Source of the DNA: Egibacteraceae bacterium
Lineage (GTDB): Bacteria > Actinomycetota > Nitriliruptoria > Euzebyales > Egibacteraceae
Reading direction: 5' to 3'
Assembly (NCBI GenBank): GCA_035540635.1
Contig: DATLGH010000092.1
Location: 1 to 59,026 of the forward strand
Length of the DNA: 59,026 bases
Shown here: in pieces, positions 1 to 59,026 of the stretch
How positions within the stretch are numbered: position 1 is the stretch's first letter
Layout of the letters: every line of letters begins with the position of its first letter
Made by a program: the position numbers and the translations under genes
Notes under the pieces: generated by a model
What the model was told of the DNA's origin: nothing
The model's database searches: none
Seen by the model: the letters and a program-made list of their open reading frames with translations, nothing else

Positions 1-1
1 G

Positions 2-934
2 CCACTCCCCGCGCCGGTGCCGGCGGCAGCCGAGGTCGCCCCTGTCGAGGTGGTGCCCCCCGCGCCCCCGCCGCCGCCTCCACCGCCACCCGCACCGCCG
101 GCGTTGCCACCCGGTGAGGTCGAGCGCATCCCGCTTGTGCCCGTGGAGCCGCGCCTGGCCGCCTTCTCCGGGCTGTCGACGTGGGTTGACCTCTACGACG
201 TCGACCTCGCCCCGGAGGCGCAGGCGCTCGCCGCCGCGGCCGGTGGCGCGCAGGCGATCTTCGTGCAGACCGCGCGGTTCAACTCGCCGACCGACATCCA
301 CGACCCCGACCGGCTCGCGCGGCTCATCGAAGCGGCCCACGACCTCGGCCTGCTCGTGATGACCTGGTACATCCCCGATCACCTCGACCACGCGAAGGAC
401 CTGCGCCGCTCGCAGGCGGCGATCACGTTCGCCACCCCGCGCGGGGACCGCGCCGACGCCTTCGGGCTCGACATCGAGATGGAGAGCGTCCGCGACATCG
501 CCGAGCGCAACCACCGCCTCCTCCAGCTGTCGTCCGAGCTGCGGGCCTGGGCCGGCCCGACGTACCCGATGGCGGCCATCGTGCTGCCCCCGCTCCAGCT
601 CGACCTGCGGATGAGCTGGTGGCCGGGCTTCCCGTGGGCGGAGCTGCGGCCGCACTACGACGTGTTCATCCCCATGAGCTACAGCTCCTTCCGGGGCACC
701 GACCCCGGGACGACGTTCAACTGGAACTTCCAGAACATCGTCGAGACCCGTCTGCGCACCGGCGACCCGAACCTGCCGATCCACATGGCCGGCGGCATCG
801 CCGACCGCCTTCCCCACGTCGACGCCTTCGTCCACGCGCTCCGCGAAGGCAAGGTCCTCGGCGGCGGCCTCTACGACCTCCACACGACGCTCCCCAGCGC
901 CTGGCCGCGCCTGCGGGCCCTCCGCGCGGAGTAG
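2..934 (+). CDS. Secreted TIM-barrel glycoside-hydrolase-like protein, 5'-truncated by the window edge
   Basis: The frame is open to the left edge of the window, and the first in-window start (GTG at 17) lies in a proline-rich stretch, so the true start, and any signal peptide, is probably upstream. A linker of about 45 residues with long proline runs is followed by a compact domain of about 250 residues. That domain contains TIM-barrel-like strands such as GLLVMTWYIP, AFGLDIEME and YDVFIPMSY, and the acidic residues in AFGLDIEME are candidate catalytic residues. It resembles bacterial putative polysaccharide-active hydrolases, but I do not recognise a precise family. The gene converges with the Rpf-like gene 31 bp downstream. 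An envelope or exported role is inferred from the linker and the neighbour. Confidence 0.6.
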   Translation, partial: PLPAPVPAAAEVAPVEVVPPAPPPPPPPPPAPPALPPGEVERIPLVPVEPRLAAFSGLSTWVDLYDVDLAPEAQALAAAAGGAQAIFVQTARFNSPTDIHDPDRLARLIEAAHDLGLLVMTWYIPDHLDHAKDLRRSQAAITFATPRGDRADAFGLDIEMESVRDIAERNHRLLQLSSELRAWAGPTYPMAAIVLPPLQLDLRMSWWPGFPWAELRPHYDVFIPMSYSSFRGTDPGTTFNWNFQNIVETRLRTGDPNLPIHMAGGIADRLPHVDAFVHALREGKVLGGGLYDLHTTLPSAWPRLRALRAE

Positions 935-965
935 CCGCGCCCCGCCCCCGCCCGCCGCGCCCCGG

Positions 966-2090
966 CTACCGGAAGCCGAGGAGGCGCGAGCAGACCGGCC
1001 AGGCCTCCCAGCCCTGGTAGGCGAGGAGGATCTTCGCGCGGGCGATCTGCTCCTCCCGGCTGGCCTCGTGGGGCATGCCGGCGCCGCCGACCCACCACCA
1101 GCTCGACGGGAGGAACTGGAGCCCGCCGTAGTAGCCGTTGCCGGAGTCGAGGTGCCAGCGGCCGCTCGACTCGCACCAGGCCAGGCGGTCCCACACGTCG
1201 TCCCACTGCTCGGGGGACACGGAGGTGACGCCGAGCTCGATGACCCGGTCGGGTACGAGGGAGGCGCCGTGGCCCCCGACCTGCGAGCCGAGCTCGGAGG
1301 CGACCCGGGACGGGCGTGACCCGTCGGTGAGGGAGACGAGCAGCGAGGGGTGCGTGGCGATGCCGAGGTCGAGCGCGGTGGCGGCGCTCATGACGACGTC
1401 GGCCACGGGGTCGTGGCCGATCGCGGCGATGGCGCCGACGGGCAGCGGGCGTCGGTCGGGGAGGGCGATCGCACCCCCGAGGCCAACGCCGAGCCGCCCG
1501 GCGGCGGCGTGCTCGACGACCGCGGCGCCGTCGACGAGGTGCTGCCAGACGCCCACCGCGTCCGCGGTGACCTGGGGCGTGAAGACGCGGAACCCCCGCG
1601 GGTCGACCACGGCGACGCGGACCTCGTGGGCCTGGCCGTCGGCTCCCGGGACGGGGAGGTGCGCGATGCCCACGACCGTGGCGAAGCGCACCGCCGGGTG
1701 CCCCAGGGCGATCGACAACGGGTCCTCGGCGGTCACCCCGTCCACGCGCACGGCCGGACGCTGCACGACGACCGCACCGAAGTCCTCGGGCGGCGGGAGG
1801 TCCGCCGGGGCGGGAGGGCGCTCGACGGGGGTGATGGCCTCCGATGCGGGAGGCGGCGCGCCCTCCGGCGTGCCGGGCGGTGCCGGCGCACGACCGCGCG
1901 CGGGGCGCGCGGTGTCCTCGCCGGTCGAGCGGGGCGCGACCGCTCCGCTGGCGGTAGCCGACGAGGCGAGCTCCGCCGACCGGTGCTCCACAGCCGTGCG
2001 CGTGCCGAGGAGGAGTAGGGCAAGAGCCACAACCAAGACCACCACGAGCAGTCGTTGGCTCGGCTGGGCGCGCCCGCGTGCGTCTCCCAC
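966..2090 (-). CDS. Membrane-anchored Rpf-like transglycosylase-domain protein
   Basis: The 374-residue protein has one N-terminal transmembrane segment (about residues 13-30, VVVLVVALALLLLG), a Pro/Ala-rich linker to about residue 100, a middle region of unknown fold, and a C-terminal domain of about 75 residues. This last domain has the resuscitation-promoting-factor pattern: WDRLAWCESSGRW, then GYYGGLQFLPSSW, then a closing Cys near the end (WPVCSRLLGF). Glu307 matches the catalytic Glu of Rpf and lysozyme-like enzymes, and Cys306 and the late Cys can form the conserved disulfide. The expected role is cleaving peptidoglycan outside the membrane during growth or resuscitation. The start is GTG; a TACCGT hexamer lies 16 nt upstream. 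Confidence 0.85.
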   Translation of the reverse strand: MGDARGRAQPSQRLLVVVLVVALALLLLGTRTAVEHRSAELASSATASGAVAPRSTGEDTARPARGRAPAPPGTPEGAPPPASEAITPVERPPAPADLPPPEDFGAVVVQRPAVRVDGVTAEDPLSIALGHPAVRFATVVGIAHLPVPGADGQAHEVRVAVVDPRGFRVFTPQVTADAVGVWQHLVDGAAVVEHAAAGRLGVGLGGAIALPDRRPLPVGAIAAIGHDPVADVVMSAATALDLGIATHPSLLVSLTDGSRPSRVASELGSQVGGHGASLVPDRVIELGVTSVSPEQWDDVWDRLAWCESSGRWHLDSGNGYYGGLQFLPSSWWWVGGAGMPHEASREEQIARAKILLAYQGWEAWPVCSRLLGFR

Positions 2091-2326
2091 GTCGCTGAAA
2101 GCAGGAACGGTACGTCCTTCCAGGAAGGCAACAGGGGCGTGGGGAAGCCGCGCGCAAGGTTAACGGACCGGCGGCCCGCGGTCACGCCGGTCGGACGCCC
2201 ACACGGCGCAGGGCTCCTGCGCAAGCCCGAGCGACCGGGCGCGTCGCTGCCGCGCGAAGCGCTGGCGCCCTTCGATTCTGGCGCCGCTAGAGTTACGGGC
2301 TCACCCATCCCCAGGAAAGACCTGCC

Positions 2327-4006
2327 GTGGCACGCGAGTACGTCTACGTGATGAAGGGTCTCACGAAGGTCGTCCCCCCGAACAAGGAGATCCTGGCGGG
2401 CATCTGGCTGTCGTTCCTGCCGGGGGCGAAGATCGGCGTCATCGGCCCGAACGGCGCGGGCAAGTCGACCCTGCTGCGGATCATGGCGGGGGTCGACACG
2501 GAGTTCGAGGGGGAGGCGTGGGCCGCGTCCGGCGTGCGCGTCGGCTACCTGCCGCAGGAGCCGCGGCTCGACCCCGCCAAGGACGTCCGGGGCAACATCA
2601 TGGAGGGCGTCGGGGAGGCGGCCGGCCTGCTCGAGCGGTTCAACGTCCTGTCGGCGCAGATGGCGGAGCCCCTCGACGACGACGCGATGGCGAAGGTCTA
2701 CGAGGAGTTCGCGGAGGTCTCCGACGCCATCGAGGCGGCGAACGCCTGGGACCTCGACCGCACGCTCGAGATCGCCATGGACGCGCTGCGCGTGCCTCCC
2801 GGCGACGCCGACGTCGCGACCATGTCCGGCGGCGAGGTACGCCGGGTGGCGCTGTGCCGCCTGCTCCTGTCGCGCCCCGACCTGCTCCTGCTCGACGAGC
2901 CGACGAACCACCTCGACGCCGAGAGCGTCGCCTGGCTGGAGCGCCACCTCGAGGAGTACCCCGGCACGGTCGTGGCCGTGACGCACGACCGCTACTTCCT
3001 CGACAACGTCGCCGGCTGGATCCTCGAGCTCGACCGGGGCCGGGGCGTGCCGTTCGAGGGCAACTACACGGGGTGGCTCGAGCAGAAGCAGGCTCGCCTC
3101 GTCCAGGAGGAGAAGCACGAGTCGGCGCGGCAGAAGACGCTCGCCCGCGAGCTCGAGTGGGTGCGGGCGTCCCCGCGCGCCCGCCAGGCCAAGTCCAAGG
3201 CGCGCATCCAGGCCTACGAGTCCCTGCTCGCCGGCGGCCCCGCCGATCGGGAGGGCAGCGCCGAGATCACCATCCCCCACGGGCAGCGCCTCGGTGACGT
3301 CGTCGTCGAGGCCGAGGGGCTGACGAAGGGCTTCGGGGACCGGCTGCTGATCGACGACCTGAGCTTCCGGCTACCGCCCGGCGGCCTCGTCGGCGTCATC
3401 GGCCCGAACGGCGCCGGCAAGACGACCCTGTTCCGCATGATCGTCGGGCAGGAGTCCCCCGACGCCGGGCACCTGCGGTTGGGCGAGACCGTCCAGCTCG
3501 CCTACGTCGACCAGTCGCGCGACGCGCTCGACCCCGACAAGACGATCTTCGAGGAGATCACCGACGGCCTCGACACCCTCCAGCTCGGCAGGCGGGAGGT
3601 CGCGAGCCGCGCCTACGTCGCCTCGTTCAACTTCCGGGGCCCCGACCAGCAGAAGAAGGTGGGTCACGCCTCGGGCGGCGAGCGCAACCGGGTGCACCTC
3701 GCGAAGCTCCTGCGCCGCGGCGGCAACCTGCTGCTGCTCGACGAGCCGACGAACGACCTCGACGTCGACACCCTGCGCGCGCTCGAGGAGGCGCTGCTCG
3801 AGTTCGCCGGCTGCGCCGTGGTGATCAGTCACGACCGCTGGTTCCTCGACCGCATCGCGACGCACATGCTGGCCTTCGAGGGCGGCAGCCAGGTCCACTG
3901 GCACGAGGGCAGCTACACCGACTACGAGGCCGACCGTCGGGCGCGCCTCGGCGCGGAGGCCGACCAGCCCCACCGCATCAAGTACAAGCCGCTCGTGCGC
4001 TCGTAG
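2327..4006 (+). CDS. ettA: ABC-F protein, energy-dependent translational throttle EttA
   Basis: The 559-residue soluble protein has two ABC ATPase domains and no membrane segments. The first domain has Walker [10 protein letters not shown] near residue 42, signature [10 protein letters not shown] and Walker [13 protein letters not shown]. The second has [20 protein letters not shown] and [12 protein letters not shown]. The N-terminus ([20 protein letters not shown]) and the length are typical of EttA rather than of the antibiotic-resistance ABC-F proteins. EttA binds the ribosomal E site and gates entry into elongation according to ATP/ADP levels. The GTG start at 2327 is supported by a Shine-Dalgarno AGGAAAG at 2313-2319. 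It is transcribed alone, divergently from the Rpf-like gene. Confidence 0.95.
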
Positions 4007-4049
4007 CGATCCCGGCGGGCCCCCGGCCAAGGATCATTCACAGGAGCCG

Positions 4050-4087
4050 AAAAAAAACGAGGCCCCCGTGGTCGGGCGGGGGCCTCG
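4050..4087 (-). terminator. Intrinsic terminator for the mshC transcript
   Basis: CGAGGCCCCC (4058-4067) pairs perfectly with GGGGGCCTCG (4078-4087) around a 10-nt loop. On the minus strand this 10-bp stem is followed directly by eight T residues (4057-4050). It therefore acts for minus-strand transcripts from mshC, which stops about 110 bp before it. For ettA on the plus strand the hairpin has no U-tract. Confidence 0.85.
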
Positions 4088-4195
4088 AGCGCTCGTCGGC
4101 GGGCTGCGGGCTGGACCACCTGGCGCTTCGCGTTGGCTCTACTCTGCCCCCTCCCCGGGGGCGTCACACCCAAATGCAGAAGTTTTTCAATCCCG

Positions 4196-5335
4196 TCAGG
4201 CGAAGGTGAAGCCGAGGACCTCCGCGAGCTCCCGCAGAGTGGCGCCGGCACCGGCGGCTGCCGCCTCGTCGAGGACCCGCAGGGCGCCCGGCGTGTCAAG
4301 ATCGTCGTCGAGTGCCGCATGGAAGCCGGCGGCGAGCTCGGGCCGTGTCCCGTCGCCCCCCGCGGCGTCGCGCCACTGCTTGAACCCGGCCGCGGCCTCC
4401 TCGAGCCCCTCGTCGGTGAACGCCCAGTCGCGGCGGTAGTGGTGCTCGATGAGGTAGCGGCGGACCGCGCCCGGCTCGAAGCGCTCGAGGAGGTCGCTCA
4501 CGAAGACGAGGTTGCCGAGGGACTTCGACATCTTCTGCCCGTCGAGCGACACCATCCCGGTGTGCATCCAGAAGCGGGCGAAGGGCGCCTGCCCGGTGAG
4601 ATGCTCCGCCTGCACGATCTCGGCCTCGTGGTGGGGGAAGACGAGGTCGTTGCCACCGCCGTGGACGTCGATCGTCGCGCCGATGTGCCGCTGGGCCATC
4701 ACCGAGCACTCGATGTGCCAGCCGGGACGGCCGGGACCGAAGTCGCTGTCCCAGCGCGGCTCCCCGGGGGCGCTCGGCTGCCAGAGGAGGAAGTCGAGGG
4801 CGTCGCGCTTGCCGGGGGCGCCGGGATCCCCGCCCTTCTCGGCGAACTGGCGGAGCGCCTCCTCGCGTTCGAGGCGCGACAGGCGCCCGAACTGCCCGGC
4901 GGCACGCGTGTCGACGTAGACGCGCCCGTCCCGGGTCGGGTAGGCGATCCCCGCGTGGACGAGCCCCCGGACCGCCTCGATGATCGCCGGCATAGTCTCC
5001 GTCACGCGGGGCTCCACGTCGGGTGGGCGCAGCCCCAGCGACTCGTTGTCGCGGGCGAAGCGCTCGACCTCCGCGCGCGCGAGGTCGCGGAAGTCCACGC
5101 CGAGCTCGCGCGCCTTGGCGAGGATGTCGTCGTCGACGTCGGTGATGTTGCGCACGTAGCGCACGGCGTGGCCACGGCGCTCGAGAACCCGCACGAGCAC
5201 GTCGAAGGCGACGTAGGTGAACGCGTGACCGAGGTGGGTCGCGTCGTACGGCGTGATGCCACACACGTAGACGCCGACCACGGGGCCCGGCTGGAACGGG
5301 CGGACCGCGCGGGCGCTCGTATCGAACAGTCTCAT
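4196..5335 (-). CDS. mshC: Cysteine ligase of mycothiol biosynthesis (MshC-type)
   Basis: This 379-residue class I aminoacyl-tRNA-synthetase-like protein joins cysteine to GlcN-inositol with ATP in the mycothiol pathway. It carries YVCGITPYDATHLGHA (residues 23-38); the ITPYDATHLGHA wording is characteristic of MshC, whereas CysS has a GPTVYD-type motif. The zinc-ligand pattern is visible (Cys25, HIECS, FPHHEAEI), as is KMSKS (DGQKMSKSLGN). It is shorter than CysS (about 460 residues) and lacks the C-terminal anticodon-binding region. The ATG start is preceded at 7 nt by TAGGCT, which suggests a leaderless mRNA. The alternative, a truncated CysS paralogue, is less likely. Confidence 0.85.
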   Translation of the reverse strand: MRLFDTSARAVRPFQPGPVVGVYVCGITPYDATHLGHAFTYVAFDVLVRVLERRGHAVRYVRNITDVDDDILAKARELGVDFRDLARAEVERFARDNESLGLRPPDVEPRVTETMPAIIEAVRGLVHAGIAYPTRDGRVYVDTRAAGQFGRLSRLEREEALRQFAEKGGDPGAPGKRDALDFLLWQPSAPGEPRWDSDFGPGRPGWHIECSVMAQRHIGATIDVHGGGNDLVFPHHEAEIVQAEHLTGQAPFARFWMHTGMVSLDGQKMSKSLGNLVFVSDLLERFEPGAVRRYLIEHHYRRDWAFTDEGLEEAAAGFKQWRDAAGGDGTRPELAAGFHAALDDDLDTPGALRVLDEAAAAGAGATLRELAEVLGFTFA

Positions 5336-5342
5336 GGACGCC

Positions 5343-5348
5343 AGCCTA
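5343..5348 (-). promoter_or_regulatory. -10 element (TAGGCT) of mshC, leaderless
   Basis: TAGGCT on the minus strand lies 7 nt before the mshC ATG and no Shine-Dalgarno sequence is present, so transcription would begin at or next to the start codon. Confidence 0.5.
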
Positions 5349-5538
5349 GCGCCGGCGGGGGAGAGCCCGGCCGCGTGGTGGAGTGGACCAAGCGGCCGGG
5401 CCCGGGGGGCCTGACGTCTCGCGCTGTCGTCTCATGATGCTGCCCCCGAGCGCCGGTGACCATGGTCATCGCGGAGCATTTCGCAGGCGCGGCGGGGCTA
5501 GTGCGCGCCGTGCCGGTGCGCCGCGCCCGGGCGACGGG

Positions 5539-5808
5539 TCACACCCGTGTGCGCCGGCCCGCGACCGCCTGGAGCAACAGGAGGATGAGCACCGCACCGA
5601 GCACGCTGAACAGCAGCCCGAGCAGCCCCTGCTGCTGGACCCCCACGCCGAACGCGCCCGCGAGCAGCTGGCCGAGGAACGCGCCGCCGACGCCGACCGC
5701 GACCGTCGGCAGGCAGCCCATGCCGGCGGTGCCGGGGGTCACCAGACGAGCGAGCGCGCCGATGATGAGGCCGACGAACAGGGTCCCGATGATGCCTTCG
5801 ACAACCAT
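5539..5808 (-). CDS. GlsB/YeaQ/YmgE-family stress membrane protein
   Basis: This 89-residue hydrophobic protein has three predicted membrane segments with glycine motifs (GTLFVGLIIGALARL, then a Gly-rich middle helix, then a Leu-rich third helix). The length, the GALARL motif and the small-residue pattern fit the transglycosylase-associated/GlsB family, whose members are linked to envelope stress; their molecular role is unclear. The protein ends with a short basic tail (AGRRTRV). TAGAGT lies 7 nt before the ATG, again suggesting leaderless expression. About 200 bp without genes separate its stop from the mshC start; I see nothing there beyond the mshC promoter. Confidence 0.8.
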   Translation of the reverse strand: MVVEGIIGTLFVGLIIGALARLVTPGTAGMGCLPTVAVGVGGAFLGQLLAGAFGVGVQQQGLLGLLFSVLGAVLILLLLQAVAGRRTRV

Positions 5809-5815
5809 GGGAGGG

Positions 5816-5821
5816 ACTCTA
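5816..5821 (-). promoter_or_regulatory. -10 element (TAGAGT) of the GlsB-family gene
   Basis: TAGAGT on the minus strand ends 7 nt before the ATG at 5808, the same geometry as at mshC. Confidence 0.45.
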
Positions 5822-5829
5822 CCCAGCCG

Positions 5830-6522
5830 TCACAGCGCGAGACGCTGCTGCGCGAGCACGGCCACCGGCGCCCAGCTGCGCCGGTGCAGCGCGCAGGGGC
5901 CGTGTGCGGCGAGGCCCGCCCGGTGCCCGGGGGAGGGGTAGCCCTTGTTGCGGGAGAAGGCGTACGGCGGGTGCTCGGGGCACGCGTCGGTCATGAGGCC
6001 GTCCCGCACGACCTTCGCGATGATGGAGGCGGCGGCGATGGAGGCCGACCAGGCGTCGCCGTGCACGATGCGCTCGTTCACGGTGCCGTAGCCGGCGAGG
6101 AAGTCCCAGTTGCCGTCGAGCAGGCAGACGTCGGGACGCAGGGCCAGCCCGTCGACGGCGCGGCGGGCGGCGAGACGGATCCCGTCGCTCATGCCGAGCC
6201 GGTCGAGCTCGTCGTTCGTCGCGTGGCCGACCGAGACGGCGAGGGCGAAGTCCTCGATGCGGGCGGCGAGCTCCTCGCGGCGTTGCGGGTCGAGCATCTT
6301 CGAGTCCCGCAGCTTGTACATGCGCCGGTCGCTCGGCAGCGCCACGGCCGCGTAGGTGACCGGGCCTGCCCAGGCGCCGCGTCCCACCTCGTCGATGCCC
6401 GCCACGACCGCGCCCTCGGCCCACCAGCGGCGCTCGTGGGTGAGGCCCGGCACGTCGGGCAGCCGTCGCCGCCGGCCGCCGCGGTAGACGACGTTCTTGC
6501 GCTGGTTCACGGGCTTGCCCAT
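5830..6522 (-). CDS. rnhB: Ribonuclease HII
   Basis: This enzyme nicks RNA/DNA hybrids and removes misincorporated ribonucleotides. The signature VAGIDEVGRGAWAGPV holds the first catalytic Asp-Glu pair. KLRDSKML, VCLLDGNWDF and ASIIAKVVRD, in that order, supply the other conserved acidic residues and the basic C-terminal part of the fold. I chose the ATG at 6522 (230 residues) over a GTG at 6585 because TAGCGT lies just upstream and the extra 21 residues would be unconserved. The N-terminal basic stretch (NQRKNVVYRGGRRRR) precedes the catalytic core. The gene ends 21 bp from the start of the GlsB-type gene on the same strand. Confidence 0.93.
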   Translation of the reverse strand: MGKPVNQRKNVVYRGGRRRRLPDVPGLTHERRWWAEGAVVAGIDEVGRGAWAGPVTYAAVALPSDRRMYKLRDSKMLDPQRREELAARIEDFALAVSVGHATNDELDRLGMSDGIRLAARRAVDGLALRPDVCLLDGNWDFLAGYGTVNERIVHGDAWSASIAAASIIAKVVRDGLMTDACPEHPPYAFSRNKGYPSPGHRAGLAAHGPCALHRRSWAPVAVLAQQRLAL

Positions 6523-6533
6523 GTCGGGGCGCA

Positions 6534-6539
6534 ACGCTA
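6534..6539 (-). promoter_or_regulatory. Candidate -10 element (TAGCGT) of rnhB
   Basis: TAGCGT on the minus strand ends 11 nt before the ATG at 6522, predicting a leader of only a few nucleotides. Confidence 0.35.
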
Positions 6540-6643
6540 CCCCACGAGCCCGCTGCCCCGCGGGAGGCGGTCGCTTCGCCGCCACGGGCGGTCACCGCTC
6601 GGCGTACCCTGGACGCGTCATCCGCACGACCAGGGAGCAGACG

Positions 6644-7120
6644 ATGCGCAGGACGGTGCGCGCGCACAGTTCGGTCAACGCCCGCGACCGGCTCGCACGG
6701 GCCATCGCGCAGCTGCCCCCGCCGGCGCGCGAGGCCCTGGGGGCGGTTGCCGAACGCCAGGACCTGCCGCTGGTCGCCGGTGTCTGGACCGGGTCGGCAG
6801 GCGGCTGCCTCGTCGCGAACGTCGTCGCGACGCTCGACACGCCCGGCGCCGCCGAGCAGACGCTCGACCTGCGGGTGCTCGAGCTCATCCCCGAGCTGGG
6901 CAGCAGGGACCTCAACCGGCTGATCGTCGCCTGGGACGAGGCGGCGCTGCACGAGGGCCGCAGCGACGACGCCGCCCTGCGCCGCCTCCTGCGCGTGGCG
7001 CTCGACCGCGCGGGGATGGCGGCTCAGGAACCCGTCGGCGCGGCGCCGAGCTCGACGTCGACCGTGCGCTCGTCCTCGCCGCGGACGACGGTGAGCGCCA
7101 CCTCGTCACCGGGGGAGTAG
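6644..7120 (+). CDS. Conserved-looking hypothetical protein, 158 aa
   Basis: I do not recognise the family. The ATG at 6644 is chosen because a GGGAG Shine-Dalgarno lies at 6633-6637; a longer open frame upstream overlaps rnhB and looks non-coding. The first 125 residues look like a folded alpha/beta domain (RARDRLARAIAQL-type helix, then VWTGSAGGCLVANVVATL, then helices around SRDLNRLIVAWDEAA). The last 30 residues are low-complexity Ser/Thr because the frame runs 97 bp into the opposite-strand htrA-type gene, so the natural stop may have been lost recently. No membrane segment or signal peptide is visible. Confidence 0.55.
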   Translation: MRRTVRAHSSVNARDRLARAIAQLPPPAREALGAVAERQDLPLVAGVWTGSAGGCLVANVVATLDTPGAAEQTLDLRVLELIPELGSRDLNRLIVAWDEAALHEGRSDDAALRRLLRVALDRAGMAAQEPVGAAPSSTSTVRSSSPRTTVSATSSPGE

Positions 7121-8220
7121 CGGCGGATCAGCCCCACGAGGCTCGCCATCGAGTCGACCGGGTCGCCGTCGACCGCGGTGATGATGTCACCGGCGGTCAC
7201 GCCCGCGCGCTCGGCGGGCCCACCCGGCTCCACCTCGACGACCAGCGCGCCCTCGGTCACCCGCAGGCCGTAGAGCTCGGCGACGACCGGGTCGACGTCC
7301 TGCCCGCGCACCCCGAGACGGGCGTGCTCGACGAAGCCCTGCTCGACGAGCTGCTCGGCGATCGGCACGGCGGTCGTGGACGGGATCGCGAACCCGAGCC
7401 CCACGTTCGTGCCCGTGCCGGAGATGATCGCCGTGTTGATGCCGATCACCTGGCCGCGGTCGTTCACGAGCGGCCCGCCGGAGTTGCCGGGGTTGATCGC
7501 GGCGTCCGTCTGGATGAGGTCGACGAGGGGGGCCCGCGACGTCGGCACACTACGGTTGAGGGCGCTCACGACGCCGGCGGTCACCGTTCCCTCGAGCCCG
7601 AACGGCGAGCCGATCGCCACCGTGGTCTCGCCGACCCGCGGTGGGGACTCGGCGAAGTCGGGCACGGGCAGGTCGGTCGCACCCTCGGCACGAAGGACGG
7701 CGAGGTCGCTCGCGGGGTCGGTGCCGACGACCTCGGCGTCCCGCGGGGTGCCGTCGGGCAGGGTCACCCGCACCTGCTGCGCGCCCTCGACGACGTGGTT
7801 GTTCGTCAGCAGGTAGCCGTCCGCCCGGAAGATGACGGCCGAGCCCGATCCCGGACCGGGCGCGCCGAGGACGTCCACCCGGGCGACCGTGGGCAGCACC
7901 GCCTCGGCCACCTCGGCGAGCGAGGCGCCCTCCGCGGGGACCTCGGGCAGCTCGCCGCGTGGCGTCTCCCCCGACTCGACGGCGGGTGCGGCCGCCTCGG
8001 GCACCATCGCGCGGACCACGGGGACCGTCACCGCAACCGCCACGGCGGCGGCCACGAGCGCGGCGAGGAGCGCGGAGCGCAGCCCGCCCGACCCGCGGCG
8101 GCGCTCCGCTGCCGGCCCGCCGGCCGGTGCCTGGGGGGGAGACACCGGCGGCGGTGGCAGCACGAGCCGGGACGTGTCGGTGAGGGGAGACTGTCCCGGG
8201 AGGGAGGTTTCGCGGTTCAT
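7024..8220 (-). CDS. HtrA/DegP-type membrane-anchored serine protease with PDZ domain
   Basis: The 398-residue protein has a Pro-rich cytoplasmic N-terminus, one transmembrane segment (about residues 48-70), a trypsin-like domain and a C-terminal PDZ domain. The catalytic triad is visible: His142 (LLTNNHVVEG), Asp172 (ASDLAVLR) and Ser247 (INPGNSGGPLV). The PDZ domain follows, with GVTAGDIITAVDGDPV. The expected role is degrading or refolding damaged envelope proteins outside the membrane. I chose the ATG at 8220, with AGGA just upstream, over a TTG at 8253. It is divergent from a two-component system, the same arrangement as pepD/mprAB in mycobacteria, so that system probably controls it. 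Confidence 0.92.
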   Translation of the reverse strand: MNRETSLPGQSPLTDTSRLVLPPPPVSPPQAPAGGPAAERRRGSGGLRSALLAALVAAAVAVAVTVPVVRAMVPEAAAPAVESGETPRGELPEVPAEGASLAEVAEAVLPTVARVDVLGAPGPGSGSAVIFRADGYLLTNNHVVEGAQQVRVTLPDGTPRDAEVVGTDPASDLAVLRAEGATDLPVPDFAESPPRVGETTVAIGSPFGLEGTVTAGVVSALNRSVPTSRAPLVDLIQTDAAINPGNSGGPLVNDRGQVIGINTAIISGTGTNVGLGFAIPSTTAVPIAEQLVEQGFVEHARLGVRGQDVDPVVAELYGLRVTEGALVVEVEPGGPAERAGVTAGDIITAVDGDPVDSMASLVGLIRRYSPGDEVALTVVRGEDERTVDVELGAAPTGS

Positions 8221-8242
8221 GTCCTGCTCCGAAGAAGGCGAG

Positions 8243-8254
8243 ACTGGGTCCAAC
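8243..8254. promoter_or_regulatory. ACTGGGTCCAAC box shared with a second kinase promoter
   Basis: ACTGGGTCCAAC lies between the divergent protease and response-regulator genes. The identical 12-mer recurs at 19,722-19,733 upstream of the orphan histidine kinase. Both are placed where a response regulator would bind; the binding itself is inference. Confidence 0.35.
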
Positions 8255-8297
8255 GGCTTCGGTGGCCCACCTTATGAGCCGGAGGGCAAAGAGCGCG

Positions 8298-9086
8298 GTG
8301 AGACGGGGTAAAGAAGTGGCAAAAGGTGTCGGCCTCGACGCGCCGGTCCTCCTCGTCGAGGACGACGACGGGATCGCCACGCCACTGGCCGCCGCCCTGC
8401 GCGGAGCGGGTTACCCCGTGGTGCGGACCGCGACCGGCGAGGCGGCGCTCGCCCGGGCGGCCGAGGGGGTCGCCGCGGTCGTGCTCGACCTCGGCCTGCC
8501 CGACATCGACGGCGTGGAGGTGTGCCGCCGGCTGCGGCAGGTGGCCCCGGGCGTGCCGGTGCTCATGCTGACCGCGCGGAGCACCGAGGCCGACGTCGTC
8601 GTGGGGCTCGACGCCGGCGCCGACGACTACGTCGCCAAGCCGTTCCGCCTCGCGGAGCTGCTCGCCCGGCTGCGGGCGCTGCTGCGCCGCTCCGCCGCAC
8701 CCGACGACCCCGCGCCGGTCGCCGCGCCCCCCGTGGTCCCGCGGTCCTCGCCGCTCACCGCGCCGCGGCCCGTCCCGCTCGTCGCTCAGGACGTCCGCGT
8801 CGACACCGCCGCGCGCCGGGCCTGGCGCGGCGACACGGAGCTCACCCTGGCGCCGAAGGAGTTCGACCTCCTCGCGCTGCTCGTCGCGGAGGCCGGCGCG
8901 GCCGTGACCCGCGAGCGCATCATGACCGAGGTCTGGGAGACCGACTGGTACGGCTCCACGAAGACGCTCGACATGCACGTGTCGTGGCTGCGGCGCAAGC
9001 TCGGTGACTCGGCGGGCCGGCCCCGCTACCTCACGACGGTCCGCGGGGTGGGGTTCCGCTTCGAGGCGCAGCCACCCCGGGCATGA
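8298..9086 (+). CDS. OmpR/PhoB-family response regulator (MprA-like)
   Basis: The protein has an N-terminal receiver domain (VLLVEDDDGIA, phospho-acceptor Asp64 in VVLDLGLPD, and the conserved Lys in DDYVAKPF). A Pro-rich linker of about 40 residues leads to a C-terminal winged-helix DNA-binding domain (LTLAPKEFDLLALL, then SWLRRKLGD and the TVRGVGFRF wing). It is the DNA-binding partner of the kinase whose ATG overlaps its stop by 4 nt (ATGA). The start is uncertain: GTG 8298 has GGAGGG 11 nt upstream, and ATG 8274 and GTG 8316 are alternatives. Divergence from an htrA-type gene points to envelope-stress control. Confidence 0.88.
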   Translation: MRRGKEVAKGVGLDAPVLLVEDDDGIATPLAAALRGAGYPVVRTATGEAALARAAEGVAAVVLDLGLPDIDGVEVCRRLRQVAPGVPVLMLTARSTEADVVVGLDAGADDYVAKPFRLAELLARLRALLRRSAAPDDPAPVAAPPVVPRSSPLTAPRPVPLVAQDVRVDTAARRAWRGDTELTLAPKEFDLLALLVAEAGAAVTRERIMTEVWETDWYGSTKTLDMHVSWLRRKLGDSAGRPRYLTTVRGVGFRFEAQPPRA

Positions 9087-10495
9087 GGCGGCGGCTGCTG
9101 CTGTCGACGCTTACCGCCGTCGTCGCGGCGGTGCTGCTCCTCGGCGCGCCCCTCGCGGGAGCAGTGCGCGGCCTTCTCATCGGTCAGGCCCTCGACGAGC
9201 TCGAGCAGCTCGCGCAGAGCGCCGGGGTCGTTCTCGACGAGCAGGCCGCGCTTCCGGCCGACCTCGGGCTGCTCGTCCTCGCCGAGAGCACCGGGACCCG
9301 CCTTGCCCTGCTCACGGGTGACGGGCGGGTGCTCGTCGACAGCGGGGGGGCGCCGCGGGGCGCGATCGCCTCCGGCCCCGACGTCGCCCGGGCGGCGCAG
9401 GGCCGGGTCGGCCGGGCGCGCGGCGCGGGGCTCCTCAGCGTCGCCGTCCCGGTCGAGCGTGCCGGTCAGGCGCTCATCCTGCGGGCCACCGCCGACGACG
9501 CGCCGCTGCGGCGGGCGGTGCGCCGGTCCTGGCTGCAGATCGCCGGCCTGGCCGCGACCGCCCTCGCGGTCGGGGCGCTGCTCGCCATCTGGCAGGGGCG
9601 GCGCCTGGCCGTGCCGCTCGAGGACCTCGCCGCATCAGCCCGCCGGCTCGGCGAGGGGGACTTCTCCGCCCGCGCGCCCCGCAGCGGACTGCCGGAGCCC
9701 GACGACGTGGCGAGCGCACTCGACCGGACGGCCGACCGGCTGGCGGCGATGCTCGAGCGCAGCCGGTCCTTCAGCGCCGACGCCTCCCACCAGCTGCGCA
9801 CCCCGCTGACCGCGCTGCGCCTCCACCTCGAAGCGCTCGAGGCGCTCGTCGGCGTCGCTGCGCGCGATGGCGCCGCCGCGGGGGACGGCGCCGCTCGGCT
9901 CGTCACGGCGGCGATCGCCGAGGCGGACCGTCTGGAGGCGACGATCGAGGAGCTGCTCGCGCTGGCGGCCGCGCCGGCCGGCGGCGAGCGCCTCGACCTC
10001 GGCAGGCTCGTCGCCGACCGGCTCGACGCCTGGCAGGCCCTCGCCCGGGCTCAGGGCCGCGGGGTGGTCGTCGAGCAGGGACCGGCGCCGGCGGTGCGGG
10101 CGCGTGAGGCGGCGATCGGCCAGTGCCTGCAGGTCCTGCTCGACAACGCGCTCGCCCACGGGCGGGGCACGATCACCGTGGTCGTCGACGCGGTGGGGCG
10201 CGGCGCCGGTGAGGGTGGAGGGGGCGAGGAGTGGGCCGGGGCGCGGCTGTGCGTGGTCGACGAGGGACCGGGACCGGCCCCGCGGATAGCCGCGCAGCTC
10301 GAGGGGGGTGGCGGCACGTCGGGGCGCGGGCTCGCCCTCGCCCGCTCGCTCGTGGAGGCCGAGGGCGGGAGGCTGCGCTTCCACCGGGCGGGCGGCACGA
10401 CGATGGTGTGTCTGCTGCTGCCCGCCGAGCCCGCCGACGCGCCGGTCGGGGAAGCCGGGGGTTACGCCGGCGCTCCCCTACAATCCGACCCATGA
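9083..10495 (+). CDS. Sensor histidine kinase (MprB-like)
   Basis: This 470-residue membrane kinase has a first transmembrane helix at about 8-28, an extracytoplasmic sensor of about 120 residues, a second helix at about 151-170, a HAMP region, a dimerisation/phospho-acceptor domain and an ATPase domain. His236 lies in FSADASHQLRTPLTALR; the N-box is LLDNALAHG; the G-rich loop is GGGGTSGRGLALAR. The ATPase domain is compact and the second G-box is reduced to GPGPAPR. The gene overlaps the regulator by 4 nt and the next gene by 4 nt, so the three are translationally coupled. Confidence 0.9.
   Translation: MRRRLLLSTLTAVVAAVLLLGAPLAGAVRGLLIGQALDELEQLAQSAGVVLDEQAALPADLGLLVLAESTGTRLALLTGDGRVLVDSGGAPRGAIASGPDVARAAQGRVGRARGAGLLSVAVPVERAGQALILRATADDAPLRRAVRRSWLQIAGLAATALAVGALLAIWQGRRLAVPLEDLAASARRLGEGDFSARAPRSGLPEPDDVASALDRTADRLAAMLERSRSFSADASHQLRTPLTALRLHLEALEALVGVAARDGAAAGDGAARLVTAAIAEADRLEATIEELLALAAAPAGGERLDLGRLVADRLDAWQALARAQGRGVVVEQGPAPAVRAREAAIGQCLQVLLDNALAHGRGTITVVVDAVGRGAGEGGGGEEWAGARLCVVDEGPGPAPRIAAQLEGGGGTSGRGLALARSLVEAEGGRLRFHRAGGTTMVCLLLPAEPADAPVGEAGGYAGAPLQSDP
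10479..10484 (+). promoter_or_regulatory. -10 element (TACAAT) inside the kinase end, for the lipoprotein gene
   Basis: TACAAT ends 7 nt before the ATG at 10492. It would give a leaderless transcript of the lipoprotein gene in addition to read-through from the operon. Confidence 0.5.
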
Positions 10496-11172
10496 GGCTC
10501 CGCCGCTGGAGGATGCCTGCCACGGTGCTCGTCGCGGTGCTCGGCACGGTGGCGGCGGCGTGCCAGCCGGTGGAGGACTTCGACGACCTCGGTGACGCCC
10601 CCGACAGCGAAGCGCCCGCCGAGGAGCCCGACCGCCGGGGGGCGCCTCACGTCGCGCTGCCCACGACCCTCGCCGAGACGCTCGAGCGGGGCGAGGACGA
10701 GGCCGTGCAATGGCAGAACGGCGCCCGGCTGGCGGAGGTCGTCGTCGACGTGACCGACGACGGCGGTCTCGCCGAGGGCCGCCTCATCTACCTCGCACCC
10801 GACGCCGACCGGATCCTCACGGTGAGCATCACGCGGGAGGGTGTCAGGCGGGACCGCCCGACCCTCGAGACGCTCGGGCTGCCCCCGATCCCCGGGCCCG
10901 CCGTCGAGGACCTGCCGCAGCTGCCGGCGGCGACGCGTGAGCCGGCCGACCTCGCCGCCGCCGCCGCCGAGGCGTTCGCGGAGTGCGGCGTGGAGGGTCG
11001 CCCGGCCACCGTCTACTACGCGACCGGCGCCCCCGTCGCCTGGAACGCCGACACGGGGCGGTGGGCCACGCCGCTCGAGTGGACCGCCACCGTCACCACC
11101 GAGGAGGGCGCGGGGGCCGTCCTTGACCCGGTGCACGCCACGGTCATCGACTGCCTGGCCGGGCCGGGCTGA
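10492..11172 (+). CDS. Exported lipoprotein linked to the two-component operon
   Basis: The 226-residue protein has a basic N-terminus (MRLRRWRM), a hydrophobic segment and a lipobox ending at Cys24 (TVAAACQP), so it should be lipid-anchored outside the membrane. An acidic linker (DDLGDAPDSEAPAEEPD) leads to a domain of about 170 residues with no family I recognise; an isolated Cys in AFAECGVEG and one in VIDCLAG near the C-terminus could pair. The ATGA overlap with the kinase stop and the internal -10 element suggest it works with the sensor, perhaps as an accessory or output protein. I do not assign a function. Confidence 0.75.
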   Translation: MRLRRWRMPATVLVAVLGTVAAACQPVEDFDDLGDAPDSEAPAEEPDRRGAPHVALPTTLAETLERGEDEAVQWQNGARLAEVVVDVTDDGGLAEGRLIYLAPDADRILTVSITREGVRRDRPTLETLGLPPIPGPAVEDLPQLPAATREPADLAAAAAEAFAECGVEGRPATVYYATGAPVAWNADTGRWATPLEWTATVTTEEGAGAVLDPVHATVIDCLAGPG

Positions 11173-11180
11173 GCGCGGCG

Positions 11181-12530
11181 TCAGGCCAGCCGCTTCCAGG
11201 TGTCGAGCGCTGCCGCGAAGCGCTCCCGCTTGGCCGGGTCCTGCACCCCCTGGCCTTCGGCGGTGGCGTTGACGAGAACGCCGAGCTTGCCCGCGTGGGC
11301 GTTGCGGTGGATCACCTGCGCGGCCTCGGCGGCACCCTCGAGGGGGTAGGTCCTCGTGAGGATCGGGTGGATCATGCCGAGGTCGACGAGCCGGTTGGCC
11401 TCCCACGCCTCCTTGTAGTTCGCGAAGTGGCTCGCGACCACCCGCTTGAGGTTCATCCAGAGGTAGCGGTTGTCGTACTCGTGGACGTACCCCGAGGTCG
11501 ACGCGCAGGTGACGATCGTGCCCCCGCGGCGGGTGACGAAGACGCTCGCGCCGAAGGTCGCCCGGCCGGGGTGCTCGAAGACGATGTCGGGGTCCTCGCC
11601 GCCGGTCAGCTCCCGGATCCTCTTGCCGAACCGTCGCCACTCGCGGGGCTCCTGGCGGTCCCCGTCCCAGAAGGCATAGCCCTCGGCCTGGCGGTCGATC
11701 ACGCGCTCGACGCCGAGCGACCGGAGGAGCTCGACCTTCTCGGGACTCGACACGACGCACACGGGGATGGCGCCGCCGTTCTGGACGAGCTGCGTGGCGA
11801 AGCCGCCCAGTCCCCCGGTCGCGCCCCAGATGAGGACGATGTCGCCCTGCTTCATGCGGGCGGCGTTGCGTCCCACGAGCATGCGGTAGCTCGTCGCGAG
11901 CGTGAGCGACAGGCAGGCCGCCTCCTCCCAGGTGAGGTGCGTGGGCATCGGCATGAGCTGGTTGCCCTTCACGAGGGCGAGCTCGGCCATGCCGCCGAAG
12001 TTCGTCTCGAAGCCCCAGATCCGCTGCCGGGCGTCGAGCATCGAGTCGTCGTGGCCCTCGGGGCCCTCCATGTCGACGGCGTTGCAGTGCACGGTGACGC
12101 GGTCACCGGGTCTCCAGCGGGTCACCCCCGGGCCGGTGCGCACGACGACGCCGGCGGCGTCGGACCCGACGATGTGGTGGTCGAGGTCGTGACGGCGGCC
12201 GAGGTCGGACTCGCGTCCGAAGCGCTCGAGGAACACGAACGTCGGCAGGGGTTCGAAGATCGACGTCCACACGGTGTTGAAGTTCAGCGCCGAGGCCATC
12301 GGGGCGATGAGCACCTCGTTCGGCCCGAGGGGAGGGATCGGGACGACGTCGACGTGCAGAGACTCGCGCGGGTCCTTGTCGTGCGTCGCGAGGCCGGCGA
12401 ACCGCTCGACTTCGCTCTTGCGGACCACCGCCGCTCGCATCTGCCCGGGCAGGGGCAGGGCGGCGACCTCGGCCGGGTCGACGTCGGGTGCAAGTGCCGC
12501 GTCGAGCAGGGCGCCCAGGGGCTCGGCCAT
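11181..12530 (-). CDS. ccr: Crotonyl-CoA carboxylase/reductase
   Basis: This enzyme reductively carboxylates crotonyl-CoA to ethylmalonyl-CoA with NADPH and CO2, in the ethylmalonyl-CoA pathway or for polyketide extender units. The 449-residue length is typical. It is an MDR-family enzyme with the nucleotide-binding motif IWGATGGLGGFA. The CO2-pocket residues known for this family appear in place: Asn in SALNFNTVW (83/85), Phe174-Glu175 in IWGFETNFGG, and His368 in VASHFANYKEA. Plain crotonyl-CoA or quinone reductases lack this set. The ATG is preceded by a strong purine-rich Shine-Dalgarno (GGAGGGAG). It is convergent with the lipoprotein gene, 8 bp apart. Confidence 0.93.
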   Translation of the reverse strand: MAEPLGALLDAALAPDVDPAEVAALPLPGQMRAAVVRKSEVERFAGLATHDKDPRESLHVDVVPIPPLGPNEVLIAPMASALNFNTVWTSIFEPLPTFVFLERFGRESDLGRRHDLDHHIVGSDAAGVVVRTGPGVTRWRPGDRVTVHCNAVDMEGPEGHDDSMLDARQRIWGFETNFGGMAELALVKGNQLMPMPTHLTWEEAACLSLTLATSYRMLVGRNAARMKQGDIVLIWGATGGLGGFATQLVQNGGAIPVCVVSSPEKVELLRSLGVERVIDRQAEGYAFWDGDRQEPREWRRFGKRIRELTGGEDPDIVFEHPGRATFGASVFVTRRGGTIVTCASTSGYVHEYDNRYLWMNLKRVVASHFANYKEAWEANRLVDLGMIHPILTRTYPLEGAAEAAQVIHRNAHAGKLGVLVNATAEGQGVQDPAKRERFAAALDTWKRLA

Positions 12531-12646
12531 GCTCTCCCTCCTTCGTCTCGGCGGCGGGCCGGTCGAGGGGGCAGGGTATTCGCACGCGGCCGGACGGCCA
12601 ACCCGCGCGCCGGTTCGCCGCCGCCCTCGCGGGTACCTCTACGGCA

Positions 12647-13477
12647 GTGGCCGGGACCGATCGCACAGAGGTGGTGTCGGACCGTGCCGCGGACGTCCGC
12701 TCCCGCCTGCCACCGACCCTGCGTGACGTCATCGAGGGGGCTGCCCGCCACCAGGTCCCCGTCCTCGCGGGCGGGCTGGCCTTCTTCGGGCTGCTCTCCC
12801 TCGCCCCGGCCGTCGGCGTCGGTCTCGGGCTGCTGCGGCTGCTCGCACCCGACGCGATGATCAGCGCGCTCGTCGACGGGTTGCGGCAGAGCTTCCCCGA
12901 CACCCTCGGGCTCGGTGTCCTCCTCGAGCAGATGGACGAACGCGCCGGCCGCTACGCCGGCGTCGGGCTGCTCGTGATGCTCTGGCCGGCCACCACGCTC
13001 GCGAGCGGTTGGAAGCGGGCGCTCGACGCGGTCTGCGAGCACGCCACGGAGCCGGCCGTGCGGGGGGTGCTCGGCCGGCTGAAGGGCGTCGCGATCGGCT
13101 TCGTGCTGCTCGCCGGGATGCTCGTCCTGCTCGGCGTCGCGGTCGCCGGGACGACGTTCCTCGGCAACCGCGCGGCGGTGTTCGCCATGGTCGCCGTGGC
13201 GGCGGTGGTCCTGCAGTTCGGCTTCGCGCTGCTCGTCTACCGGGTGCTGCCACCCGAGGCGCCGGCCTGGTCGGCGTTGCGGCCGGGAGCGGCCTGGTCG
13301 ACGCTCGGGGTCTGCATCGTGACCGTCGCGCTGGCGGTCGCGCTCACGGCCGCCGAGCAGTTCGCGCAGCAGTACCCGCCGACGCTGTCGACCGCCGTCG
13401 TGCTCGGCCTTTGGCTGTACGGGGCCAACCTCAGCCTCCTGCTGGGCGCGGAGCTCAACACCGCCCGCCAGCGCTAG
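12647..13477 (+). CDS. YihY/BrkB-family membrane protein
   Basis: The protein has about 276 residues and six hydrophobic segments, starting at VPVLAGGLAFFGLLSLAP and ending with TAVVLGLWLYGANLSLLLGAELN. The first segment and the final (Y)GANLSLLLGAELN motif are typical of the YihY/BrkB family of inner-membrane proteins (once annotated as ribonuclease BN), whose function is unsettled. The open frame extends upstream over the start of ccr, but those residues look non-coding. GTG 12647 is a tentative start; GTG 12671 or 12674 are alternatives, and none has a clear Shine-Dalgarno. Confidence 0.8.
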   Translation: MAGTDRTEVVSDRAADVRSRLPPTLRDVIEGAARHQVPVLAGGLAFFGLLSLAPAVGVGLGLLRLLAPDAMISALVDGLRQSFPDTLGLGVLLEQMDERAGRYAGVGLLVMLWPATTLASGWKRALDAVCEHATEPAVRGVLGRLKGVAIGFVLLAGMLVLLGVAVAGTTFLGNRAAVFAMVAVAAVVLQFGFALLVYRVLPPEAPAWSALRPGAAWSTLGVCIVTVALAVALTAAEQFAQQYPPTLSTAVVLGLWLYGANLSLLLGAELNTARQR

Positions 13478-13495
13478 GTGAGCCGGTGCGCCAAA

Positions 13496-13567
13496 CGGCC
13501 CTCACCCGTACCCGGTCCCCGTCTTCCCTTCCCCTTGGAAGACGGTCCGTGGTCGTCGTGAGGGCCG
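13496..13567. terminator. Nested inverted repeat after the BrkB-family gene, probable terminator
   Basis: CGGCCCTCAC (13496-13505) pairs with GTGAGGGCCG (13558-13567). Inside it, CCGTCTTCC (13519-13527) pairs with GGAAGACGG (13537-13545) around a 9-nt loop. It begins 18 bp after the stop codon in a convergent gap. It has no U-tract, so termination is inferred from position and stem strength. Confidence 0.6.
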
Positions 13568-13615
13568 CTTGACGACGGCGACGATACGGTCGCCGGGAAA
13601 GCACCGTCAACCGCG

Positions 13616-13777
13616 TCGTCCACAGGCTTTTCCCCACCTTGTGGACGCAGGCACGACAGCCTGCGAAAACGGTGGACGGGTTGGGGAGAGGCCTGTGGAC
13701 ACGCGCGGGACGGGGAAGATTTTCTCGTCGGGAAAGCGGGCTGACCAGCGCGGACACCGAGGAGAGGCTGTGGATCG
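13616..13777. other. Cluster of DnaA-box-like 9-mers in a 333-bp convergent gap
   Basis: The gap 13,478-13,810 has no credible gene. Its right half holds TCGTCCACA (13616-13624) and, on the opposite strand, GCGTCCACA (13640-13648), GTGTCCACA (13694-13702) and CGATCCACA (13769-13777). These are one or two mismatches from the actinobacterial (TTGTCCACA) or general (TTATCCACA) DnaA box. Two similar A/T-rich patches occur here (AGATTTTCTCGTCGGG near 13717 and AGATTTTTCTCGACGGG near 13780), plus a small hairpin, GCAGGC/GCCTGC (13647-13664). Neighbouring genes are not those of a typical oriC, so a DnaA-titrating or regulatory site is as likely as an origin. Confidence 0.4.
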
Positions 13778-13810
13778 CAGATTTTTCTCGACGGGCCGTG
13801 GGCGCGCCGG

Positions 13811-15055
13811 TCAGTCCACGTCGAGCTCGGCCGCCGCCATGCGGACGAGCCAGCGGCTGGGGTCGCGCAGCTCCTCGCCGGTGGGCAGGTGGGCGGGTTC
13901 GCGCCAGGCCCGGTCGAGCCCCTCCTGGCCCCGCGCCGCGAGGACGGCCTCGCAGAACCCCCGGCCGAGCCGCAGGTCGCGGGGCTGCAGGTCGAGCCCG
14001 ATGAGCTGCTCGAGGAAGCGCTCGCCGGGGCCCTTGGCTGCCCGCCTGCGGCTGATCGCCTCCTCGATGCGGGGCAGGGCCGTGAGCTTGTCGCCGGCTG
14101 CCGCCGCCACGACCGTCGAGACCCATCCCTCGGTGAACGCCACGAGTGCCTGGAGCCGTTCGAGGGTGGCGCGCTGCGCAGAGGTGGGCTCGACCGCGAA
14201 GGCGTCGGGGCGCCCGAGCGCCTCCCGCAACGCCTCGGGGTCGAGCGGGTTGGCCGCGCCGGGCGCCATGCCGAGCTGGCCGAGCTGGTCCATGAGCCGC
14301 CCGGGGTCGAGGTCGGCTTCGGAGGCGAACCGCTTGATGAGCTCGGCGACGTGCCCGCGCAGCCACCGCACGCCGGCGAACTGGCGGCGGTGGGCGGACT
14401 CGCGGAGCGCGAGCCAGTAGGTGAACTCGGTTCGGTCGAACCCGTAGTCGCGGGCGAAGCGGTCGGCCGTGTCGCCGACGGTGCCGATGGTGCGGGGGTC
14501 GAGGGTCGGCACGCCGAGGTCGTACGTGCCGAGCAGCTGAGCCGCGAGATGGCCGGCCACCGTGCCGATCTGCACGCCGTAGAGCATCGCGCCCATGGAG
14601 CCCAGGGCCTGGCCCATGGCCCCGGCCATGGCGTCGAACTCCTCGGGGAGCGACTTCGTGAGGGCGCTGCCCATGCCGGCCGCCAAGGGCTCGACGTACA
14701 CCCCCAGGCCCGCGCTGGAGCAGGCCAGCCGCACCCACTCTCCCCGGCTCAGCGCGCGCACCGGGCCGTCGACCTGCGGCAGGTCGGTGACCTGGTCGAG
14801 CCACAGCTCGGCGACGTCGGCGGCGCGCCGGAGCTCCTCCCCCTCGTGCGCCGCGCCGCCGGTCGCGCCGGCGCCGGAGGGCAGCCGCCCGGCCGGGGCG
14901 CCGCCGCTCGGCTCGGCGACCGCGAGGGCCGTCTGGCTCGCGAGGTCCCAGTTGACCGGCCCGCCGCGCCAGGACATCACCTTGGCGAGCTCCCGGAACA
15001 GCGGCACGTTCTCGAACATGCGCGGATCGAAACCGCCGGAGAAGGGGTCCGTCAT
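13811..15055 (-). CDS. Zinc-dependent metalloprotease-like protein (DUF2342, F420-associated family)
   Basis: The 414-residue actinobacterial protein starts MTDPFSGGFDPRMFENVP, with AGGA upstream of ATG 15055. The core has the family motif LRESAHRRQFAGVRWLR around residue 215, an HExxH-like arrangement read as E-S-A-H in this family, followed by helical segments. Members are annotated as zinc-dependent metalloproteases or as coenzyme-F420-biosynthesis-associated proteins on phylogenetic-profile grounds; biochemical function is not established. The N-terminal linker (about residues 45-70) is Gly/Ala-rich. It is divergent from the epimerase-like gene. Confidence 0.75.
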   Translation of the reverse strand: MTDPFSGGFDPRMFENVPLFRELAKVMSWRGGPVNWDLASQTALAVAEPSGGAPAGRLPSGAGATGGAAHEGEELRRAADVAELWLDQVTDLPQVDGPVRALSRGEWVRLACSSAGLGVYVEPLAAGMGSALTKSLPEEFDAMAGAMGQALGSMGAMLYGVQIGTVAGHLAAQLLGTYDLGVPTLDPRTIGTVGDTADRFARDYGFDRTEFTYWLALRESAHRRQFAGVRWLRGHVAELIKRFASEADLDPGRLMDQLGQLGMAPGAANPLDPEALREALGRPDAFAVEPTSAQRATLERLQALVAFTEGWVSTVVAAAAGDKLTALPRIEEAISRRRAAKGPGERFLEQLIGLDLQPRDLRLGRGFCEAVLAARGQEGLDRAWREPAHLPTGEELRDPSRWLVRMAAAELDVD

Positions 15056-15165
15056 CACGGTCCTGCCTGTGGCGTGGGCGCACACCCGCCGACTCGGTGG
15101 GTGCTCGGGGACGCTGCCATGGTAGACGTGTACCGTTCAGAGTGGTCAGGAGGTCCCGAGTCTCC

Positions 15166-16209
15166 ATGAGCACGGTCGCCGTCACCGGCGCGAACAGCCC
15201 GGTCGGTCGGGCCCTCGTCGCCCGTCTCGACGCGGCGCGGTCGGTGACCCGCGTGGTGGCCGTCGACCTCGACGAGCCCGACATGCCCGCCGCCAAGCTC
15301 GAGTTCCGCACCGCCGACGTGCGTGACCCGCTCCTGCCGAACGCGCTGGCGGGCGCCGACGTCGTGGTGAACCTCGCGGGACGGGCGGGCTCGACGCGCG
15401 ACGAGGACACGATGTTCGCGCGCACGGTCAACGGCACGCGCAACATGCTCGCGGCGGCCGCCAAGGTCGGGGCCACGAAGGTCGTGCACCTGTCGAGCGC
15501 TGCCATCTACGGCGCGCATCCGGACAACCTCGTGCCCTTGCCGGAGTCCGCACCGCTGCGGGCCAACCCCGACTTCGGGTACGGCTACCAGCAGCTGCTC
15601 GCCGAGGAGCTGGTGGCGGAGTGGGCCGCGGGGCACCCCGACGCGACGGTGACCGTGCTCCGCCCGGCGCCCATGCTCGGACCCGGCGTCGACGGCTTCC
15701 TCGCGCGGCAGCTCGAGTGCCTGCGGCTGCCGCTCGTGCGCGGCCACGCCCCGCCCCGCCAGTTCGTCCACGTCGAGGACGTCGCCGCCGCGCTCGCGCT
15801 CGCGGTCACCGCCGACCTGCCGGGGCCCTACAACGTCGCGGCCGACGGCTGGCTGGCCGCGGAGGAGCTGCTCGGGCTGCTCGGCCGCAAACCGGTCGTC
15901 GTGCCCGAGGCGGTCGCGTTCACCACGGCCGAGCAGCTGTGGGCCCGCGGCCTGTCCGAGCTGCCTGCGGGAGCGGTCCACTACGTCATGCATCCGGTCG
16001 TGCTCGACACCGACCGGCTGCACGAGCAGGGTTGGGCGCCCACGCGGTCGAACCGGGAGATCATCCGCGAGTTCGCCGACGCCCACCGCCCCTACCTCAC
16101 CCTCGGGCGGGTCAGGCTCCGCCGCCGTCAGCTAGGGTTCGGGCTCGTCGCGATCCTGGCACTGCTCGGTGGGCTGCTCACCTTCCGTCGGTCCCGCCGC
16201 TCCCTGTAG
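15166..16209 (+). CDS. NAD-dependent epimerase/dehydratase family protein with a C-terminal membrane helix
   Basis: The 347-residue short-chain dehydrogenase-type protein has an N-terminal Rossmann motif (VAVTGANSPVGRAL) and a conserved acidic residue after strand 2. HLSSAAIYG corresponds to the catalytic Ser region, and the catalytic Tyr-x3-Lys appears as YGYQQLL, with Gln where Lys is expected. A C-terminal helix (LGFGLVAILALLGGLL) followed by a basic tail would anchor it in the membrane. The Lys-to-Gln change suggests altered or lost oxidoreductase chemistry. ATG 15166 has AGGAGG at 15148-15153, a wide spacing of 12 nt. The substrate is unknown. Confidence 0.8.
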   Translation: MSTVAVTGANSPVGRALVARLDAARSVTRVVAVDLDEPDMPAAKLEFRTADVRDPLLPNALAGADVVVNLAGRAGSTRDEDTMFARTVNGTRNMLAAAAKVGATKVVHLSSAAIYGAHPDNLVPLPESAPLRANPDFGYGYQQLLAEELVAEWAAGHPDATVTVLRPAPMLGPGVDGFLARQLECLRLPLVRGHAPPRQFVHVEDVAAALALAVTADLPGPYNVAADGWLAAEELLGLLGRKPVVVPEAVAFTTAEQLWARGLSELPAGAVHYVMHPVVLDTDRLHEQGWAPTRSNREIIREFADAHRPYLTLGRVRLRRRQLGFGLVAILALLGGLLTFRRSRRSL

Positions 16210-16225
16210 CGCAAAGGAGGACCCC

Positions 16226-16687
16226 ATGTCCCAGCCGCCGCAGACCCCCCCACCTCCGCCCTGGGACGGAGGCGGCTCCTCGCCCGGCGGGCAGGCGACC
16301 TGGGACGCCCCCTCCGCGCCCCCGCCCCAGCGGGGTTCCAACGGGGTGGCCATCGCCTCGCTCGTGTGCGGGATCATCGCGCTGCTGCTCAGCTGGATCC
16401 CGCTCATCAACGTGCTCGCGCTCATCCTCGCCATCGTCGCCGTGGTCACCGGCGTCATGGGCATCCGCCGTGCGAACCAGCCCGGCGTCGGTCAGAAGGG
16501 GCTGGCGATCGGAGGTCTCGTCACCGGGATCCTCGGGGCCCTCCTGTCGGTGGCCATCCTCCTCGCCGTCTTCGCGGCCTTCTCCGATCCGCAGTTCCGC
16601 GAGCCGTTCGAGCGTCTCATGGAGGGGGAGGACCCGGAGCGGGTCATCGAGGACCTCGAGCGCCAGCTGGAGGACGAGCAGCGGTAG
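16226..16687 (+). CDS. DUF4190 small membrane protein
   Basis: The 153-residue protein has a Pro/Gly-rich cytoplasmic N-terminus of about 45 residues, two membrane segments (GVAIASLVCGIIALLLSWIP through LALILAIVAVVTGVMG, and GLAIGGLVTGILGALLSVAI) and an acidic C-terminal tail. The GVAIASLVCGI and KGLAIGGLVTGI motifs are typical of DUF4190 proteins, common in actinobacteria and without a known function. A strong AAAGGAGG (16213-16220) sets the ATG. It lies 16 bp after the epimerase-like gene, probably in the same transcript. Confidence 0.85.
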   Translation: MSQPPQTPPPPPWDGGGSSPGGQATWDAPSAPPPQRGSNGVAIASLVCGIIALLLSWIPLINVLALILAIVAVVTGVMGIRRANQPGVGQKGLAIGGLVTGILGALLSVAILLAVFAAFSDPQFREPFERLMEGEDPERVIEDLERQLEDEQR

Positions 16688-16744
16688 GTCTGCGCCGGGG
16701 CTTGTTCACGCCGGCTCGCCGAGCCCGCCTGTTGCGAAGCCGTG

Positions 16745-17815
16745 CTAGCCGGCCGCCGGGACGTCCTCCGGCACGATGTGGGCTGCGGCCCACGCGTCGT
16801 AGGCGGGGTCGAAGTAGCGGACCCGGATCTTCTTGAACTCCGCCGTCGAGTAGAGCAGGCGGTAGTCGGACAGACCGGTGCGCCGCTGGATGGAGGCGAC
16901 GGCCTCCTCGACCTTGGCCTTCGACGTCGCGTGGATCATCCCGAACAGCGCGTAGGGCCAGTCCGGGTAGGTGGGGCGCCGGTAGCAGTGGCTCACGGCG
17001 GCGTAGCCGGCGAGCTGGTAGCCGTACTCGTCGGTGCGCTCCTCGGGCACCGCCCACACGCTCATGGCGTTCGCCCCGAACCCGGCGCGGCGGTGGTGGA
17101 GGACCGCGGCGAAGCGGCGCATGAGGCCCTCGTCGATGAACGCCTCGGCGGCCTTCACGACCGCGTCCTCGCTCGTGCCGAGGCGCTCGGCCATCGACGC
17201 GAACGGCGTGCGCTCGACCGTGAGGTCCTCCTGGAGCTCCTTGACGAAGGTGACCTCCTCGGGTGTGAGGTCCTCGGCGGTGCGGGGCGTCTCCCGGTAC
17301 GCCGGCAGCGTCGACTGGGCGTCCATGGCCCGGGCGTCGGAGACGTCGAGGTCCACACCGATCTTGTAGAGCTTGAGCGTCGGCAGCACCCGCGTCGACG
17401 TCGCCCCCGACAGCCGGTGCAGCGCGTTCACGTGCGTCTGCAGGTCCATGTGGGGGGGCACGGCGACCGTCCACCAGATGTTGAACTCGTGGTTGCGCCG
17501 GTAGTTGTGGCTGACGCCGGGATGCGCGGAGATGACGGCGGCCGCCTCGTCGATGCGGGTCTCGTCGACGGCGGTGGCCACCAGAGACGAGCGGTAGCCA
17601 AGCTTGCGGGTGTCGAAGATCGCCGAGACCTGCCGGATGATGCGCTGGTCCTTCAGGCGCTCGTAGCGGGCCATCACCGCGTCCTCGGACTCGCCAAGGC
17701 GCTCCCCGAGCGCCGCGAACGGGCGCGTCACGAGCGGGAACTCCGTCTGGATGATGTTGAGGAGGCGCTGGTCGGTCTCGTCGAGGGTGACGCGACCGAC
17801 GGTCTTGGCAGGCAT
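16745..17815 (-). CDS. Fused siroheme decarboxylase-like protein (AhbA-AhbB/NirD-L type, Lrp/AsnC fold)
   Basis: The 356-residue protein has two tandem AsnC-like units, each a winged helix followed by an alpha/beta RAM-like domain. The first unit has VTRPFAALGERLGESEDAV, IFDTRKLGYRSSLVA and VSHNYRRNHEFNIWW. The second has FASMAERLGTSEDAV, LHHRRAGFGANAMSVW and VSHCYRRPTYPDWPYALF. These HNYxRxHxFN, HHRxAGFxxNAM and SHCYxRP patterns are those of siroheme decarboxylases (AhbA/B, NirD/L/G/H) rather than of amino-acid-responsive Lrp regulators. The expected reaction is siroheme to 12,18-didecarboxysiroheme. In most organisms the two halves are separate subunits; here they are one chain. A transcription-factor role cannot be excluded. 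Confidence 0.75.
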   Translation of the reverse strand: MPAKTVGRVTLDETDQRLLNIIQTEFPLVTRPFAALGERLGESEDAVMARYERLKDQRIIRQVSAIFDTRKLGYRSSLVATAVDETRIDEAAAVISAHPGVSHNYRRNHEFNIWWTVAVPPHMDLQTHVNALHRLSGATSTRVLPTLKLYKIGVDLDVSDARAMDAQSTLPAYRETPRTAEDLTPEEVTFVKELQEDLTVERTPFASMAERLGTSEDAVVKAAEAFIDEGLMRRFAAVLHHRRAGFGANAMSVWAVPEERTDEYGYQLAGYAAVSHCYRRPTYPDWPYALFGMIHATSKAKVEEAVASIQRRTGLSDYRLLYSTAEFKKIRVRYFDPAYDAWAAAHIVPEDVPAAG

Positions 17816-17820
17816 GTGGC

Positions 17821-17828
17821 TATCGTAC
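17821..17828. promoter_or_regulatory. Overlapping divergent -10 elements for the AhbAB-like gene and moaE
   Basis: The two start codons are separated by only 18 bp. TATCGT (17821-17826) reads on the plus strand, 7 nt before the moaE ATG. TACGAT (17828-17823) reads on the minus strand, 7 nt before the other ATG. The two hexamers share four base pairs, so a single symmetric promoter could give two leaderless mRNAs. Confidence 0.55.
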
Positions 17829-17833
17829 GGGCG

Positions 17834-18262
17834 ATGCCGGCCCGCCTGCACGCCAGCCTGACCGATCACCCCCTGTCGGTCGAGGCCGCGCACGCCTTCG
17901 TCACCGACCCGGCTTGCGGAGCGGTCGTCGTGTTCACCGGCACGGTCCGCGAGGAGTCGGAGGGCCGGCGGGTGACAGCCCTGTCCTACGAGGCCTACGC
18001 CGAGCAGGCGGAGCGGCAGCTCGCCGCGCTCGCCGCCGAGGTGGCCGAGAAGTGGCCGGCCGTGCAGGCCGTGTGGCTCGAGCACCGGGTCGGCACGCTC
18101 GCGATCGGCGAGCCCTCCGTCGTCGTGGCCGTCTCGGCGGCCCACCGGGCCGAGGCGTTCGAGGCGGCCCGCCACGGCATCGACACGCTGAAGAAGACCG
18201 TGGCCGTCTGGAAAGAGGAGCACTGGGCCGACGGGGGCAGCCACTTCCCCGGCTCCCCCTGA
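17834..18262 (+). CDS. moaE: Molybdopterin synthase catalytic subunit MoaE
   Basis: The 142-residue protein is the large subunit that, with thiocarboxylated MoaD, inserts sulfur into precursor Z to form molybdopterin. Conserved motifs are VVVFTGTVRE, LSYEAYAEQAERQL, WLEHRVGTLAIGE and the catalytic-lysine region LKKTVAVWKEEHW. The length is usual. No moaD is adjacent, so MoaD must lie elsewhere or be fused to another protein. The start is ATG 17834, leaderless by position. Confidence 0.93.
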   Translation: MPARLHASLTDHPLSVEAAHAFVTDPACGAVVVFTGTVREESEGRRVTALSYEAYAEQAERQLAALAAEVAEKWPAVQAVWLEHRVGTLAIGEPSVVVAVSAAHRAEAFEAARHGIDTLKKTVAVWKEEHWADGGSHFPGSP

Positions 18263-18307
18263 GCCGGGCCCCCCGGAACGACCCTGCCCGTCCGGCCGGA
18301 ACAGGAG

Positions 18308-18337
18308 TTGCGTCGACCGGCGGGCGGTGCCTAGGCT
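18308..18337 (+). promoter_or_regulatory. Promoter TTGCGT-18-TAGGCT, leaderless
   Basis: A -35 element TTGCGT (18308-18313) and a -10 element TAGGCT (18332-18337) are 18 bp apart, and the GTG start follows 6 nt later. Confidence 0.5.
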
Positions 18338-18343
18338 CGCCCC

Positions 18344-18670
18344 GTGTCCATCCTCCTCCTGCTCTGCACCGCCGCGGCTGCCGTGTGGCTCGCCGCGAGC
18401 GCCGCCGGCTCGTACCGGCGCAGGCGCTCCACGACGGGGCAGTCGGTCGAGGGGTTCGCCCGCGCGCTCGGCGCGCTCGACCCGGCGACGAGCAGGGCCC
18501 GACCGCTGCACACCCCGCCCCCGCGTGGTCCCGCCCCGCGGGGGCGCACCCCGGCCGGGCACACCCCGGGTGGTCACGCCCCGCCGTCCGCACGGGCCCG
18601 CAGGCCCCGCCCGCGCGGGCAGCCCCTGCGTGTGCGGAGGTCTGCTGATGCGGGGGGCCGCGGGCGGTAA
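18344..18670 (+). CDS. Small single-pass membrane protein with a basic Pro-rich tail
   Basis: The 108-residue protein has one N-terminal membrane segment (ILLLLCTAAAAVWLAASAAG) and a basic stop-transfer (SYRRRRS). A short helical patch (SVEGFARALGALDPAT) is followed by a disordered Arg/Pro/Gly-rich tail. I recognise no family. It ends 9 bp before mreB; such position-conserved small proteins are sometimes envelope scaffolds, but that is speculation. The start rests on the promoter spacing because there is no Shine-Dalgarno. Confidence 0.6.
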   Translation: MSILLLLCTAAAAVWLAASAAGSYRRRRSTTGQSVEGFARALGALDPATSRARPLHTPPPRGPAPRGRTPAGHTPGGHAPPSARARRPRPRGQPLRVRRSADAGGRGR

Positions 18671-18673
18671 CGT
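18668..18673 (+). promoter_or_regulatory. -10 element (TAACGT) of mreB, leaderless
   Basis: TAACGT overlaps the stop of the preceding small gene and ends 6 nt before the mreB ATG. Confidence 0.5.
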
Positions 18674-18679
18674 CCCTAC

Positions 18680-19678
18680 ATGTCCCGCGACATCGCCATA
18701 GACCTCGGAACGGCGAACACGCTCGTGTGGAGCAAGGGCCGGGGCATCGTGCTGAACGAACCGACGGTCATCGCGGTCAACCAGCGCAACGGCGACGTGC
18801 TCGCCATGGGCCACGAGGCGTACGCGATGATCGGCCGGACGCCGGGCCACATCACCGCCGACCGCCCGCTGCGCGGCGGTGCGGTCACCGACTTCGACAC
18901 CACCGCCCGCCTGCTGAAGCTGCTCATGCAGCAGGTCGGGGTGACCCGCTTCACGCGGGCGCGCGCGGTCATCTGCGTGCCGAGCGCGATCACCGAGGTC
19001 GAGCGCCGCGCCGTCCAGGAGGCCGCCCTCCAGGCGGGCGCGACCGCCGCCTACCTCATGGAGGAGCCGATGGCCGCGGCCATCGGCGCGGGCCTGCCGG
19101 TGCACGAGCCCGAGGGCTCGATGGTGATCGACGTCGGCGGCGGAACGTCGGAGGTCGCCGTCGTCTCCCTCGGCGGGGTCGTGGCGTGCCGGGCGGTGCG
19201 CGTCGGCGGCTTCGACATCGACGCGGCGCTGCAGGGCTTCGTCCGCCGCGAGTACGCGGTGGCAATCGGCGAGCGCACCGCCGAGGAGCTGAAGATCGCC
19301 ATCGGCTCCGCCTACCCCCAGGCCGAGGAGCCGAAGGCGGAGATCCGCGGCCGCGAGCTCGCCACCGGGCTGCCCAAGGTGGTGGTGGTTGGGGCGGAGG
19401 AGGTCCGCGAGGCCATCGAGGACGAGATCAGCCAGATCGTCAACGCGGTCGTCGACACGCTCGGTGAATGCCCCCCCGAGCTCACCCAGGACCTCCTGGA
19501 GCGGGGAATGTGGCTCGTCGGCGGCGGTGCGCTCCTGCGCGGGCTCGACGCCCGCATCGCCCAGGAGACCCAGCTCAAGGTGAACCTCATCGACGCCCCG
19601 CTCGAAGCGGTCGTGAAGGGCGCCGGCGCGACGATCGAGTCCTTCGACAACCTCAAGGACCTGTTCGTCAACAGCTGA
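18680..19678 (+). CDS. mreB: MreB-family actin-like protein
   Basis: The 332-residue cytoskeletal ATPase organises lateral cell-wall synthesis. Visible actin-fold motifs are phosphate 1 DIAIDLGTANTLVW, connect-1 region VICVPSAITEVERRA, YLMEEPMAAAIGAGLP, phosphate 2 MVIDVGGGTSEVAVV and adenosine-site GMWLVGGGALLRGLD. The length matches MreB. No mreC, mreD or pbp2 gene follows, unlike the usual cluster, so this may be a stand-alone MreB/Mbl paralogue. Confidence 0.92.
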   Translation: MSRDIAIDLGTANTLVWSKGRGIVLNEPTVIAVNQRNGDVLAMGHEAYAMIGRTPGHITADRPLRGGAVTDFDTTARLLKLLMQQVGVTRFTRARAVICVPSAITEVERRAVQEAALQAGATAAYLMEEPMAAAIGAGLPVHEPEGSMVIDVGGGTSEVAVVSLGGVVACRAVRVGGFDIDAALQGFVRREYAVAIGERTAEELKIAIGSAYPQAEEPKAEIRGRELATGLPKVVVVGAEEVREAIEDEISQIVNAVVDTLGECPPELTQDLLERGMWLVGGGALLRGLDARIAQETQLKVNLIDAPLEAVVKGAGATIESFDNLKDLFVNS

Positions 19679-19720
19679 CGCGGCCGACGTGGCGGGATCG
19701 CCCGCGGGCGCCGCAGGTTC

Positions 19721-19759
19721 CACTGGGTCCAACCGTCGTGTCCACCCGTACACTGGGTC
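19721..19759. promoter_or_regulatory. Paired CACTGGGTC direct repeats upstream of the orphan kinase
   Basis: CACTGGGTC occurs at 19721-19729 and again at 19751-19759, exactly 30 bp (about three helical turns) apart. The first copy extends to ACTGGGTCCAAC, identical to 8243-8254. The second overlaps a -10-like TACACT (19749-19754) that ends 8 nt before the ATG at 19763. Regulator binding is inferred. Confidence 0.4.
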
Positions 19760-19762
19760 GGT

Positions 19763-22474
19763 ATGGCCGCCAGCCTTTTGACGCCCCTGCACCTGGCCGC
19801 CAGCCTGCTCGCGCTCTTCGCCGCCGCGGGGCTGGCGATCATCGTGCTCACGCGCCCCGGACGGCCCACGGCCGGTTCGGGCGGCCGGGGACCGGCGACG
19901 CTCGCGGCCGTGGGCGCCGTGGCGATCGCGGTCAGCCACGGCCTGTCGGGGGCGCTCGTCACCGGCCTGGGTGACACCGTCGCCTGGCTGCGCGCCGCCG
20001 GGCTCGTCCTCGTCGCGGTCGGGCTCTCCACCCGCGACGTCGCGCGGCTGAGCAGCCCGGCCGTGCTCATCCCCGTCGCGCCGCTGCCCGCCGCCGTGGT
20101 GAGCGCCGTGGCCGGCGGCCTGGCGGGGCTGCGGGCCCTCGTCGGCGGGCGGCGCACCGCGCTCGTCGGGCTCGCCCTGCTCGCCTGGGGGGCCGCGGAG
20201 TGGGTGGCGCATACCTCCGCGACGGCCGCGAGCTGGCTCGTGCTGGCCGGCTCGCTCGCGCTCGGGGCGTGGGTGTGGCAGGCGAGCGCCCGGCGGCTGC
20301 AGGCGAAGTTCGTGACGGCGTTCGTCGGCAGCCTGCTCGTCGTCGTGGTGCTGATGGCCGGGACCCTGTCGGGCCTCGGCTCGGCGGACCTCGTCGCCGA
20401 GGAGCTGCGCCGGCTGGAGGGCTCCGCGGAGCGCCTCGCGCAGGAGATCGCACGCTGGCCGGAGGACGCGGTCAGCGCGGGGGGCCCGTTCGCGGCCGCC
20501 GGCGAGGGGTTCCTCCGCATCGGCCCCGAGGACGAGAACCTCCTCGCCGTCGCGTACAACGCGTTCTTCTCGACGCAGGACTTCTTCGTGCTGCTCGGTC
20601 CCCGGGGGGAGAAGCTGTCGGCCTACTCGCCGACGGAGGACCTCGCCGTCGACTCGTTCGTCCTCGGTGTCGCGGGCACCCCCACGGTCGAGCGGGTCCT
20701 CGGCGGCGAGGCCGCGGCGGGCGACCTTATCACCGTCGCCGGCCAGATCGTCGCGGTCGGTGCGGTGCGCCTCGAGGACACCCCCGAGGAGGTGCTCGGC
20801 GTCCTGCTCACCGGCCGGGTGGCCGACGACGTGTGGGTCGAGAGCGCGGCGGTGCCCGACGTGCACGTCATCGTCGAGACCGGCGAGAACTTCACCGCGG
20901 CCTCCGAGGGGGTCGAGAGCGCGTCGCCGCGCATCGTCGCGCAGCTCGCCGACGGGGCGACCCGCCAGGCGCTGACCGCCGACGGGCGCGTGTGGTACGC
21001 GGCGGCGCAGCCCATCCGCGACCCGGGTGGCGACCCGGTCGGGCGGGTCGTGGCCGTCTCGACCTCCGACGTCATCGCCCAGCTCGAGCACGACATGGCG
21101 CAGCGGCTGTTCCTGCTCGCCCTGCTCGGCGCGCTGTTCGCCGGGGCGGTCGCGGCGCTCGTCACCCGGCGGCTCGTGGCGCCCATCCGCCGGCTCACCA
21201 CCGCGGCGGCCGCCGTCCGGGAGGGCGACCTCGAGGCGGAGGCCGCCATCGACAGCCCCGACGAGGTCGGCGAGCTCGGGCGCACGTTCAACGAGATGAC
21301 CGTGTCGCTCGCCGCCCAGTCCGCGCAGCTGCGGGAGGCCGCGACCGTCCAGTCCCGCCTGCGCGCCCGCATGGAGGCGCTGACGGCGTCGATGGGCGAC
21401 GCGCTCGTCGCCGTCGACGCCGACGGCAGGATCATCACGTTCAACCCCGCCGCCGAGCGCCTCGTGGGCCGCGCGGTCGACGACGTCCTCGGGCTGCCGC
21501 TCGAGGAGGTCCTGCGGGGCAGGGGCCCGGGCGACACCGCGGCGACCGCGGCCCTCGGCGCCCCCGACAGCGAGGAGGCCGTCGCCGTGCAGCTGCTGCT
21601 CGAGCGCGAGGGGCGCGAGCCGGTCCCGACCGCCGCCACGGCCGCTCCCGTGCGCGACCCCGACGGGCAGGTGCTCGGGCGGGTGCTCGTGCTGCGCGAC
21701 GTCACGCGCGAAGCCGAGATCGAGCGCATGAAGACGGAGTTCCTCGCCAACGTCAGCCACGAGCTGCGCACGCCCCTCACGCCGATCAAGGGCTACGCCG
21801 ACGTGCTCGCCCGGCGCGACGTCGGCCTCGACGCGACCCGCCGGTTCGCCGAGCAGATCCTCGCCTCTTCCGCCCGCCTCGAGCGGATCGTGCAGATGGT
21901 CGTCGACTTCGCGGCGCTCGACAGCGGGCGACTGCGCCTGAAGCGGGAACCGGTGGCGCTGTCCGACCTCGTCGGTGAGGCGCTCGACGAGTGGCGCGCC
22001 CGCCACCCCGAGCGTGACTTCCACCGCTGGGTGGCGCGGGCCCTGCCGCCGGTGCTCGTCGACGCCGGCATGCTGCGCCGCTGCCTCGACGAGCTGCTCG
22101 ACAACGCGGTGAAGTTCTCGCCGGGGGGCGAGCCGGTGACCGTCACCGCGAAGCTCGACACGGACCTGCCGACGCCGATGGTGCGCCTGTCCGTCCGCGA
22201 CCGCGGTGTCGGCATCGAGCCGAAGACCGCGGCGCGGATCTTCTCCGACTTCTACCAGGTCGACGCGAGCGAGACGCGCCACTACGGCGGCCTCGGACTC
22301 GGGCTCGCGCTCGTTCGGCGCATCGTCGACGGGCTCGGCGGGGACGCCTCCGTCGAGTCGCAGGCCGACTGCGGCTCGACGGTGAACCTCCTGCTGCCGG
22401 TCGCGGACCACTCCGCGGCGAAGGAGGAGGAGGTCGACGACAAGGCGTCGGAGCCGGCTCGGGGCGCGGGCTAG
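19763..22474 (+). CDS. Large orphan membrane histidine kinase (HAMP-PAS-HisKA-HATPase)
   Basis: The 903-residue protein has an N-terminal half with about six or seven membrane segments, followed by an extracytoplasmic sensor region (about residues 205-440). A further membrane helix (LLALLGALFAGAVAALVTR) precedes a HAMP domain, a PAS domain (ALVAVDADGRIITFNPAAERL) and the kinase core. The phospho-acceptor His666 is in FLANVSHELRTPLTPIKGY, the N-box is ELLDNAVKFSPGG, and the ATP lid includes YGGLGLGLALVRRIVDGLGG. No response regulator is adjacent. The domain order resembles WalK/ResE/PhoR-like kinases. Because it follows mreB and precedes envelope genes, a wall or envelope signal is plausible but unproven. 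Confidence 0.9.
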   Translation: MAASLLTPLHLAASLLALFAAAGLAIIVLTRPGRPTAGSGGRGPATLAAVGAVAIAVSHGLSGALVTGLGDTVAWLRAAGLVLVAVGLSTRDVARLSSPAVLIPVAPLPAAVVSAVAGGLAGLRALVGGRRTALVGLALLAWGAAEWVAHTSATAASWLVLAGSLALGAWVWQASARRLQAKFVTAFVGSLLVVVVLMAGTLSGLGSADLVAEELRRLEGSAERLAQEIARWPEDAVSAGGPFAAAGEGFLRIGPEDENLLAVAYNAFFSTQDFFVLLGPRGEKLSAYSPTEDLAVDSFVLGVAGTPTVERVLGGEAAAGDLITVAGQIVAVGAVRLEDTPEEVLGVLLTGRVADDVWVESAAVPDVHVIVETGENFTAASEGVESASPRIVAQLADGATRQALTADGRVWYAAAQPIRDPGGDPVGRVVAVSTSDVIAQLEHDMAQRLFLLALLGALFAGAVAALVTRRLVAPIRRLTTAAAAVREGDLEAEAAIDSPDEVGELGRTFNEMTVSLAAQSAQLREAATVQSRLRARMEALTASMGDALVAVDADGRIITFNPAAERLVGRAVDDVLGLPLEEVLRGRGPGDTAATAALGAPDSEEAVAVQLLLEREGREPVPTAATAAPVRDPDGQVLGRVLVLRDVTREAEIERMKTEFLANVSHELRTPLTPIKGYADVLARRDVGLDATRRFAEQILASSARLERIVQMVVDFAALDSGRLRLKREPVALSDLVGEALDEWRARHPERDFHRWVARALPPVLVDAGMLRRCLDELLDNAVKFSPGGEPVTVTAKLDTDLPTPMVRLSVRDRGVGIEPKTAARIFSDFYQVDASETRHYGGLGLGLALVRRIVDGLGGDASVESQADCGSTVNLLLPVADHSAAKEEEVDDKASEPARGAG

Positions 22475-22577
22475 TCAAATAGGGCGGCTGTTCGGCAGGG
22501 GCGGAGCGACTTACCATGGCGCTCGAACGCGGGCTGTCCGACGACGTCCTTGCCTCTACCCGGAGCGTTGCCTGTCC

Positions 22578-23897
22578 ATGGTCCTCCCCCGCCGCAGCGG
22601 CACCAACACCTGCTCCGTGCGCCGCAACCGGGCGCTGCTGGTGCCGCTCGCGGCCGTCCTCTTCGTCGGCGCCTGCAGCGGCGGTGACGATCTCGGCGGG
22701 CAGGCGGTCGCGCGCCTCAGCTCCGGTGAGGCGGTCGAGGTGGCCATCGGCACGAGTTGGCAGCCCCTGTCGGTCGGCGACGAGGTGCCCGGCGGCGCCC
22801 GGGTGCGCACCGGTGAGAGCGAGGCGCGTCTGGCGTTCCGGGGCGGCGAGGTGTGGCTCGCCCCGCAGGCGGCGGCGGTGCTCGAGGACAACCGGCTCGA
22901 CCTGCTGCGCGGCGAGGCCCTCGTGCAGAGCAAGGGCGACCTCGACACCCGCTGGACCGACGTGGAGGTCGACGGCTCGGGCGTGTACCGCCTCACGCCG
23001 GGCATCGCCCCCCGGATCGGGGTCTACCGCGGCGAGATCCGCGTGCACCGGCCTCCCGAGACCCGCACGGTGCGCGCGCTGCGGGAGGCGGCGCTGTCCT
23101 CGCGGCGCCTGCCGCCCTCCGGGCAGCCGCTCGCCTACCGCCACGACGACCCATGGGACCGGCTGCTGCTGGCCGACGCGATCGCCTTCGACGGCGAGGC
23201 GGAGCGGCTCGTCCGCGGACTGACGAACGAGTACGGCACCGAGCCGCGGTCCGAGGACTTCTACGCGGGTTTTGCGGTCGCCCCCGAGCGCACCGTCCCG
23301 CTGGTCGCCCGGGCGGTGCGCGGAGGCGCGACGCCGGCCGGCGTGGGCCCGCCCGGCGAGGCGCTCCTGCTGCTGTTCGTCGCCCAGTCGGCGGCGGACG
23401 CGGACACGCCCGAGGCAATCGCCGCAGCGCTCGAGCGGGTGGTCGAGCTGCGGTCCGCGGGCGCGCGGTGGGGGCTCGTCGCCACCGAGCTCGGGATCAC
23501 CGCGCGCCGGCTCGCCGAGGTGGTCGACGCCGCTCAGCTTCGCTACAGCGCACGGGTCGCCCGGGTCGAGGGCGCGTCACCCCCGGCCGCCGCGACCGCG
23601 CCCGGCGCCGCTCCCCGACCGCAGCCGGGGGCGCCGGCCCCCGGAGGGGCGACCGAGCCTGCGAACCCCGCGCCTCCTGCGCCGCCCGCTCCCGCTCAGG
23701 AGCGGCCACCGCCCCCGCCGACCGGGCAGGAGCCGGCGCCGGGCGCCCCGGCCCCCGGCCCACCCGGTGGTGGGCAGGCCGACGACCCGCCCGGCGGCGC
23801 ACCGGGCCCCGCGCCGAACCCCACCGACCTGCTCGGCCGGCAGCCGTCGAAGGGCCTCGTCGAGTCGGTTGTCGACCTCCTCCTCGCCATCCCCTGA
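22578..23897 (+). CDS. FecR-like domain lipoprotein with a Pro-rich tail
   Basis: The 439-residue protein has a signal ending in the lipobox VGAC (Cys33). A FecR-like beta domain (about 45-165) contains VEVAIGTSWQPLSVGDEVPGG and VRTGESEARLAFRGGEVW, a pattern used by envelope proteins that bind polymers or signal to sigma regulators. A helical region to about 310 and a disordered Pro/Ala/Gly tail of about 110 residues follow. The last residues form an amphipathic helix (KGLVESVVDLLLAIP). The ligand is not identifiable. It is co-directional with the kinase, about 100 bp downstream. Confidence 0.75.
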   Translation: MVLPRRSGTNTCSVRRNRALLVPLAAVLFVGACSGGDDLGGQAVARLSSGEAVEVAIGTSWQPLSVGDEVPGGARVRTGESEARLAFRGGEVWLAPQAAAVLEDNRLDLLRGEALVQSKGDLDTRWTDVEVDGSGVYRLTPGIAPRIGVYRGEIRVHRPPETRTVRALREAALSSRRLPPSGQPLAYRHDDPWDRLLLADAIAFDGEAERLVRGLTNEYGTEPRSEDFYAGFAVAPERTVPLVARAVRGGATPAGVGPPGEALLLLFVAQSAADADTPEAIAAALERVVELRSAGARWGLVATELGITARRLAEVVDAAQLRYSARVARVEGASPPAAATAPGAAPRPQPGAPAPGGATEPANPAPPAPPAPAQERPPPPPTGQEPAPGAPAPGPPGGGQADDPPGGAPGPAPNPTDLLGRQPSKGLVESVVDLLLAIP

Positions 23898-23901
23898 GGC
23901 G

Positions 23902-23925
23902 GGTGCCGGGAGGCTTCTCGGCACC
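23902..23925 (+). terminator. Stem-loop after the FecR-like gene, possible terminator
   Basis: GGTGCCG (23902-23908) pairs with CGGCACC (23919-23925), a 7-bp stem with a 10-nt loop, 5 bp after the stop codon. It has no U-tract. Confidence 0.4.
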
Positions 23926-23931
23926 GTCAAC

Positions 23932-23937
23932 TAGACT
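23932..23937 (+). promoter_or_regulatory. -10 element (TAGACT) of the DivIVA-domain operon
   Basis: TAGACT lies 32 bp before the GTG at 23970. Unlike its neighbours this gene has a leader with AAGGGA (23959-23964) 5 nt from the start, so it should be translated conventionally. Confidence 0.4.
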
Positions 23938-23969
23938 GCGCAGGTCCGTCCGGAAACGAAGGGATCGGC

Positions 23970-25541
23970 GTGCTGAGCCCCGAGGAGATCGAAGGGCGGG
24001 ACTTCCTCGTCTCGTTGCGAGGATTCGACCGCGCCGAGGTGCGCTCGTTCCTCGCGGAGGTCGCCGCCCAGGTCGGCGAGCTGCAGGGGCGCCTCGAGGA
24101 CGCCGAAGCCGCCTATCGGGCGCAACGCGACGTCGAGCCGCCTACTGCCGACATCCCGGACGAGCCGCCGAAGGAGACCGGGACGTTCGCCGGGATCGGC
24201 CGGGAGACGGAGCGCATCCTCGAGGCGGCGAAGGAGGCCGCCGAGGGGATCATCCGCCAGGGCCGTGTCGACGCCGACCGCGAGGTGCAGGCGGCGCGGC
24301 GGGAAGCCGTGCGCATCATCGCGGAGGGCGAGCAGCGCCGGGAGGCCGTCGAGGCGGTTGTCGCCGGTCTCGAGGCCGCGCGGGCGGAGCTCTCCGAGCA
24401 CCTGCGCGAGGTCGGGCGCACGCTCGACCGGGTGCTCGCCGAGCTCGCCGAACCCGTTGCGGCCACCGTGCGCGAAGCGTTGACGGCCGAGCTGCGCGCG
24501 GCGGTGCCCGAAAGCACCGACAGCGGCGCGGGGGGCGCCGACGAGGCGCGAGAGGGTCCGGCGGAGCCGCCCCCGGGTGCCCTTGCCGACCCTGTCGACA
24601 TCGACGAGGGACCAACCGTCGACGCGCCGGGGTCGGCAGACGCGCGCGCGACCGGTGACGGCGCCGCCGCGGGCCACGAGGCGCCGGTCACGCCGGTGGA
24701 GGCGCGGGGCGAGGCGGGCGGAGCGGGGGAGCCCCGTGACGCGGCACGACCGGTGGAGACCTCCTCCGCCCCGGAGGCTGCGGCCGAGGACGTCAGCGAG
24801 CCCCCGGTCGACGAGCTCGCCGACGTCATCCCCCTCGACGAGGCGGCGGACGACCCGTCCGACCCCCACGGCCTGCGCGGGTCGGCGCTCACCCCCCTGC
24901 GCCCCACCATGCTGCGGGCCATCAAGCGCGCGTTGCAGGAGGTGCAGAACGTGACCCTCGACCGGTTGCGCCGGGCGGGCGGCGAGGCCGAGCCGACGAT
25001 GCTCCTGCCCGGCGACGACGAGCTGAGCACGATCGCCGCGGCGGCCGCGGATCCACTGGCGGGCGCCTACCGTGCGGGCACCGATGTGGCTTCGCTGATC
25101 GCCGACCGCGAGCTGCCCGATCCGTCCGCCGACCGCGACCTCGTGGCCGACTTCCGCTCGGACGCCGCCGAACGGGTTCGCAGCCCGCTGGCCGCGACGC
25201 TGCGCATGGGCCGCTCCACGAACGAGCCGCCGCCCGCGCTGTTCGACCGGGTGGCCGCGGTGTTCGCCGAGCTGCGCAGCAGCGTCGCCGAGGAGCTCGC
25301 CACGACGCACCTCATGCGCGCCTACGAGCTCGGCCTGATCGACGCGTGGGCCGCAGGCGGCATCACGCACCGGCGGTGGGTGCTCGGGCGGGAACCCCGG
25401 TGCCCTGAGGCGCGTTGTCGCCATAACGACCAGGCCGGCGTGGTGGCGATGGGCGCCACCTATCCGAGCGGCCACGAGGTCCCCCCCGTCCACGTCGGCT
25501 GCAGCTGCACAACCGTCCCCGTATCGGAGTCCTCTCCATGA
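23970..25541 (+). CDS. DivIVA-domain protein with a C-terminal phage-head-like (Mu F/gp7-type) module
   Basis: The N-terminus (SPEEIEGRDFLVSLRGFDRA through VRSFLAEVA, residues 3-32) is a DivIVA domain, which binds curved membrane and recruits growth-zone proteins. Coiled-coil follows to about residue 170, then an acidic disordered linker (about 175-310), then an alpha-helical domain of about 200 residues. The very end contains THRRWVLGREPRC, RCRHNDQAGVV, YPSGHEVPPVHVGCSC. This Cys/His and PPVHxxCxC arrangement is typical of phage Mu F / SPP1 gp7 minor head proteins, which is unexpected on a DivIVA protein. Membrane-proximal cytoplasmic location is expected. The stop overlaps the next small ORF (ATGA). 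Confidence 0.8.
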   Translation: MLSPEEIEGRDFLVSLRGFDRAEVRSFLAEVAAQVGELQGRLEDAEAAYRAQRDVEPPTADIPDEPPKETGTFAGIGRETERILEAAKEAAEGIIRQGRVDADREVQAARREAVRIIAEGEQRREAVEAVVAGLEAARAELSEHLREVGRTLDRVLAELAEPVAATVREALTAELRAAVPESTDSGAGGADEAREGPAEPPPGALADPVDIDEGPTVDAPGSADARATGDGAAAGHEAPVTPVEARGEAGGAGEPRDAARPVETSSAPEAAAEDVSEPPVDELADVIPLDEAADDPSDPHGLRGSALTPLRPTMLRAIKRALQEVQNVTLDRLRRAGGEAEPTMLLPGDDELSTIAAAAADPLAGAYRAGTDVASLIADRELPDPSADRDLVADFRSDAAERVRSPLAATLRMGRSTNEPPPALFDRVAAVFAELRSSVAEELATTHLMRAYELGLIDAWAAGGITHRRWVLGREPRCPEARCRHNDQAGVVAMGATYPSGHEVPPVHVGCSCTTVPVSESSP

Positions 25542-25603
25542 GCAACGCCGAGCCGCGTCGCGGCCGTCGCGGCGACCGCCGCATCCTCGGAACCTGCCGG
25601 TGA
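25538..25603 (+). CDS. 21-codon ORF bridging two genes by start/stop overlaps
   Basis: A 21-residue basic peptide (MSNAEPRRGRRGDRRILGTC plus R) begins with an ATGA overlap on the DivIVA-domain gene stop. It ends with a GTGA overlap on the UPF0182 start. It has no Shine-Dalgarno of its own. The exact fit at both ends suggests that ribosomes ending the upstream gene are passed through it to the membrane-protein gene. Whether the peptide itself matters is unknown. Confidence 0.45.
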   Translation: MSNAEPRRGRRGDRRILGTCR

Positions 25604-28590
25604 TCCACGAACTCCGCCGCCGCTGGTGGCTGCTCCTCCTCGGGCTCGTCGTCCTCCTGCTGGTGTTCGGGACCCGGGTCGCCACCTTCTACACCGACGT
25701 CCTGTGGTACGACAGCCTCGGCTTCAGCCAGGTGTTCTGGACGTTGCTCACGACGCGTGTCGGCCTGGGTCTCGTCACCGGGCTGCTCATGGCGGGCCTG
25801 CTCGCGGGCAACCTCATGCTCGCGCGGCGCCTCGCGCCGCCCTACCGCATCCCATCGGCGCAGGAGGAGAGCGTCGAGCGTTACCGGGAGGCCGTCGAGC
25901 CGTTCGCCCGGCCGCTGCTGCTCGGCGTTGCGCTGCTCATCGGTGTGCTGTCGGGGCTGTCGATGGTGGGGGAGTGGGACACCTACCTGCTGTGGGCGAA
26001 CGCGACCGAGTTCCGCATCGCGGACCCGCAGTTCGGCCGCGACGTCGGCTACTTCGTCTTCGTGCTGCCGTTCCACGCGCTGGTGAACTCGTGGCTGTTC
26101 ACCGCGCTCGCGCTCACCACCGTGCTGTCGGCGGTCGCTCACTACCTGTTCGGCGGCATCCGCCCCCAGTCGCCGGGGCAGAAGATCGCCCCGCAGGTCG
26201 CCGTCCACTTGTCGATCCTGCTCGCCGGCCTCGTCGCCGTGCGCGCCTGGGGCTTCTGGCTCGACCGGTACATGCTGAGCTACTCGCAGCGCGGGACCGT
26301 CACGGGCCTGTCCTACACCGACGTCAACGCCCAGCTCATCGCGCTGCAGCTGCTCGCGGTCATCGCCGCGGTGACGGTCGTGCTGTTCCTCGTCAACATC
26401 CGTTTCCGCGGGTGGCTGCTGCCCTCGGCCGGTGTGGGCATCCTTGTCGTCGCCGCGGTCGTGCTCGCCGGGGTGTACCCGGCGGTCATCCAGCGCCTGC
26501 AGGTGGTGCCCCAGGAGCTCCCGCGCGAACGGCCGTTCATCGACCGCAACCTGCAGATGACCCGCTACGCCTTCGGTCTCGTGATCGACGACGACGTCGA
26601 GTTCGAGCGCTTCCCCGCCGCCTCGTCGCTGACGCCCCAGCAGGTGGCCGACAACCAGCGGACGATGCAGTCGATCCGGATGTGGGACCCCGCAACGCTG
26701 CAGACCACCTACAAGCAGCTGCAGGAGCTGCGGACCTACTACGACTTCCGCGACGTCGACGTCGACCGCTACGTGATCGACGACGACCTCCAGCAGGTGA
26801 TGATCAGCGTCCGTGAGCTGAGCGAGACGGACCTGCCCGCCGCCGTGCAGAACTGGCAGAACCGCCGGCTGGTGTTCACGCACGGCTTCGGGCTGGTGGC
26901 GAGCGACGTGAGCATCGCCGACCGGGGCGGCCAGCCGGTTTTCTTCGTGCGCAACATCCCACCGGAGGGCGTGGAGAAGCTGCAGATCGAGAACCCGCGG
27001 ATCTACTTCGGCGAGAACCCGCCCGAGTACTCGATCATCAACACCGACCAGCGCGAGCTCGACTACCCCGTCGAGGGGCAGGACCCGGCGACCTACGAGT
27101 ACACCGGGCAGGACGGGGTGCGGATCGGGGGGCCGCTCGGGCGCCTCGCCTTCGCACTGCGCTTCGCCGAGCCGAACTTCCTCTTGAGCGACCTCATCAA
27201 CCCCGACTCGCGGGTGCTGTTCACCCGCCACATCCGCCAGCGTGTCGAGGCGGTTGCGCCGTTCCTCAAGTACGACCACGACCCCTACCCGGTCGCCGTC
27301 GACGGGCGGGTGAAATGGGTGCAGGACGCCTACACGACCACCGACATGGTGCCGTACTCCGAGCGCATCGAGCTCGCGGAGCACACGCTGGCCGAGCAGC
27401 GCCAGCTCGTGCCGACTCAGGGGCCGGACGGCGAGCTCGTCCTCGTCGAGCAGACCCGCCAGCTGCCTGGGCTGACCGGTCAGGCGAACTACATCCGCAA
27501 CAGCGTCAAGGCCGTCATCGACGCCTACGACGGGACCGTCGAGCTGTTCGTCGTCGAGGAGGACGACCCGGTCATCCGGGCCTGGATGAACGTCTTCCCC
27601 GACAGCTTCACGTCGGTCGCGGAGGCGAGCGAGGATCTCCAGCGCCACTTCCGCTACCCCGAGGACATGTTCCGGGTGCAGGCCTCCATGTTCGAGCGCT
27701 ACCACATCATCGACGCCGAGCAGTTCTTCTACGGCGAGGACGTTTGGACGACGCCGCTCGACGAGGCGTTCACCGCCAACCAGCAGGCGCTGCCGGCGGC
27801 CCAGCAGCAGCGGCCGCGGGAGATGCGGCCGTACTACCTGCTCATGCGGCTGCCCGGCGAGGAGGACGAGGAGTTCGCCCTCATCCAGCCGTTCACGCCT
27901 TTCGACCGGCCGAACCTCATCGGCTGGCTAGCGGGGCGCAGCGACGGCGAGAACTACGGCCAGCTCAAGGCCTACATCATGCCGCCCGACCGCACGGTGT
28001 TCGGGCCGAACCAGGCGCAGTCGCAGATCGACCAGGACGCCGAGATCGCCCGCCAGATCGCCCTCTGGAGCCAGTCGGGGTCGCGGGTGATCTACGGCAA
28101 CCTGCTCGTCATCCCCATCGAGGACTCGCTGCTCTACGCCCAGCCGTTCTTCCTGCGCGCCGAGCGGGGCGAGATCCCCGAGCTGCGGGCGGTGGCGCTC
28201 GTCTTCGGCCAGGAGGTCGTCTTCGAGAACACGTTGAGCGACGCGCTCGTGGTCATGTTCGGCGAGGGTGCCGGCGGCATCGACCTGCCCGAGGGCGTGG
28301 CCGCGGACGAACTGCCCGTGCAGCGAGAGCCGAGAACCGCGCCTGACGGCGAAACCGGCACGTTCGACCCGCAGGTCGCGACCCTGATCCGCCAGGCGCT
28401 CGAGCGGTTCTCCGCCGCCGAGGAGGCCCTGCGCGACGGCGACCTCGGCACCTACCGCGACGAGACCCGGGCCGCCAACGACCTGCTCGAGCGGGCTCAG
28501 GACCTCATGGACGGCGCCGCGCCCGCCGCCACGGACATGGACGAGCCGACGGACGCCGCGGACGAGGACCCGGAGGCCCCGGCCGCCTGA
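25600..28590 (+). CDS. UPF0182 family large membrane protein
   Basis: The 996-residue protein has seven membrane segments in about the first 290 residues (first: WWLLLLGLVVLLLVFGTRV), followed by a large extracytoplasmic region. Typical UPF0182/COG1615 stretches include TDVLWYDSLGFSQVFW, NIPPEGVEKLQIENPRIYFG, EQFFYGEDVW and RVIYGNLLVIPIEDSLLY. The acidic C-terminal tail is disordered. The family is widespread in actinobacteria and its function is unknown. Translation starts at GTG 25600, coupled to the 21-codon ORF. Confidence 0.93.
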   Translation: MIHELRRRWWLLLLGLVVLLLVFGTRVATFYTDVLWYDSLGFSQVFWTLLTTRVGLGLVTGLLMAGLLAGNLMLARRLAPPYRIPSAQEESVERYREAVEPFARPLLLGVALLIGVLSGLSMVGEWDTYLLWANATEFRIADPQFGRDVGYFVFVLPFHALVNSWLFTALALTTVLSAVAHYLFGGIRPQSPGQKIAPQVAVHLSILLAGLVAVRAWGFWLDRYMLSYSQRGTVTGLSYTDVNAQLIALQLLAVIAAVTVVLFLVNIRFRGWLLPSAGVGILVVAAVVLAGVYPAVIQRLQVVPQELPRERPFIDRNLQMTRYAFGLVIDDDVEFERFPAASSLTPQQVADNQRTMQSIRMWDPATLQTTYKQLQELRTYYDFRDVDVDRYVIDDDLQQVMISVRELSETDLPAAVQNWQNRRLVFTHGFGLVASDVSIADRGGQPVFFVRNIPPEGVEKLQIENPRIYFGENPPEYSIINTDQRELDYPVEGQDPATYEYTGQDGVRIGGPLGRLAFALRFAEPNFLLSDLINPDSRVLFTRHIRQRVEAVAPFLKYDHDPYPVAVDGRVKWVQDAYTTTDMVPYSERIELAEHTLAEQRQLVPTQGPDGELVLVEQTRQLPGLTGQANYIRNSVKAVIDAYDGTVELFVVEEDDPVIRAWMNVFPDSFTSVAEASEDLQRHFRYPEDMFRVQASMFERYHIIDAEQFFYGEDVWTTPLDEAFTANQQALPAAQQQRPREMRPYYLLMRLPGEEDEEFALIQPFTPFDRPNLIGWLAGRSDGENYGQLKAYIMPPDRTVFGPNQAQSQIDQDAEIARQIALWSQSGSRVIYGNLLVIPIEDSLLYAQPFFLRAERGEIPELRAVALVFGQEVVFENTLSDALVVMFGEGAGGIDLPEGVAADELPVQREPRTAPDGETGTFDPQVATLIRQALERFSAAEEALRDGDLGTYRDETRAANDLLERAQDLMDGAAPAATDMDEPTDAADEDPEAPAA

Positions 28591-28603
28591 CCGTGCGACC
28601 AGG

Positions 28604-28632
28604 TTGCGATGCTTTCGGGGCGCTGCTACCGT
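28604..28632 (+). promoter_or_regulatory. Promoter of the initiator tRNA gene
   Basis: TTGCGA (28604-28609) and TACCGT (28627-28632) are separated by 17 bp and end 6 nt before the mature tRNA 5' end. Confidence 0.65.
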
Positions 28633-28638
28633 CGAGGA

Positions 28639-28712
28639 CGCGAGGTGGAGCAGTTCGGTAGCTCGCCGGGCTCATAACCCGGAGGTCGCGGGTTCAAATC
28701 CCGCCCTCGCAA
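28639..28712 (+). tRNA. Initiator tRNA-Met (anticodon CAT)
   Basis: The cloverleaf is 74 nt. The acceptor strand CGCGAGG pairs with CCTCGC plus an unpaired 1-72 C-A position, the bacterial initiator hallmark. The anticodon stem CCGGG/CCCGG carries the three consecutive G-C pairs required of initiators, with anticodon CAT at 28673-28675. The T-arm is GCGGGTTCAAATCCCGC. The 3' CCA is not encoded (the next bases are CTACTA). Its 3' end borders the island integrase, so it is the probable attachment site. Confidence 0.97.
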
Positions 28713-28772
28713 CTACTAAACGGCCAGGTCAGCGGGCATTCGCTCGAAGCTCGTCCGGCCACCACATCACCC

Positions 28773-28794
28773 TCGGGAGTACCATCGGGAGTAC
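28773..28794. repeat. Tandem TCGGGAGTAC repeats near the integrase, possible arm sites
   Basis: TCGGGAGTAC occurs at 28773-28782 and 28785-28794, a 12-bp period. Short tandem direct repeats between attL and a tyrosine integrase gene are typical of arm-type integrase binding sites. The rest of 28,713-28,979 holds no gene I can support. Confidence 0.45.
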
Positions 28795-28979
28795 GGCGCC
28801 GGGGCCGCCGGGGCCGATGGGGTCGTTGGGGCTCCCCGAGAACCACGTTCCGTGGAGGACCTGTAGCACCGACCGTTCCGGTGCCCCTGGTTCGAGGATC
28901 CGTCCCGCGCTCGGCGTCACACCGCCGCGTCCCGCGGGGGCAACTCCCTGCATGACCCGAGCACAGGGACGGGCAAGCC

Positions 28980-30299
28980 GTGGGTGAGACACAGCGCATC
29001 ACGTCGCACTCGATCTACAAGCGGGGCGGGGAGCGCAAGTGGACGCTCGAGGTGCGGCGCAAGGGCTTCGGCACGTCGAAGACCCGCTGGCCGACGGAGA
29101 AGGCCGCCCGGCAGGAGCTGGCCCGGCTGAAGAAGCTGGACGAGGCCGGCGTGCGTCCGACTGGGCCGAGGACGCCTTTCGTCGAGATCGCCGAGGCGTG
29201 GCAGGACTGGTACTTCTCCATCGCCGACATCGCCAGCGCGACCATCGTCGGACACAAGGGCGCGCTCAACGCCTGGATCGTCCCGGCACACGGTGAGTGG
29301 GGGTTCGTCAACCACCGCGTCGAGAGCGTGACCCGCGAGGAGATCACCCGGCTGATGGTCACCATGCGCGAGCAGGGACGAGCCGAGTCGACCATCGCCA
29401 ACACCTACACCACCCTCCGGCTGGTGATGGCCTATGCCGTGGACATGCGGTACATCGAGCGCAGCCCCTTTGACGCGATGACGGCAGCCAACAAGCCACG
29501 CATCCGACGTCGCCGGACCCCCGAGATCTACGAGGTGGCCGACATCTGGAACGTCTTCGACGCGATCCGCCGCCGCCGCGGGACCGCCTTCCCGGACTTC
29601 GCGCTGGCATGGCTGACGGCCTACTACCAGGGCATGCGCATCAGCGAGGTCCTCCAGGTTCGAGCCGCCGACTTGAACTGGACCCGCGGCACTCTGATGC
29701 GCCGCTCGATCAAGACCGACGGTGTCCCCGGGCCCAGGTACCTGCTCGGTCCGCTGGGACCGTTGCTGCGGGAGTACGTGGACTCCCACGGCATCACCGG
29801 CTACCTGTGGCCGCGACTCGGAAGGCGGCAGCTGGACCCGGCGAAGGTCGAGAAGGCGGCTCTGATGCGCGCGGAGGGTTGGACCTGGGTTGCCATCGGA
29901 CAGGAGTTGGGGGTATCCAACGTCTGGGCCAAGCGGCTCTGGGAGGCCTCGCAGGGACCATTGTCCTTCCCTGACGAGCCCGCGACGAAGGACTACTTCC
30001 GCCAGCAGGTGTGGGTGCCCGCGCTCGAGGACGCCGGACTGACCGGGTTCCTCGCCAAGGATCTGAGGAACACCTGCATCGTCCACCTCATCGACGGCGA
30101 CATGACGGGTGAGCCGTGGGACCAGCCCGCGGTGGCGCATCACGTTGACCACGACCTGCGGATGACCCAGCAGATCTACTACCGCTTCCGCCCCGAGCGC
30201 CTGACGGGCATGAAGGCCAACTCCCACTCCCTGGAGGAGATGAGCGTGGACGAGGCGATCCGCCGCTACCGGCCCGACTCCTCCCCGCGGGCCAGGTAG
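28980..30299 (+). CDS. int: Tyrosine-type site-specific integrase
   Basis: The 439-residue protein has an N-terminal arm-binding region (SIYKRGGERKWTLEVRRKGF), a core-binding SAM-like domain (about 66-160) and a catalytic domain. Catalytic Arg220 is in YYQGMRISEVLQ. The second box reads AKDLRNTCIVHL (Arg363), with Lys and Asn where His and His are usual. The third box is VAHHVDHDLRMTQQIYYRF, giving candidate His387/388 and nucleophile Tyr400/401. Residues about 289-322 (AEGWTWVAIGQELGVSNVW) look like an inserted helix-turn-helix. The GTG start at 28980 has a weak purine stretch upstream. It should integrate the island at the initiator tRNA gene. Confidence 0.88.
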   Translation: MGETQRITSHSIYKRGGERKWTLEVRRKGFGTSKTRWPTEKAARQELARLKKLDEAGVRPTGPRTPFVEIAEAWQDWYFSIADIASATIVGHKGALNAWIVPAHGEWGFVNHRVESVTREEITRLMVTMREQGRAESTIANTYTTLRLVMAYAVDMRYIERSPFDAMTAANKPRIRRRRTPEIYEVADIWNVFDAIRRRRGTAFPDFALAWLTAYYQGMRISEVLQVRAADLNWTRGTLMRRSIKTDGVPGPRYLLGPLGPLLREYVDSHGITGYLWPRLGRRQLDPAKVEKAALMRAEGWTWVAIGQELGVSNVWAKRLWEASQGPLSFPDEPATKDYFRQQVWVPALEDAGLTGFLAKDLRNTCIVHLIDGDMTGEPWDQPAVAHHVDHDLRMTQQIYYRFRPERLTGMKANSHSLEEMSVDEAIRRYRPDSSPRAR

Positions 30300-30393
30300 G
30301 AGAGGCCGAGCATGGGCTTTCGGCCGGACGCATCACCCTCCATCGCCCGCGGGGCACCCGGTCGATGTCGCCAGGAGCCGCTCGGGGACTCGC

Positions 30394-30603
30394 TCATCGG
30401 AGAGGCTTCACCGTGGCGGCGTCCATGTAAGACACCAGCGCTTCCTGCGGGATCCTGATAATGTTGGAGATCCTCAGGTACTCGATCTCACGGTTGTCAA
30501 GGAGCCGCCTGGCGGTCATCTGGCTGACGCCCAACAGCTCCGAGGCTTCCGCGACGGACAGCAGGGTTTCGTTCACAGGTCCTCCCGTTTTGCCGGGGCT
30601 CAT
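30394..30603 (-). CDS. Excisionase-like MerR/HTH_17 DNA-binding protein
   Basis: The 69-residue protein consists almost entirely of an HTH_17 domain: LLSVAEASELLGVSQMTARR (helix-turn-helix), then LRISNIIRIPQEALVSYM (the wing-like strand and last helix). Such proteins act as recombination directionality factors or small regulators next to tyrosine integrases. It converges with the integrase gene 94 bp away. Its start overlaps the stop of the preceding frame (ATGA at 30600-30603), so the two were once one operon. Confidence 0.75.
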   Translation of the reverse strand: MSPGKTGGPVNETLLSVAEASELLGVSQMTARRLLDNREIEYLRISNIIRIPQEALVSYMDAATVKPLR

Positions 30604-30809
30604 GCGGCAGCAGGGCTCTTGATCCCATCGAGCTGCGCGAGGGCTTCACGGGTCCCATCGTCGGTAGCAGACCTGCTCACCACGCGCCTCGCGGCCTGGC
30701 GTTCTCGGCTCGCCAGCGATACACCGTCGCTAGCGGGACGGCCAGGTGGATCGGCGAGGTGCTCTGGCGACAGGAGGGCGTCGCCCAGGGCTACTGCAGT
30801 GTCTGCCAT
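30600..30809 (-). pseudogene. Frameshifted second excisionase-like HTH gene
   Basis: The open frame begins MADTAVALGDALLSPEHLAD with a Shine-Dalgarno GAGGTG upstream, then becomes unrecognisable. Shifting one base near 30750 and reading 30751 down to 30680 gives HLAVPLATVYRWRAENARPR, a textbook HTH_17 excisionase recognition segment that runs to a stop. The two halves together make one normal excisionase N-terminal domain. The gene is therefore most likely inactivated by a single-base frameshift. Confidence 0.6.
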
Positions 30810-30989
30810 CGGTTCACCTCGCAGGCTGACCGGTTGCCGTGAGAAGGCCGTGTTCCTCCGCCACGGTTGTCACCTCTTCCATCACTCTTGCGACGCGCCC
30901 ACGTCTGGCCGCGATGTCCGAAGGGAGTTGCCATCGGCACGGCGGCGATGTGACGTCGATCAAGGTCGCCGGTCAGGCGGCGCCTACCC

Positions 30990-31141
30990 TACCCAGCACC
31001 CGCTCGATCACCGTGCGTGAGGCGGCGACGATTCAGGGCTTCCCCGACACCTACTTCTTCTGCGGGCCTCGGGCGAACCAGCCGCTACAGGTCGCCAATG
31101 CCGTGCCCCCTGCTCTCGCCCGCGCGGTCGCGACAAGGTAA
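30990..31141 (+). pseudogene. C-terminal fragment of a C5-cytosine DNA methyltransferase
   Basis: In one frame this stretch encodes TRSITVREAATIQGFPDTYF and then QPLQVANAVPPALARAVA. These correspond to the conserved (S/T)VRExxRxQGFPD and motif X (Q-x-GNAVPP) at the end of C5-cytosine methyltransferases. Upstream sequence (30810-30990) has no methyltransferase motifs in any frame, including no Pro-Cys catalytic motif, so only the tail remains. It marks a former modification gene replaced or deleted at this site. Confidence 0.7.
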
Positions 31142-31275
31142 GTCCTTGACGCGGCTGCGCCCCCCGCCCGTGCCGTACCGGTCGGAAGGCGCCGCCTGAG
31201 CGCTTCACGCCTCAAGCTGGTCCAGGGTTGACCTTAGGCTCTGCCTCAGCGTCCCTTCTCACGCTGCAGGGCGTT

Positions 31276-31302
31276 CGATGCCTATTGCGGCATCAGGCAT
31301 CA
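31276..31302. promoter_or_regulatory. Candidate operator upstream of the XRE/ImmA-like gene
   Basis: CGATGCC-tattgc-GGCATCA followed directly by a second GGCATCA forms an inverted repeat plus a tandem copy 47-73 bp before the GTG at 31349. A TTGACC hexamer lies upstream at 31228-31233. Binding by the downstream XRE protein is inferred. Confidence 0.4.
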
Positions 31303-31348
31303 CACCCTCACCTTCTTGGAGTGCATCATGCCTCCGGGAGGTTTATTG

Positions 31349-32173
31349 GTGACAGCACCACGACAGGCGCCCGCGAGCAGCCCTGAACGCGGCCCGCTCG
31401 CGACAGCGTTGCGCGCCGCCCGCGGTGACCGCAGCATGCGGTCGGTCGCGCGGGAGGCGGGCGTCTCGCAGGCGCACCTCTCGCGCATTGAGGCCGGCGA
31501 GCGTGGCGCACCACCAGACCTGATCGAGCGCATCGCGGGCGCGCTCCAGGTTGATGCCGGTCCCCTGCTCGAGCTGACCGACGCCCTCCCCGGTAGCGTG
31601 ATCGCGGCGCTCGCAGATCGCGACATCCGGCTCGCGCTCGGCCCTGGCGAGCTGCCATCCGACACCCGTCACCTGCTCAGGCGGCTCCACATCGCCCACA
31701 TCGCCGAGCGCGTCCGCGCGCGGCTGGCGGGGCCGCCACGCGGGCCGGTCGACCCACGCCGCGTGCTCGCAGCGCTGGGCTGGCGGATGGAGCCCGGCAT
31801 GTCGGCTGCGGTGGAGTTCCTGGCCGGTCACCGGGTCTCCGTCCCTCATGCCGCCGACGCCATTCGCCACCGCTTCTTGCTAGCGCACGCGGTGGGCCAC
31901 CTCGCCCTGAGCGACGCGCCGGCGTGTGACCTCCAGAGCGCTTCCGACGCCGAGCTCGACGCCACCGCCCTCGCCGGCTTCCTGCTGGTGCCGCGGGCCG
32001 AGCTGCGGAACTTCGCCCGCGAGGAGGGCCGGCGGCACGACCTTTGGGATCCCGACGGTTCGGAGTTCCTCGCCGCTGCCGCGGTCCGATTCGCCGTTCC
32101 GCTGTGGATGATCGCGCGCCGCCTCGGAGAGGATGGGCGGCTCGCGGAGATCGCGGAGGTCGACGAGCGATGA
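31349..32173 (+). CDS. XRE helix-turn-helix protein fused to a degenerate ImmA/IrrE-like domain
   Basis: The 274-residue protein has an N-terminal XRE DNA-binding domain (about 18-65, SMRSVAREAGVSQAHLSRIE) and a C-terminal ImmA/IrrE (DUF955)-like domain (about 135-265). The usual zinc-peptidase motif HExxH appears as RFLLAHAVGHLALS, with His180 and His184 kept but Ala181 replacing the catalytic Glu. It may therefore bind metal without cleaving. GTG 31349 is set by GGGAGG at 31336-31341. Its stop overlaps the DptF-like start (ATGA), so it is the likely regulator of that operon. Confidence 0.8.
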   Translation: MTAPRQAPASSPERGPLATALRAARGDRSMRSVAREAGVSQAHLSRIEAGERGAPPDLIERIAGALQVDAGPLLELTDALPGSVIAALADRDIRLALGPGELPSDTRHLLRRLHIAHIAERVRARLAGPPRGPVDPRRVLAALGWRMEPGMSAAVEFLAGHRVSVPHAADAIRHRFLLAHAVGHLALSDAPACDLQSASDAELDATALAGFLLVPRAELRNFAREEGRRHDLWDPDGSEFLAAAAVRFAVPLWMIARRLGEDGRLAEIAEVDER

Positions 32174-33999
32174 CTCAACCCTTTGACCGGTCGCTGCCTT
32201 CCCCGATCGGGGCGGTCCTCGCCGTGCGGTCATCGGCCGCGGACTCCGTCGTGATCGCGGGGCAGCTCAGCGACCGCCAGCAGCGAGTCGCGGTGCCCAC
32301 CGGCGTCGAGGACGCCATCCTGTCCGAGATGGAGGGTGGCGCCCTCCGCCTGGTGCTCATCTCCGGATCGGCCGGCGATGGCAAGTCCTTCACGATCGGC
32401 AACCTCCTCGCGAGGCCAGGCAACCCCTGGGAGGGGCGGCCGGAACGGGTCATCGAGGACGCCACCCATAGCGAGCGGCCCGACCAGCAGCAGGTCACCC
32501 GCCTCCGCGAGTTCTTCGCGCCACTGGAGCGAGGCGCCGCGCCGGCTGGCGGGCCGCCCCTGCTCATCGCCATGAACACCGGCATGGTGATCCGCTTCGT
32601 CGCGGACCTGCGCGAGACCGACCCGGGCGCGTACACCAGGCTCGCGGACCTCGCAGAGGTGCTCCTGGGCGCGCTCGGTGTCCCGCACCGTTCAGTGAGA
32701 ACCCCGGACCCGGCCTATGCGGCGTCGATCCTCGTGGCAAACCTCGACGAGCGGCCCACGACCGGCGCGTCCGCGACCCTGTTCCGCGGGATCCTCCGCT
32801 CCTTTGACCCGGGTGATCCCGCGGGCCTCCTCGAGGGTGCGCCCCGCTGCGATACGTGCCGCGTCCGGCCGTGGTGCTGGGTCCGCACCAATGCCGAGAT
32901 CCTCAGCGCCGAACAGCCTTCGGCCGCGCTCGACACGATGGTTGACCGGCTCGCTCTCGAGCGCGGCCGCCCACTGGCGCCAAGGGCCCTGTGGGACGCC
33001 GCCGCCGCGATCACCCTCGGCGGGGCCGAGTTCTCCGAGCCGGACCCCTGCGACCGCATCGCCAAGGTGGCGATGCTCCCCGGGCCCGAAGCGCTCAGCG
33101 AGGTCTGGCTGCGCGTGCTCCCGAACTCCGTGTTCGAGGCACCCGTCGACCACGGGCTCGCGAGCCTCCTGCGAGACCGCGACACGACGTTCGCGGCTGA
33201 CGGCGCCACGCACGACGTGGTCGCCGAGGCCGGTATCGATGCCGGCGCCGATGCTGCAGCGCTCGAGCGCCACCTTGGTGGCCCCTCGCGAGACGCGATC
33301 GCGCTCATCGCGGCGGCAGTGCGCTCGGGAGAGCTCGCCGCGGCGCTCCGTTCGGGCTGGCGACGATCTATCTGCCGCGCCCTCGCGCGCGCGGCGGTCC
33401 TGGCAGGCGACCTCGCCCCGGCGGACCCAGAGCTTGCAGGGTTCGCTGAGCTGCTCGAGGAGTACGCGTCAGGCGACTTCGGTGAGCGCGTGGCGGCGCT
33501 CGAGGAACTCGCGGGAGAGGCGCTCGCGCGGAGCTTCGGCGAGGAGGTCCGCTCCGAAACCTACTTCCGGACAGGGAACGAGGCCGACCGGGACGTCGCG
33601 GTCCACGTCCGAGTCGATATGCGGGCGGGCGAAACCCACGAAGTGCTCGACGACCCGGTCGTCCAGCGGAACCCGCGTGGCGCGCGCGTTGTCGGCTACC
33701 GCCCACTCGCCATCGAACTCGGAATCGCCGCGGACACCGAGCGCAAGGACATCTCGCTCACGGTCAATTACTCGCTCTACCGCGTACTGAGGGACGCCAC
33801 GAGAGGGGTACTGCCGTCGGCTGCCGCGCTCGAGCGCTTCTACAGCTTGCGCCGCGCCGCGGCCGCCCTTGGCGCACACGCCGCGCGCGACCACTCGCAG
33901 CCTCTCCTGCTCGCAGACCGGCGCACGGGCCGGCGGGTGCGCCTCGAACTCCACGAGCGTCGCGGCAACCGGCGCTACCGCGACCAGGAGGTGCTGTGA
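32170..33999 (+). CDS. DptF-like P-loop ATPase of a phosphorothioate-type restriction trio
   Basis: The 609-residue protein has Walker A GSAGDGKS (66-73), an unusual SAGDGKS-type P-loop, with LLIAMNTGMVIRF as the likely following strand. A Cys cluster (C227DTC230, C236) lies in CDTCRVRPWCW. The C-terminal half is helical with a conserved-looking GYRPLAIELG segment. Size, position and motifs match DptF, which with DptG and DptH forms the restriction complex of Dnd phosphorothioation systems. Assignment is by pattern and gene order, not by alignment. ATG 32170 overlaps the upstream stop. The earlier part of the same open frame is not coding. Confidence 0.65.
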   Translation: MTQPFDRSLPSPIGAVLAVRSSAADSVVIAGQLSDRQQRVAVPTGVEDAILSEMEGGALRLVLISGSAGDGKSFTIGNLLARPGNPWEGRPERVIEDATHSERPDQQQVTRLREFFAPLERGAAPAGGPPLLIAMNTGMVIRFVADLRETDPGAYTRLADLAEVLLGALGVPHRSVRTPDPAYAASILVANLDERPTTGASATLFRGILRSFDPGDPAGLLEGAPRCDTCRVRPWCWVRTNAEILSAEQPSAALDTMVDRLALERGRPLAPRALWDAAAAITLGGAEFSEPDPCDRIAKVAMLPGPEALSEVWLRVLPNSVFEAPVDHGLASLLRDRDTTFAADGATHDVVAEAGIDAGADAAALERHLGGPSRDAIALIAAAVRSGELAAALRSGWRRSICRALARAAVLAGDLAPADPELAGFAELLEEYASGDFGERVAALEELAGEALARSFGEEVRSETYFRTGNEADRDVAVHVRVDMRAGETHEVLDDPVVQRNPRGARVVGYRPLAIELGIAADTERKDISLTVNYSLYRVLRDATRGVLPSAAALERFYSLRRAAAALGAHAARDHSQPLLLADRRTGRRVRLELHERRGNRRYRDQEVL

Positions 34000-35651
34000 C
34001 CCGCCCCGCTGTCTCTACCGCTCTCACCCGTATCACGCAGCGCACTGGCGTCGCGCTCGAGATCGACGGCGCGACGCTCGACGTCGGCGGGCACCGCGTG
34101 CCTCTCCCCGCGCGCAGTGCCTGGGACAACCTCCGCATGCGGCATGCCTTCCCCTACGCCGCCCGCGGTGACCAGCGCGAGAAGCTTCTTTTCACGGCGA
34201 TCCAGGACGCGGGTCCCGAGCGCACGACGCCACACCGGCTCGACGAGGAGCTTCGGTCGGACCTCGAGGACTACATCAGCCTCCCCGGGGCGCGGACCGT
34301 CGGCACGGTGGCTGACGCGATGCGCGGCGAGTACTGGACCGAGCCATCCAAGCGCCCGTTCCTCCTGCCGTACCACGCCGACCTTCCCCTGGCGTACACC
34401 CACTCGGTGCTTGTGAAGACCCCCCGCGGGAACGAGCGCCTCGCTCGGGACGGCAAGACGTTCAACGCCGCCCAGTACCGCATGTTCGCCGGCTACATCC
34501 TCCCGTTCCTTTGCTGGGACGGCACCGCTGTCAACACACCGCTCATCGACGAGCTGCTCCAGGTCGTGGCAAGCCAGGATGGGCTCACGCTCCTCGACAC
34601 GCTCTTCCTGGAGGCCGCCCGCGCGCTCGCCGGGGACACCGGCGAACTCTCAAGTGAAAGGCTCATCGACCGCGCCGGGAGCATGCTGGGCCCGCTCGAA
34701 AACAGCAGCGGGGGGCCGTTCTGCCAGCACTCGCTCGCCCTCTTCCAGCGCGACCTCGCCACCGTCATCCGGATGGCCCTGCCACGCGCCGACCGGATCG
34801 CCGCGATCACGCAGGTGATCAGCCTCCACCTCGCCACCTACTACTACCGCGTCGCGCTCGTGCTCGGCATCGAGCTCGAAACACTCGCCGCCGCCACAAC
34901 GGGGGAGGCAGCGACCCCGGCATGCCCCTGCACTGGTCTCGCCGCGTGCCCCCTCGCCGGAGCCATCAAGATGCGGGCGCCCACACGCGGCTTCCGCGCG
35001 ATCTCGCTGTCGTCACCGAGCCGCGAGTCCTACCTGGCACTCGACCGCGACCGCCTCCTGGCAATGCCAGCGAACATCATCGCCGCCAACCTCCTCGAGC
35101 GCGCGTGGGCCGCGGTCGGCGGCACCGCCAGCCGCGAGGGCACCCCCCGCCCCGCTGCGATCACCGCCGAGCTCGGCCTCCGGCAGGAACTCCTCCGGGA
35201 GTTCGACGCCGCTGCGGCCGCGCTCAGCGTCCTCTACGCCGGCGACGCAGACGCTGCAGATAGCACCATCGCTCACATCGCGGCGCGCGAGCCCGGTCCG
35301 TTCGCGCTGCAATCCGCGGTCATCCAGATCCGCCGCTCGCGGCTAAAGCACACGTCGCGCGACGTCGTACACCAGCTCGCGCACCGGCCCGGAGAAGGCG
35401 CGATCCTCCGCAAGAACGGGAGCCTCTACTACTTCGAGCTCGACGAGGACATGCTCTTCCTTCTTGTCAAGCTCATCTGCCAGGACGAGACGATCGCGCT
35501 CGACACATTCCTGACGCGGCTGGCCGAGTACGGCCTCGCACCGCAAGACCGCGCCGAGACGGACCTCCTCGCATCGCGTCTCGAGGAACTCGGGATGCTC
35601 ACCCGCTACTCCGACGCCGGGGAATCAAACTATGTCCGCCACATCTTCTGA
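33996..35651 (+). CDS. DptG-like protein
   Basis: The 551-residue soluble protein lies between the ATPase and the FtsK-like gene. The GTG start overlaps the DptF-like stop (GTGA) and has AGGAGG at 33986-33991. A Cys motif (CPCTGLAACP) sits mid-protein. The C-terminus, SLYYFELDEDMLFLLVKLIC then LEELGMLTRYSDAGESNYVR, resembles the end of DptG proteins. I see no nuclease or ATPase motif, so it is probably a structural or DNA-binding partner. It overlaps the DptH-like gene by 20 bp. Confidence 0.6.
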   Translation: MTRPAVSTALTRITQRTGVALEIDGATLDVGGHRVPLPARSAWDNLRMRHAFPYAARGDQREKLLFTAIQDAGPERTTPHRLDEELRSDLEDYISLPGARTVGTVADAMRGEYWTEPSKRPFLLPYHADLPLAYTHSVLVKTPRGNERLARDGKTFNAAQYRMFAGYILPFLCWDGTAVNTPLIDELLQVVASQDGLTLLDTLFLEAARALAGDTGELSSERLIDRAGSMLGPLENSSGGPFCQHSLALFQRDLATVIRMALPRADRIAAITQVISLHLATYYYRVALVLGIELETLAAATTGEAATPACPCTGLAACPLAGAIKMRAPTRGFRAISLSSPSRESYLALDRDRLLAMPANIIAANLLERAWAAVGGTASREGTPRPAAITAELGLRQELLREFDAAAAALSVLYAGDADAADSTIAHIAAREPGPFALQSAVIQIRRSRLKHTSRDVVHQLAHRPGEGAILRKNGSLYYFELDEDMLFLLVKLICQDETIALDTFLTRLAEYGLAPQDRAETDLLASRLEELGMLTRYSDAGESNYVRHIF

Positions 35652-38600
35652 CCTCGCCGCGGAGGCGCTCCTAGACGCCGCAGCCGCCAGCAGCGTGGAT
35701 CGCAGGATCGTCCTGAGCAGCCACCTCGGCCTCGACCTCGACTCTATCCACGGCGCCCTCCTCGCTCGGTCCGACCGCGACGTCGATCTCGTGCCCGGCT
35801 TCTCGGTCGTGCTCGGCAAGCCCGAGCATGAGCTCCAACCACGAGCCGGGTACACGCTCCGCGCCATCACGGCCGGCGCGGCGACCGTCGTCCCGTACCT
35901 GGTCAGTCCGCTCGCCGTCAGCGCCAACCGGGGGTCGCAGGGCTTCGCGGCGGCACTGCGCTCCGCCTTCCAGGCCGGGCCGCGGCAGCCCGCGGACACC
36001 CGCGTGCTCATCACGCTCGACCCGGCGCCTGTGGAGACGGTGCTCACCGCTTCCGAGGGCGCGGACTCACTTCCCGAGCTCACCTGGACCGAGCTCGCCA
36101 ACCGTGCCAGGGTCTCGATCCGACCCGGTCCCGCAAGCGGGCTGCTCGACGCTGTCGTCTCCGACATCGCGCAGCGGCGCGGTAGCGCGACCCTGCTGGA
36201 CCAGCTGCTCGCCTTCGTCTCGGACGACTGGGCCTCCGAGGAGGCCGCCGGTAGAGCGCTGCACCGGCTAGGCGCCCACCTGTCCGACCCTCACGTGGCT
36301 GGCGACTGGGCCGCAAGGCTTTCCCGCGGCGCGCGATGGCGCGAGCGCATCACCGCCTGGGCCGCCCCGGGCAGCGACCTAGATCACGCCCTCGCAACGC
36401 AGCCGACGATCAGCGAGGCCGTCGCAGCGAAGATCTCCTCCTCCCTCGGACCCCACGGCCCGGACTTCGCCAGCTTCACGCTGTCGGAAGTCGAGGGCAC
36501 CGCGCCCGCCCCCGGGCTGGAGATCGCGTCGCCGCTCCACATCACGATCGCACCAGCGGTCTCCACGGTCGTCGCCGGCGAACCGGTAGCTGCGATCTGG
36601 CTGCCGGGAGGGTCGGGGACCTTCCGTGTGCGGCTCGCCGGCACCGCCGACGGCACCGAGACGGCGGCCGTGAGCTGGCAAGCCGGCGCGGCGCGCGCCG
36701 AGATCACCGGCCGCGAGCTGGCGATCACCATCGCCGGGTCTGGCTGGGCGGCCGGCTCGGCGGAGCTGCATTCCGCGGCAGGGCGGTCCCGCCTGAGTTT
36801 CCTCGCGTACTTCGGAAGCGGGAGCTGGTTCCCCGTCGAGCGCCGCCTGGACATCGACACCGCGGCCGCCGCGTTCGTCGTCGCTGGCGGCGAACCCGAA
36901 ATCCTCGCCGTCGGCGCGGCCGGCCAGTTCCTGGGCCCCGCAACCGTCACCCTCCCCGGACAGGCCACCGGCATGATCACCGCCACCGCAACGTCCTTCG
37001 GTGAGGACGCAACCGTCCCACTGCTGCTCGCGGGCGAGCCCGGTGATGGCGACGACGGCGACGACGGCGGCGGCACCGGCGATGACGGCGACGATGACGG
37101 CGACGACATCGATGACGGCGGTGACGGCGGCGGGGCCAAGACGCGCCCGGCGCAGCCGTCCCCAGTCCACGCACGCATCGACGCGGCGCGCGAATCAGAA
37201 TCCCCGGACGTCGGAGCGGTCACCTTCACCGCGGCTACCCCGATTCTCGTCGGCGGCTGGGCGTACGAGCTCGCGGGGCAGCTGGTCCGCAGTCACGACG
37301 GGCTCGATCTCGAGCGGCAGGTCCTCGCGTCTCCCGCTGCCACGGCGTTCGCCCTCAGCACCACCGGCGTGATCGAGCAGCTCGACGACCTCACGCTGCG
37401 CGACGCGGGCCCCCTCGCCCCGCAGGCTAGGGCGTTCCTTGACGCGCGCGCGTCGTTCTTCGCCGTCGCGGCGACGCGCGGCACCGTTCTCGCCCTGGGC
37501 GCTGACCTGCCACGGACGGAGGCGCTCGCGTACTGCGAAACCTACGGCGACCTCCTGGCGGCTGTACCCCGCGGCGAGCGCTACCGGCCGGAGTACGACT
37601 CGATCCTGCTGGCGGACACCATCACGTACACGCCAACAGGCGAGATCTTCATCGCGCCGACCCACCCGCAGACGGTCGCCTTCTACCTCGCGTTCGCCGA
37701 GGCGGCCGAAGGGTGGGTCACCAGCCAGCAGCTCCCATCCCGCGGCGACAGCGCGGCGATCACACCTCGCCACCTCCTGCCGATGTTCAACCTCGACGGG
37801 CGGTGGTTCGACAGCGCCCCCTCACCGGCGTTCCTCTGGCGCGCATACCGGCCGATGTACCAGCCGGGATCCCTGTCCGAGCACGACCCGCGGCTCATCT
37901 CGAACCGGCTCCGCTTCTTCCTCGACGTGTACCCGGCGTACAACGACCCGCGCCAGCGCATCGCGGTCGCGTTCCACGACCCCGGCGATGGGACCACGGT
38001 CCTCCAAGCCCTGCGCGCCTTCTACCGCCCCGACATCACCCACGCCCGCACGATGCGCGGCGGGCCCGCGCTGACCAGGCCTGTCCTCGACGTCAGCATC
38101 GTCGGGGACGGCGAGATCCCACGCGCCATCCGCACACTCCTGGACGGCATCAGCGACGACCTCGCTGACCGCGTGCTCCGCGAGCGCGTACGGTTCCGGG
38201 TTACCGAGGCAGGGTCACCGGACGCTGGCGGATTCCACCACGTCACGTTCCTCTTCCGCTCCCGCGGCGAGCGGACGCCCTGGCCGGTGGATATGGGAGA
38301 GCGCGCGCCGACGTCCTACGTCGGCGGGCTCGCGACCGCGCCCGGGCGGGCCATGCTCTCCGGGGGGGGCGAGTCCGCGTTCGCATGGGGCGCCTTCGCC
38401 CCAGCCGCGTGTGGCGACTCCGGCGCCGGCCGGCCCGGTTCGGTTCTCGCGTCAGTCACGCGCGGGCTCCTCGAGCTCGTCGGCGGCCAACCGCGCGAAC
38501 TCGTACAGGACGGCCTCACCCGGATGCCCACGACCGTCGTGCACTCCGGAGATGGTGCCGCCATCTACGACTCCTCGGTCTGGATCGTCCACCTCGACCG

Positions 38601-40821
38601 CCTCCTGGGCCTCGAAGCGTTCACACCGGCGGCCGCGCACCCGCTCTACATCGTTGACTACAGCGAGAGCGATGACCCGGGCGATCCCGGCCTCGACGCC
38701 ATCACCGTGACCGGCAAGGTCACCCCATATCACCACGCGCTATCCGTCGCGCTCGCTGACTTCGGGACCCTCACGCCAGCCGGCCGCGATGGCATCCTCC
38801 AGGTTCTCAACGGGGTATCGGGCCGGTGGGCACTCCAGCTGTTGCGGCAGGCGCCGCACCAGGTGCGTGAACGCGTCGGGACGGTTACCGCGATCGCCGT
38901 GCTGCGCGACCTGGAGCGCTGCTTCGAGATCTGCCCCGGCGCCGGAGTCATCGTGCCGCTCGAGGAAGTGTGGGACGCCGTCGAGCGCCGCGCCGCCGCT
39001 GCCGGTCAGCACCCGTCGTGCGATGACCTCGTCTACCTCCATCTCGCCAGGGACGACCTCGCGAGCGTCACCGTGACGGCCCGGCTCGTCGAGGTGAAGT
39101 TCCGCAGCGCCGGGCAGCCCAGCGCTGCCGAAGCACGCGCGGAGCTCGAGACCGGAACCTCCCGCCTCCGAGCTCTGTTCGACACCTCAGGCCCAGCGCG
39201 ACTCTTCCGCGGCCGGGATCTTGCCGAGGTGATCCGGGCGGGGTGGACTCGCGGCCGCGCCTTCGGTCTCCATACCGGCGGCGACGCAGCCTGGTTCGAG
39301 TCCGCGCTCGCAGACATCGCCGCGGGCCGATTCCGCCTCGAGCTCCAGTACACAGTCGGGTCCGAGCCGGTCTGCGGTGACGTCATCTCGGTCGAGGCAC
39401 AGAGCACCGCCGAGCCCGCGCGCGTGATGCTTCCGGGAGTTGGATCGGCGTTCGGAATGATCCGTGTCGGCCGCACCGCGCTGGACAGCATCGCTGCGGG
39501 CCGGTCAATCGCCCGGCCACGCGGCTGGGAACCAGCGACGTTTGGTGGCGGGGGTACCGGTGGCTCTACGGGTGGACCGCCGGCTGCTGGTGGTCCCGCG
39601 CCAGGCGCGGCGCCCGCGGGGGCGGCGGGCCACGCGGACCCGGCCGGCGATGCAACCGCCGGCGGCGGGCGCGACGCGGGGAGCGCTGCGGCTGGCGTGC
39701 CAGAGCCGCCCCCTCGCCGCACCGGTCATGGCGACGAGGAGGCCGAGCGGCTCGCCGGCGAGCTCACGCGCGCGGCTGCCAAGTACGGGCTCGACCTCGA
39801 GCCGTTCCAGCCCCACCTCGCGCAGGTCGGCCCCTCAGTGATTCGCTTCCGCACCCGACCGCTCGGCCGGCAGGCGCTCGCTGGTGTCCAGCGCCTCGCG
39901 CTTGATCTCGGTCGCGAGATTGGGGCCGGCGGGGGCGTCCTCGTCGATCAGGAGGCGTACTTCATCACCGTCGATGTGCCCAGGGCGCAGCGTGAGACCG
40001 TTCCCTACGCGGACTACGAGCACCTCCTCGATCGAGCGACCGCGCCAGGGTCTCTCGACTTCCTCGTCGGTATGGCCCCCTCCGGGGACGTGCGCATCGC
40101 GGATCTCGCGCGGCTTCCACACCTCCTCGTCGCGGGCGCGACAGGCAGCGGCAAGAGTGTCTTCCTCCGCGCCCTGCTCGCGAGCCTGGTACGGACCCGC
40201 ACGCCCGAGCAGCTCCGTCTCATGGTGGTCGACCCCAAGCAGGTGGACTTCCTGCAGTTCGAGGACCTCCCACACCTCATGCTCGGCGGCGTGCTGACGG
40301 ATCCCGCGGAAGCTCTCATCGCCCTCGTCGACACCATCGACCACGAGCGCCAGCACCGCCTCCCCATCCTCCGCGGCGCCGGCGTCACGAACGTCATCGA
40401 GTACTACGAAGCCGGGCACGCGCCGGAAGAACTCCCTCAGATTGTCGTCGTGGTCGACGAGTTCGCCGACCTCGCGACCTCACTCGACCGCGAGAACAGG
40501 GCCCGCTTCATGGGGCTCATCCAGCGCTACGGCCAGATCACCCGCGCGTTCGGGATCTACCTTGTGCTCGCCACGCAGCGACCGAGCGTCAATGTGATCA
40601 CGGGTGACATCAAGGCGAACCTGACGGCCCGCGTCGCGCTGAAGGTCCAGGCGCCGCAGGACTCCGTCACGATCCTGGGCCGCGGCGGCGCGGAGCGCCT
40701 GCGAGACCGTGGCGACCTGATCTTCGATCATGGCGGCAACGCAGAGCGACTGCAGGGGTTCCTTGCCACGGCCGAGGACGCCCGCCGCGCGATCGGGAGG
40801 TGGCTCAACCCGGGACGATGA
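35632..40821 (+). CDS. DptH-like giant FtsK/HerA-type ATPase with a PD-(D/E)XK-like motif
   Basis: This 1,729-residue protein has an N-terminal helical region, a beta-rich region (about 290-450) and a low-complexity Asp/Gly linker (about 470-505). A large middle domain carries a nuclease-like motif DDLVYLHLARDD followed by RLVEVKFR (Glu1154, Lys1156). A Gly/Ala/Pro linker follows at about 1305-1360, then an FtsK-type motor: Walker A GATGSGKS (1502-1509), VVDPKQVDF, Walker B IVVVVDEFADL (Asp1609), and VLATQRPSVNVITGDIKANL. The FtsK alpha/beta entry segment precedes it. Size and C-terminal motor match DptH. The protein probably translocates on and cuts DNA that lacks the self mark. Confidence 0.7.
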   Translation: MSATSSDLAAEALLDAAAASSVDRRIVLSSHLGLDLDSIHGALLARSDRDVDLVPGFSVVLGKPEHELQPRAGYTLRAITAGAATVVPYLVSPLAVSANRGSQGFAAALRSAFQAGPRQPADTRVLITLDPAPVETVLTASEGADSLPELTWTELANRARVSIRPGPASGLLDAVVSDIAQRRGSATLLDQLLAFVSDDWASEEAAGRALHRLGAHLSDPHVAGDWAARLSRGARWRERITAWAAPGSDLDHALATQPTISEAVAAKISSSLGPHGPDFASFTLSEVEGTAPAPGLEIASPLHITIAPAVSTVVAGEPVAAIWLPGGSGTFRVRLAGTADGTETAAVSWQAGAARAEITGRELAITIAGSGWAAGSAELHSAAGRSRLSFLAYFGSGSWFPVERRLDIDTAAAAFVVAGGEPEILAVGAAGQFLGPATVTLPGQATGMITATATSFGEDATVPLLLAGEPGDGDDGDDGGGTGDDGDDDGDDIDDGGDGGGAKTRPAQPSPVHARIDAARESESPDVGAVTFTAATPILVGGWAYELAGQLVRSHDGLDLERQVLASPAATAFALSTTGVIEQLDDLTLRDAGPLAPQARAFLDARASFFAVAATRGTVLALGADLPRTEALAYCETYGDLLAAVPRGERYRPEYDSILLADTITYTPTGEIFIAPTHPQTVAFYLAFAEAAEGWVTSQQLPSRGDSAAITPRHLLPMFNLDGRWFDSAPSPAFLWRAYRPMYQPGSLSEHDPRLISNRLRFFLDVYPAYNDPRQRIAVAFHDPGDGTTVLQALRAFYRPDITHARTMRGGPALTRPVLDVSIVGDGEIPRAIRTLLDGISDDLADRVLRERVRFRVTEAGSPDAGGFHHVTFLFRSRGERTPWPVDMGERAPTSYVGGLATAPGRAMLSGGGESAFAWGAFAPAACGDSGAGRPGSVLASVTRGLLELVGGQPRELVQDGLTRMPTTVVHSGDGAAIYDSSVWIVHLDRLLGLEAFTPAAAHPLYIVDYSESDDPGDPGLDAITVTGKVTPYHHALSVALADFGTLTPAGRDGILQVLNGVSGRWALQLLRQAPHQVRERVGTVTAIAVLRDLERCFEICPGAGVIVPLEEVWDAVERRAAAAGQHPSCDDLVYLHLARDDLASVTVTARLVEVKFRSAGQPSAAEARAELETGTSRLRALFDTSGPARLFRGRDLAEVIRAGWTRGRAFGLHTGGDAAWFESALADIAAGRFRLELQYTVGSEPVCGDVISVEAQSTAEPARVMLPGVGSAFGMIRVGRTALDSIAAGRSIARPRGWEPATFGGGGTGGSTGGPPAAGGPAPGAAPAGAAGHADPAGDATAGGGRDAGSAAAGVPEPPPRRTGHGDEEAERLAGELTRAAAKYGLDLEPFQPHLAQVGPSVIRFRTRPLGRQALAGVQRLALDLGREIGAGGGVLVDQEAYFITVDVPRAQRETVPYADYEHLLDRATAPGSLDFLVGMAPSGDVRIADLARLPHLLVAGATGSGKSVFLRALLASLVRTRTPEQLRLMVVDPKQVDFLQFEDLPHLMLGGVLTDPAEALIALVDTIDHERQHRLPILRGAGVTNVIEYYEAGHAPEELPQIVVVVDEFADLATSLDRENRARFMGLIQRYGQITRAFGIYLVLATQRPSVNVITGDIKANLTARVALKVQAPQDSVTILGRGGAERLRDRGDLIFDHGGNAERLQGFLATAEDARRAIGRWLNPGR

Positions 40822-40860
40822 CGGCTAGCCGGCATGGCTCGGTCCGTGATCCTGGCCGAC

Positions 40861-40895
40861 TGCGTTCGGAAGCAGTATGCCGAGCACCGAACGCA
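40861..40895. terminator. Stem-loop between the two convergent defence operons
   Basis: TGCGTTCGG (40861-40869) pairs with CCGAACGCA (40887-40895) around a 17-nt loop, in the 84-bp gap between two stop codons. Position suggests a bidirectional terminator, although no U-tract is present. Confidence 0.5.
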
Positions 40896-40905
40896 TCGCG
40901 CCTGA

Positions 40906-42855
40906 TCACCCGCCAGCTTCACCGATCATCGGCATCGGTGACGGCATCGCGAACGCATCCAAGTAAGTCCTGATCGAACCCTCCGCAACGTCGAGTCCGG
41001 CGGTACTCCGCGATGCGATCGCCAGCGCAGCGTTGGAGACCAGGCGCGCAGCGTGTGACAACGGCGCAGCAGCGTCGGCGGGCAGGACTGCTCGTGCGCC
41101 ATCGATCGCGTCCGCGACGAGTTCGAGGCGAGCGGCTAGCCGAGCGGCCCGGCGCTCGCTTCCCCAGCCGTCGTATGCCTCGTTGAAGGCGTGCGCTGCA
41201 TCGTTTAGGGCGAGCCAGGCGACCGCCGCCGCAGCGGATGCCGGGGTCTCGACTGCGAGGCGATTCGCTGCGTTAGCGGGCAGAAACGTGCAGAGAGGGA
41301 GCGGACGGAACGAGTTCACGGCTTTGCGCCAGACCTTGTCGGCGATCTCGATCGCTGCGCGCGACAGGTCAATCACCGGCTCAGGCGCTTTTTGGGTCAT
41401 CACGACGACGCGGTCGGGGCTGATGCGGCCTGACGCCTCGAGAACGGCTTGGAAGCAAGGTTCGATCGCGCTGAACGGGACATCATCGACCGTCACAGTT
41501 AGGACGCCGTTGTCGAATTCCCAATCGTGAACGTGCAGTCCGTTCGTCCCGAAGCGCGCCAAAGCGCCATGAAGATCGATGACCTTTCCGGTGTTGGGCG
41601 GTCGATGGATGTCGAGCAATCGGCCGAGAAGGTCGGATTCGGAACGAGCACATGTCCAACCGCATTCGGCGCCCGACATGAGGGCGTACGCGCGCTCGGT
41701 TGCCTCGACTAGCTCGTCGACGGCCACCTCGGCCTCCCCCACCAATAGCACCCCGCGTCTGCCGTCCCATTCGAAGTCCTCGTGGGCGGACGCGTTCCGC
41801 GCTGACGTGAGGATCACGCCTGCCGCCTCACGGCTCAGTGGGTGGCCGTCCGCCAAAAGTTGATCGCGCAGGGATGCGAGCTCGGGCATCCTGTCGAGGT
41901 CACGCCCGCGAAGCCGGAGGATCGTCCATGCCCATGGCCGAAGCTGACCTTCGACCATCCTGCGATACAGGTCGAGGCGCAACGGCGCCTGCTCGGCAAG
42001 GGTCCGAGCCTCCTCCAGCTGCGCTGTGACCCTCAGCATCGCGGCGTGGTTGGCCGCGCTGCGATCTACGCGATACTTCAGATCGCGCAGTGGCGTCGCG
42101 GCCACCTCAGGATCGGTGAGAAGTAGATCTGCGATAAGTGACCTCACCTGGACCGCCGCACGCAAAGAGAGGAGTGGCCGCGGTCCCAAGAACAGCGCGC
42201 CGGCGGCGCGGAGCCCGTCAATCGGGTTCGGTGGGCTCGAAGTGATGAGCGCCAGCACGCCATCAACGATGCGCGTCAGGTCCGCCTCGCGGCCGTGGAA
42301 GTAGGCGACGACCCGAGCCGGCGAGAACACCCCGCGGGCGTCACACACTGCGGCGCGTGAGACGCCGAAGAGAGCCTCAACTGGATTAACCACGGTGGGC
42401 GGATTGCACCCGAGCAGGCTGTCGAATGCGGCTCGCATCCTTTCGTCCCAGCTCCGGATGTCGATGCTGGCTGGTTGAGTGACTCCTTGAAGGGCTGCCA
42501 TCCCGATCTCGAAAGCAGCGTCACGGATCGGAACGGCGGTGTTCCCGGGACCGAGCGCTGAAAGGCACCAGAGATCGAGCGTGAAACCTGTCACTTGCTC
42601 GGCGAGCGCTGAAGCGGCGGTGCTCAATCCGGCAGCATCGTCCGCCAGCGCAGCGCCGATTACCGCACGCGCGGGTGCGAGAACAGTCGACTCGGCTCGC
42701 TCAGCTATTCTCACTAGTCCGGCGTCCCGAAGCGCTTGATCCCACTGCACCCGAGTCACGGGAACGACCGGTGCGGGCGGGGTCGGCACGGCACGCAACG
42801 CGTTCAGAGCCGAAGACACCAGCCGTTTGCGCGCGGTGGCGGGCAGTGCGCTCAT
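40906..42855 (-). CDS. Large helical protein of unknown function with a HEPN-type RNASAH motif
   Basis: I do not recognise the 649-residue protein as a whole. It is mostly helical and has no membrane segment. At residues 353-358 it has RNASAH within AAGVILTSARNASAHEDFEW, which fits the R-polar-x3-H catalytic motif of HEPN ribonucleases, set in a helix as expected. The flanking segment (ELASLRDQLLADGHPLSREA) could be the rest of a small HEPN domain. A Cys pair occurs in SGAECGWTC. Its ATG overlaps the HNH gene stop (ATGA), so it is the last gene of the defence operon and a candidate abortive-infection effector. Confidence 0.5.
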   Translation of the reverse strand: MSALPATARKRLVSSALNALRAVPTPPAPVVPVTRVQWDQALRDAGLVRIAERAESTVLAPARAVIGAALADDAAGLSTAASALAEQVTGFTLDLWCLSALGPGNTAVPIRDAAFEIGMAALQGVTQPASIDIRSWDERMRAAFDSLLGCNPPTVVNPVEALFGVSRAAVCDARGVFSPARVVAYFHGREADLTRIVDGVLALITSSPPNPIDGLRAAGALFLGPRPLLSLRAAVQVRSLIADLLLTDPEVAATPLRDLKYRVDRSAANHAAMLRVTAQLEEARTLAEQAPLRLDLYRRMVEGQLRPWAWTILRLRGRDLDRMPELASLRDQLLADGHPLSREAAGVILTSARNASAHEDFEWDGRRGVLLVGEAEVAVDELVEATERAYALMSGAECGWTCARSESDLLGRLLDIHRPPNTGKVIDLHGALARFGTNGLHVHDWEFDNGVLTVTVDDVPFSAIEPCFQAVLEASGRISPDRVVVMTQKAPEPVIDLSRAAIEIADKVWRKAVNSFRPLPLCTFLPANAANRLAVETPASAAAAVAWLALNDAAHAFNEAYDGWGSERRAARLAARLELVADAIDGARAVLPADAAAPLSHAARLVSNAALAIASRSTAGLDVAEGSIRTYLDAFAMPSPMPMIGEAGG

Positions 42856-43550
42856 CGCTCAGTGAACCGGACTTCGACGGCAAGGTACTCACGCAGCACA
42901 AGTTTGACGATGCTCCTCTCGTCGAATTCGACCGCGTACCGAAACCGGTTTGGCTGGACAAGCAGCCAGCCGAGAGCTGCCCCGACGTTCCCTTCGCAAA
43001 GGCCGAGAGCCTGTCGTGTGATCATGCGGCTCCCTACCTCGGCGAAGACCGCTGGTGGCGGGGAGTGTTCGAACGCATTGCGCGTGCTGCCATCCATGGT
43101 GTGCAGCGGCCGGAAGCCGACGCGCGCCGACATCCCAAGCGCAGGCTCAGCGAGTTCGTAGGCCCACAACCCGCGCGCCATCTTCTCGACCACCCGGCGG
43201 ACGCGACCGGCCTCAGCCTCAACGGTGACGGCTTCCGGGTCTAGGGCCGCTCGGAACCTGGCGGCGAGCGCGGCGCTCCGTCCGAGCGCGCGGCGCACGC
43301 GTGGCCGCTCGAGGTCCTCCGGTACGGCACTTCCGCATGCGGCCACCTCAATCAAGCAGGCGACGTACTCCTCATCGACTGACGCGCTTGAGTTGCAGGG
43401 CCCACACGTCCCGACCACCGGTAAGTTGGTGGGGAAGGGTTCGTCAAGGAATGCTTTGGGCGGGACGTGGTCACGCGTCCGCGGCAAGCCGCCGCACTGC
43501 GCACAGAACGCCGCATGGCGCTCGTCGGAGTTCGGTGTGATGGCCCTCAC
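42852..43550 (-). CDS. HNH endonuclease-like protein
   Basis: The 232-residue protein has an N-terminal zinc-ribbon HNH-type centre: FCAQCGG, then RTRDHVPPKAFLD (the DH pair), then VVGTCGPCNSSAS (second CxxC and Asn). This is the layout of HNH nucleases in which two CxxC pairs bind zinc. The remainder, about 150 residues, is of unknown fold. GTG 43550 is chosen because the zinc ribbon normally lies near the N-terminus and TACTCT lies 6 nt upstream; ATG 43688 in the same frame is possible. The upstream gap 43,551-43,822 holds only that promoter and a 12-bp palindrome CCCTGATCAGGG (43817-43828). Confidence 0.65.
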   Translation of the reverse strand: MRAITPNSDERHAAFCAQCGGLPRTRDHVPPKAFLDEPFPTNLPVVGTCGPCNSSASVDEEYVACLIEVAACGSAVPEDLERPRVRRALGRSAALAARFRAALDPEAVTVEAEAGRVRRVVEKMARGLWAYELAEPALGMSARVGFRPLHTMDGSTRNAFEHSPPPAVFAEVGSRMITRQALGLCEGNVGAALGWLLVQPNRFRYAVEFDERSIVKLVLREYLAVEVRFTER

Positions 43551-43556
43551 GCGTCG

Positions 43557-43562
43557 AGAGTA
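43557..43562 (-). promoter_or_regulatory. -10 element (TACTCT) of the HNH/HEPN gene pair
   Basis: TACTCT on the minus strand ends 6 nt before GTG 43550, matching the leaderless pattern seen elsewhere in this window, so this pair may be expressed apart from the helicase operon. Confidence 0.35.
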
Positions 43563-43822
43563 CGCGGCGGGCCGTGACGCCGAGTCGGGATTCCGGGCCC
43601 CCGGGCTCGCCGGCTTGGCAACCGCACGACCGCGTGTCGGCAGATGTTGACAAACACCGACCGCGCCAACGCTGGCGTCGGGCGTCATCGGCCTACTCGG
43701 ACCCTGCCGCCGTCCGCCTGTCGACCCGGCCGGAGTCCATCTACACCTTCCTTTCGCCACGGGCGGTACGGGCTGGTGAGCGGTGAGTACGGACTGAAAC
43801 GTCAAATGCGCGAACGCCCTGA

Positions 43823-44974
43823 TCAGGGAGCTGTGCTGACGATCTGAGGAAGATCGTCCACCCTGGCAATGACCGTGCGATTGGTGGGCATTAGGGTGCC
43901 GCCCGCCCGTCTGGCGAGGCCTACGACACGGATGCGCGTTCCTTGCTGTACCTGACGAAGCACGGGATAGGTCGCTGGTGAGAGTGGGGAGAGCGCGGCA
44001 ACGTCTCCCGCCTCTTCGGTTCCCTCGTCAACTCGCAACTGAAGCGCGAGAGCTGATCCGCTGTGAATCGGTTCCGGCACCGAGGACGCCAGGCCGCCCA
44101 CTGCCGCTGTCCCGAGGTGCTCACGCCACGAGCTGCCGGCGGCTGCCCAGAACGCCGGGCAGACCAACTGAAATGGACACCACCGGCACGTTTCGGGCGA
44201 CGGGCTCGCAAGGTCAAGAACGCCCGCACCACCCGAGACTGCGTCGTTGTACTTGTCGAGCAACTCAAGGGTCTCCGCCGCCACTCGCTCGCAGTCCCCC
44301 GCGTCGAACTCGATCTCGACAGGAAGGCCCTCCATCGGAAGGAGCACGCCGCGGGCGGGCCAGCGCCCAGTCGAGTCTCTGACCAGGAACGCGTAGAGCT
44401 GAAGCTGCCGGACGTACGTCGCCTTCACGACATGGTCCTCTCGGTGCTCAATCACGTCGCCGGTCTTGTAATCGATGACGGCGTCGCCCCGCAGCAGATC
44501 TGGACGCCCCACAAGTCGGCCGCCAGCGGCTGTGAGCCATCGTTCGTGACGATTCGTAGGGCGGCTGTCGCCAACAACCGGTGGCATACCTGCGTTGGCC
44601 ACCTCAGCACCTCCGTCACCCCCGATCTCATGCGCCCGCATCAGCGCCATGGCCCGGATGAGGTGGTAGCCGGGCCAGCGGTCTGGAACGCCGAACCGGC
44701 GGTTGAGTGGGTGCGCCTCCGCGCGCTCGTGCTGTTCGCGGACCGCTTGCTCCCATACGTCGGCTGCGCTGGCGTCGCTCGCGTGCGCACCCGCGGCCGC
44801 GAGGACCTCGTGATACGCCGTACCGAGCCACGCCTTCGGATTCCCGAGTACCAGTGCAGTGGCGTTCTCCAAGCGGGACAGGCCAGCCCGAAGAGGGCAG
44901 AGCCGAAGCAGCTCTGCAAGGCTGGGGCTTACGGTCCAGATCGTCGTCAGCTCAAGCGGCGGCGGAGCCGGCAT
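43823..44974 (-). CDS. Cas4/RecB-like PD-(D/E)XK nuclease with an iron-sulfur cysteine set
   Basis: The 383-residue protein has the PD-(D/E)XK layout: His55 in GTAYHEVL, Asp159 in VGRPDLL, Asp168-x-Lys170 in AVIDYKTGD, and the QxxxY motif QLQLYAFL. Cys26 (LRLCPLRA) and the C-terminal trio Cys263/Cys266/Cys272 (CRWCPFQLVCP) match the 4Fe-4S ligands of Cas4, AddB and PDDEXK_1 exonucleases. A C-terminal extension of about 110 residues looks like an OB-fold (GTRIRVVGLARR). Its ATG lies 2 bp after the helicase stop, so it is co-translated and probably processes DNA ends made by the helicase. Confidence 0.85.
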   Translation of the reverse strand: MPAPPPLELTTIWTVSPSLAELLRLCPLRAGLSRLENATALVLGNPKAWLGTAYHEVLAAAGAHASDASAADVWEQAVREQHERAEAHPLNRRFGVPDRWPGYHLIRAMALMRAHEIGGDGGAEVANAGMPPVVGDSRPTNRHERWLTAAGGRLVGRPDLLRGDAVIDYKTGDVIEHREDHVVKATYVRQLQLYAFLVRDSTGRWPARGVLLPMEGLPVEIEFDAGDCERVAAETLELLDKYNDAVSGGAGVLDLASPSPETCRWCPFQLVCPAFWAAAGSSWREHLGTAAVGGLASSVPEPIHSGSALALQLRVDEGTEEAGDVAALSPLSPATYPVLRQVQQGTRIRVVGLARRAGGTLMPTNRTVIARVDDLPQIVSTAP

Positions 44975-44976
44975 GA

Positions 44977-47900
44977 TCAGAATGGCCTCCGCAGCACCTC
45001 GAACACCGACTTGAACTGCACCTGCTGGCACCCAGCTGCCACGGCCTGCGCATAGGCGGCGGCGAGCTGCGGTCCGAAGCTGATGGGGTTGGAGTCCCAC
45101 AAGGGATGCGTGATTATCTCGGCTTGGTTAGCTCGGCGGCCTGCCTGCAACCCGCCGAACGTGACCTGCTGCCAGCCCGGCATCGCCGCGAAATAGGGGG
45201 CTGCCGCCGCGACATCTAGGCCTTGCCAGTACGGAACAGTGAAGTCGATCGAAGCCGTGGGGTCCAGCGCCAGCCGAGCGAGATCAAGCCCGAGCCGCCA
45301 GTCGAGAATACTGTGATACGGCAGGTTGCTGAAGTCTCGAAGACAGTCAGGACAGGATGTCGTGCAAGCATTTGGCCCAGGCCCTGCGTGCTGTTGGCCC
45401 ACGAGGAAGCCGTGGAAGGCGGGGCTTCCTTGCCCCACCATGTAGTGGAGCAGGGCCTCGGTCTCGGGGGGATCGCCCAGCAGCGAGGCGTACCCAGCCC
45501 CATTTTCCAAACTGTCGGAGAGAAAGATCTGCCCGATGATGTCGCCACCCGCGTCCCGAAGGACCCGCAGGCCGACGTTGATCTCGCGCTCGTGCACGTC
45601 GAGGCGGTCAGCCGCGGCTCGCCGAGCCAAGAAGCCGAACGAGTACAGCGCAGCGCGGGTAGCGAGGCCGTCATCGCCGGCGGGGGACCTCCGAACTCCC
45701 GCCGGCCAATTGGAAATTCCGAGGACCATCACGTCCGTCGTCTTGACCGAACCCAAGGCTCGCTGATCTACGCCGGCGCCGGGATCAATCGGCGGGTTGT
45801 TCACTCCGATGTTCGCCAGCGACAGTCGCGTCACCCACGTTTCACCCTGCGCGAGCTTCTCAAAGTCGAACAGGTGGCCGTCGTTGTCGTTGATGACGTA
45901 GACCGTCTCCTGGTCTGCCCACACCTCGAAGTTCGCCTGCTGCGTCACGGGCAGCGGCGTCACGCCCATCTTCGGTCGCGAAGCGCGCGGGGTCCACTCG
46001 AACGTGCCGTCGAAGTCGCGGCTCCGGCCGTACCAGGTTCGGAATCCAGCCGGTTGCGAGAGGCTGGTGATCCTGTACCCGGGGTCCTGCTGCGGCGTCG
46101 CCCCACAGACGGAGCAGTTCGCAGGCGGGGGTTGAGTGCCATCGACGGCTTGGCAAGCCGAGCAGACGCCGACATCAAGTGGTGGACCCAGCGGATCGGC
46201 AGCCTCCGCGGGCTGATTGCCCTGCGGTCGGTAGTCCACAACGCCCACCGCGGTGTGGATCAGCCCGTCCTTCACGGTTTCCGAGCCGGGCGCGAACTGG
46301 CTGATCGCGATATCCAGTTCTCGATCGACCACATCATCTGGTGGCCAGGGATACGCGCGCGTCGGGCGGTCATGGAACAGGTATCGCGTCCGGGTGGGAA
46401 AGCCGAACATCGGTAGGACGCCGGCGTTCGCGAGCCGCTCGCTGAGGGCAGCCTGCGGGTAGCGCGGATCAGTTGAGACCGCCGTGACGTCCTGCGCCAG
46501 CTGCTGCGTGCAGTAGTTGATCAGTGCCTGGCGCTGTGCCTGGAGCACGGGGTCGCTGTAGGACAGCAGGACGTCCGTGACCCTGCCGACCTCGACCGCG
46601 TTCTGCTGGAGCCAGGCCGAGACAAGTTGCGCGGTCGTCGCTCCGGGAGGACTGCCCGGCGGAGGCTGCGGCGGCGGCTGGGTCCATGCCGAAGCAGCGC
46701 CGAACTCACCATGCACGCTCTCCCCACCACCGCCCGCGAACAGGTTCAGCGCCGCGAATCCCTGCCGCAGCATTTCCTTTGTTAAGACCCGCTTGATGAT
46801 GCTCTCGCGTCGCATGTCCACGTACGGCTGCGGAGGCGGATCCGACGTGATGCGCTGGGGGCGCTGGAAGTAGTAGTCATCGTGACTACGGCCCCGGCAA
46901 AGGGTCAGCGCCACCGACATGCCCGAACCTCGGCGGCCGGCTCGACCAACTCGCTGCTGGTAGTTGAAGCGCATGGGCGGCATGTTCGCCATCATCACCG
47001 CGACGAGCGTGCCGATGTCGACGCCCGCCTCCATGGTCGTGGTGACGCTCAAGAGGTCCACTGGGTCGGCCAGGGGATTCTCTTGCGGTGCAGGCAAGCA
47101 GATGTCCTGGAACAGCCGCTGCCGGCGCCGTGCATCCGACTTGTTCGTTTGGCCCGTGAGTTCCTCGCAGTTCAATCGGAAGAGGCCCCCTGCCAAAGTC
47201 GCCAGATAGGAGTAGTAGTCCGGTGACAGCTGGGCACCTGCAGTCGCCTGCGCCGGACCCAACTGAGCCAAGCAGTCAGCGCACACGCCGCCGGAGGGGT
47301 TGATGTGCGTGCGCCGGCATTGAGTGCACTCGAAGTAGGTGGAGGCAGGACCCGCCAGGCAAATTGAGGGAACGTTCAGGTAGAAGTGAGCGGTGTCGAG
47401 AACGCCCGCCGCCGTGAGGAAGTCGAAGACGTCGCTCATGTAGTTGATTGCATTCAGCCCGGCCCGCTGCGCGATCGTCGTGAGGTATGCCGCGACATAA
47501 CCCGGTGCCGAGTTCAGAGACGTGCAGGAATGCGTCGAGAGACGCTTGCGCGCCCCGAAGAGGAAGATCGCACCGTCGGCGCCTTCTTGGACCAACTGGG
47601 CGGGCGCGGGAGTCGCGAGGCGATCGACTGTTGGCAGCGCCAGCAGGAGGGACTCGATGCTCCTGCGCCCAGATGCGAAGATGATGTCCATCAGCTCCAC
47701 GAGGGCCCCGTCCTGCAGCCGGGTCAGGTGAACCTGCTGCGGCTGCGTCAGGTGGCCTGGCGGCTTGGGTGTCGGTGCAGCACCGGATGGCCAAAGATGC
47801 AAGTCCCTCCAACTGCCCCGGCGATTCTGTGGGTCGGTCCACATGACTGCCTGGGTGTAGCCGGCCGGGTTCATTCCCTCAGCGAGCATTCGCTCTGCGA

Positions 47901-50547
47901 CGTCAGCAGCGATCTGGGTCAGCCGGAAGGGGCCCGAGGTGGCCCTTTGAATGATCTGCTGTGCCGCCTGCTGGTTTGACAGGCCGGGATACGTGGCGCA
48001 CGGGATCGCTGCCGTTGTCGGGTTGAGTCCCATCGCTAGCACCGTCGCGTCGGCCGGGTGGGCGCTCGCGAAAGCTGCCGCGGCAGCCTGGTCTTGTGGT
48101 GACAGTTGCTGCCCTTGGCACTGCGCTGCGAAGGTTTGCGGGCCGACTCCTTGCTGGGCGATGGAAGCCACCAAGGCTTGGCGGAGCGCATCACGGTAGT
48201 GGGAGAAGCGCATCCCCGCGGACAGCTTCGCCGCATCCTGCCGGCTGTCAGAGAACACCACGAGCTTCCGATCGCTGGAGAGCGGGGGCTGAGCCAGGTC
48301 CCTGAGAAGCGTGTCAGACAGCACCTGCGCAATTTTCTGAAAGCCCGTTCTCTGAGTACGGATCGGGGACGTGAGGACATCGCGGCCGCGCCAGTCGGCA
48401 TCGCACCTCGGGCAGATGGAAGGGTAGCCTTCACGTCCTGCGGGCGGATCCGGTGGGTTCGCGCCATGAACGGCGGGCACATAGTAGAGGTAGCCTGCGA
48501 TGTTCCCGGCCTTGAAACCGAGCCCTACGCTCCCGTCCGCCGGGTCGAAGCTTGCCTGCCGCCAGCGCCGGGGGATTCCATCCTGGATCCACTGAGGAGT
48601 ACCAGGAGCCTGGTTACCCGAGGCAGGCCAGAAGACGGCGTAGCGATCGTAGTCCCGGTCGAACGACGAAAGATCCGGCGCGGCCTCAAGGTTCGGTCGG
48701 TCAGGGCTCAGATACCACTCATTCGGGTTCCCTGTACCGCGACGATAGCCCCCGAAGAAGACCTCACCGCAAGGCTCGCAGTAGAGGAGCTCGAGGACGC
48801 GTGAGCCGCACTGGCACGTCAGCGTGGGGACGTAATGCAGGGCACCTGCTGGGCAGGGGTTGGAGCGAGCGGGGGACTGGCTGCATGCGGGAGAGGTGCA
48901 GATCCAAAGGCCCTGGAGGTTGCGCAGCATGAGGTGCACGCGCATCGGAAGCGGCGCCTGATCGGATGCGTTGCGCGCATGGGACAGCGCGGTAAACAGG
49001 CCGTCGACTGCATCAGCCGCCTGCTGCGCCGGGGCACCAGGGAATAGAACCGGCGCGAGATCCTGAGGTGGCCGCGGCACGATCTGTTGGTTGACCGTGG
49101 ATGCAAGCCGGAGGGCATCAGGTGCACCGACGTGAATAAGGGCAGCGTTGAGCCCTGCTTGCGGCGTTGCCCCAGCGGGTTGCACAGGTGCTCCGATGGC
49201 CGCGAGCAGGGCGCTTGTCGATTGAGGCAGCCCTGCTGGGCCTGTGGTGGCTACGCTCTGCCCGAAGGTCTCAAACGCCGGGGCGTGTGGAGCAAGAGTC
49301 GCCCGCGCGCCGGGACTCGGCGGGACTACGTACGTTGAGCCGCCGATGACCCGGAATCGATTCCTATCCCGCCCGAAGAACTGCTCAAGATACTGGAGCC
49401 CCGAGGTGCCGCTCTCGAGCGAAGCACTCGAAGAAATGATCCTGAGTTGATCAGAATCCGGAGCAAGGCCGAGTCGGTCGAGGAGAACACGCAACAGGTA
49501 TGCGACCTCGGTCCCCGGCGTGCCCCTATACGTGTGAAGCTCGTCGACTACGAGATGGAAGACTCGCTCTGGCGACTCCTCCAGCCAGGCGCGCGTCTGA
49601 TCGAAGATGCTCGTTTCGATCGCACGCATAAGCATGATGTTGAGCATCGAGTAGTTCGTGATGAGAATGTCGGGTGGTGCGTCCTGCATGTCCCACCGGG
49701 ACCACATCTCCGCGCCATCCATGCTCTGGAAGAAGCGCTGGGCCGCGCTCCCGGCAACGGCCTGCGCGTCCTGGTGAATGCTTCGCATCTCGTCACGAAG
49801 GCGCCCGGTGTTGGACGAGGTGCGTTCGCCTGACACCGGAGTGCGACCGGTGTACCGGCCGAAGTAGATCTGGTTCCCGTGCCGGTGAGCCTGCAGCCAG
49901 GAGCGGGCGCCGGGACTATCGAGGGCTTCCCGCAGGCGGGCGAGCTGGTCTTCGACCAGCGCGTTGAGGGGGTACAGGATGAGGGCTCGAACTGCAGCTG
50001 TTCGGCCCTCATGACCCCGTTGAGAAACGCGACGAGCCCACCGCCGCCGTGTGCCCTGCATCGTGAAATGGTTCCACCAGTCCCACTGGGGCGGCCGCTG
50101 GCCCGGCGCTGGCCACGCCGCGGATTCACGCACGATGTTAGCCACTACGGGCAGCAGGAAGCACTCCGTCTTTCCAGAGCCCGTCCCCGTAGTCACCACG
50201 GTGTCCATGCCGTTGACGACGACCTGTTCGAACACGTCCCTCTGGTGCTGGTACAGCGTGAGGTTGGGGGGGAAGAGGCCTTGAGATACGAAATCGGCAG
50301 CCTCGGTGATCTCCGCCTGCTGCCAGCTCGTTCCCAGGAGGGCTTGGGCCGCCTGCCCGAACGACTGATTCGACGACCGGTACGCGGGCACGGGCTCGAT
50401 CAGCGGGTACCGGTAAATCCGGCCGTCTTGGTCGAGAAGCTGCCGCCGCTCCGCGGTGAGGTCGCCGTAGCGGATGTCGAACGGGCTGTCGAGGTACCGC
50501 AGGTACATGTCCCGCAGGTTCTCGAAGAAGCGGATCGGATTGCTCAT
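44977..50547 (-). CDS. druE: Giant DEAD/DExH helicase with a DUF1998-type C-terminus (DruE-like)
   Basis: The 1,856-residue protein has Walker A TTGTGSGKT (119-127), DExH box LVVDELH (333-338), SSASLES (motif III), a wide insertion with zinc ribbons (CPRCDADW; CTQCRRTHI...CADC), and motif VI QRVGRAGRRGSG near residue 1200. A further CxxC ribbon (CSACQ...CSVCG) leads to a DUF1998/MZB-type end, TTSCPDCLRDFSNLPYHSIL near 1725. Size and helicase-plus-DUF1998 fusion are those of DruE, the shared protein of Druantia systems; DISARM carries these as two proteins. The start is an ATGA overlap with the upstream gene. Confidence 0.8.
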   Translation of the reverse strand: MSNPIRFFENLRDMYLRYLDSPFDIRYGDLTAERRQLLDQDGRIYRYPLIEPVPAYRSSNQSFGQAAQALLGTSWQQAEITEAADFVSQGLFPPNLTLYQHQRDVFEQVVVNGMDTVVTTGTGSGKTECFLLPVVANIVRESAAWPAPGQRPPQWDWWNHFTMQGTRRRWARRVSQRGHEGRTAAVRALILYPLNALVEDQLARLREALDSPGARSWLQAHRHGNQIYFGRYTGRTPVSGERTSSNTGRLRDEMRSIHQDAQAVAGSAAQRFFQSMDGAEMWSRWDMQDAPPDILITNYSMLNIMLMRAIETSIFDQTRAWLEESPERVFHLVVDELHTYRGTPGTEVAYLLRVLLDRLGLAPDSDQLRIISSSASLESGTSGLQYLEQFFGRDRNRFRVIGGSTYVVPPSPGARATLAPHAPAFETFGQSVATTGPAGLPQSTSALLAAIGAPVQPAGATPQAGLNAALIHVGAPDALRLASTVNQQIVPRPPQDLAPVLFPGAPAQQAADAVDGLFTALSHARNASDQAPLPMRVHLMLRNLQGLWICTSPACSQSPARSNPCPAGALHYVPTLTCQCGSRVLELLYCEPCGEVFFGGYRRGTGNPNEWYLSPDRPNLEAAPDLSSFDRDYDRYAVFWPASGNQAPGTPQWIQDGIPRRWRQASFDPADGSVGLGFKAGNIAGYLYYVPAVHGANPPDPPAGREGYPSICPRCDADWRGRDVLTSPIRTQRTGFQKIAQVLSDTLLRDLAQPPLSSDRKLVVFSDSRQDAAKLSAGMRFSHYRDALRQALVASIAQQGVGPQTFAAQCQGQQLSPQDQAAAAAFASAHPADATVLAMGLNPTTAAIPCATYPGLSNQQAAQQIIQRATSGPFRLTQIAADVAERMLAEGMNPAGYTQAVMWTDPQNRRGSWRDLHLWPSGAAPTPKPPGHLTQPQQVHLTRLQDGALVELMDIIFASGRRSIESLLLALPTVDRLATPAPAQLVQEGADGAIFLFGARKRLSTHSCTSLNSAPGYVAAYLTTIAQRAGLNAINYMSDVFDFLTAAGVLDTAHFYLNVPSICLAGPASTYFECTQCRRTHINPSGGVCADCLAQLGPAQATAGAQLSPDYYSYLATLAGGLFRLNCEELTGQTNKSDARRRQRLFQDICLPAPQENPLADPVDLLSVTTTMEAGVDIGTLVAVMMANMPPMRFNYQQRVGRAGRRGSGMSVALTLCRGRSHDDYYFQRPQRITSDPPPQPYVDMRRESIIKRVLTKEMLRQGFAALNLFAGGGGESVHGEFGAASAWTQPPPQPPPGSPPGATTAQLVSAWLQQNAVEVGRVTDVLLSYSDPVLQAQRQALINYCTQQLAQDVTAVSTDPRYPQAALSERLANAGVLPMFGFPTRTRYLFHDRPTRAYPWPPDDVVDRELDIAISQFAPGSETVKDGLIHTAVGVVDYRPQGNQPAEAADPLGPPLDVGVCSACQAVDGTQPPPANCSVCGATPQQDPGYRITSLSQPAGFRTWYGRSRDFDGTFEWTPRASRPKMGVTPLPVTQQANFEVWADQETVYVINDNDGHLFDFEKLAQGETWVTRLSLANIGVNNPPIDPGAGVDQRALGSVKTTDVMVLGISNWPAGVRRSPAGDDGLATRAALYSFGFLARRAAADRLDVHEREINVGLRVLRDAGGDIIGQIFLSDSLENGAGYASLLGDPPETEALLHYMVGQGSPAFHGFLVGQQHAGPGPNACTTSCPDCLRDFSNLPYHSILDWRLGLDLARLALDPTASIDFTVPYWQGLDVAAAAPYFAAMPGWQQVTFGGLQAGRRANQAEIITHPLWDSNPISFGPQLAAAYAQAVAAGCQQVQFKSVFEVLRRPF

Positions 50548-51479
50548 TGCACCTGCTGCCGGAGTAGTTGGGCGGCGAGACGCGCTACTTCTGAGGGAAC
50601 GCTGCGGTACCCCAGGCGGCCTGACCGTGGATCGAAGTCGGGGAGATAGCCAGAGCAGAGAACCAGTGCCCGCTCGATGAGAAGTGGTGGCCTGCAGATC
50701 GCGGGGACGGACAGCGTCTCGGTGGCCGCATCGTAGGCCAGGAGGCCGCGCCTCTTCCGCATGACCGCGTACTTGCCGACCTGGACTGGGACGCGGTAGG
50801 AGCACCCGTGCCAGCGCAGGTAGTAGAAGCGTTGATGCTTCATGACGAACCGGAAGAGCCCGGTTCGCTCGCGCATCGCGTCAGTGGTCGTGCACTCAAC
50901 CCATCCAAGTCGCGAGGACGAGAAGCGGTGGACCGCCCAACCGGGGGTCTCTGGAATTGCCATCCTGAACCAGGTGGCCGGATCGCGCACGTCGGGTACT
51001 GCGGACAGGATGGCAGTCGCTGCATCTGCCTGGACGAGGATGCCCAGCCACTCCGCGGAGAGCGCCTCGGCGGCCCCGCGAAGCACGATCCGCTGGGGCA
51101 TGCCCGGCACATCCACCGCGACGACGTCGAGATCGGCGCAGCGATCCAGTCTTTGCATGAGCTCCGGGGACCGAGCTCCGCAGAGAAGGCCCCCGTATGG
51201 GTTGCTCGGAAGCATCGCGACCGCAGGCGGGACAACGCGCCAGTCGTGGCCTGCCGTGGTCGAGAAGAACTCGACGTGACTGAGGCGCTGCAGGGCGAAG
51301 CGGGCGCGCTGGTAGACCGGCAAGTCTGAGCTGGCCAGGGCAGGCCCGTCCTGGCCGTCACCTGCATTAGACTGCTCGTAGTCCTGCTCGACGCCCAACT
51401 CCTCAACAGCCCCGCGGAACTGTGACCAGGAGCCTTGTCCCTTCGCTGAGAGCCAGAGCAGAAGGTGTTCAAGGCTCAC
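50544..51479 (-). CDS. Druantia II-associated protein of unknown fold (candidate DruG)
   Basis: The 311-residue protein has no motif I recognise. Its N-terminus (LEHLLLWLSAKGQGSWSQFR) looks like a small winged-helix or helical domain. The middle is alpha/beta. The C-terminus (PPLLIERALVLCSGYLPDFD, then SVPSEVARLAAQLL) looks conserved. GTG 51479 has GGAGG 7 nt upstream and overlaps the preceding gene by 11 nt; the open frame upstream of it is not coding. Position directly before the giant helicase fits DruG of Druantia type II, but that rests on gene order only. Confidence 0.55.
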   Translation of the reverse strand: MSLEHLLLWLSAKGQGSWSQFRGAVEELGVEQDYEQSNAGDGQDGPALASSDLPVYQRARFALQRLSHVEFFSTTAGHDWRVVPPAVAMLPSNPYGGLLCGARSPELMQRLDRCADLDVVAVDVPGMPQRIVLRGAAEALSAEWLGILVQADAATAILSAVPDVRDPATWFRMAIPETPGWAVHRFSSSRLGWVECTTTDAMRERTGLFRFVMKHQRFYYLRWHGCSYRVPVQVGKYAVMRKRRGLLAYDAATETLSVPAICRPPLLIERALVLCSGYLPDFDPRSGRLGYRSVPSEVARLAAQLLRQQVQ

Positions 51480-54024
51480 CTCGACGCCTCCAAAGGTTCC
51501 GCGCGACCCGCTTGTACTCCCGCCAGAGGTCGTTCGTCTCTGGAGATGCAGGCTCAACCGCCAAGCCCTTGCGGTTAGCGTCGAGGACGAATCGACACCA
51601 CATCTCGATGTCACGGCCGCCCCTGGCGGACCTTCGGTTCACAACTCGAGGAGGCGCCACTGGCTCTCCGACGAGAAGGATTCTGCTCGTGCGCTTCTCG
51701 CATTGCAGGGGTTGGGCGGGTAAGGCCCAGACGGGATCGAACGGAGCCAGTCCAAGGCACACCGCTCCTCGCAGCTCCGGCCGTCGGTGCAGAAGGAAGA
51801 CGTGGCCCGGACTCGCTCCGAGGAGCACGGGATTGGTCGGCGGAACCTGGACGGCTTGCCGGTAAGCCGGCTGAGCATTCATCACCACAGGACGCACGAG
51901 CGGCCCACAGAACTCGAACTCCTGGTTCTCGCCGCCGCGCAGCTTGAATGAATGGGCTGGCCAATAGGTCCATTGGGCTTCAGAGCGCACCAGCGAGTAG
52001 GTCCTATTCAACCCGCTACACCAGATGTGGTGGTCCCCCTCAGCGTCCCATCCCTGGGCGCTGAGACCTCCCTGTTTGGATTCCGTAGCCTCCTGGCCGT
52101 CGATCAGCACCGACGCCGTGTGCTCTAGATTTCCATAGATGCGGATGGCCGGCGGGTAGCCGAGCAGCCATGAGTTGTAGGCGAGGCGGATTCCCCCTTC
52201 GAGCGCTATCTCGATCTCAGGGAGGGGCCGCAGAACGTTGAGAATGTCGGAATCGCCGCTCGGCGGAATTGGGTTATGCGGTACGACGCCCCGGAGGACC
52301 AGCCACCCAGACGGAGCACCATCCTGCTGTCCCAACTGAGTCCAGCCGGCACACCCAGCCGCGCGGAGCGCACCCTCGACCACGCCGAGGTGTGTCGCTG
52401 TACAAAGAACAACGTGATCGCGACCGAGGGCCAGCCGTGGACAGGAGACGTAACCGCGGTGCGTTGTTCCATGAGCGAGCACAAACACCTGGCGGCCTGA
52501 CAGCAGCCACTCCTGGCCCGTGTCCCCGTGCCGCCAGACAAACCCAGTGCGAAGGAGGTCGCCGAGGTCGTCCGGAATAACGTCCTGATACCACTCATCC
52601 TGCAACGCCTGGAACTCCACGTCGCCCGCCGCGCCGGAGACGGTAAGTTCCTCGGGGAGCCCAGGCAACCGCTTCGGCAACAACGAGACGCTGCAGTACC
52701 CACCGCGCTGGAAGATGACGCGTACGTCGACGTCCGCAACCCAGCCACGATTTGCTACCTTGCGGGGGCCCTCCGATCTGGACCGGGCTTCCGTGGGCGG
52801 TCGCCCCCGTGGCGGTCCTCCCGTTGGGGGGCGGTACTGCGTCGTGCGCCGCTGCGCCTCTCCCGTGGGAAGCTGTGCGAACCCGCCATCGACCTCGGGT
52901 TCTTCACTCAAGCCATCCGTGTCTGGTGTAGCTCGACGAGCGGGCTCCGCCGAGATCCGCTCCTCTGCGATGATTTCCCTTCTCGCCTCATCGGTTGCAG
53001 GCAGACCCGGCTCTTCTGTAGCGGCAGTCTCCGCGCCATTCGCGACATGCGAGCCGACTTCGGAGTCGACTTCGCGTCTAGCCTCGCCGCCCGATACCGC
53101 TATCTCCTCGTTCCCCGTCGCATCGGGCAGCCTGTCGACGTTATCAATCGGATCGTCGCTCTCTGGCGTCTCCTCGACATGTCCAACAGGGATCCCAGTC
53201 TCAGCTACGTCGCCGGCTTCTTCCTCATCAGCCTGCTGAAGTTCGGCCTCGAAACTTGTACCAGCCTTCACTCCAGCAGGACGTGCACGCTGGGCGGCGT
53301 CGGACGCGTCGTCAGCCTGTCCAGTGGTCCCGGTCTCGTCATGTGCCTCGCCGGTAGGCACGTCCTCGACCTCGATGCTTGCCGCCGCATCGGCGATCTG
53401 CTTGCCGGGGCCGTCCGCTACTTGGTCCGCCAGGGCTCGGTACCCTCCCTGGCCTTCGCCGGTGGGTTCTCCAGGGGCGTGCGACTCCGCGTTGGCGGCG
53501 ATGTGCGACTGCTCGTCGTCCGTAGTGCCGGATGCCACGGCGCCCAGGGTTCCTGCGCCCGATCTGTCCGGCTCGGGGCGTTCACGGACTTCTGCGGCGC
53601 GTGCTGCTCCGCCGTGCCTCCTCGCTGCATCCGCGGGGGCTGGCCCCCTCGCGACCTGTTCGCTGCCTACATCAACCCCATGCTGTTCGCCTCGCCCGTC
53701 AACCGCCAGCTCGCTCGACTCGATACTGGTCGCGGAGTCCTGAGCGCTGGTCGCCGGGACTTCTTCCCGACTCTCGTTATCGGATGCTCTCGGGACGCTG
53801 GCGTCTTTCGCTGGCGGTCCGGCCCGGCCCATGTTCTCGGTGGGAGGTACATCAGCGGTGGTTTGGGTCTCGGCGGTCTCCACGCCCGAGTCGGTCCCCC
53901 GCGAACCGCCCCCATCCTGCTCGCTGCCAACCCTTCGTTCAGGCCGCTCCGCGGCGTGCTGTCCGCGCACGGAACTCAACCACGAACGAAGTACGGAGAC
54001 GATGGCTCGCAGGACCAGGCGCAT
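51469..54024 (-). CDS. Druantia II-associated protein with a long acidic disordered N-terminus (candidate DruF)
   Basis: The 851-residue protein starts with a short basic hydrophobic segment (MRLVLRAIVSVLRSWLSSVR). About 370 residues of Glu/Ala/Gly/Thr-rich low complexity with no fold follow, then a compact domain of about 450 residues. This domain has many Trp and Tyr residues (WVADVDVRVIFQRGGYCSVS; VLCTATHLGVVEGALRAAGC; HHIWCSGLNRTYSLVRSEAQ) and looks beta-rich. I recognise no catalytic motif. It lies 6 bp after the glycosylase gene. Position between methyltransferase and helicase fits DruF of Druantia type II. Confidence 0.55.
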   Translation of the reverse strand: MRLVLRAIVSVLRSWLSSVRGQHAAERPERRVGSEQDGGGSRGTDSGVETAETQTTADVPPTENMGRAGPPAKDASVPRASDNESREEVPATSAQDSATSIESSELAVDGRGEQHGVDVGSEQVARGPAPADAARRHGGAARAAEVRERPEPDRSGAGTLGAVASGTTDDEQSHIAANAESHAPGEPTGEGQGGYRALADQVADGPGKQIADAAASIEVEDVPTGEAHDETGTTGQADDASDAAQRARPAGVKAGTSFEAELQQADEEEAGDVAETGIPVGHVEETPESDDPIDNVDRLPDATGNEEIAVSGGEARREVDSEVGSHVANGAETAATEEPGLPATDEARREIIAEERISAEPARRATPDTDGLSEEPEVDGGFAQLPTGEAQRRTTQYRPPTGGPPRGRPPTEARSRSEGPRKVANRGWVADVDVRVIFQRGGYCSVSLLPKRLPGLPEELTVSGAAGDVEFQALQDEWYQDVIPDDLGDLLRTGFVWRHGDTGQEWLLSGRQVFVLAHGTTHRGYVSCPRLALGRDHVVLCTATHLGVVEGALRAAGCAGWTQLGQQDGAPSGWLVLRGVVPHNPIPPSGDSDILNVLRPLPEIEIALEGGIRLAYNSWLLGYPPAIRIYGNLEHTASVLIDGQEATESKQGGLSAQGWDAEGDHHIWCSGLNRTYSLVRSEAQWTYWPAHSFKLRGGENQEFEFCGPLVRPVVMNAQPAYRQAVQVPPTNPVLLGASPGHVFLLHRRPELRGAVCLGLAPFDPVWALPAQPLQCEKRTSRILLVGEPVAPPRVVNRRSARGGRDIEMWCRFVLDANRKGLAVEPASPETNDLWREYKRVARNLWRRRGEP

Positions 54025-54030
54025 ACGAGA

Positions 54031-54885
54031 TCAGCCCCTACCTGCAACCTGCCGGATTTCGGGCGGCGCTGAGCCAGGGGAACCGGTGGACGGCCGTTCC
54101 GCGTGCTGCCCAGCAGAAGGACCACCCAGGTCGGACGCCGGCCCCCTCACCGCGTGCTCGGGGGGCGAATCGCCTCGAGGCCCGTCCAGCGGTGCCAAGC
54201 CGCGCCTCTGGCAGGCATCTACTGCAGGGCAGATTCCGCAGCGCGGAGTTGCGGGCAGACACACCAGTTGGCCATGCACGACCAGATTGACATGGTAGGG
54301 CCGCCTGCGGTCCGCGGGGACCGCCGCTTGCAGCGTGTCGTGCAGAGACCGGCGGCGGTAGACAGCCGATCGCGGTATCACACCCGCCCGCCAGAGAATC
54401 CTGAAGGTGTTCCCGTCCACTGGGAATACCTCGCGCCGAAGGCTGTAGAGGAGCACGCAGCGGGCCCCCTTCCACGAGAGCCCGGGCAGCCGTGTGAGGA
54501 CGCGCTCCGCCTCAGCGTCGCCCAGTTCGTGAAGGGCATCGAGCGACAGCTTTCCGAACCCATCGCGTACAGCTGCGAGGAGATCCTTGATCGACCTAGC
54601 CTTCTGCCGGTGAAGACCCCCCGCGCGCAACACGGCCGCGATGTCGTCGACCGATGCTCCTTCGGCGTCCTCCCATCGAGGGAACGCCGAGCGCAGGCTT
54701 TGCCAGGTCTTCCGGAAACGCGGCAGGTCGGTTTGGAAGCTCAGGATGATGTAGACGGCCTCGTCGAGAGCATTCGCCTGGTTACCCAACACCGCCTCCG
54801 GTGCCCCGTACGCGGCATCGAGGAGGTCATCGACCAGGCGCAGCCTCTGCCGGCCCCCGGGAGCGAACCGGAATCCCGCGGTCAT
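54031..54885 (-). CDS. Endonuclease III-like HhH-GPD DNA glycosylase with 4Fe-4S cluster
   Basis: The 284-residue protein has the HhH-GPD fold: Gln51 in IILSFQTD, helix-hairpin-helix LTRLPGLSWKGARCVLL with catalytic Lys139, and catalytic Asp157 in VFPVDGNTFRIL. The Fe-S ligands are Cys209-x6-Cys216-x2-Cys219-x5-Cys225, the exact spacing of endonuclease III. A disordered tail of about 54 residues follows. Its ATG overlaps the methyltransferase stop (ATGA). Since 5-methylcytosine deaminates to thymine, a glycosylase paired with a C5 methyltransferase most likely repairs the resulting G:T mismatches, as Vsr or Mig-type enzymes do. A restriction role is the alternative. Confidence 0.82.
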   Translation of the reverse strand: MTAGFRFAPGGRQRLRLVDDLLDAAYGAPEAVLGNQANALDEAVYIILSFQTDLPRFRKTWQSLRSAFPRWEDAEGASVDDIAAVLRAGGLHRQKARSIKDLLAAVRDGFGKLSLDALHELGDAEAERVLTRLPGLSWKGARCVLLYSLRREVFPVDGNTFRILWRAGVIPRSAVYRRRSLHDTLQAAVPADRRRPYHVNLVVHGQLVCLPATPRCGICPAVDACQRRGLAPLDGPRGDSPPEHAVRGPASDLGGPSAGQHAERPSTGSPGSAPPEIRQVAGRG

Positions 54886-56132
54886 CGGGCCTTCCTGCGC
54901 TGCCCCGGCGTGCCCAACTGCGCCAGGATCCCGTACACCAGAAACGGTGGCACGGAGTTTCCGATCATCTCGTACGCGTGCCGGCGGCAAGCCAGTTCGT
55001 CCGGGAAGGAGACGTGATCGGGAATACCCTGCAGGCGCGCGTACTCGCGGACCGACAACGAGCGGTGCTCTTGGTAGTGGTAGACGCAGTCGTACTTCGT
55101 CGAGAGCGCGGTCGATGGAGCGTCGGGGTGCAGTCGCCTGTATGCCGAGTCGAAGCGACGAGACAGGCCGTTCAGCTTGTCCGCCGGCAGGTCCCGAGCA
55201 CACCCTCCCGGCGGGATCAACTGTAAGCGATGGACGGTCTCGTCGCGGACCGCTGGCGTGCGTGTGTTGGTAAGAACGTCTCGTGAAGCGGTCCGCATTG
55301 CCCGCTGATAACTGTTGAGCGGCGCCGAGGCGTAGGCCCTAAGGACTTCGGGCTCGCCGGCGCCCAAAAGTGGAAGGTCGGACAGCGCCTGGTGCGTCGA
55401 GGTCATCGAGAGGTCGCTTGGATCGGCCAGACGATCCGCGTAGAACCTCATCCGGTCCGGGACTTCAGCCCCGTGCCGGAGCGCCGCGTAGAGGGGAGCA
55501 AGATCCGGAGACTGGTCTGGTAGCCGCTCCTCGCCCGACCCGATGCGGACGGCGAGGATCAGGATGCGCCGACGCGCCTGGGGCGTCCCAAACAGCGCGG
55601 CATCGTACCCCCCGTACTCGACGCGGTACCGAAGCCCGCGCGGCCCCGGTCGCTCTAGGGCTCCGAGCAGGTTGCGCAAGGTCTCACCCCCGCGATGGCG
55701 CGCGAGGTCCGGCACGTTTTCGATCAGCACGAGCCTCGGGCGGAAGATGGCGACGTACTCTGGCATCGCCAACAGAACCTGGTTGTGCTTGTTCGGCGCG
55801 TCATGGTGGCCGTTGCGGATCTGGCTGAAGCCCTTGCATGGCGGGCCGGCTGCAAAGAGATCAACTTCGCCAAGACGTAGGCGAACTCTCGAGATGGCAG
55901 CTCGACCCTCAGTGGAAAGGATGTCGCACGTACTCGCGACCGGCTCTCGAGCGTTGTGATTGTAGATGGCGACCGCGTCGGGCCAAGAGTCGTAGGCCTT
56001 GAGCACTTGGTAACCGGCAGCGGCGAGGCCGATTCCGATGCCGCCCATACCGCAGCACAGCTCTACCGCGGTGTGCTTGGGCTCTGGGGCTACCGCGGGC
56101 CATCGTAAGGGAGCGGCGCCTGTAAGGCTCAT
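54882..56132 (-). CDS. C5-cytosine DNA methyltransferase (DruM-like)
   Basis: The 416-residue enzyme transfers a methyl group from SAM to cytosine C5. All key motifs are present: motif I AVELCCGMGGIGIGL, motif IV AAGPPCKGFSQIR with catalytic Cys99, motif VI LIENVPD, motif VIII GTPQARRRIL, motif IX region LSRRFDSAYRRLHPDAPSTA, and motif X EMIGNSVPP. The target-recognition region lies between about residues 230 and 320. It overlaps both neighbours by ATGA. In Druantia type II the methyltransferase DruM opens the operon; this gene is the third of the present operon, after two small DNA-binding proteins. Confidence 0.93.
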   Translation of the reverse strand: MSLTGAAPLRWPAVAPEPKHTAVELCCGMGGIGIGLAAAGYQVLKAYDSWPDAVAIYNHNAREPVASTCDILSTEGRAAISRVRLRLGEVDLFAAGPPCKGFSQIRNGHHDAPNKHNQVLLAMPEYVAIFRPRLVLIENVPDLARHRGGETLRNLLGALERPGPRGLRYRVEYGGYDAALFGTPQARRRILILAVRIGSGEERLPDQSPDLAPLYAALRHGAEVPDRMRFYADRLADPSDLSMTSTHQALSDLPLLGAGEPEVLRAYASAPLNSYQRAMRTASRDVLTNTRTPAVRDETVHRLQLIPPGGCARDLPADKLNGLSRRFDSAYRRLHPDAPSTALSTKYDCVYHYQEHRSLSVREYARLQGIPDHVSFPDELACRRHAYEMIGNSVPPFLVYGILAQLGTPGQRRKAR

Positions 56133-56353
56133 GCCGCCCCCGTTTTCCTGTCGACCTTGCCTTGGTTGCGCCTTCTTGGGCCGCCAGTCGTCCTCCCAGC
56201 GAGGGGTGGCGAGACGCTTCGGAGATTCTGCTCAAGGAGGCGGACGACGTAGTCCTGGATGGTTACGTCGAGGTCGGCGCAGCGGATCCGGAGCAGGCGG
56301 TGGAGTTCGCCTGCGACGCGAATGTGGATCTTCCGCTCTCCGGCTTGGCTCAA
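56129..56353 (-). CDS. Small ribbon-helix-helix-type DNA-binding protein
   Basis: The 74-residue protein begins with a strand (RKIHIRVAGELH) followed by two helices (RLLRIRCADLD and TIQDYVVRLLEQNL), the layout of CopG/Arc-type ribbon-helix-helix proteins, and ends with a basic tail. It uses a TTG start with GGAG 8 nt upstream, and its stop overlaps the methyltransferase start (ATGA). It probably regulates the operon or guides a partner to DNA. Confidence 0.65.
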   Translation of the reverse strand: MSQAGERKIHIRVAGELHRLLRIRCADLDVTIQDYVVRLLEQNLRSVSPPLAGRTTGGPRRRNQGKVDRKTGAA

Positions 56354-56409
56354 CGGTAGGGCTCCAAATGGGGCTCAGGTACAACTGCGGCGCGAGTGGA
56401 CCCGGTACC

Positions 56410-56691
56410 TCAGACGGTGTCAAGTCCCTTGCTGTACCGCTTGGCGGCTGCCTGGCGGGAGATGCCGAGCGCTCGGGCCACCTCGGCGTAGGAGTCGCCT
56501 TCGGCGATGGCGTAGGCGGCGTGCTTGGCGGCGCGGCGTGAGGCTTCGGCGGCGACGGCCGACCAGGTGGCGGCGGCGTCGAGGTGATCGGTCCCAGAGC
56601 GGACGAGGAGGCGGAGGATGTCGAGCACCGCGATCTGCCAGAGGGTCTCGCGGCGCTCGTGCGCCCGCAGCTGTGTCAAGTTGGTTGTCAT
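56410..56691 (-). CDS. Small helix-turn-helix regulator heading the Druantia II-like operon
   Basis: The 93-residue helical protein has a C-terminal helix-turn-helix (GDSYAEVARALGISRQAAAK) of the sigma-70 region 4/LuxR-like kind. An N-terminal helical dimerisation segment (RETLWQIAVLDILRLLVRS) precedes it. The ATG at 56691 has AGGGAG 8 nt upstream. It is 56 bp upstream of the ribbon-helix-helix gene on the same strand, and near-palindromic sites overlap its own start, so autoregulation is likely. Confidence 0.75.
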   Translation of the reverse strand: MTTNLTQLRAHERRETLWQIAVLDILRLLVRSGTDHLDAAATWSAVAAEASRRAAKHAAYAIAEGDSYAEVARALGISRQAAAKRYSKGLDTV

Positions 56692-56730
56692 GATCGGGCT
56701 CCCTCGTCAACTCGGTTGACGCACAGGGAG
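56675..56730. promoter_or_regulatory. Two palindromic operator-like sites at the Druantia II-like operon head
   Basis: A perfect inverted repeat GTCAAC-TCG-GTTGAC lies at 56706-56720. A 12-of-15 match to it, GTCAAGTTGGTTGTC, lies at 56675-56689 across the start codon, 31 bp away. The first is framed by CTCCCT (56699-56704) and AGGGAG (56725-56730), so the transcript could also fold and hide the Shine-Dalgarno. The rest of 56,731-56,900 shows no gene. Confidence 0.5.
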
Positions 56731-56900
56731 TTGCTCCTGCGGAGGCCGCGCTTGTGACGTCCGGGAGCGGCAGCTGGGGACAACCCGCCTGAGGCGCCGC
56801 GACGCGCCGGCACGAACGACGGGCGAGCGGGGCGCGCGCGCCGTCGCCGGGATTACGACACGCCCGCGCCGCCGAGCGTTCAGGGTGGTGCGCCGAAGGT

Positions 56901-59026
56901 TCAGGCGCGGACCATCAACTCGCGGAAGGCGAGTTCGATCTCGGGTGGTGGGGTGGCGACGGTGCCGGCGATCTCGTCGGCGTCATCGGCGAGTTTGCGG
57001 CGGTAGTGCTCGAAGATCCGTGGCGGCTGCTCGGGGCGTCCTCGGAGGCGTTCCAGTTGAGCGCGTTCGAGGTACAGCCAGCCGTTGGGGTCCAGCAGCT
57101 TCAGCCCCTGCTCGATCGCCCTGTCGGCGGCGTCGAGGTCCCCGGCCTCGCGGCAGGCCCGGGACAGGTCCAGAGCGGCGTCCTGCAGTTGGACGATCGC
57201 CCGCTGGCAGATGTCGGTGGCCCACGAGTACGCGCGGCCTTCCAGCGGCTCGCCGCGAACGAGCTCGAGCGCGGCGGTCAGCTCCCGGGTGCGCAGCTTG
57301 GCGGGCAGGTCGCGGGCGACGGCGAGGTGCGCGAAGGCCCGGTCGAGGTCGGTGCCGAGATGGTCGGAGAGCACGATGGGCTCGTCGCCGCTGCGGCGGG
57401 GGACGAGCGGCTGCCCGTCGGGGCCGTCGCCGAGGACCTTGCGGAGTTTGGTGAGCGCGGAGGTGACCCGCTGGGTGCCTGGGCGGGCGGCGTGGCCGGC
57501 CCAGATGACGTCGTCGAGCCGTTCCTTGGTGACGCCGTCGGGGTGGGTGGCGAGGTAGATGAGGATCTCCAGCGTCCCGGGGGTGAGCCCTTCCACGCGT
57601 ACGCCGTCGCGAACAACCTGGATCGGCCCCAGCAGCCGTACCTCGCACCACGCCGCCTGGGTGCTCGGCGCAGCAGGATGCGCAGCGTGGCCGTTGCTGC
57701 TCGGGTCCACACCAGCCGGGGCGGTCTCGTCCGGAGGCTCGTCCGGCTCCAGGTTGGTCGGCTCCACGCTCCCGGGCTCGTCGAGGCGCGCCAGCTCGTC
57801 GTCGAGGAGGTCGGGGTCGATGTCGGGCAGGGCGAGCTGGACGATGCCGCCGTCGGGCAGCCGCAGGCGGCCGGTGTGGTCGTCGTCGAGGTCGAGCATC
57901 CAGCCGCCGGCGGACACCGCTCCGGCGGCCACGACGCCGACCATCCCGATCAGCTCACCGGGGACCTCCGGTGGGACGCTGCCATGATGGCAGACCAGCA
58001 GCCGCGGGATGCGGTCGTCGATGACGACCTCCCCGACCTCGGCGACGGCCATCTCGACCTCGGCGGCTGGGTCGTCGATCAGTCGGACACGGTCCAGCGA
58101 CGCGAGCCGCTCATCCCCGGCGATGGTGACCTCGACCGGGAAGGAGATCCGGGAGGTCGCGAGATCCAGGCTCATGGCGCGCAGCCGCCGGCGCACCTCT
58201 GACGGCGGGCCGTCGACGGTCAGCGTGCCCATCGCGCCGACGTTGGCCAGCACAGTGGACGTCCCCAGGCGGCCGAGCGTGACCAGCAGCGGGAGACCGA
58301 AGGACCTCTCGGGGCCGGCGTCGCCGAGTCGTGCCTGCCAGCCGACCGGCCCGTCGGTGCCGTCGTCGGCCAGCGTCCACGGGGTCGGTGGGTCGGGCAC
58401 CGCGCCCTGCTCGTCGAACAGCAGCGTGACCTGCCCGTCGTCGCTGGCCTTGACCAGCACCGGATGGACGTTGAGCGGGATGCTGGCCAGCAGTGACGCG
58501 AGGTCGTCCAGCGTCTCCTCGGAGGCTGCCGCGGCGTCGAGCTTGGCGACCTCGGCGTCGGCCTCCGGCAGCGGGGTCGGCAGCCGCATGCCCGGGGCGC
58601 GTTGCTGGAGCAGGGTGCGCCGGCGCCACCGGAGGGTGGCGAGCACCCCGGCTGCCAGGATGCTGCTCGCGGCCACACCAGCCGCGAGCCCGACGGGCAC
58701 GCCGAGCGTCGTCCGAGCCTCGTCCTCGGCATCGGGCGCAGCCTCGTCGAGGTCCGCAGCACCTTCGATCCCGGCCGGCCGGCCATCACGGCCCGCGGCG
58801 GTGTCGCCAGCGACGTCATCGGGAGGGTCGCGGCCTTCGATCGCCGCGATCCAGCCGTCCCTGGGTGGCGCTGGGGCCGGGCCATCGGGTGCACCCGGCG
58901 ACTCGGCGTGGTCCGCGGGGGCTGACTCCGGCTCCGCGTCGTGTGGCTCTGGCTCTGAGTGCGCGTCTGTCTCGGAGGGCGGGGGGCTTCCGGTCGCCTC
59001 CGCGTCGGGACTGGTTGTGCTGGGGT
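56901..59026 (-). CDS. Membrane-anchored winged-helix/BTAD (SARP-like) protein, N-terminus outside the window
   Basis: The frame is open to the right edge, so the protein starts beyond 59,026; GTG 58700 is internal. The visible part begins with about 108 acidic, Pro-rich residues, then a membrane segment (VPVGLAAGVAASSILAAGVL) with a basic stop-transfer (RWRRR). About 330 cytoplasmic residues of unknown fold follow, then a winged-helix domain (VRLLGPIQVVRDGVRVEGLT ... ATHPDGVTKERLDDVIW) and a bacterial transcriptional activation (BTAD) helical repeat domain to the C-terminus. Such LysM/TM/BTAD proteins accompany integrative elements in actinobacteria. Signalling from membrane to DNA is inferred. 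Confidence 0.75.
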   Translation of the reverse strand, partial: PSTTSPDAEATGSPPPSETDAHSEPEPHDAEPESAPADHAESPGAPDGPAPAPPRDGWIAAIEGRDPPDDVAGDTAAGRDGRPAGIEGAADLDEAAPDAEDEARTTLGVPVGLAAGVAASSILAAGVLATLRWRRRTLLQQRAPGMRLPTPLPEADAEVAKLDAAAASEETLDDLASLLASIPLNVHPVLVKASDDGQVTLLFDEQGAVPDPPTPWTLADDGTDGPVGWQARLGDAGPERSFGLPLLVTLGRLGTSTVLANVGAMGTLTVDGPPSEVRRRLRAMSLDLATSRISFPVEVTIAGDERLASLDRVRLIDDPAAEVEMAVAEVGEVVIDDRIPRLLVCHHGSVPPEVPGELIGMVGVVAAGAVSAGGWMLDLDDDHTGRLRLPDGGIVQLALPDIDPDLLDDELARLDEPGSVEPTNLEPDEPPDETAPAGVDPSSNGHAAHPAAPSTQAAWCEVRLLGPIQVVRDGVRVEGLTPGTLEILIYLATHPDGVTKERLDDVIWAGHAARPGTQRVTSALTKLRKVLGDGPDGQPLVPRRSGDEPIVLSDHLGTDLDRAFAHLAVARDLPAKLRTRELTAALELVRGEPLEGRAYSWATDICQRAIVQLQDAALDLSRACREAGDLDAADRAIEQGLKLLDPNGWLYLERAQLERLRGRPEQPPRIFEHYRRKLADDADEIAGTVATPPPEIELAFRELMVRA

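Follow-up and report, generated by a model that had tools for sequence, protein, structure and literature searches.

In an Egibacteraceae bacterium, a single reading frame encodes a protein made up of an N-terminal DivIVA domain, a long helix, a disordered linker and a C-terminal module of the MuF/SPP1-gp7 kind. The window analysed, that is, the whole stretch of DNA in which the gene lies, comprises 59,026 nucleotides (assembly GCA_035540635.1, contig DATLGH010000092.1), and the positions of the gene, its parts and its neighbours are given in Table 1. The phage origin of the module is well supported, as is the view that the DivIVA-MuF protein is ancient and inherited and represents neither a recent nor a local domestication. 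The best explanation of the data, which we hold at a probability of roughly 0.55, is the capture of a portal-MuF domain, in an ancestor of several actinobacterial classes, by a DivIVA-type scaffold that has been paired with a UPF0182 membrane protein ever since, the module serving as a docking head, probably for UPF0182.

Two models score above their cut-offs at the N-terminus: Pfam DivIVA (PF05103) matches residues 2-125 (E 6.1e-8, 33.1 bits against a cut-off of 28) and TIGR03544 matches residues 2-34 (26.6 bits against 22). The mean pLDDT of the full-length AlphaFold2 model is 74.8, with the blocks of the C-terminal module mostly above 90; modelled alone from an input of 13 sequences, the module reaches a pLDDT of 91.1 and a pTM of 0.87. 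The sequence-only reading of this DNA had placed the module at residues 310-523, which is nearly right, although the folded module already starts at about residue 299. The protein terminates five residues past the last module element, and the aligned relatives terminate within the module tail. An assembly or frame artefact was ruled out, as the same open frame is found in many genomes. Two relatives seem to be broken or shortened, one by a frame break (L034) and one as a short version (L032); both were left unaltered, and the tree described below was restricted to sufficiently full matches.

Table 1. Location within the window of the fusion gene, the parts of its product and the neighbouring genes.
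Feature	Position	Strand	Basis or remark
MreB/Mbl-family protein	18680..19678	+	Pfam MreB_Mbl 2.1e-128; kept upstream in part of the loci
PAS/HAMP histidine kinase	19763..22474	+	kept upstream in part of the loci
439-aa protein, upstream	22578..23897	+	no Pfam match; some loci have a relative at this position
Fusion gene, 523 aa, GTG start	23970..25541	+	single open frame, kept whole in relatives
Residues 1-53, N-terminal DivIVA membrane-binding domain with RG[FY]D motif	23970..24128	+	PF05103, TIGR03544, model helices 4-9 and 21-53
Residues 72-178, single long helix (107 residues), coiled-coil-like	24183..24503	+	AlphaFold2 full-length model, pLDDT about 91-95 over most
Residues 179-298, linker rich in Ala/Pro/Glu, predicted disordered	24504..24863	+	pLDDT <50 at 179-293
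Residues 299-518, MuF/SPP1-gp7 module: helical part and small beta/Cys-His end	24864..25523	+	profiles, predicted fold
Residues 478-513, Cys/His end of the module: C478, C483, H508, C511, C513	25401..25508	+	alignment conservation
UPF0182 membrane protein, directly downstream	25600..28590	+	Pfam UPF0182 1.4e-284

The kinship of the module with phage proteins was assessed both from the window's own sequence and from an alignment of the C-termini of 25 relatives (A3), which was the basis of the family counts and of the cellular profile used below. The window's own C-terminal piece matches PHROG 2662 (portal) at 1.5e-9, TIGR01641 (SPP1_gp7) at 5.9e-4 and Pfam Phage_Mu_F (PF04233) at 0.19, the latter two falling under their curated cut-offs; judged from the window sequence alone, the phage match would be of moderate strength and suggestive. 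Amongst the relatives, PHROG 2662 matches all 25 C-termini (best 3.6e-17), TIGR01641 matches 17 and PF04233 matches 14 (best 5.4e-6), and a separate PF04233 scan of 149 genomes returned the fusion as the matched protein in three of them (G139, G178 and G169), each time just under the family cut-off. Once the relatives are included the assignment is strong: the C-terminal module is a MuF/SPP1-gp7 domain, as the sequence-only reading had claimed in describing a DivIVA start joined to a Cys/His-type module of this kind.

Profile comparisons with phage minor head proteins are likewise significant, so that the outcome which would have refuted the sequence-only reading, a lack of any such match, did not arise. 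Alignment of the cellular C-termini by hhalign against seven annotated phage proteins, phage Mu F among them, a set chosen independently of the cellular motif, gave 92.7% with an E of 4e-7. The value against viral portal/MuF loci is higher (99.0%, E 5e-18), but a pattern from the cellular motif had served to find those loci (L133-L148) and the comparison is in part circular; the phage Mu F set, a further 80 viral loci, the Pfam, PHROG and TIGR matches and the fold search therefore serve as the independent checks. A cellular-only profile of the 25 C-termini recovered 78 of the 80 loci, which had been fetched with a phage query (L133) itself originally found through the cellular motif, and it matched none of 3536 shuffled and none of 3536 reversed open reading frames. 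Searching a library of viral models with the predicted structure of the module gave 106 matches at E <= 0.001. The first is to a phage portal protein (E 2.1e-7) with a TM-score on the query of 0.72, a value that rises to 0.74 in another match, and the named ones among the 50 matches listed are portal, minor capsid and head morphogenesis proteins or similar phage proteins; the fold match spans the whole 222-residue module model. For 9 of the 80 viral loci the profile match extends into the first 20 module positions. The nine viral proteins scanned with Pfam, namely seven from these full-reach loci together with L133 and L134, all consist of a portal domain and a C-terminal Phage_Mu_F domain, that of L134 being under the cut-off. 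The module thus resembles the C-terminal half of such portal-MuF fusions, the nearest phage form amongst the viral proteins scanned.

Foldseek comparison of the module with the PDB gave no chain at E <= 0.001, a profile search of PDB sequences gave weak unrelated matches only (best E 0.0048, ribosomal uS19), and VIA-align ranked helical bundles of a generic kind first (MxB stalk, Z 9.3), with which the module may share no more than a common arrangement. Viral contigs scanned with the Acidimicrobiia-type alignment (A8) yielded no relative, and hence no nearer phage for that branch.

The fusion shares with the MuF/SPP1 gp7 superfamily (PF04233, TIGR01641 and the portal-fused MuF of PHROG 2662) its profile, its predicted fold and its C-terminal place behind a scaffold domain. 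It differs in being without the portal domain, in lying outside a prophage on the chromosome beside UPF0182, in being joined to DivIVA and in the lack of the Cys/His end from some members. No head, portal or capsid genes were identified among the open reading frames scanned at the locus, and the fusion is therefore a domain relative of MuF/gp7 and not a phage minor head protein. The polymorphic toxins of temperate phages also hold a MuF domain within a multidomain protein; however, in the account of them given in the accessible part of PMC5576092 the MuF domain is N-terminal and is followed by the toxin, whereas in the fusion it forms the C-terminal end and no toxin comes after it. The literature searched held no report of a DivIVA-MuF architecture: in the accessible parts of PMC10491603 and PMC10457771 the name "gp7" is given to other proteins, and in those of PMC10884400 and PMC9430571 DivIVA is present only in the title of a reference.

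The distribution of the fusion was examined at several depths. Within the window's order, the whole protein used as query matched 16 of 30 genomes, some of them through the DivIVA part only, and a first scan of the contigs of named genomes with the single protein as query gave no match. With the module alignment, the distribution in the window's class is patchy (17 of 66 genomes); matches were also found in 56 of 396 genomes in a draw from the phylum, 8 of 24 in the class of genome G160 and 102 of 148 in the class of genome G169, where the proportion is 91 of 110 amongst genomes of good quality and 101 of the 102 module-bearing genomes have a single copy. The DivIVA-module architecture thus occurs in three class-level groups of Actinomycetota. 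Twelve loci with names come from Nitriliruptorales, Egibacter, Egibacteraceae MAGs, unplaced Actinomycetota, Actinomycetes and Actinobacteria MAGs, and one Acidimicrobiia MAG.

In an unrooted tree built on 133 columns from 54 cellular and 75 viral domains, all the cellular domains fall on one side of a branch with an SH-aLRT of 100; so short a tree is compatible with a single capture without proving one. Since MuF domains are widespread among phages, as described in the accessible part of PMC5576092, the transfer is inferred to have run from phage to cell. Profile kinship, the cellular clade and the breadth across classes bear out the earlier proposal that a DivIVA-type protein domesticated a phage module. 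A leftover of a local prophage was considered separately and rejected: the integrative element in the window lies past UPF0182 and tRNA-Met, the module and the DivIVA half are alike in their base composition at the codon positions (GC3 0.91 and 0.92, respectively), and the two genes are found paired in other classes too.

All genes of the immediate locus lie on the forward strand, in the order MreB/Mbl, PAS/HAMP histidine kinase, the 439-aa protein (presumably FecR-like), fusion and UPF0182. The last of these is the most constant neighbour. UPF0182 adjoins the DivIVA-type gene in all 12 of the larger loci from the window's order, two of which are without the module. Of 44 loci, 42 match the module, and in 40 of the 42 UPF0182 follows downstream in the same orientation; as five locus pairs among the 44 are the same DNA, the distinct count is 35 of 37. 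Throughout the class of G169, UPF0182 is the next gene downstream, in the same orientation, in 98 of 103 places, with a median gap of 122 bases between profile ends, and in the sole two-copy genome of that sample (G227) it follows each copy. The two genes of G227 (L159 and L160), each with its own UPF0182, are both without the Cys/His end.

UPF0182 itself is found in 138 of the 148 genomes of this class, against 102 with the module, and therefore does not need the fusion. Among 20 regions upstream of a module-less UPF0182, one encodes DivIVA with a shortened helical part (L275) and two encode a DivIVA adjoining UPF0182 with no module match (L274 and L276); several others encode what we take to be the PDZ/Lon-type protease usual at this position. 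At locus L263 an MreB-like gene lies near UPF0182 and no fusion gene was detected between them. No relative of UPF0182 was found among PDB sequences at E <= 0.01, nor was a function for it found in the literature searched.

Within the module, conservation of the Cys/His end was counted over 22 rows, as 3 of the 25 shared a name and were dropped: C511 and C513 are identical in all 22, C483 and H508 in 21, and C478 in 19. Elsewhere this end is lost. At 11 of the 103 places in that class the match extends no further than profile position 183 (class of G169), so that the Cys/His end is missing or unrecognisable (one more, at a contig edge, was not counted), and half of 20 fetched loci, which had been picked partly for short matches, are without it, in agreement with a reading of their open reading frames. 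Given these 11 places, and the absence of a module match from L274 and L276, some lineages can do without the module. Selection appears to have kept the helical part most widely, with the metal-like Cys/His end secondary.

The DivIVA half varies as well. Of 10 distant relatives compared with DivIVA models, five score above the TIGR03544 cut-off, two are weak, two have a weak Wag31 match only, and L174 has none. This last belongs to a lineage (L058/L090 and L059/L174) in which the module is kept and a DivIVA match was not seen, the DivIVA search being that reported for L174; L174 and L090 show the module and a coil with no recognisable DivIVA domain at the start, which has either been lost or lies behind a true start elsewhere. 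Many Acidimicrobiia-type members carry, between coil and module, a motif of the form [L/I]FA[K/R][L/I]R, possibly a binding motif, and it is retained near the C-terminus in members without the module (3' ends or linkers of L274, L276 and L275).

On another contig of the same genome lies an ordinary DivIVA (Pfam 1.9e-29), placed after genes that we take to be sepF and YggT and before a presumed ileS. The best reading is that the fusion is a second DivIVA-type scaffold of this genome, beside the canonical DivIVA near sepF. Its likeness to the DivIVA/Wag31 family of polar scaffolds (PF05103) lies in the N-terminal DivIVA domain followed by a long helix, whilst the fusion adds a phage-type module of 220 residues on a disordered linker and coexists with a separate canonical gene. 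DivIVA domains, as described for Wag31 in the available portions of PMC7340271 and PMC12097788, act in membrane binding and assembly.

The preferred reading runs as follows. In an ancestor of several actinobacterial classes, a DivIVA-type protein would have acquired at its C-terminus the MuF (gp7-like) module that ends a tailed-phage portal protein, and the resulting fusion gene would have been passed down ever since in the chromosome, paired with UPF0182. The N-terminal DivIVA domain would bind curved membrane, the long helix would oligomerise, and the disordered linker would hold the helical MuF module at a distance from the membrane as a docking head. Its partner would most likely be the UPF0182 membrane protein, presumably co-transcribed, and the scaffold would concentrate it where the envelope grows. 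Its adjacency makes UPF0182 the best candidate; adjacency by itself is insufficient to show binding, and UPF0182 is here a putative partner. A place in growth zones would follow from the DivIVA domain. A stronger version, which we regard as doubtful, is that half of a portal-vertex protein of a phage was domesticated long ago and that this portal-type MuF head, on a curvature-sensing scaffold, makes up, together with UPF0182, a membrane machine at poles or septa that is a core component of envelope growth, the module now organising a host ring or gate in place of the gate of a capsid.

The main rival explanation, possible though we would not expect it to prove correct, is that the module is the oligomerisation head of the scaffold itself, a former of rings or clusters, and that UPF0182 is a mere co-expressed neighbour. 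The portal is a ring-forming protein, and the module of the phage relatives hangs on a portal, as seen in the fused viral proteins; moreover, it is the helical part that outlasts the Cys/His end in several lineages. However, self-assembly leaves unexplained why UPF0182 should be adjacent in 98 of 103 places and beside both G227 copies.

A tether, in which the module would bind DNA or the nucleoid and attach the chromosome to a pole or septum, with the Cys/His end as a metal knuckle, seems improbable. MuF and portal phage relatives operate at the DNA gate, and the Cys/His positions are strongly conserved wherever this end is kept, but the Pfam, PHROG and TIGR searches gave no match to a DNA-binding family, and the Cys/His end is lost in 11 of 103 places.

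The sequence-only reading had also raised the idea of a phage-sensing decoy, in which a module mimicking the portal-associated MuF would be held by DivIVA as bait for incoming or assembling phage. The module is indeed portal kin, and an integrative element at tRNA-Met with Druantia-like and Dnd/Ssp-like genes starts 0.4 kb past UPF0182. Defence genes show patchy turnover; the fusion is instead housekeeping-like in the class of G169, near-universal (102 of 148 genomes), single-copy in all but one of these and fixed beside UPF0182. The Cys/His end, which a mimic should keep, is missing from half of the 20 fetched loci, a set picked in part for short matches, and the defence element is separated from the fusion by a tRNA and an integrase. 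An anti-phage role is thus very unlikely, and this part of the earlier interpretation was not upheld. The element itself occupies positions 28639-56132 of the window, beginning at tRNA-Met (28639-28713) with an integrase-like open reading frame at 28980-30299. Its Dnd/Ssp-like frames are DndF-like (32044), DndG-like (33996) and SspH/DndH-like (35632), and its Druantia-like set, on the minus strand, comprises DruE (44980-50805), DruK (43826-45100), DruL/DruF-like (50547-54024) and a cytosine methylase (54885-56132).

Least credible is a chance likeness, in which a helical Ala/Glu-rich C-terminus resembles MuF only through its Cys/His motif: the window's own PF04233 and TIGR01641 scores would allow it, yet it is refuted by the PHROG 2662 matches in every relative, the hhalign comparison with the independently chosen phage set, the recovery of 78 of 80 phage loci against empty shuffled and reversed controls, and the viral-fold search.

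Domesticated phage structural domains often serve as weapons, delivery tails or transfer agents. A domain of the capsid gate within a DivIVA-type scaffold, kept across classes, would be a different use of such domains. UPF0182, a widespread membrane family, gains from this pairing a conserved partner gene and a testable handle, and the fusion may prove useful as a marker of growth zones in Acidimicrobiia and Nitriliruptoria relatives, where these zones have been little studied.

Follow-up and report, generated by a model that had tools for sequence, protein, structure and literature searches.

The locus analysed here bears on a question that concerns its whole family, namely how a host survives where a DptF-DptG-DptH (FGH) module occurs in a genome without genes for DNA phosphorothioation (PT). 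Unrestrained DndFGH or SspFGH harms cells that lack PT (PMC8092258), as a preliminary description of the locus had also held, and since these complexes are toxic to cells without their mark, a truly mark-free FGH complex needs a control step, here a putative one. In a 59,026-nucleotide stretch of Egibacteraceae DNA (the window), four open and overlapping genes, here called X, F, G and H, occupy about 9.5 kb of the + strand (31349-40821). X (31349..32173; GTG start) encodes a 274-residue protein with an XRE helix-turn-helix (HTH_3, 5e-9) and an M78 (ImmA/IrrE-like) domain (Peptidase_M78, 3.5e-7). F (32170..33999; ATG start) encodes a 609-residue P-loop kinase-like NTPase homologous to DptF/DndF (TIGR03238 and family profile), and G (33996..35651; GTG start) a predicted DNA-binding subunit of 551 residues homologous to DptG/DndG/MAD7 (TIGR03236 and family profile). 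H (35632..40821; ATG start) encodes a DptH/SspH homologue of 1729 residues that combines a methyltransferase-like region, a PD-(D/E)XK nuclease and an FtsK translocase (SspH, DndH and family profiles). X and F overlap by ATGA, F and G by GTGA, and G and H by 20 bases, and third-position G+C in the operon frames is 84-88%. No sigma-70-like promoter was found ahead of X, and terminator-like matches were at chance level.

The preliminary description had recognised the three overlapping genes as dptF, dptG and dptH, in that order, with an XRE/ImmA-like gene translationally coupled in front of them, and both assignments are borne out by our analysis. In the NCBIfam check that it had proposed, F matches TIGR03238 (DptF; 3.4e-6, 26.2 bits), G matches TIGR03236 (DptG; 5e-4, 19.4 bits) and H matches TIGR03237 (DptH; 8e-9, 33.8 bits), all significantly but all below the curated cut-offs (50, 20 and 620.65, respectively), so that none of the three is an equivalog of its namesake by this measure. 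PADLOC models likewise describe F as DndF-like (5e-9), G as DndG-like (1e-4) and H as SspH-like (4e-56) and DndH-like (1e-12), the C-terminal portion of G being the region that matches both the DptG and the DndG profiles; DndG itself is characterised by three winged-HTH domains. Family profiles made from other FGH operons, with the window excluded, picked out F (2.2e-44), G (9.6e-36) and H (3.7e-98) as the sole matches among 403 window ORFs, with 0 matches in shuffled controls. Profiles built from canonical Dnd members only also recovered F (9e-6), G (2e-7) and H (2e-11), and Ssp-only profiles recovered G and F. F, G and H are thus homologous to DptF, DptG and DptH and lie in the same order, as in the DptFGH superfamily.

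The motifs characteristic of these proteins are intact. In F (residues counted from 32164), the Walker A motif GSAGDGKS (G68-S75; 32365..32388, + strand) is conserved across 13 F proteins, and a Walker B-like IAMN (32566..32577, + strand) carries Asn in place of Asp, a published feature of DndF, with N138 invariant in the same 13 proteins; the acidic residue that follows strand 2 in DndF is likewise conserved (D99). In H, the nuclease motif D1131-D1132 ... E1154-x-K1156 (39022..39099, + strand) and the Walker residues K1508 and D1609-E1610 of the FtsK/HerA ATPase domain (40039..40590, + strand; PF01580, 1.6e-38; Walker A GATGSGKS, Walker B DE) are invariant in 12 FGH operons, as expected of a DndH-type protein. 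DndH has an inactive adenine-methylase domain ahead of its nuclease; in H, residues ~747-1007 (37870..38652, + strand) may adopt a methyltransferase-like Rossmann fold (fold search Z up to 8.5), and the catalytic [DNS]PP[FYW] motif is absent. Because the models of this middle part of H (pLDDT 47.7) and of X alone (pLDDT 43.6) are of low confidence, we take fold matches as soft support only.

F, G and H are far removed from all relatives compared, with identities of at most 24-26%. In trees with long branches, F clusters with kinase-F proteins (support 92/92), its nearest relatives being neither Dnd nor Ssp members, and H joins Pyxidicoccus H (100/99), a join that carries a warning. When 396 genomes of the phylum were searched with F alone, no second full-length F and one other, weak match came up; an alignment-based F search returned only distant large F-like fusions, a profile search of genome contigs with a 3-sequence F alignment only 7 relatives, and a search of viral contigs none. 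The operon probably encodes a restriction complex that belongs, as a very divergent member, to the DptFGH/SspFGH/MAD6-7 superfamily and functions in its host without phosphorothioation, and the best reading is a PT-independent FGH restriction complex that is under the control of X and/or shielded by base methylation.

The operon resembles DptFGH/DndFGH in its overlapping F-G-H order, protein sizes, profile matches to all three proteins, Walker A and Asn-bearing Walker B of F, and the nuclease residues and FtsK/HerA C-terminus of H, but differs in scores that stay under the NCBIfam cut-offs, in an assembly without dnd modification genes and in the XRE/M78 gene at its head. Rakesh et al. 2024 (PMC10853773) proposed from comparative genomics that DndFGH is a system in its own right, which commonly occurs apart from DndABCDE. 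With this stand-alone DndFGH the operon shares the lack of PT genes, a kinase-like F, a predicted DNA-binding G and an H with putative pseudo-methylase, nuclease and FtsK parts, while the coupled XRE/pseudo-M78 gene is not found in the available portion of that account. Other FGH modules in our survey occur with sspBCD, alone or with methylases. FGH has no local PT genes and no adjacent methylase in Pyxidicoccus fallax (in whose genome DndD is unmatched at E 1e-3 and SspC is matched only in part, at 24 bits) or on an L. brevis plasmid; on a Rhizobium plasmid, also without local PT genes, it is followed by two methyltransferases, and Dam-family methylases flank it in Natronorubrum and Priestia. 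NCBI annotates dptF and dptG on plasmids without nearby dnd genes, and Bacteroides MADS is an FGH-type module without local PT genes. As judged from NCBIfam and PADLOC models, MADS resembles the operon in an HTH gene at its head, a non-PT partner and the DptF and DptG domains held by MAD6 and MAD7; in contrast, F lacks a kinase, MAD2 and MAD5 were not found in the window, and no relationship is detectable between X and the HTH protein of MADS. Stand-alone versions being already described, the operon is a distinctive variant and not the undescribed system that the preliminary description had suspected.

The operon sits on a mobile island. A tRNA-Met gene (28639..28713, + strand; ARAGORN) is the probable insertion site, although no duplicated tRNA end or attachment site was found inside the window, and it is followed by a tyrosine-recombinase-like integrase (28980..30299, + strand) that matches only in part (XerD model, 9e-11 over residues 112-239; PF00589 weak) and by an open frame for a small excisionase-like HTH protein (30397..30645, - strand; HTH_17, 2.7e-10). 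Directly upstream of the operon lies the scar of a cytosine-C5 DNA methyltransferase (30968..31141, + strand), of which only the C-terminal ~57 residues remain (PF00145 positions 263-320, 3.6e-10; 1.7e-9 in the whole-genome search). The adjacent Druantia cluster carries an intact DruM, the remaining intact C5 methylase of the genome; the scar did not arise by duplication of part of DruM, with which it shares 37% identity across 48 aligned residues and no match at the DNA level.

This neighbourhood makes it conceivable, at perhaps the best odds of the rival readings but still unlikely, that the operon is a restriction-modification variant in which FGH spares C5-marked (or otherwise marked) DNA, its own C5 methylase being truncated and the mark supplied by DruM or another enzyme. 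The scar immediately ahead of the operon, the intact DruM, the methyltransferases beside Rhizobium, Natronorubrum and Priestia FGH, and MADS, which joins an FGH-type module to the methyltransferase MAD2 and the specificity subunit MAD5, all fit such a variant. Yet the scar, 57 residues lying between the integrase and the operon, may stem from an unrelated, lost RM system, DruM is part of the Druantia operon, and the Pyxidicoccus and L. brevis modules do without an adjacent methylase. The operon does not itself classify as MADS: the only N6_Mtase of the genome, on contig C76, reaches 37 bits against MAD2, for which the cut-off is 720, neither MAD2 nor MAD5 was found in the window, and F has no kinase.

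Somewhat less probable is a PT-dependent Dpt/Ssp module whose modification genes were missed through gaps in the assembly (3.46 Mb, 110 contigs, 96.5% complete) or are located past the contig end; the window is exactly one contig and therefore stops where the contig stops, and fragmented assemblies often lose mobile clusters. Against this, none of the island proteins scanned (28.9-58.7 kb) matches a Dnd or Ssp modification protein, in agreement with the preliminary description, and the whole-genome dnd/ssp search that it had proposed was negative as well: DndD, SspC and Dam are absent from the assembly, and the PAPS-reductase family is represented by two loci that on inspection proved to be CysH and CysD, so that the assembly holds neither a DndC nor an SspD-type protein. 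We thus find no PT machinery in what was sequenced, that is, neither dndBCDE nor sspBCD in this incomplete assembly. Moreover, at 56-58 kb the G+C content shifts back towards that of the host, and the end of the island therefore probably falls within the window. SspH is the top score of H, but only the C-terminal region, which holds the shared FtsK domain, contributes to this score, and in the F tree neither Dnd nor Ssp is the nearest branch.

It is doubtful, more so than the two preceding alternatives, that X inhibits the FGH complex directly in the manner of an antitoxin, as RmrA acts on RosmerTA toxins, and so takes the place of modification altogether. X-F-G-H would then be a restriction-antitoxin unit in which a dead ImmA-type XRE protein restrains the nuclease-translocase and releases it on infection, separating self from non-self without a DNA mark. 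RmrA profiles are the best PADLOC match of X (3e-10), ImmA-domain proteins of RosmerTA are promiscuous antitoxins (PMC10440598), and X adjoins F through the ATGA overlap. Judged from its sequence, X is no ordinary ImmA: despite the PF06114 match, its zinc motif reads HAVGH (residues 180-184; 31886..31900, + strand), a degenerate HEXXH in which Ala replaces the catalytic Glu. This loss makes an ImmA-type protease mechanism unlikely and suits binding over proteolysis. In RosmerTA, RmrA is paired with an RmrT toxin; the neighbour of X is F, and RmrT profiles gave no match to F, G or H. On the other hand, HTH proteins that head an operon more commonly act as simple repressors. Homologues of X are also missing from 15 other FGH loci, which does not support a constant XRE/ImmA-F-G-H order, and a functional link of X to FGH is suggested by the coupling. 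A plasmid search for relatives of X found nothing, and matches in 246 genomes of the phylum were at the HTH level only, except for one weak match extending into the M78 region. X shares its XRE-M78 combination with RmrA and CapH/CapP, M78/XRE pairs such as CapP/CapH being known to regulate defence operons, but it differs from them in lacking the catalytic Glu and in heading a restriction operon rather than accompanying a toxin or CBASS.

That the operon is merely what is left of a restriction cluster, inert or in decay, as the adjoining methylase scar and partial integrase could suggest, is very improbable given four intact, coupled frames over 9.5 kb with their high third-position G+C and catalytic residues retained at ~20-25% identity to relatives.

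Under the preferred reading of a PT-independent FGH complex, recognition of the DNA would fall to G and to the presumed pseudo-methyltransferase region of H, the FtsK domain of H would travel along it and the PD-(D/E)XK domain would nick or cut it, with F licensing the reaction by sensing or using nucleotides. X, taken as an XRE repressor whose M78 domain has lost catalysis, might, less certainly, spare the host by keeping operon expression down until the cell is infected or its DNA is damaged. Base methylation may add to or replace this control, the upstream C5 methyltransferase now being a scar and DruM intact.

Here one transcriptional unit encodes both FGH and a candidate control protein, and no PT genes were detected in the genome, which makes the question of host survival testable. 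Beyond this host, the link of MAD6 and MAD7 of MADS to DptF and DptG points to FGH as a restriction module of general use, combined with different marks.

The operon runs along the forward strand from X (31349-32173), an open frame at its head encoding an XRE/M78 protein, through the DptF, DptG and DptH homologues F (32170-33999), G (33996-35651) and H (35632-40821), with overlaps of 4, 4 and 20 bases between consecutive genes. The matches to NCBIfam DptF (3.4e-6), DptG (5e-4) and DptH (8e-9) fell under the curated cut-offs, PADLOC matched the proteins as DndF, DndG and SspH/DndH, and custom profiles built from other DptFGH/DndFGH/SspFGH-type (FGH) restriction operons, with the window sequences excluded, returned F, G and H as their sole matches among 403 window ORFs (2.2e-44, 9.6e-36 and 3.7e-98) and nothing in shuffled controls. 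All three were also recovered by profiles made from canonical Dnd members alone. The four-gene operon proposed in the preliminary description is confirmed.

As read from the sequences, homology is accompanied by the enzyme residues. F keeps its Walker A (GSAGDGKS) and also retains the Asn-type Walker B and strand-2 acid, features listed in PMC10853773 as defining DndF. In H, the PD-(D/E)XK nuclease residues (D1131/D1132-E1154-x-K1156) and FtsK Walker residues (K1508, D1609-E1610) are invariant in 12/12 H proteins compared. A low-confidence model (residues 480-1300) suggests a methyltransferase-like Rossmann fold ahead of the nuclease, and the catalytic [DNS]PP[FYW] motif is absent from H. This predicted layout agrees with the DndH architecture described in PMC10853773 (dead adenine-methylase domain, nuclease, FtsK), the model being too weak to serve as proof.

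No phosphorothioation (PT) genes turned up in a genome-wide search of the incomplete host assembly (3.46 Mb, 96.5% complete, with the window as the entire contig C92), so the refuting case named in the preliminary description, dndBCDE elsewhere in the genome, was not borne out there. The DndD search drew nothing stronger than a P-loop match of 19.9 bits, SspC was absent, and the two PAPS-reductase-family genes were assigned by reading translations as CysH (adjoining sulfite reductase) and CysD (adjoining CysN). Nor did the assembly yield a Dam-type or an N6/N4 methylase. One N6_Mtase gene is present on a separate contig (C76). This lone N6-adenine methyltransferase (5807-7687 of locus L077; 626 aa) is weakly MAD2-like, and neither of the two large genes ahead of it has an NCBIfam match. 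The C5 methylases comprise DruM, within the window, and a C-terminal scar (30968-31141, forward strand) directly upstream of X, between an excisionase-like gene and the operon; derivation of the scar from DruM was rejected.

DruM belongs to a Druantia cluster (40906-56132, reverse strand) convergent to X-F-G-H, ordered DruM, HhH-GPD glycosylase-like protein, DruF-like, DruL, DruE (1942 aa) and DruK, followed by two genes (649 and 317 aa) without Pfam, NCBIfam or PADLOC matches above noise. The cluster mixes type II (DruM, DruF) and type IV (DruE4, DruL, DruK) features, and the HhH-GPD base-excision protein between DruM and DruF (54031-55203, reverse strand; nicking endonuclease-like by PADLOC, 1e-5) is an unusual Druantia partner.

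F-G-H order was constant at every complete locus that could be read, and the partners varied: dndBCDE at three loci (L012-L014), sspBCD at two (L007, L008), a Dam/AlwI restriction-modification pair on a Priestia plasmid and Dam methylases on a Natronorubrum plasmid. On a 56-kb Levilactobacillus brevis plasmid (L081 10038-19092), FGH genes annotated dptF/dptG stand alone between insertion sequences, with no modification genes nearby. In Pyxidicoccus fallax (L006 1928-12194), a kinase-fused F, G and H are flanked by ordinary genes without an obvious partner. In that genome DndD had no match at E <= 1e-3, SspC had only a partial one of 24 bits, and no C5 methylase was matched. Window F groups with kinase-fused F proteins (92/92) and window H with Pyxidicoccus H (100/99), in trees with long branches and a program warning on the H join. 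X-F-G-H is a divergent relative of known FGH modules.

The methylation-associated defence system (MADS) is tied to this superfamily by sequence similarity through MAD6, where a DptF domain follows the kinase (F profile, 6e-29), and the DptG homologue MAD7 (G profile, 2e-9; L079 9538-15293). The large MADS protein in the H position was not recovered by the H profile, and a DD...ExK motif is alignable in it. The PADLOC mad7 model matches 8/12 G proteins, and MAD2, MAD5, MAD6 and MAD7 exceed their cut-offs in a MADS operon on a Bacteroides plasmid. On a Rhizobium anhuiense plasmid (L080 9601-23766), a NERD-fused F, MAD7-like G and H precede two DNA methyltransferase genes and one for a phospholipase D protein; this layout is intermediate between MADS and stand-alone FGH.

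The preliminary interpretation of an undescribed system holds for DptF/G/H homology and the lack of detected PT genes, but not for novelty, because Rakesh et al. 2024 report DndFGH in 1,798 taxa versus all eight dnd genes in 316, and argue there for a stand-alone counter-invader system (PMC10853773); FGH without PT genes is therefore already published at the comparative-genomics level. Since SspFGH and DndFGH experimentally damage cells without PT (PMC8092258), a host lacking the mark must be protected in some other way. By analogy, XRE/M78 proteins could provide this protection: CapP, a protease that can be aligned structurally with IrrE-type PprI, cuts CapH to release CBASS, and RosmerTA antitoxins are ImmA-domain proteins (PMC10440598). 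X combines an XRE HTH with an M78 domain whose zinc motif (HAVGH) has lost the catalytic Glu, and X is therefore unlikely to act as a protease itself; its zinc site may persist, since the third ligand region (ELDATALAGFLLVP) is retained. Repression or direct inhibition are left as possible roles for X.

We lean towards a PT-independent FGH restriction complex that X and/or base methylation would keep harmless to the host. We infer an order of events in which G and H would read DNA, the FtsK domain of H would move it, the PD-(D/E)XK domain would cut it and nucleotide binding by F would license the reaction. The interest of X-F-G-H lies in a candidate control protein built into the operon, and that of the locus survey in joining MADS to the same restriction module.
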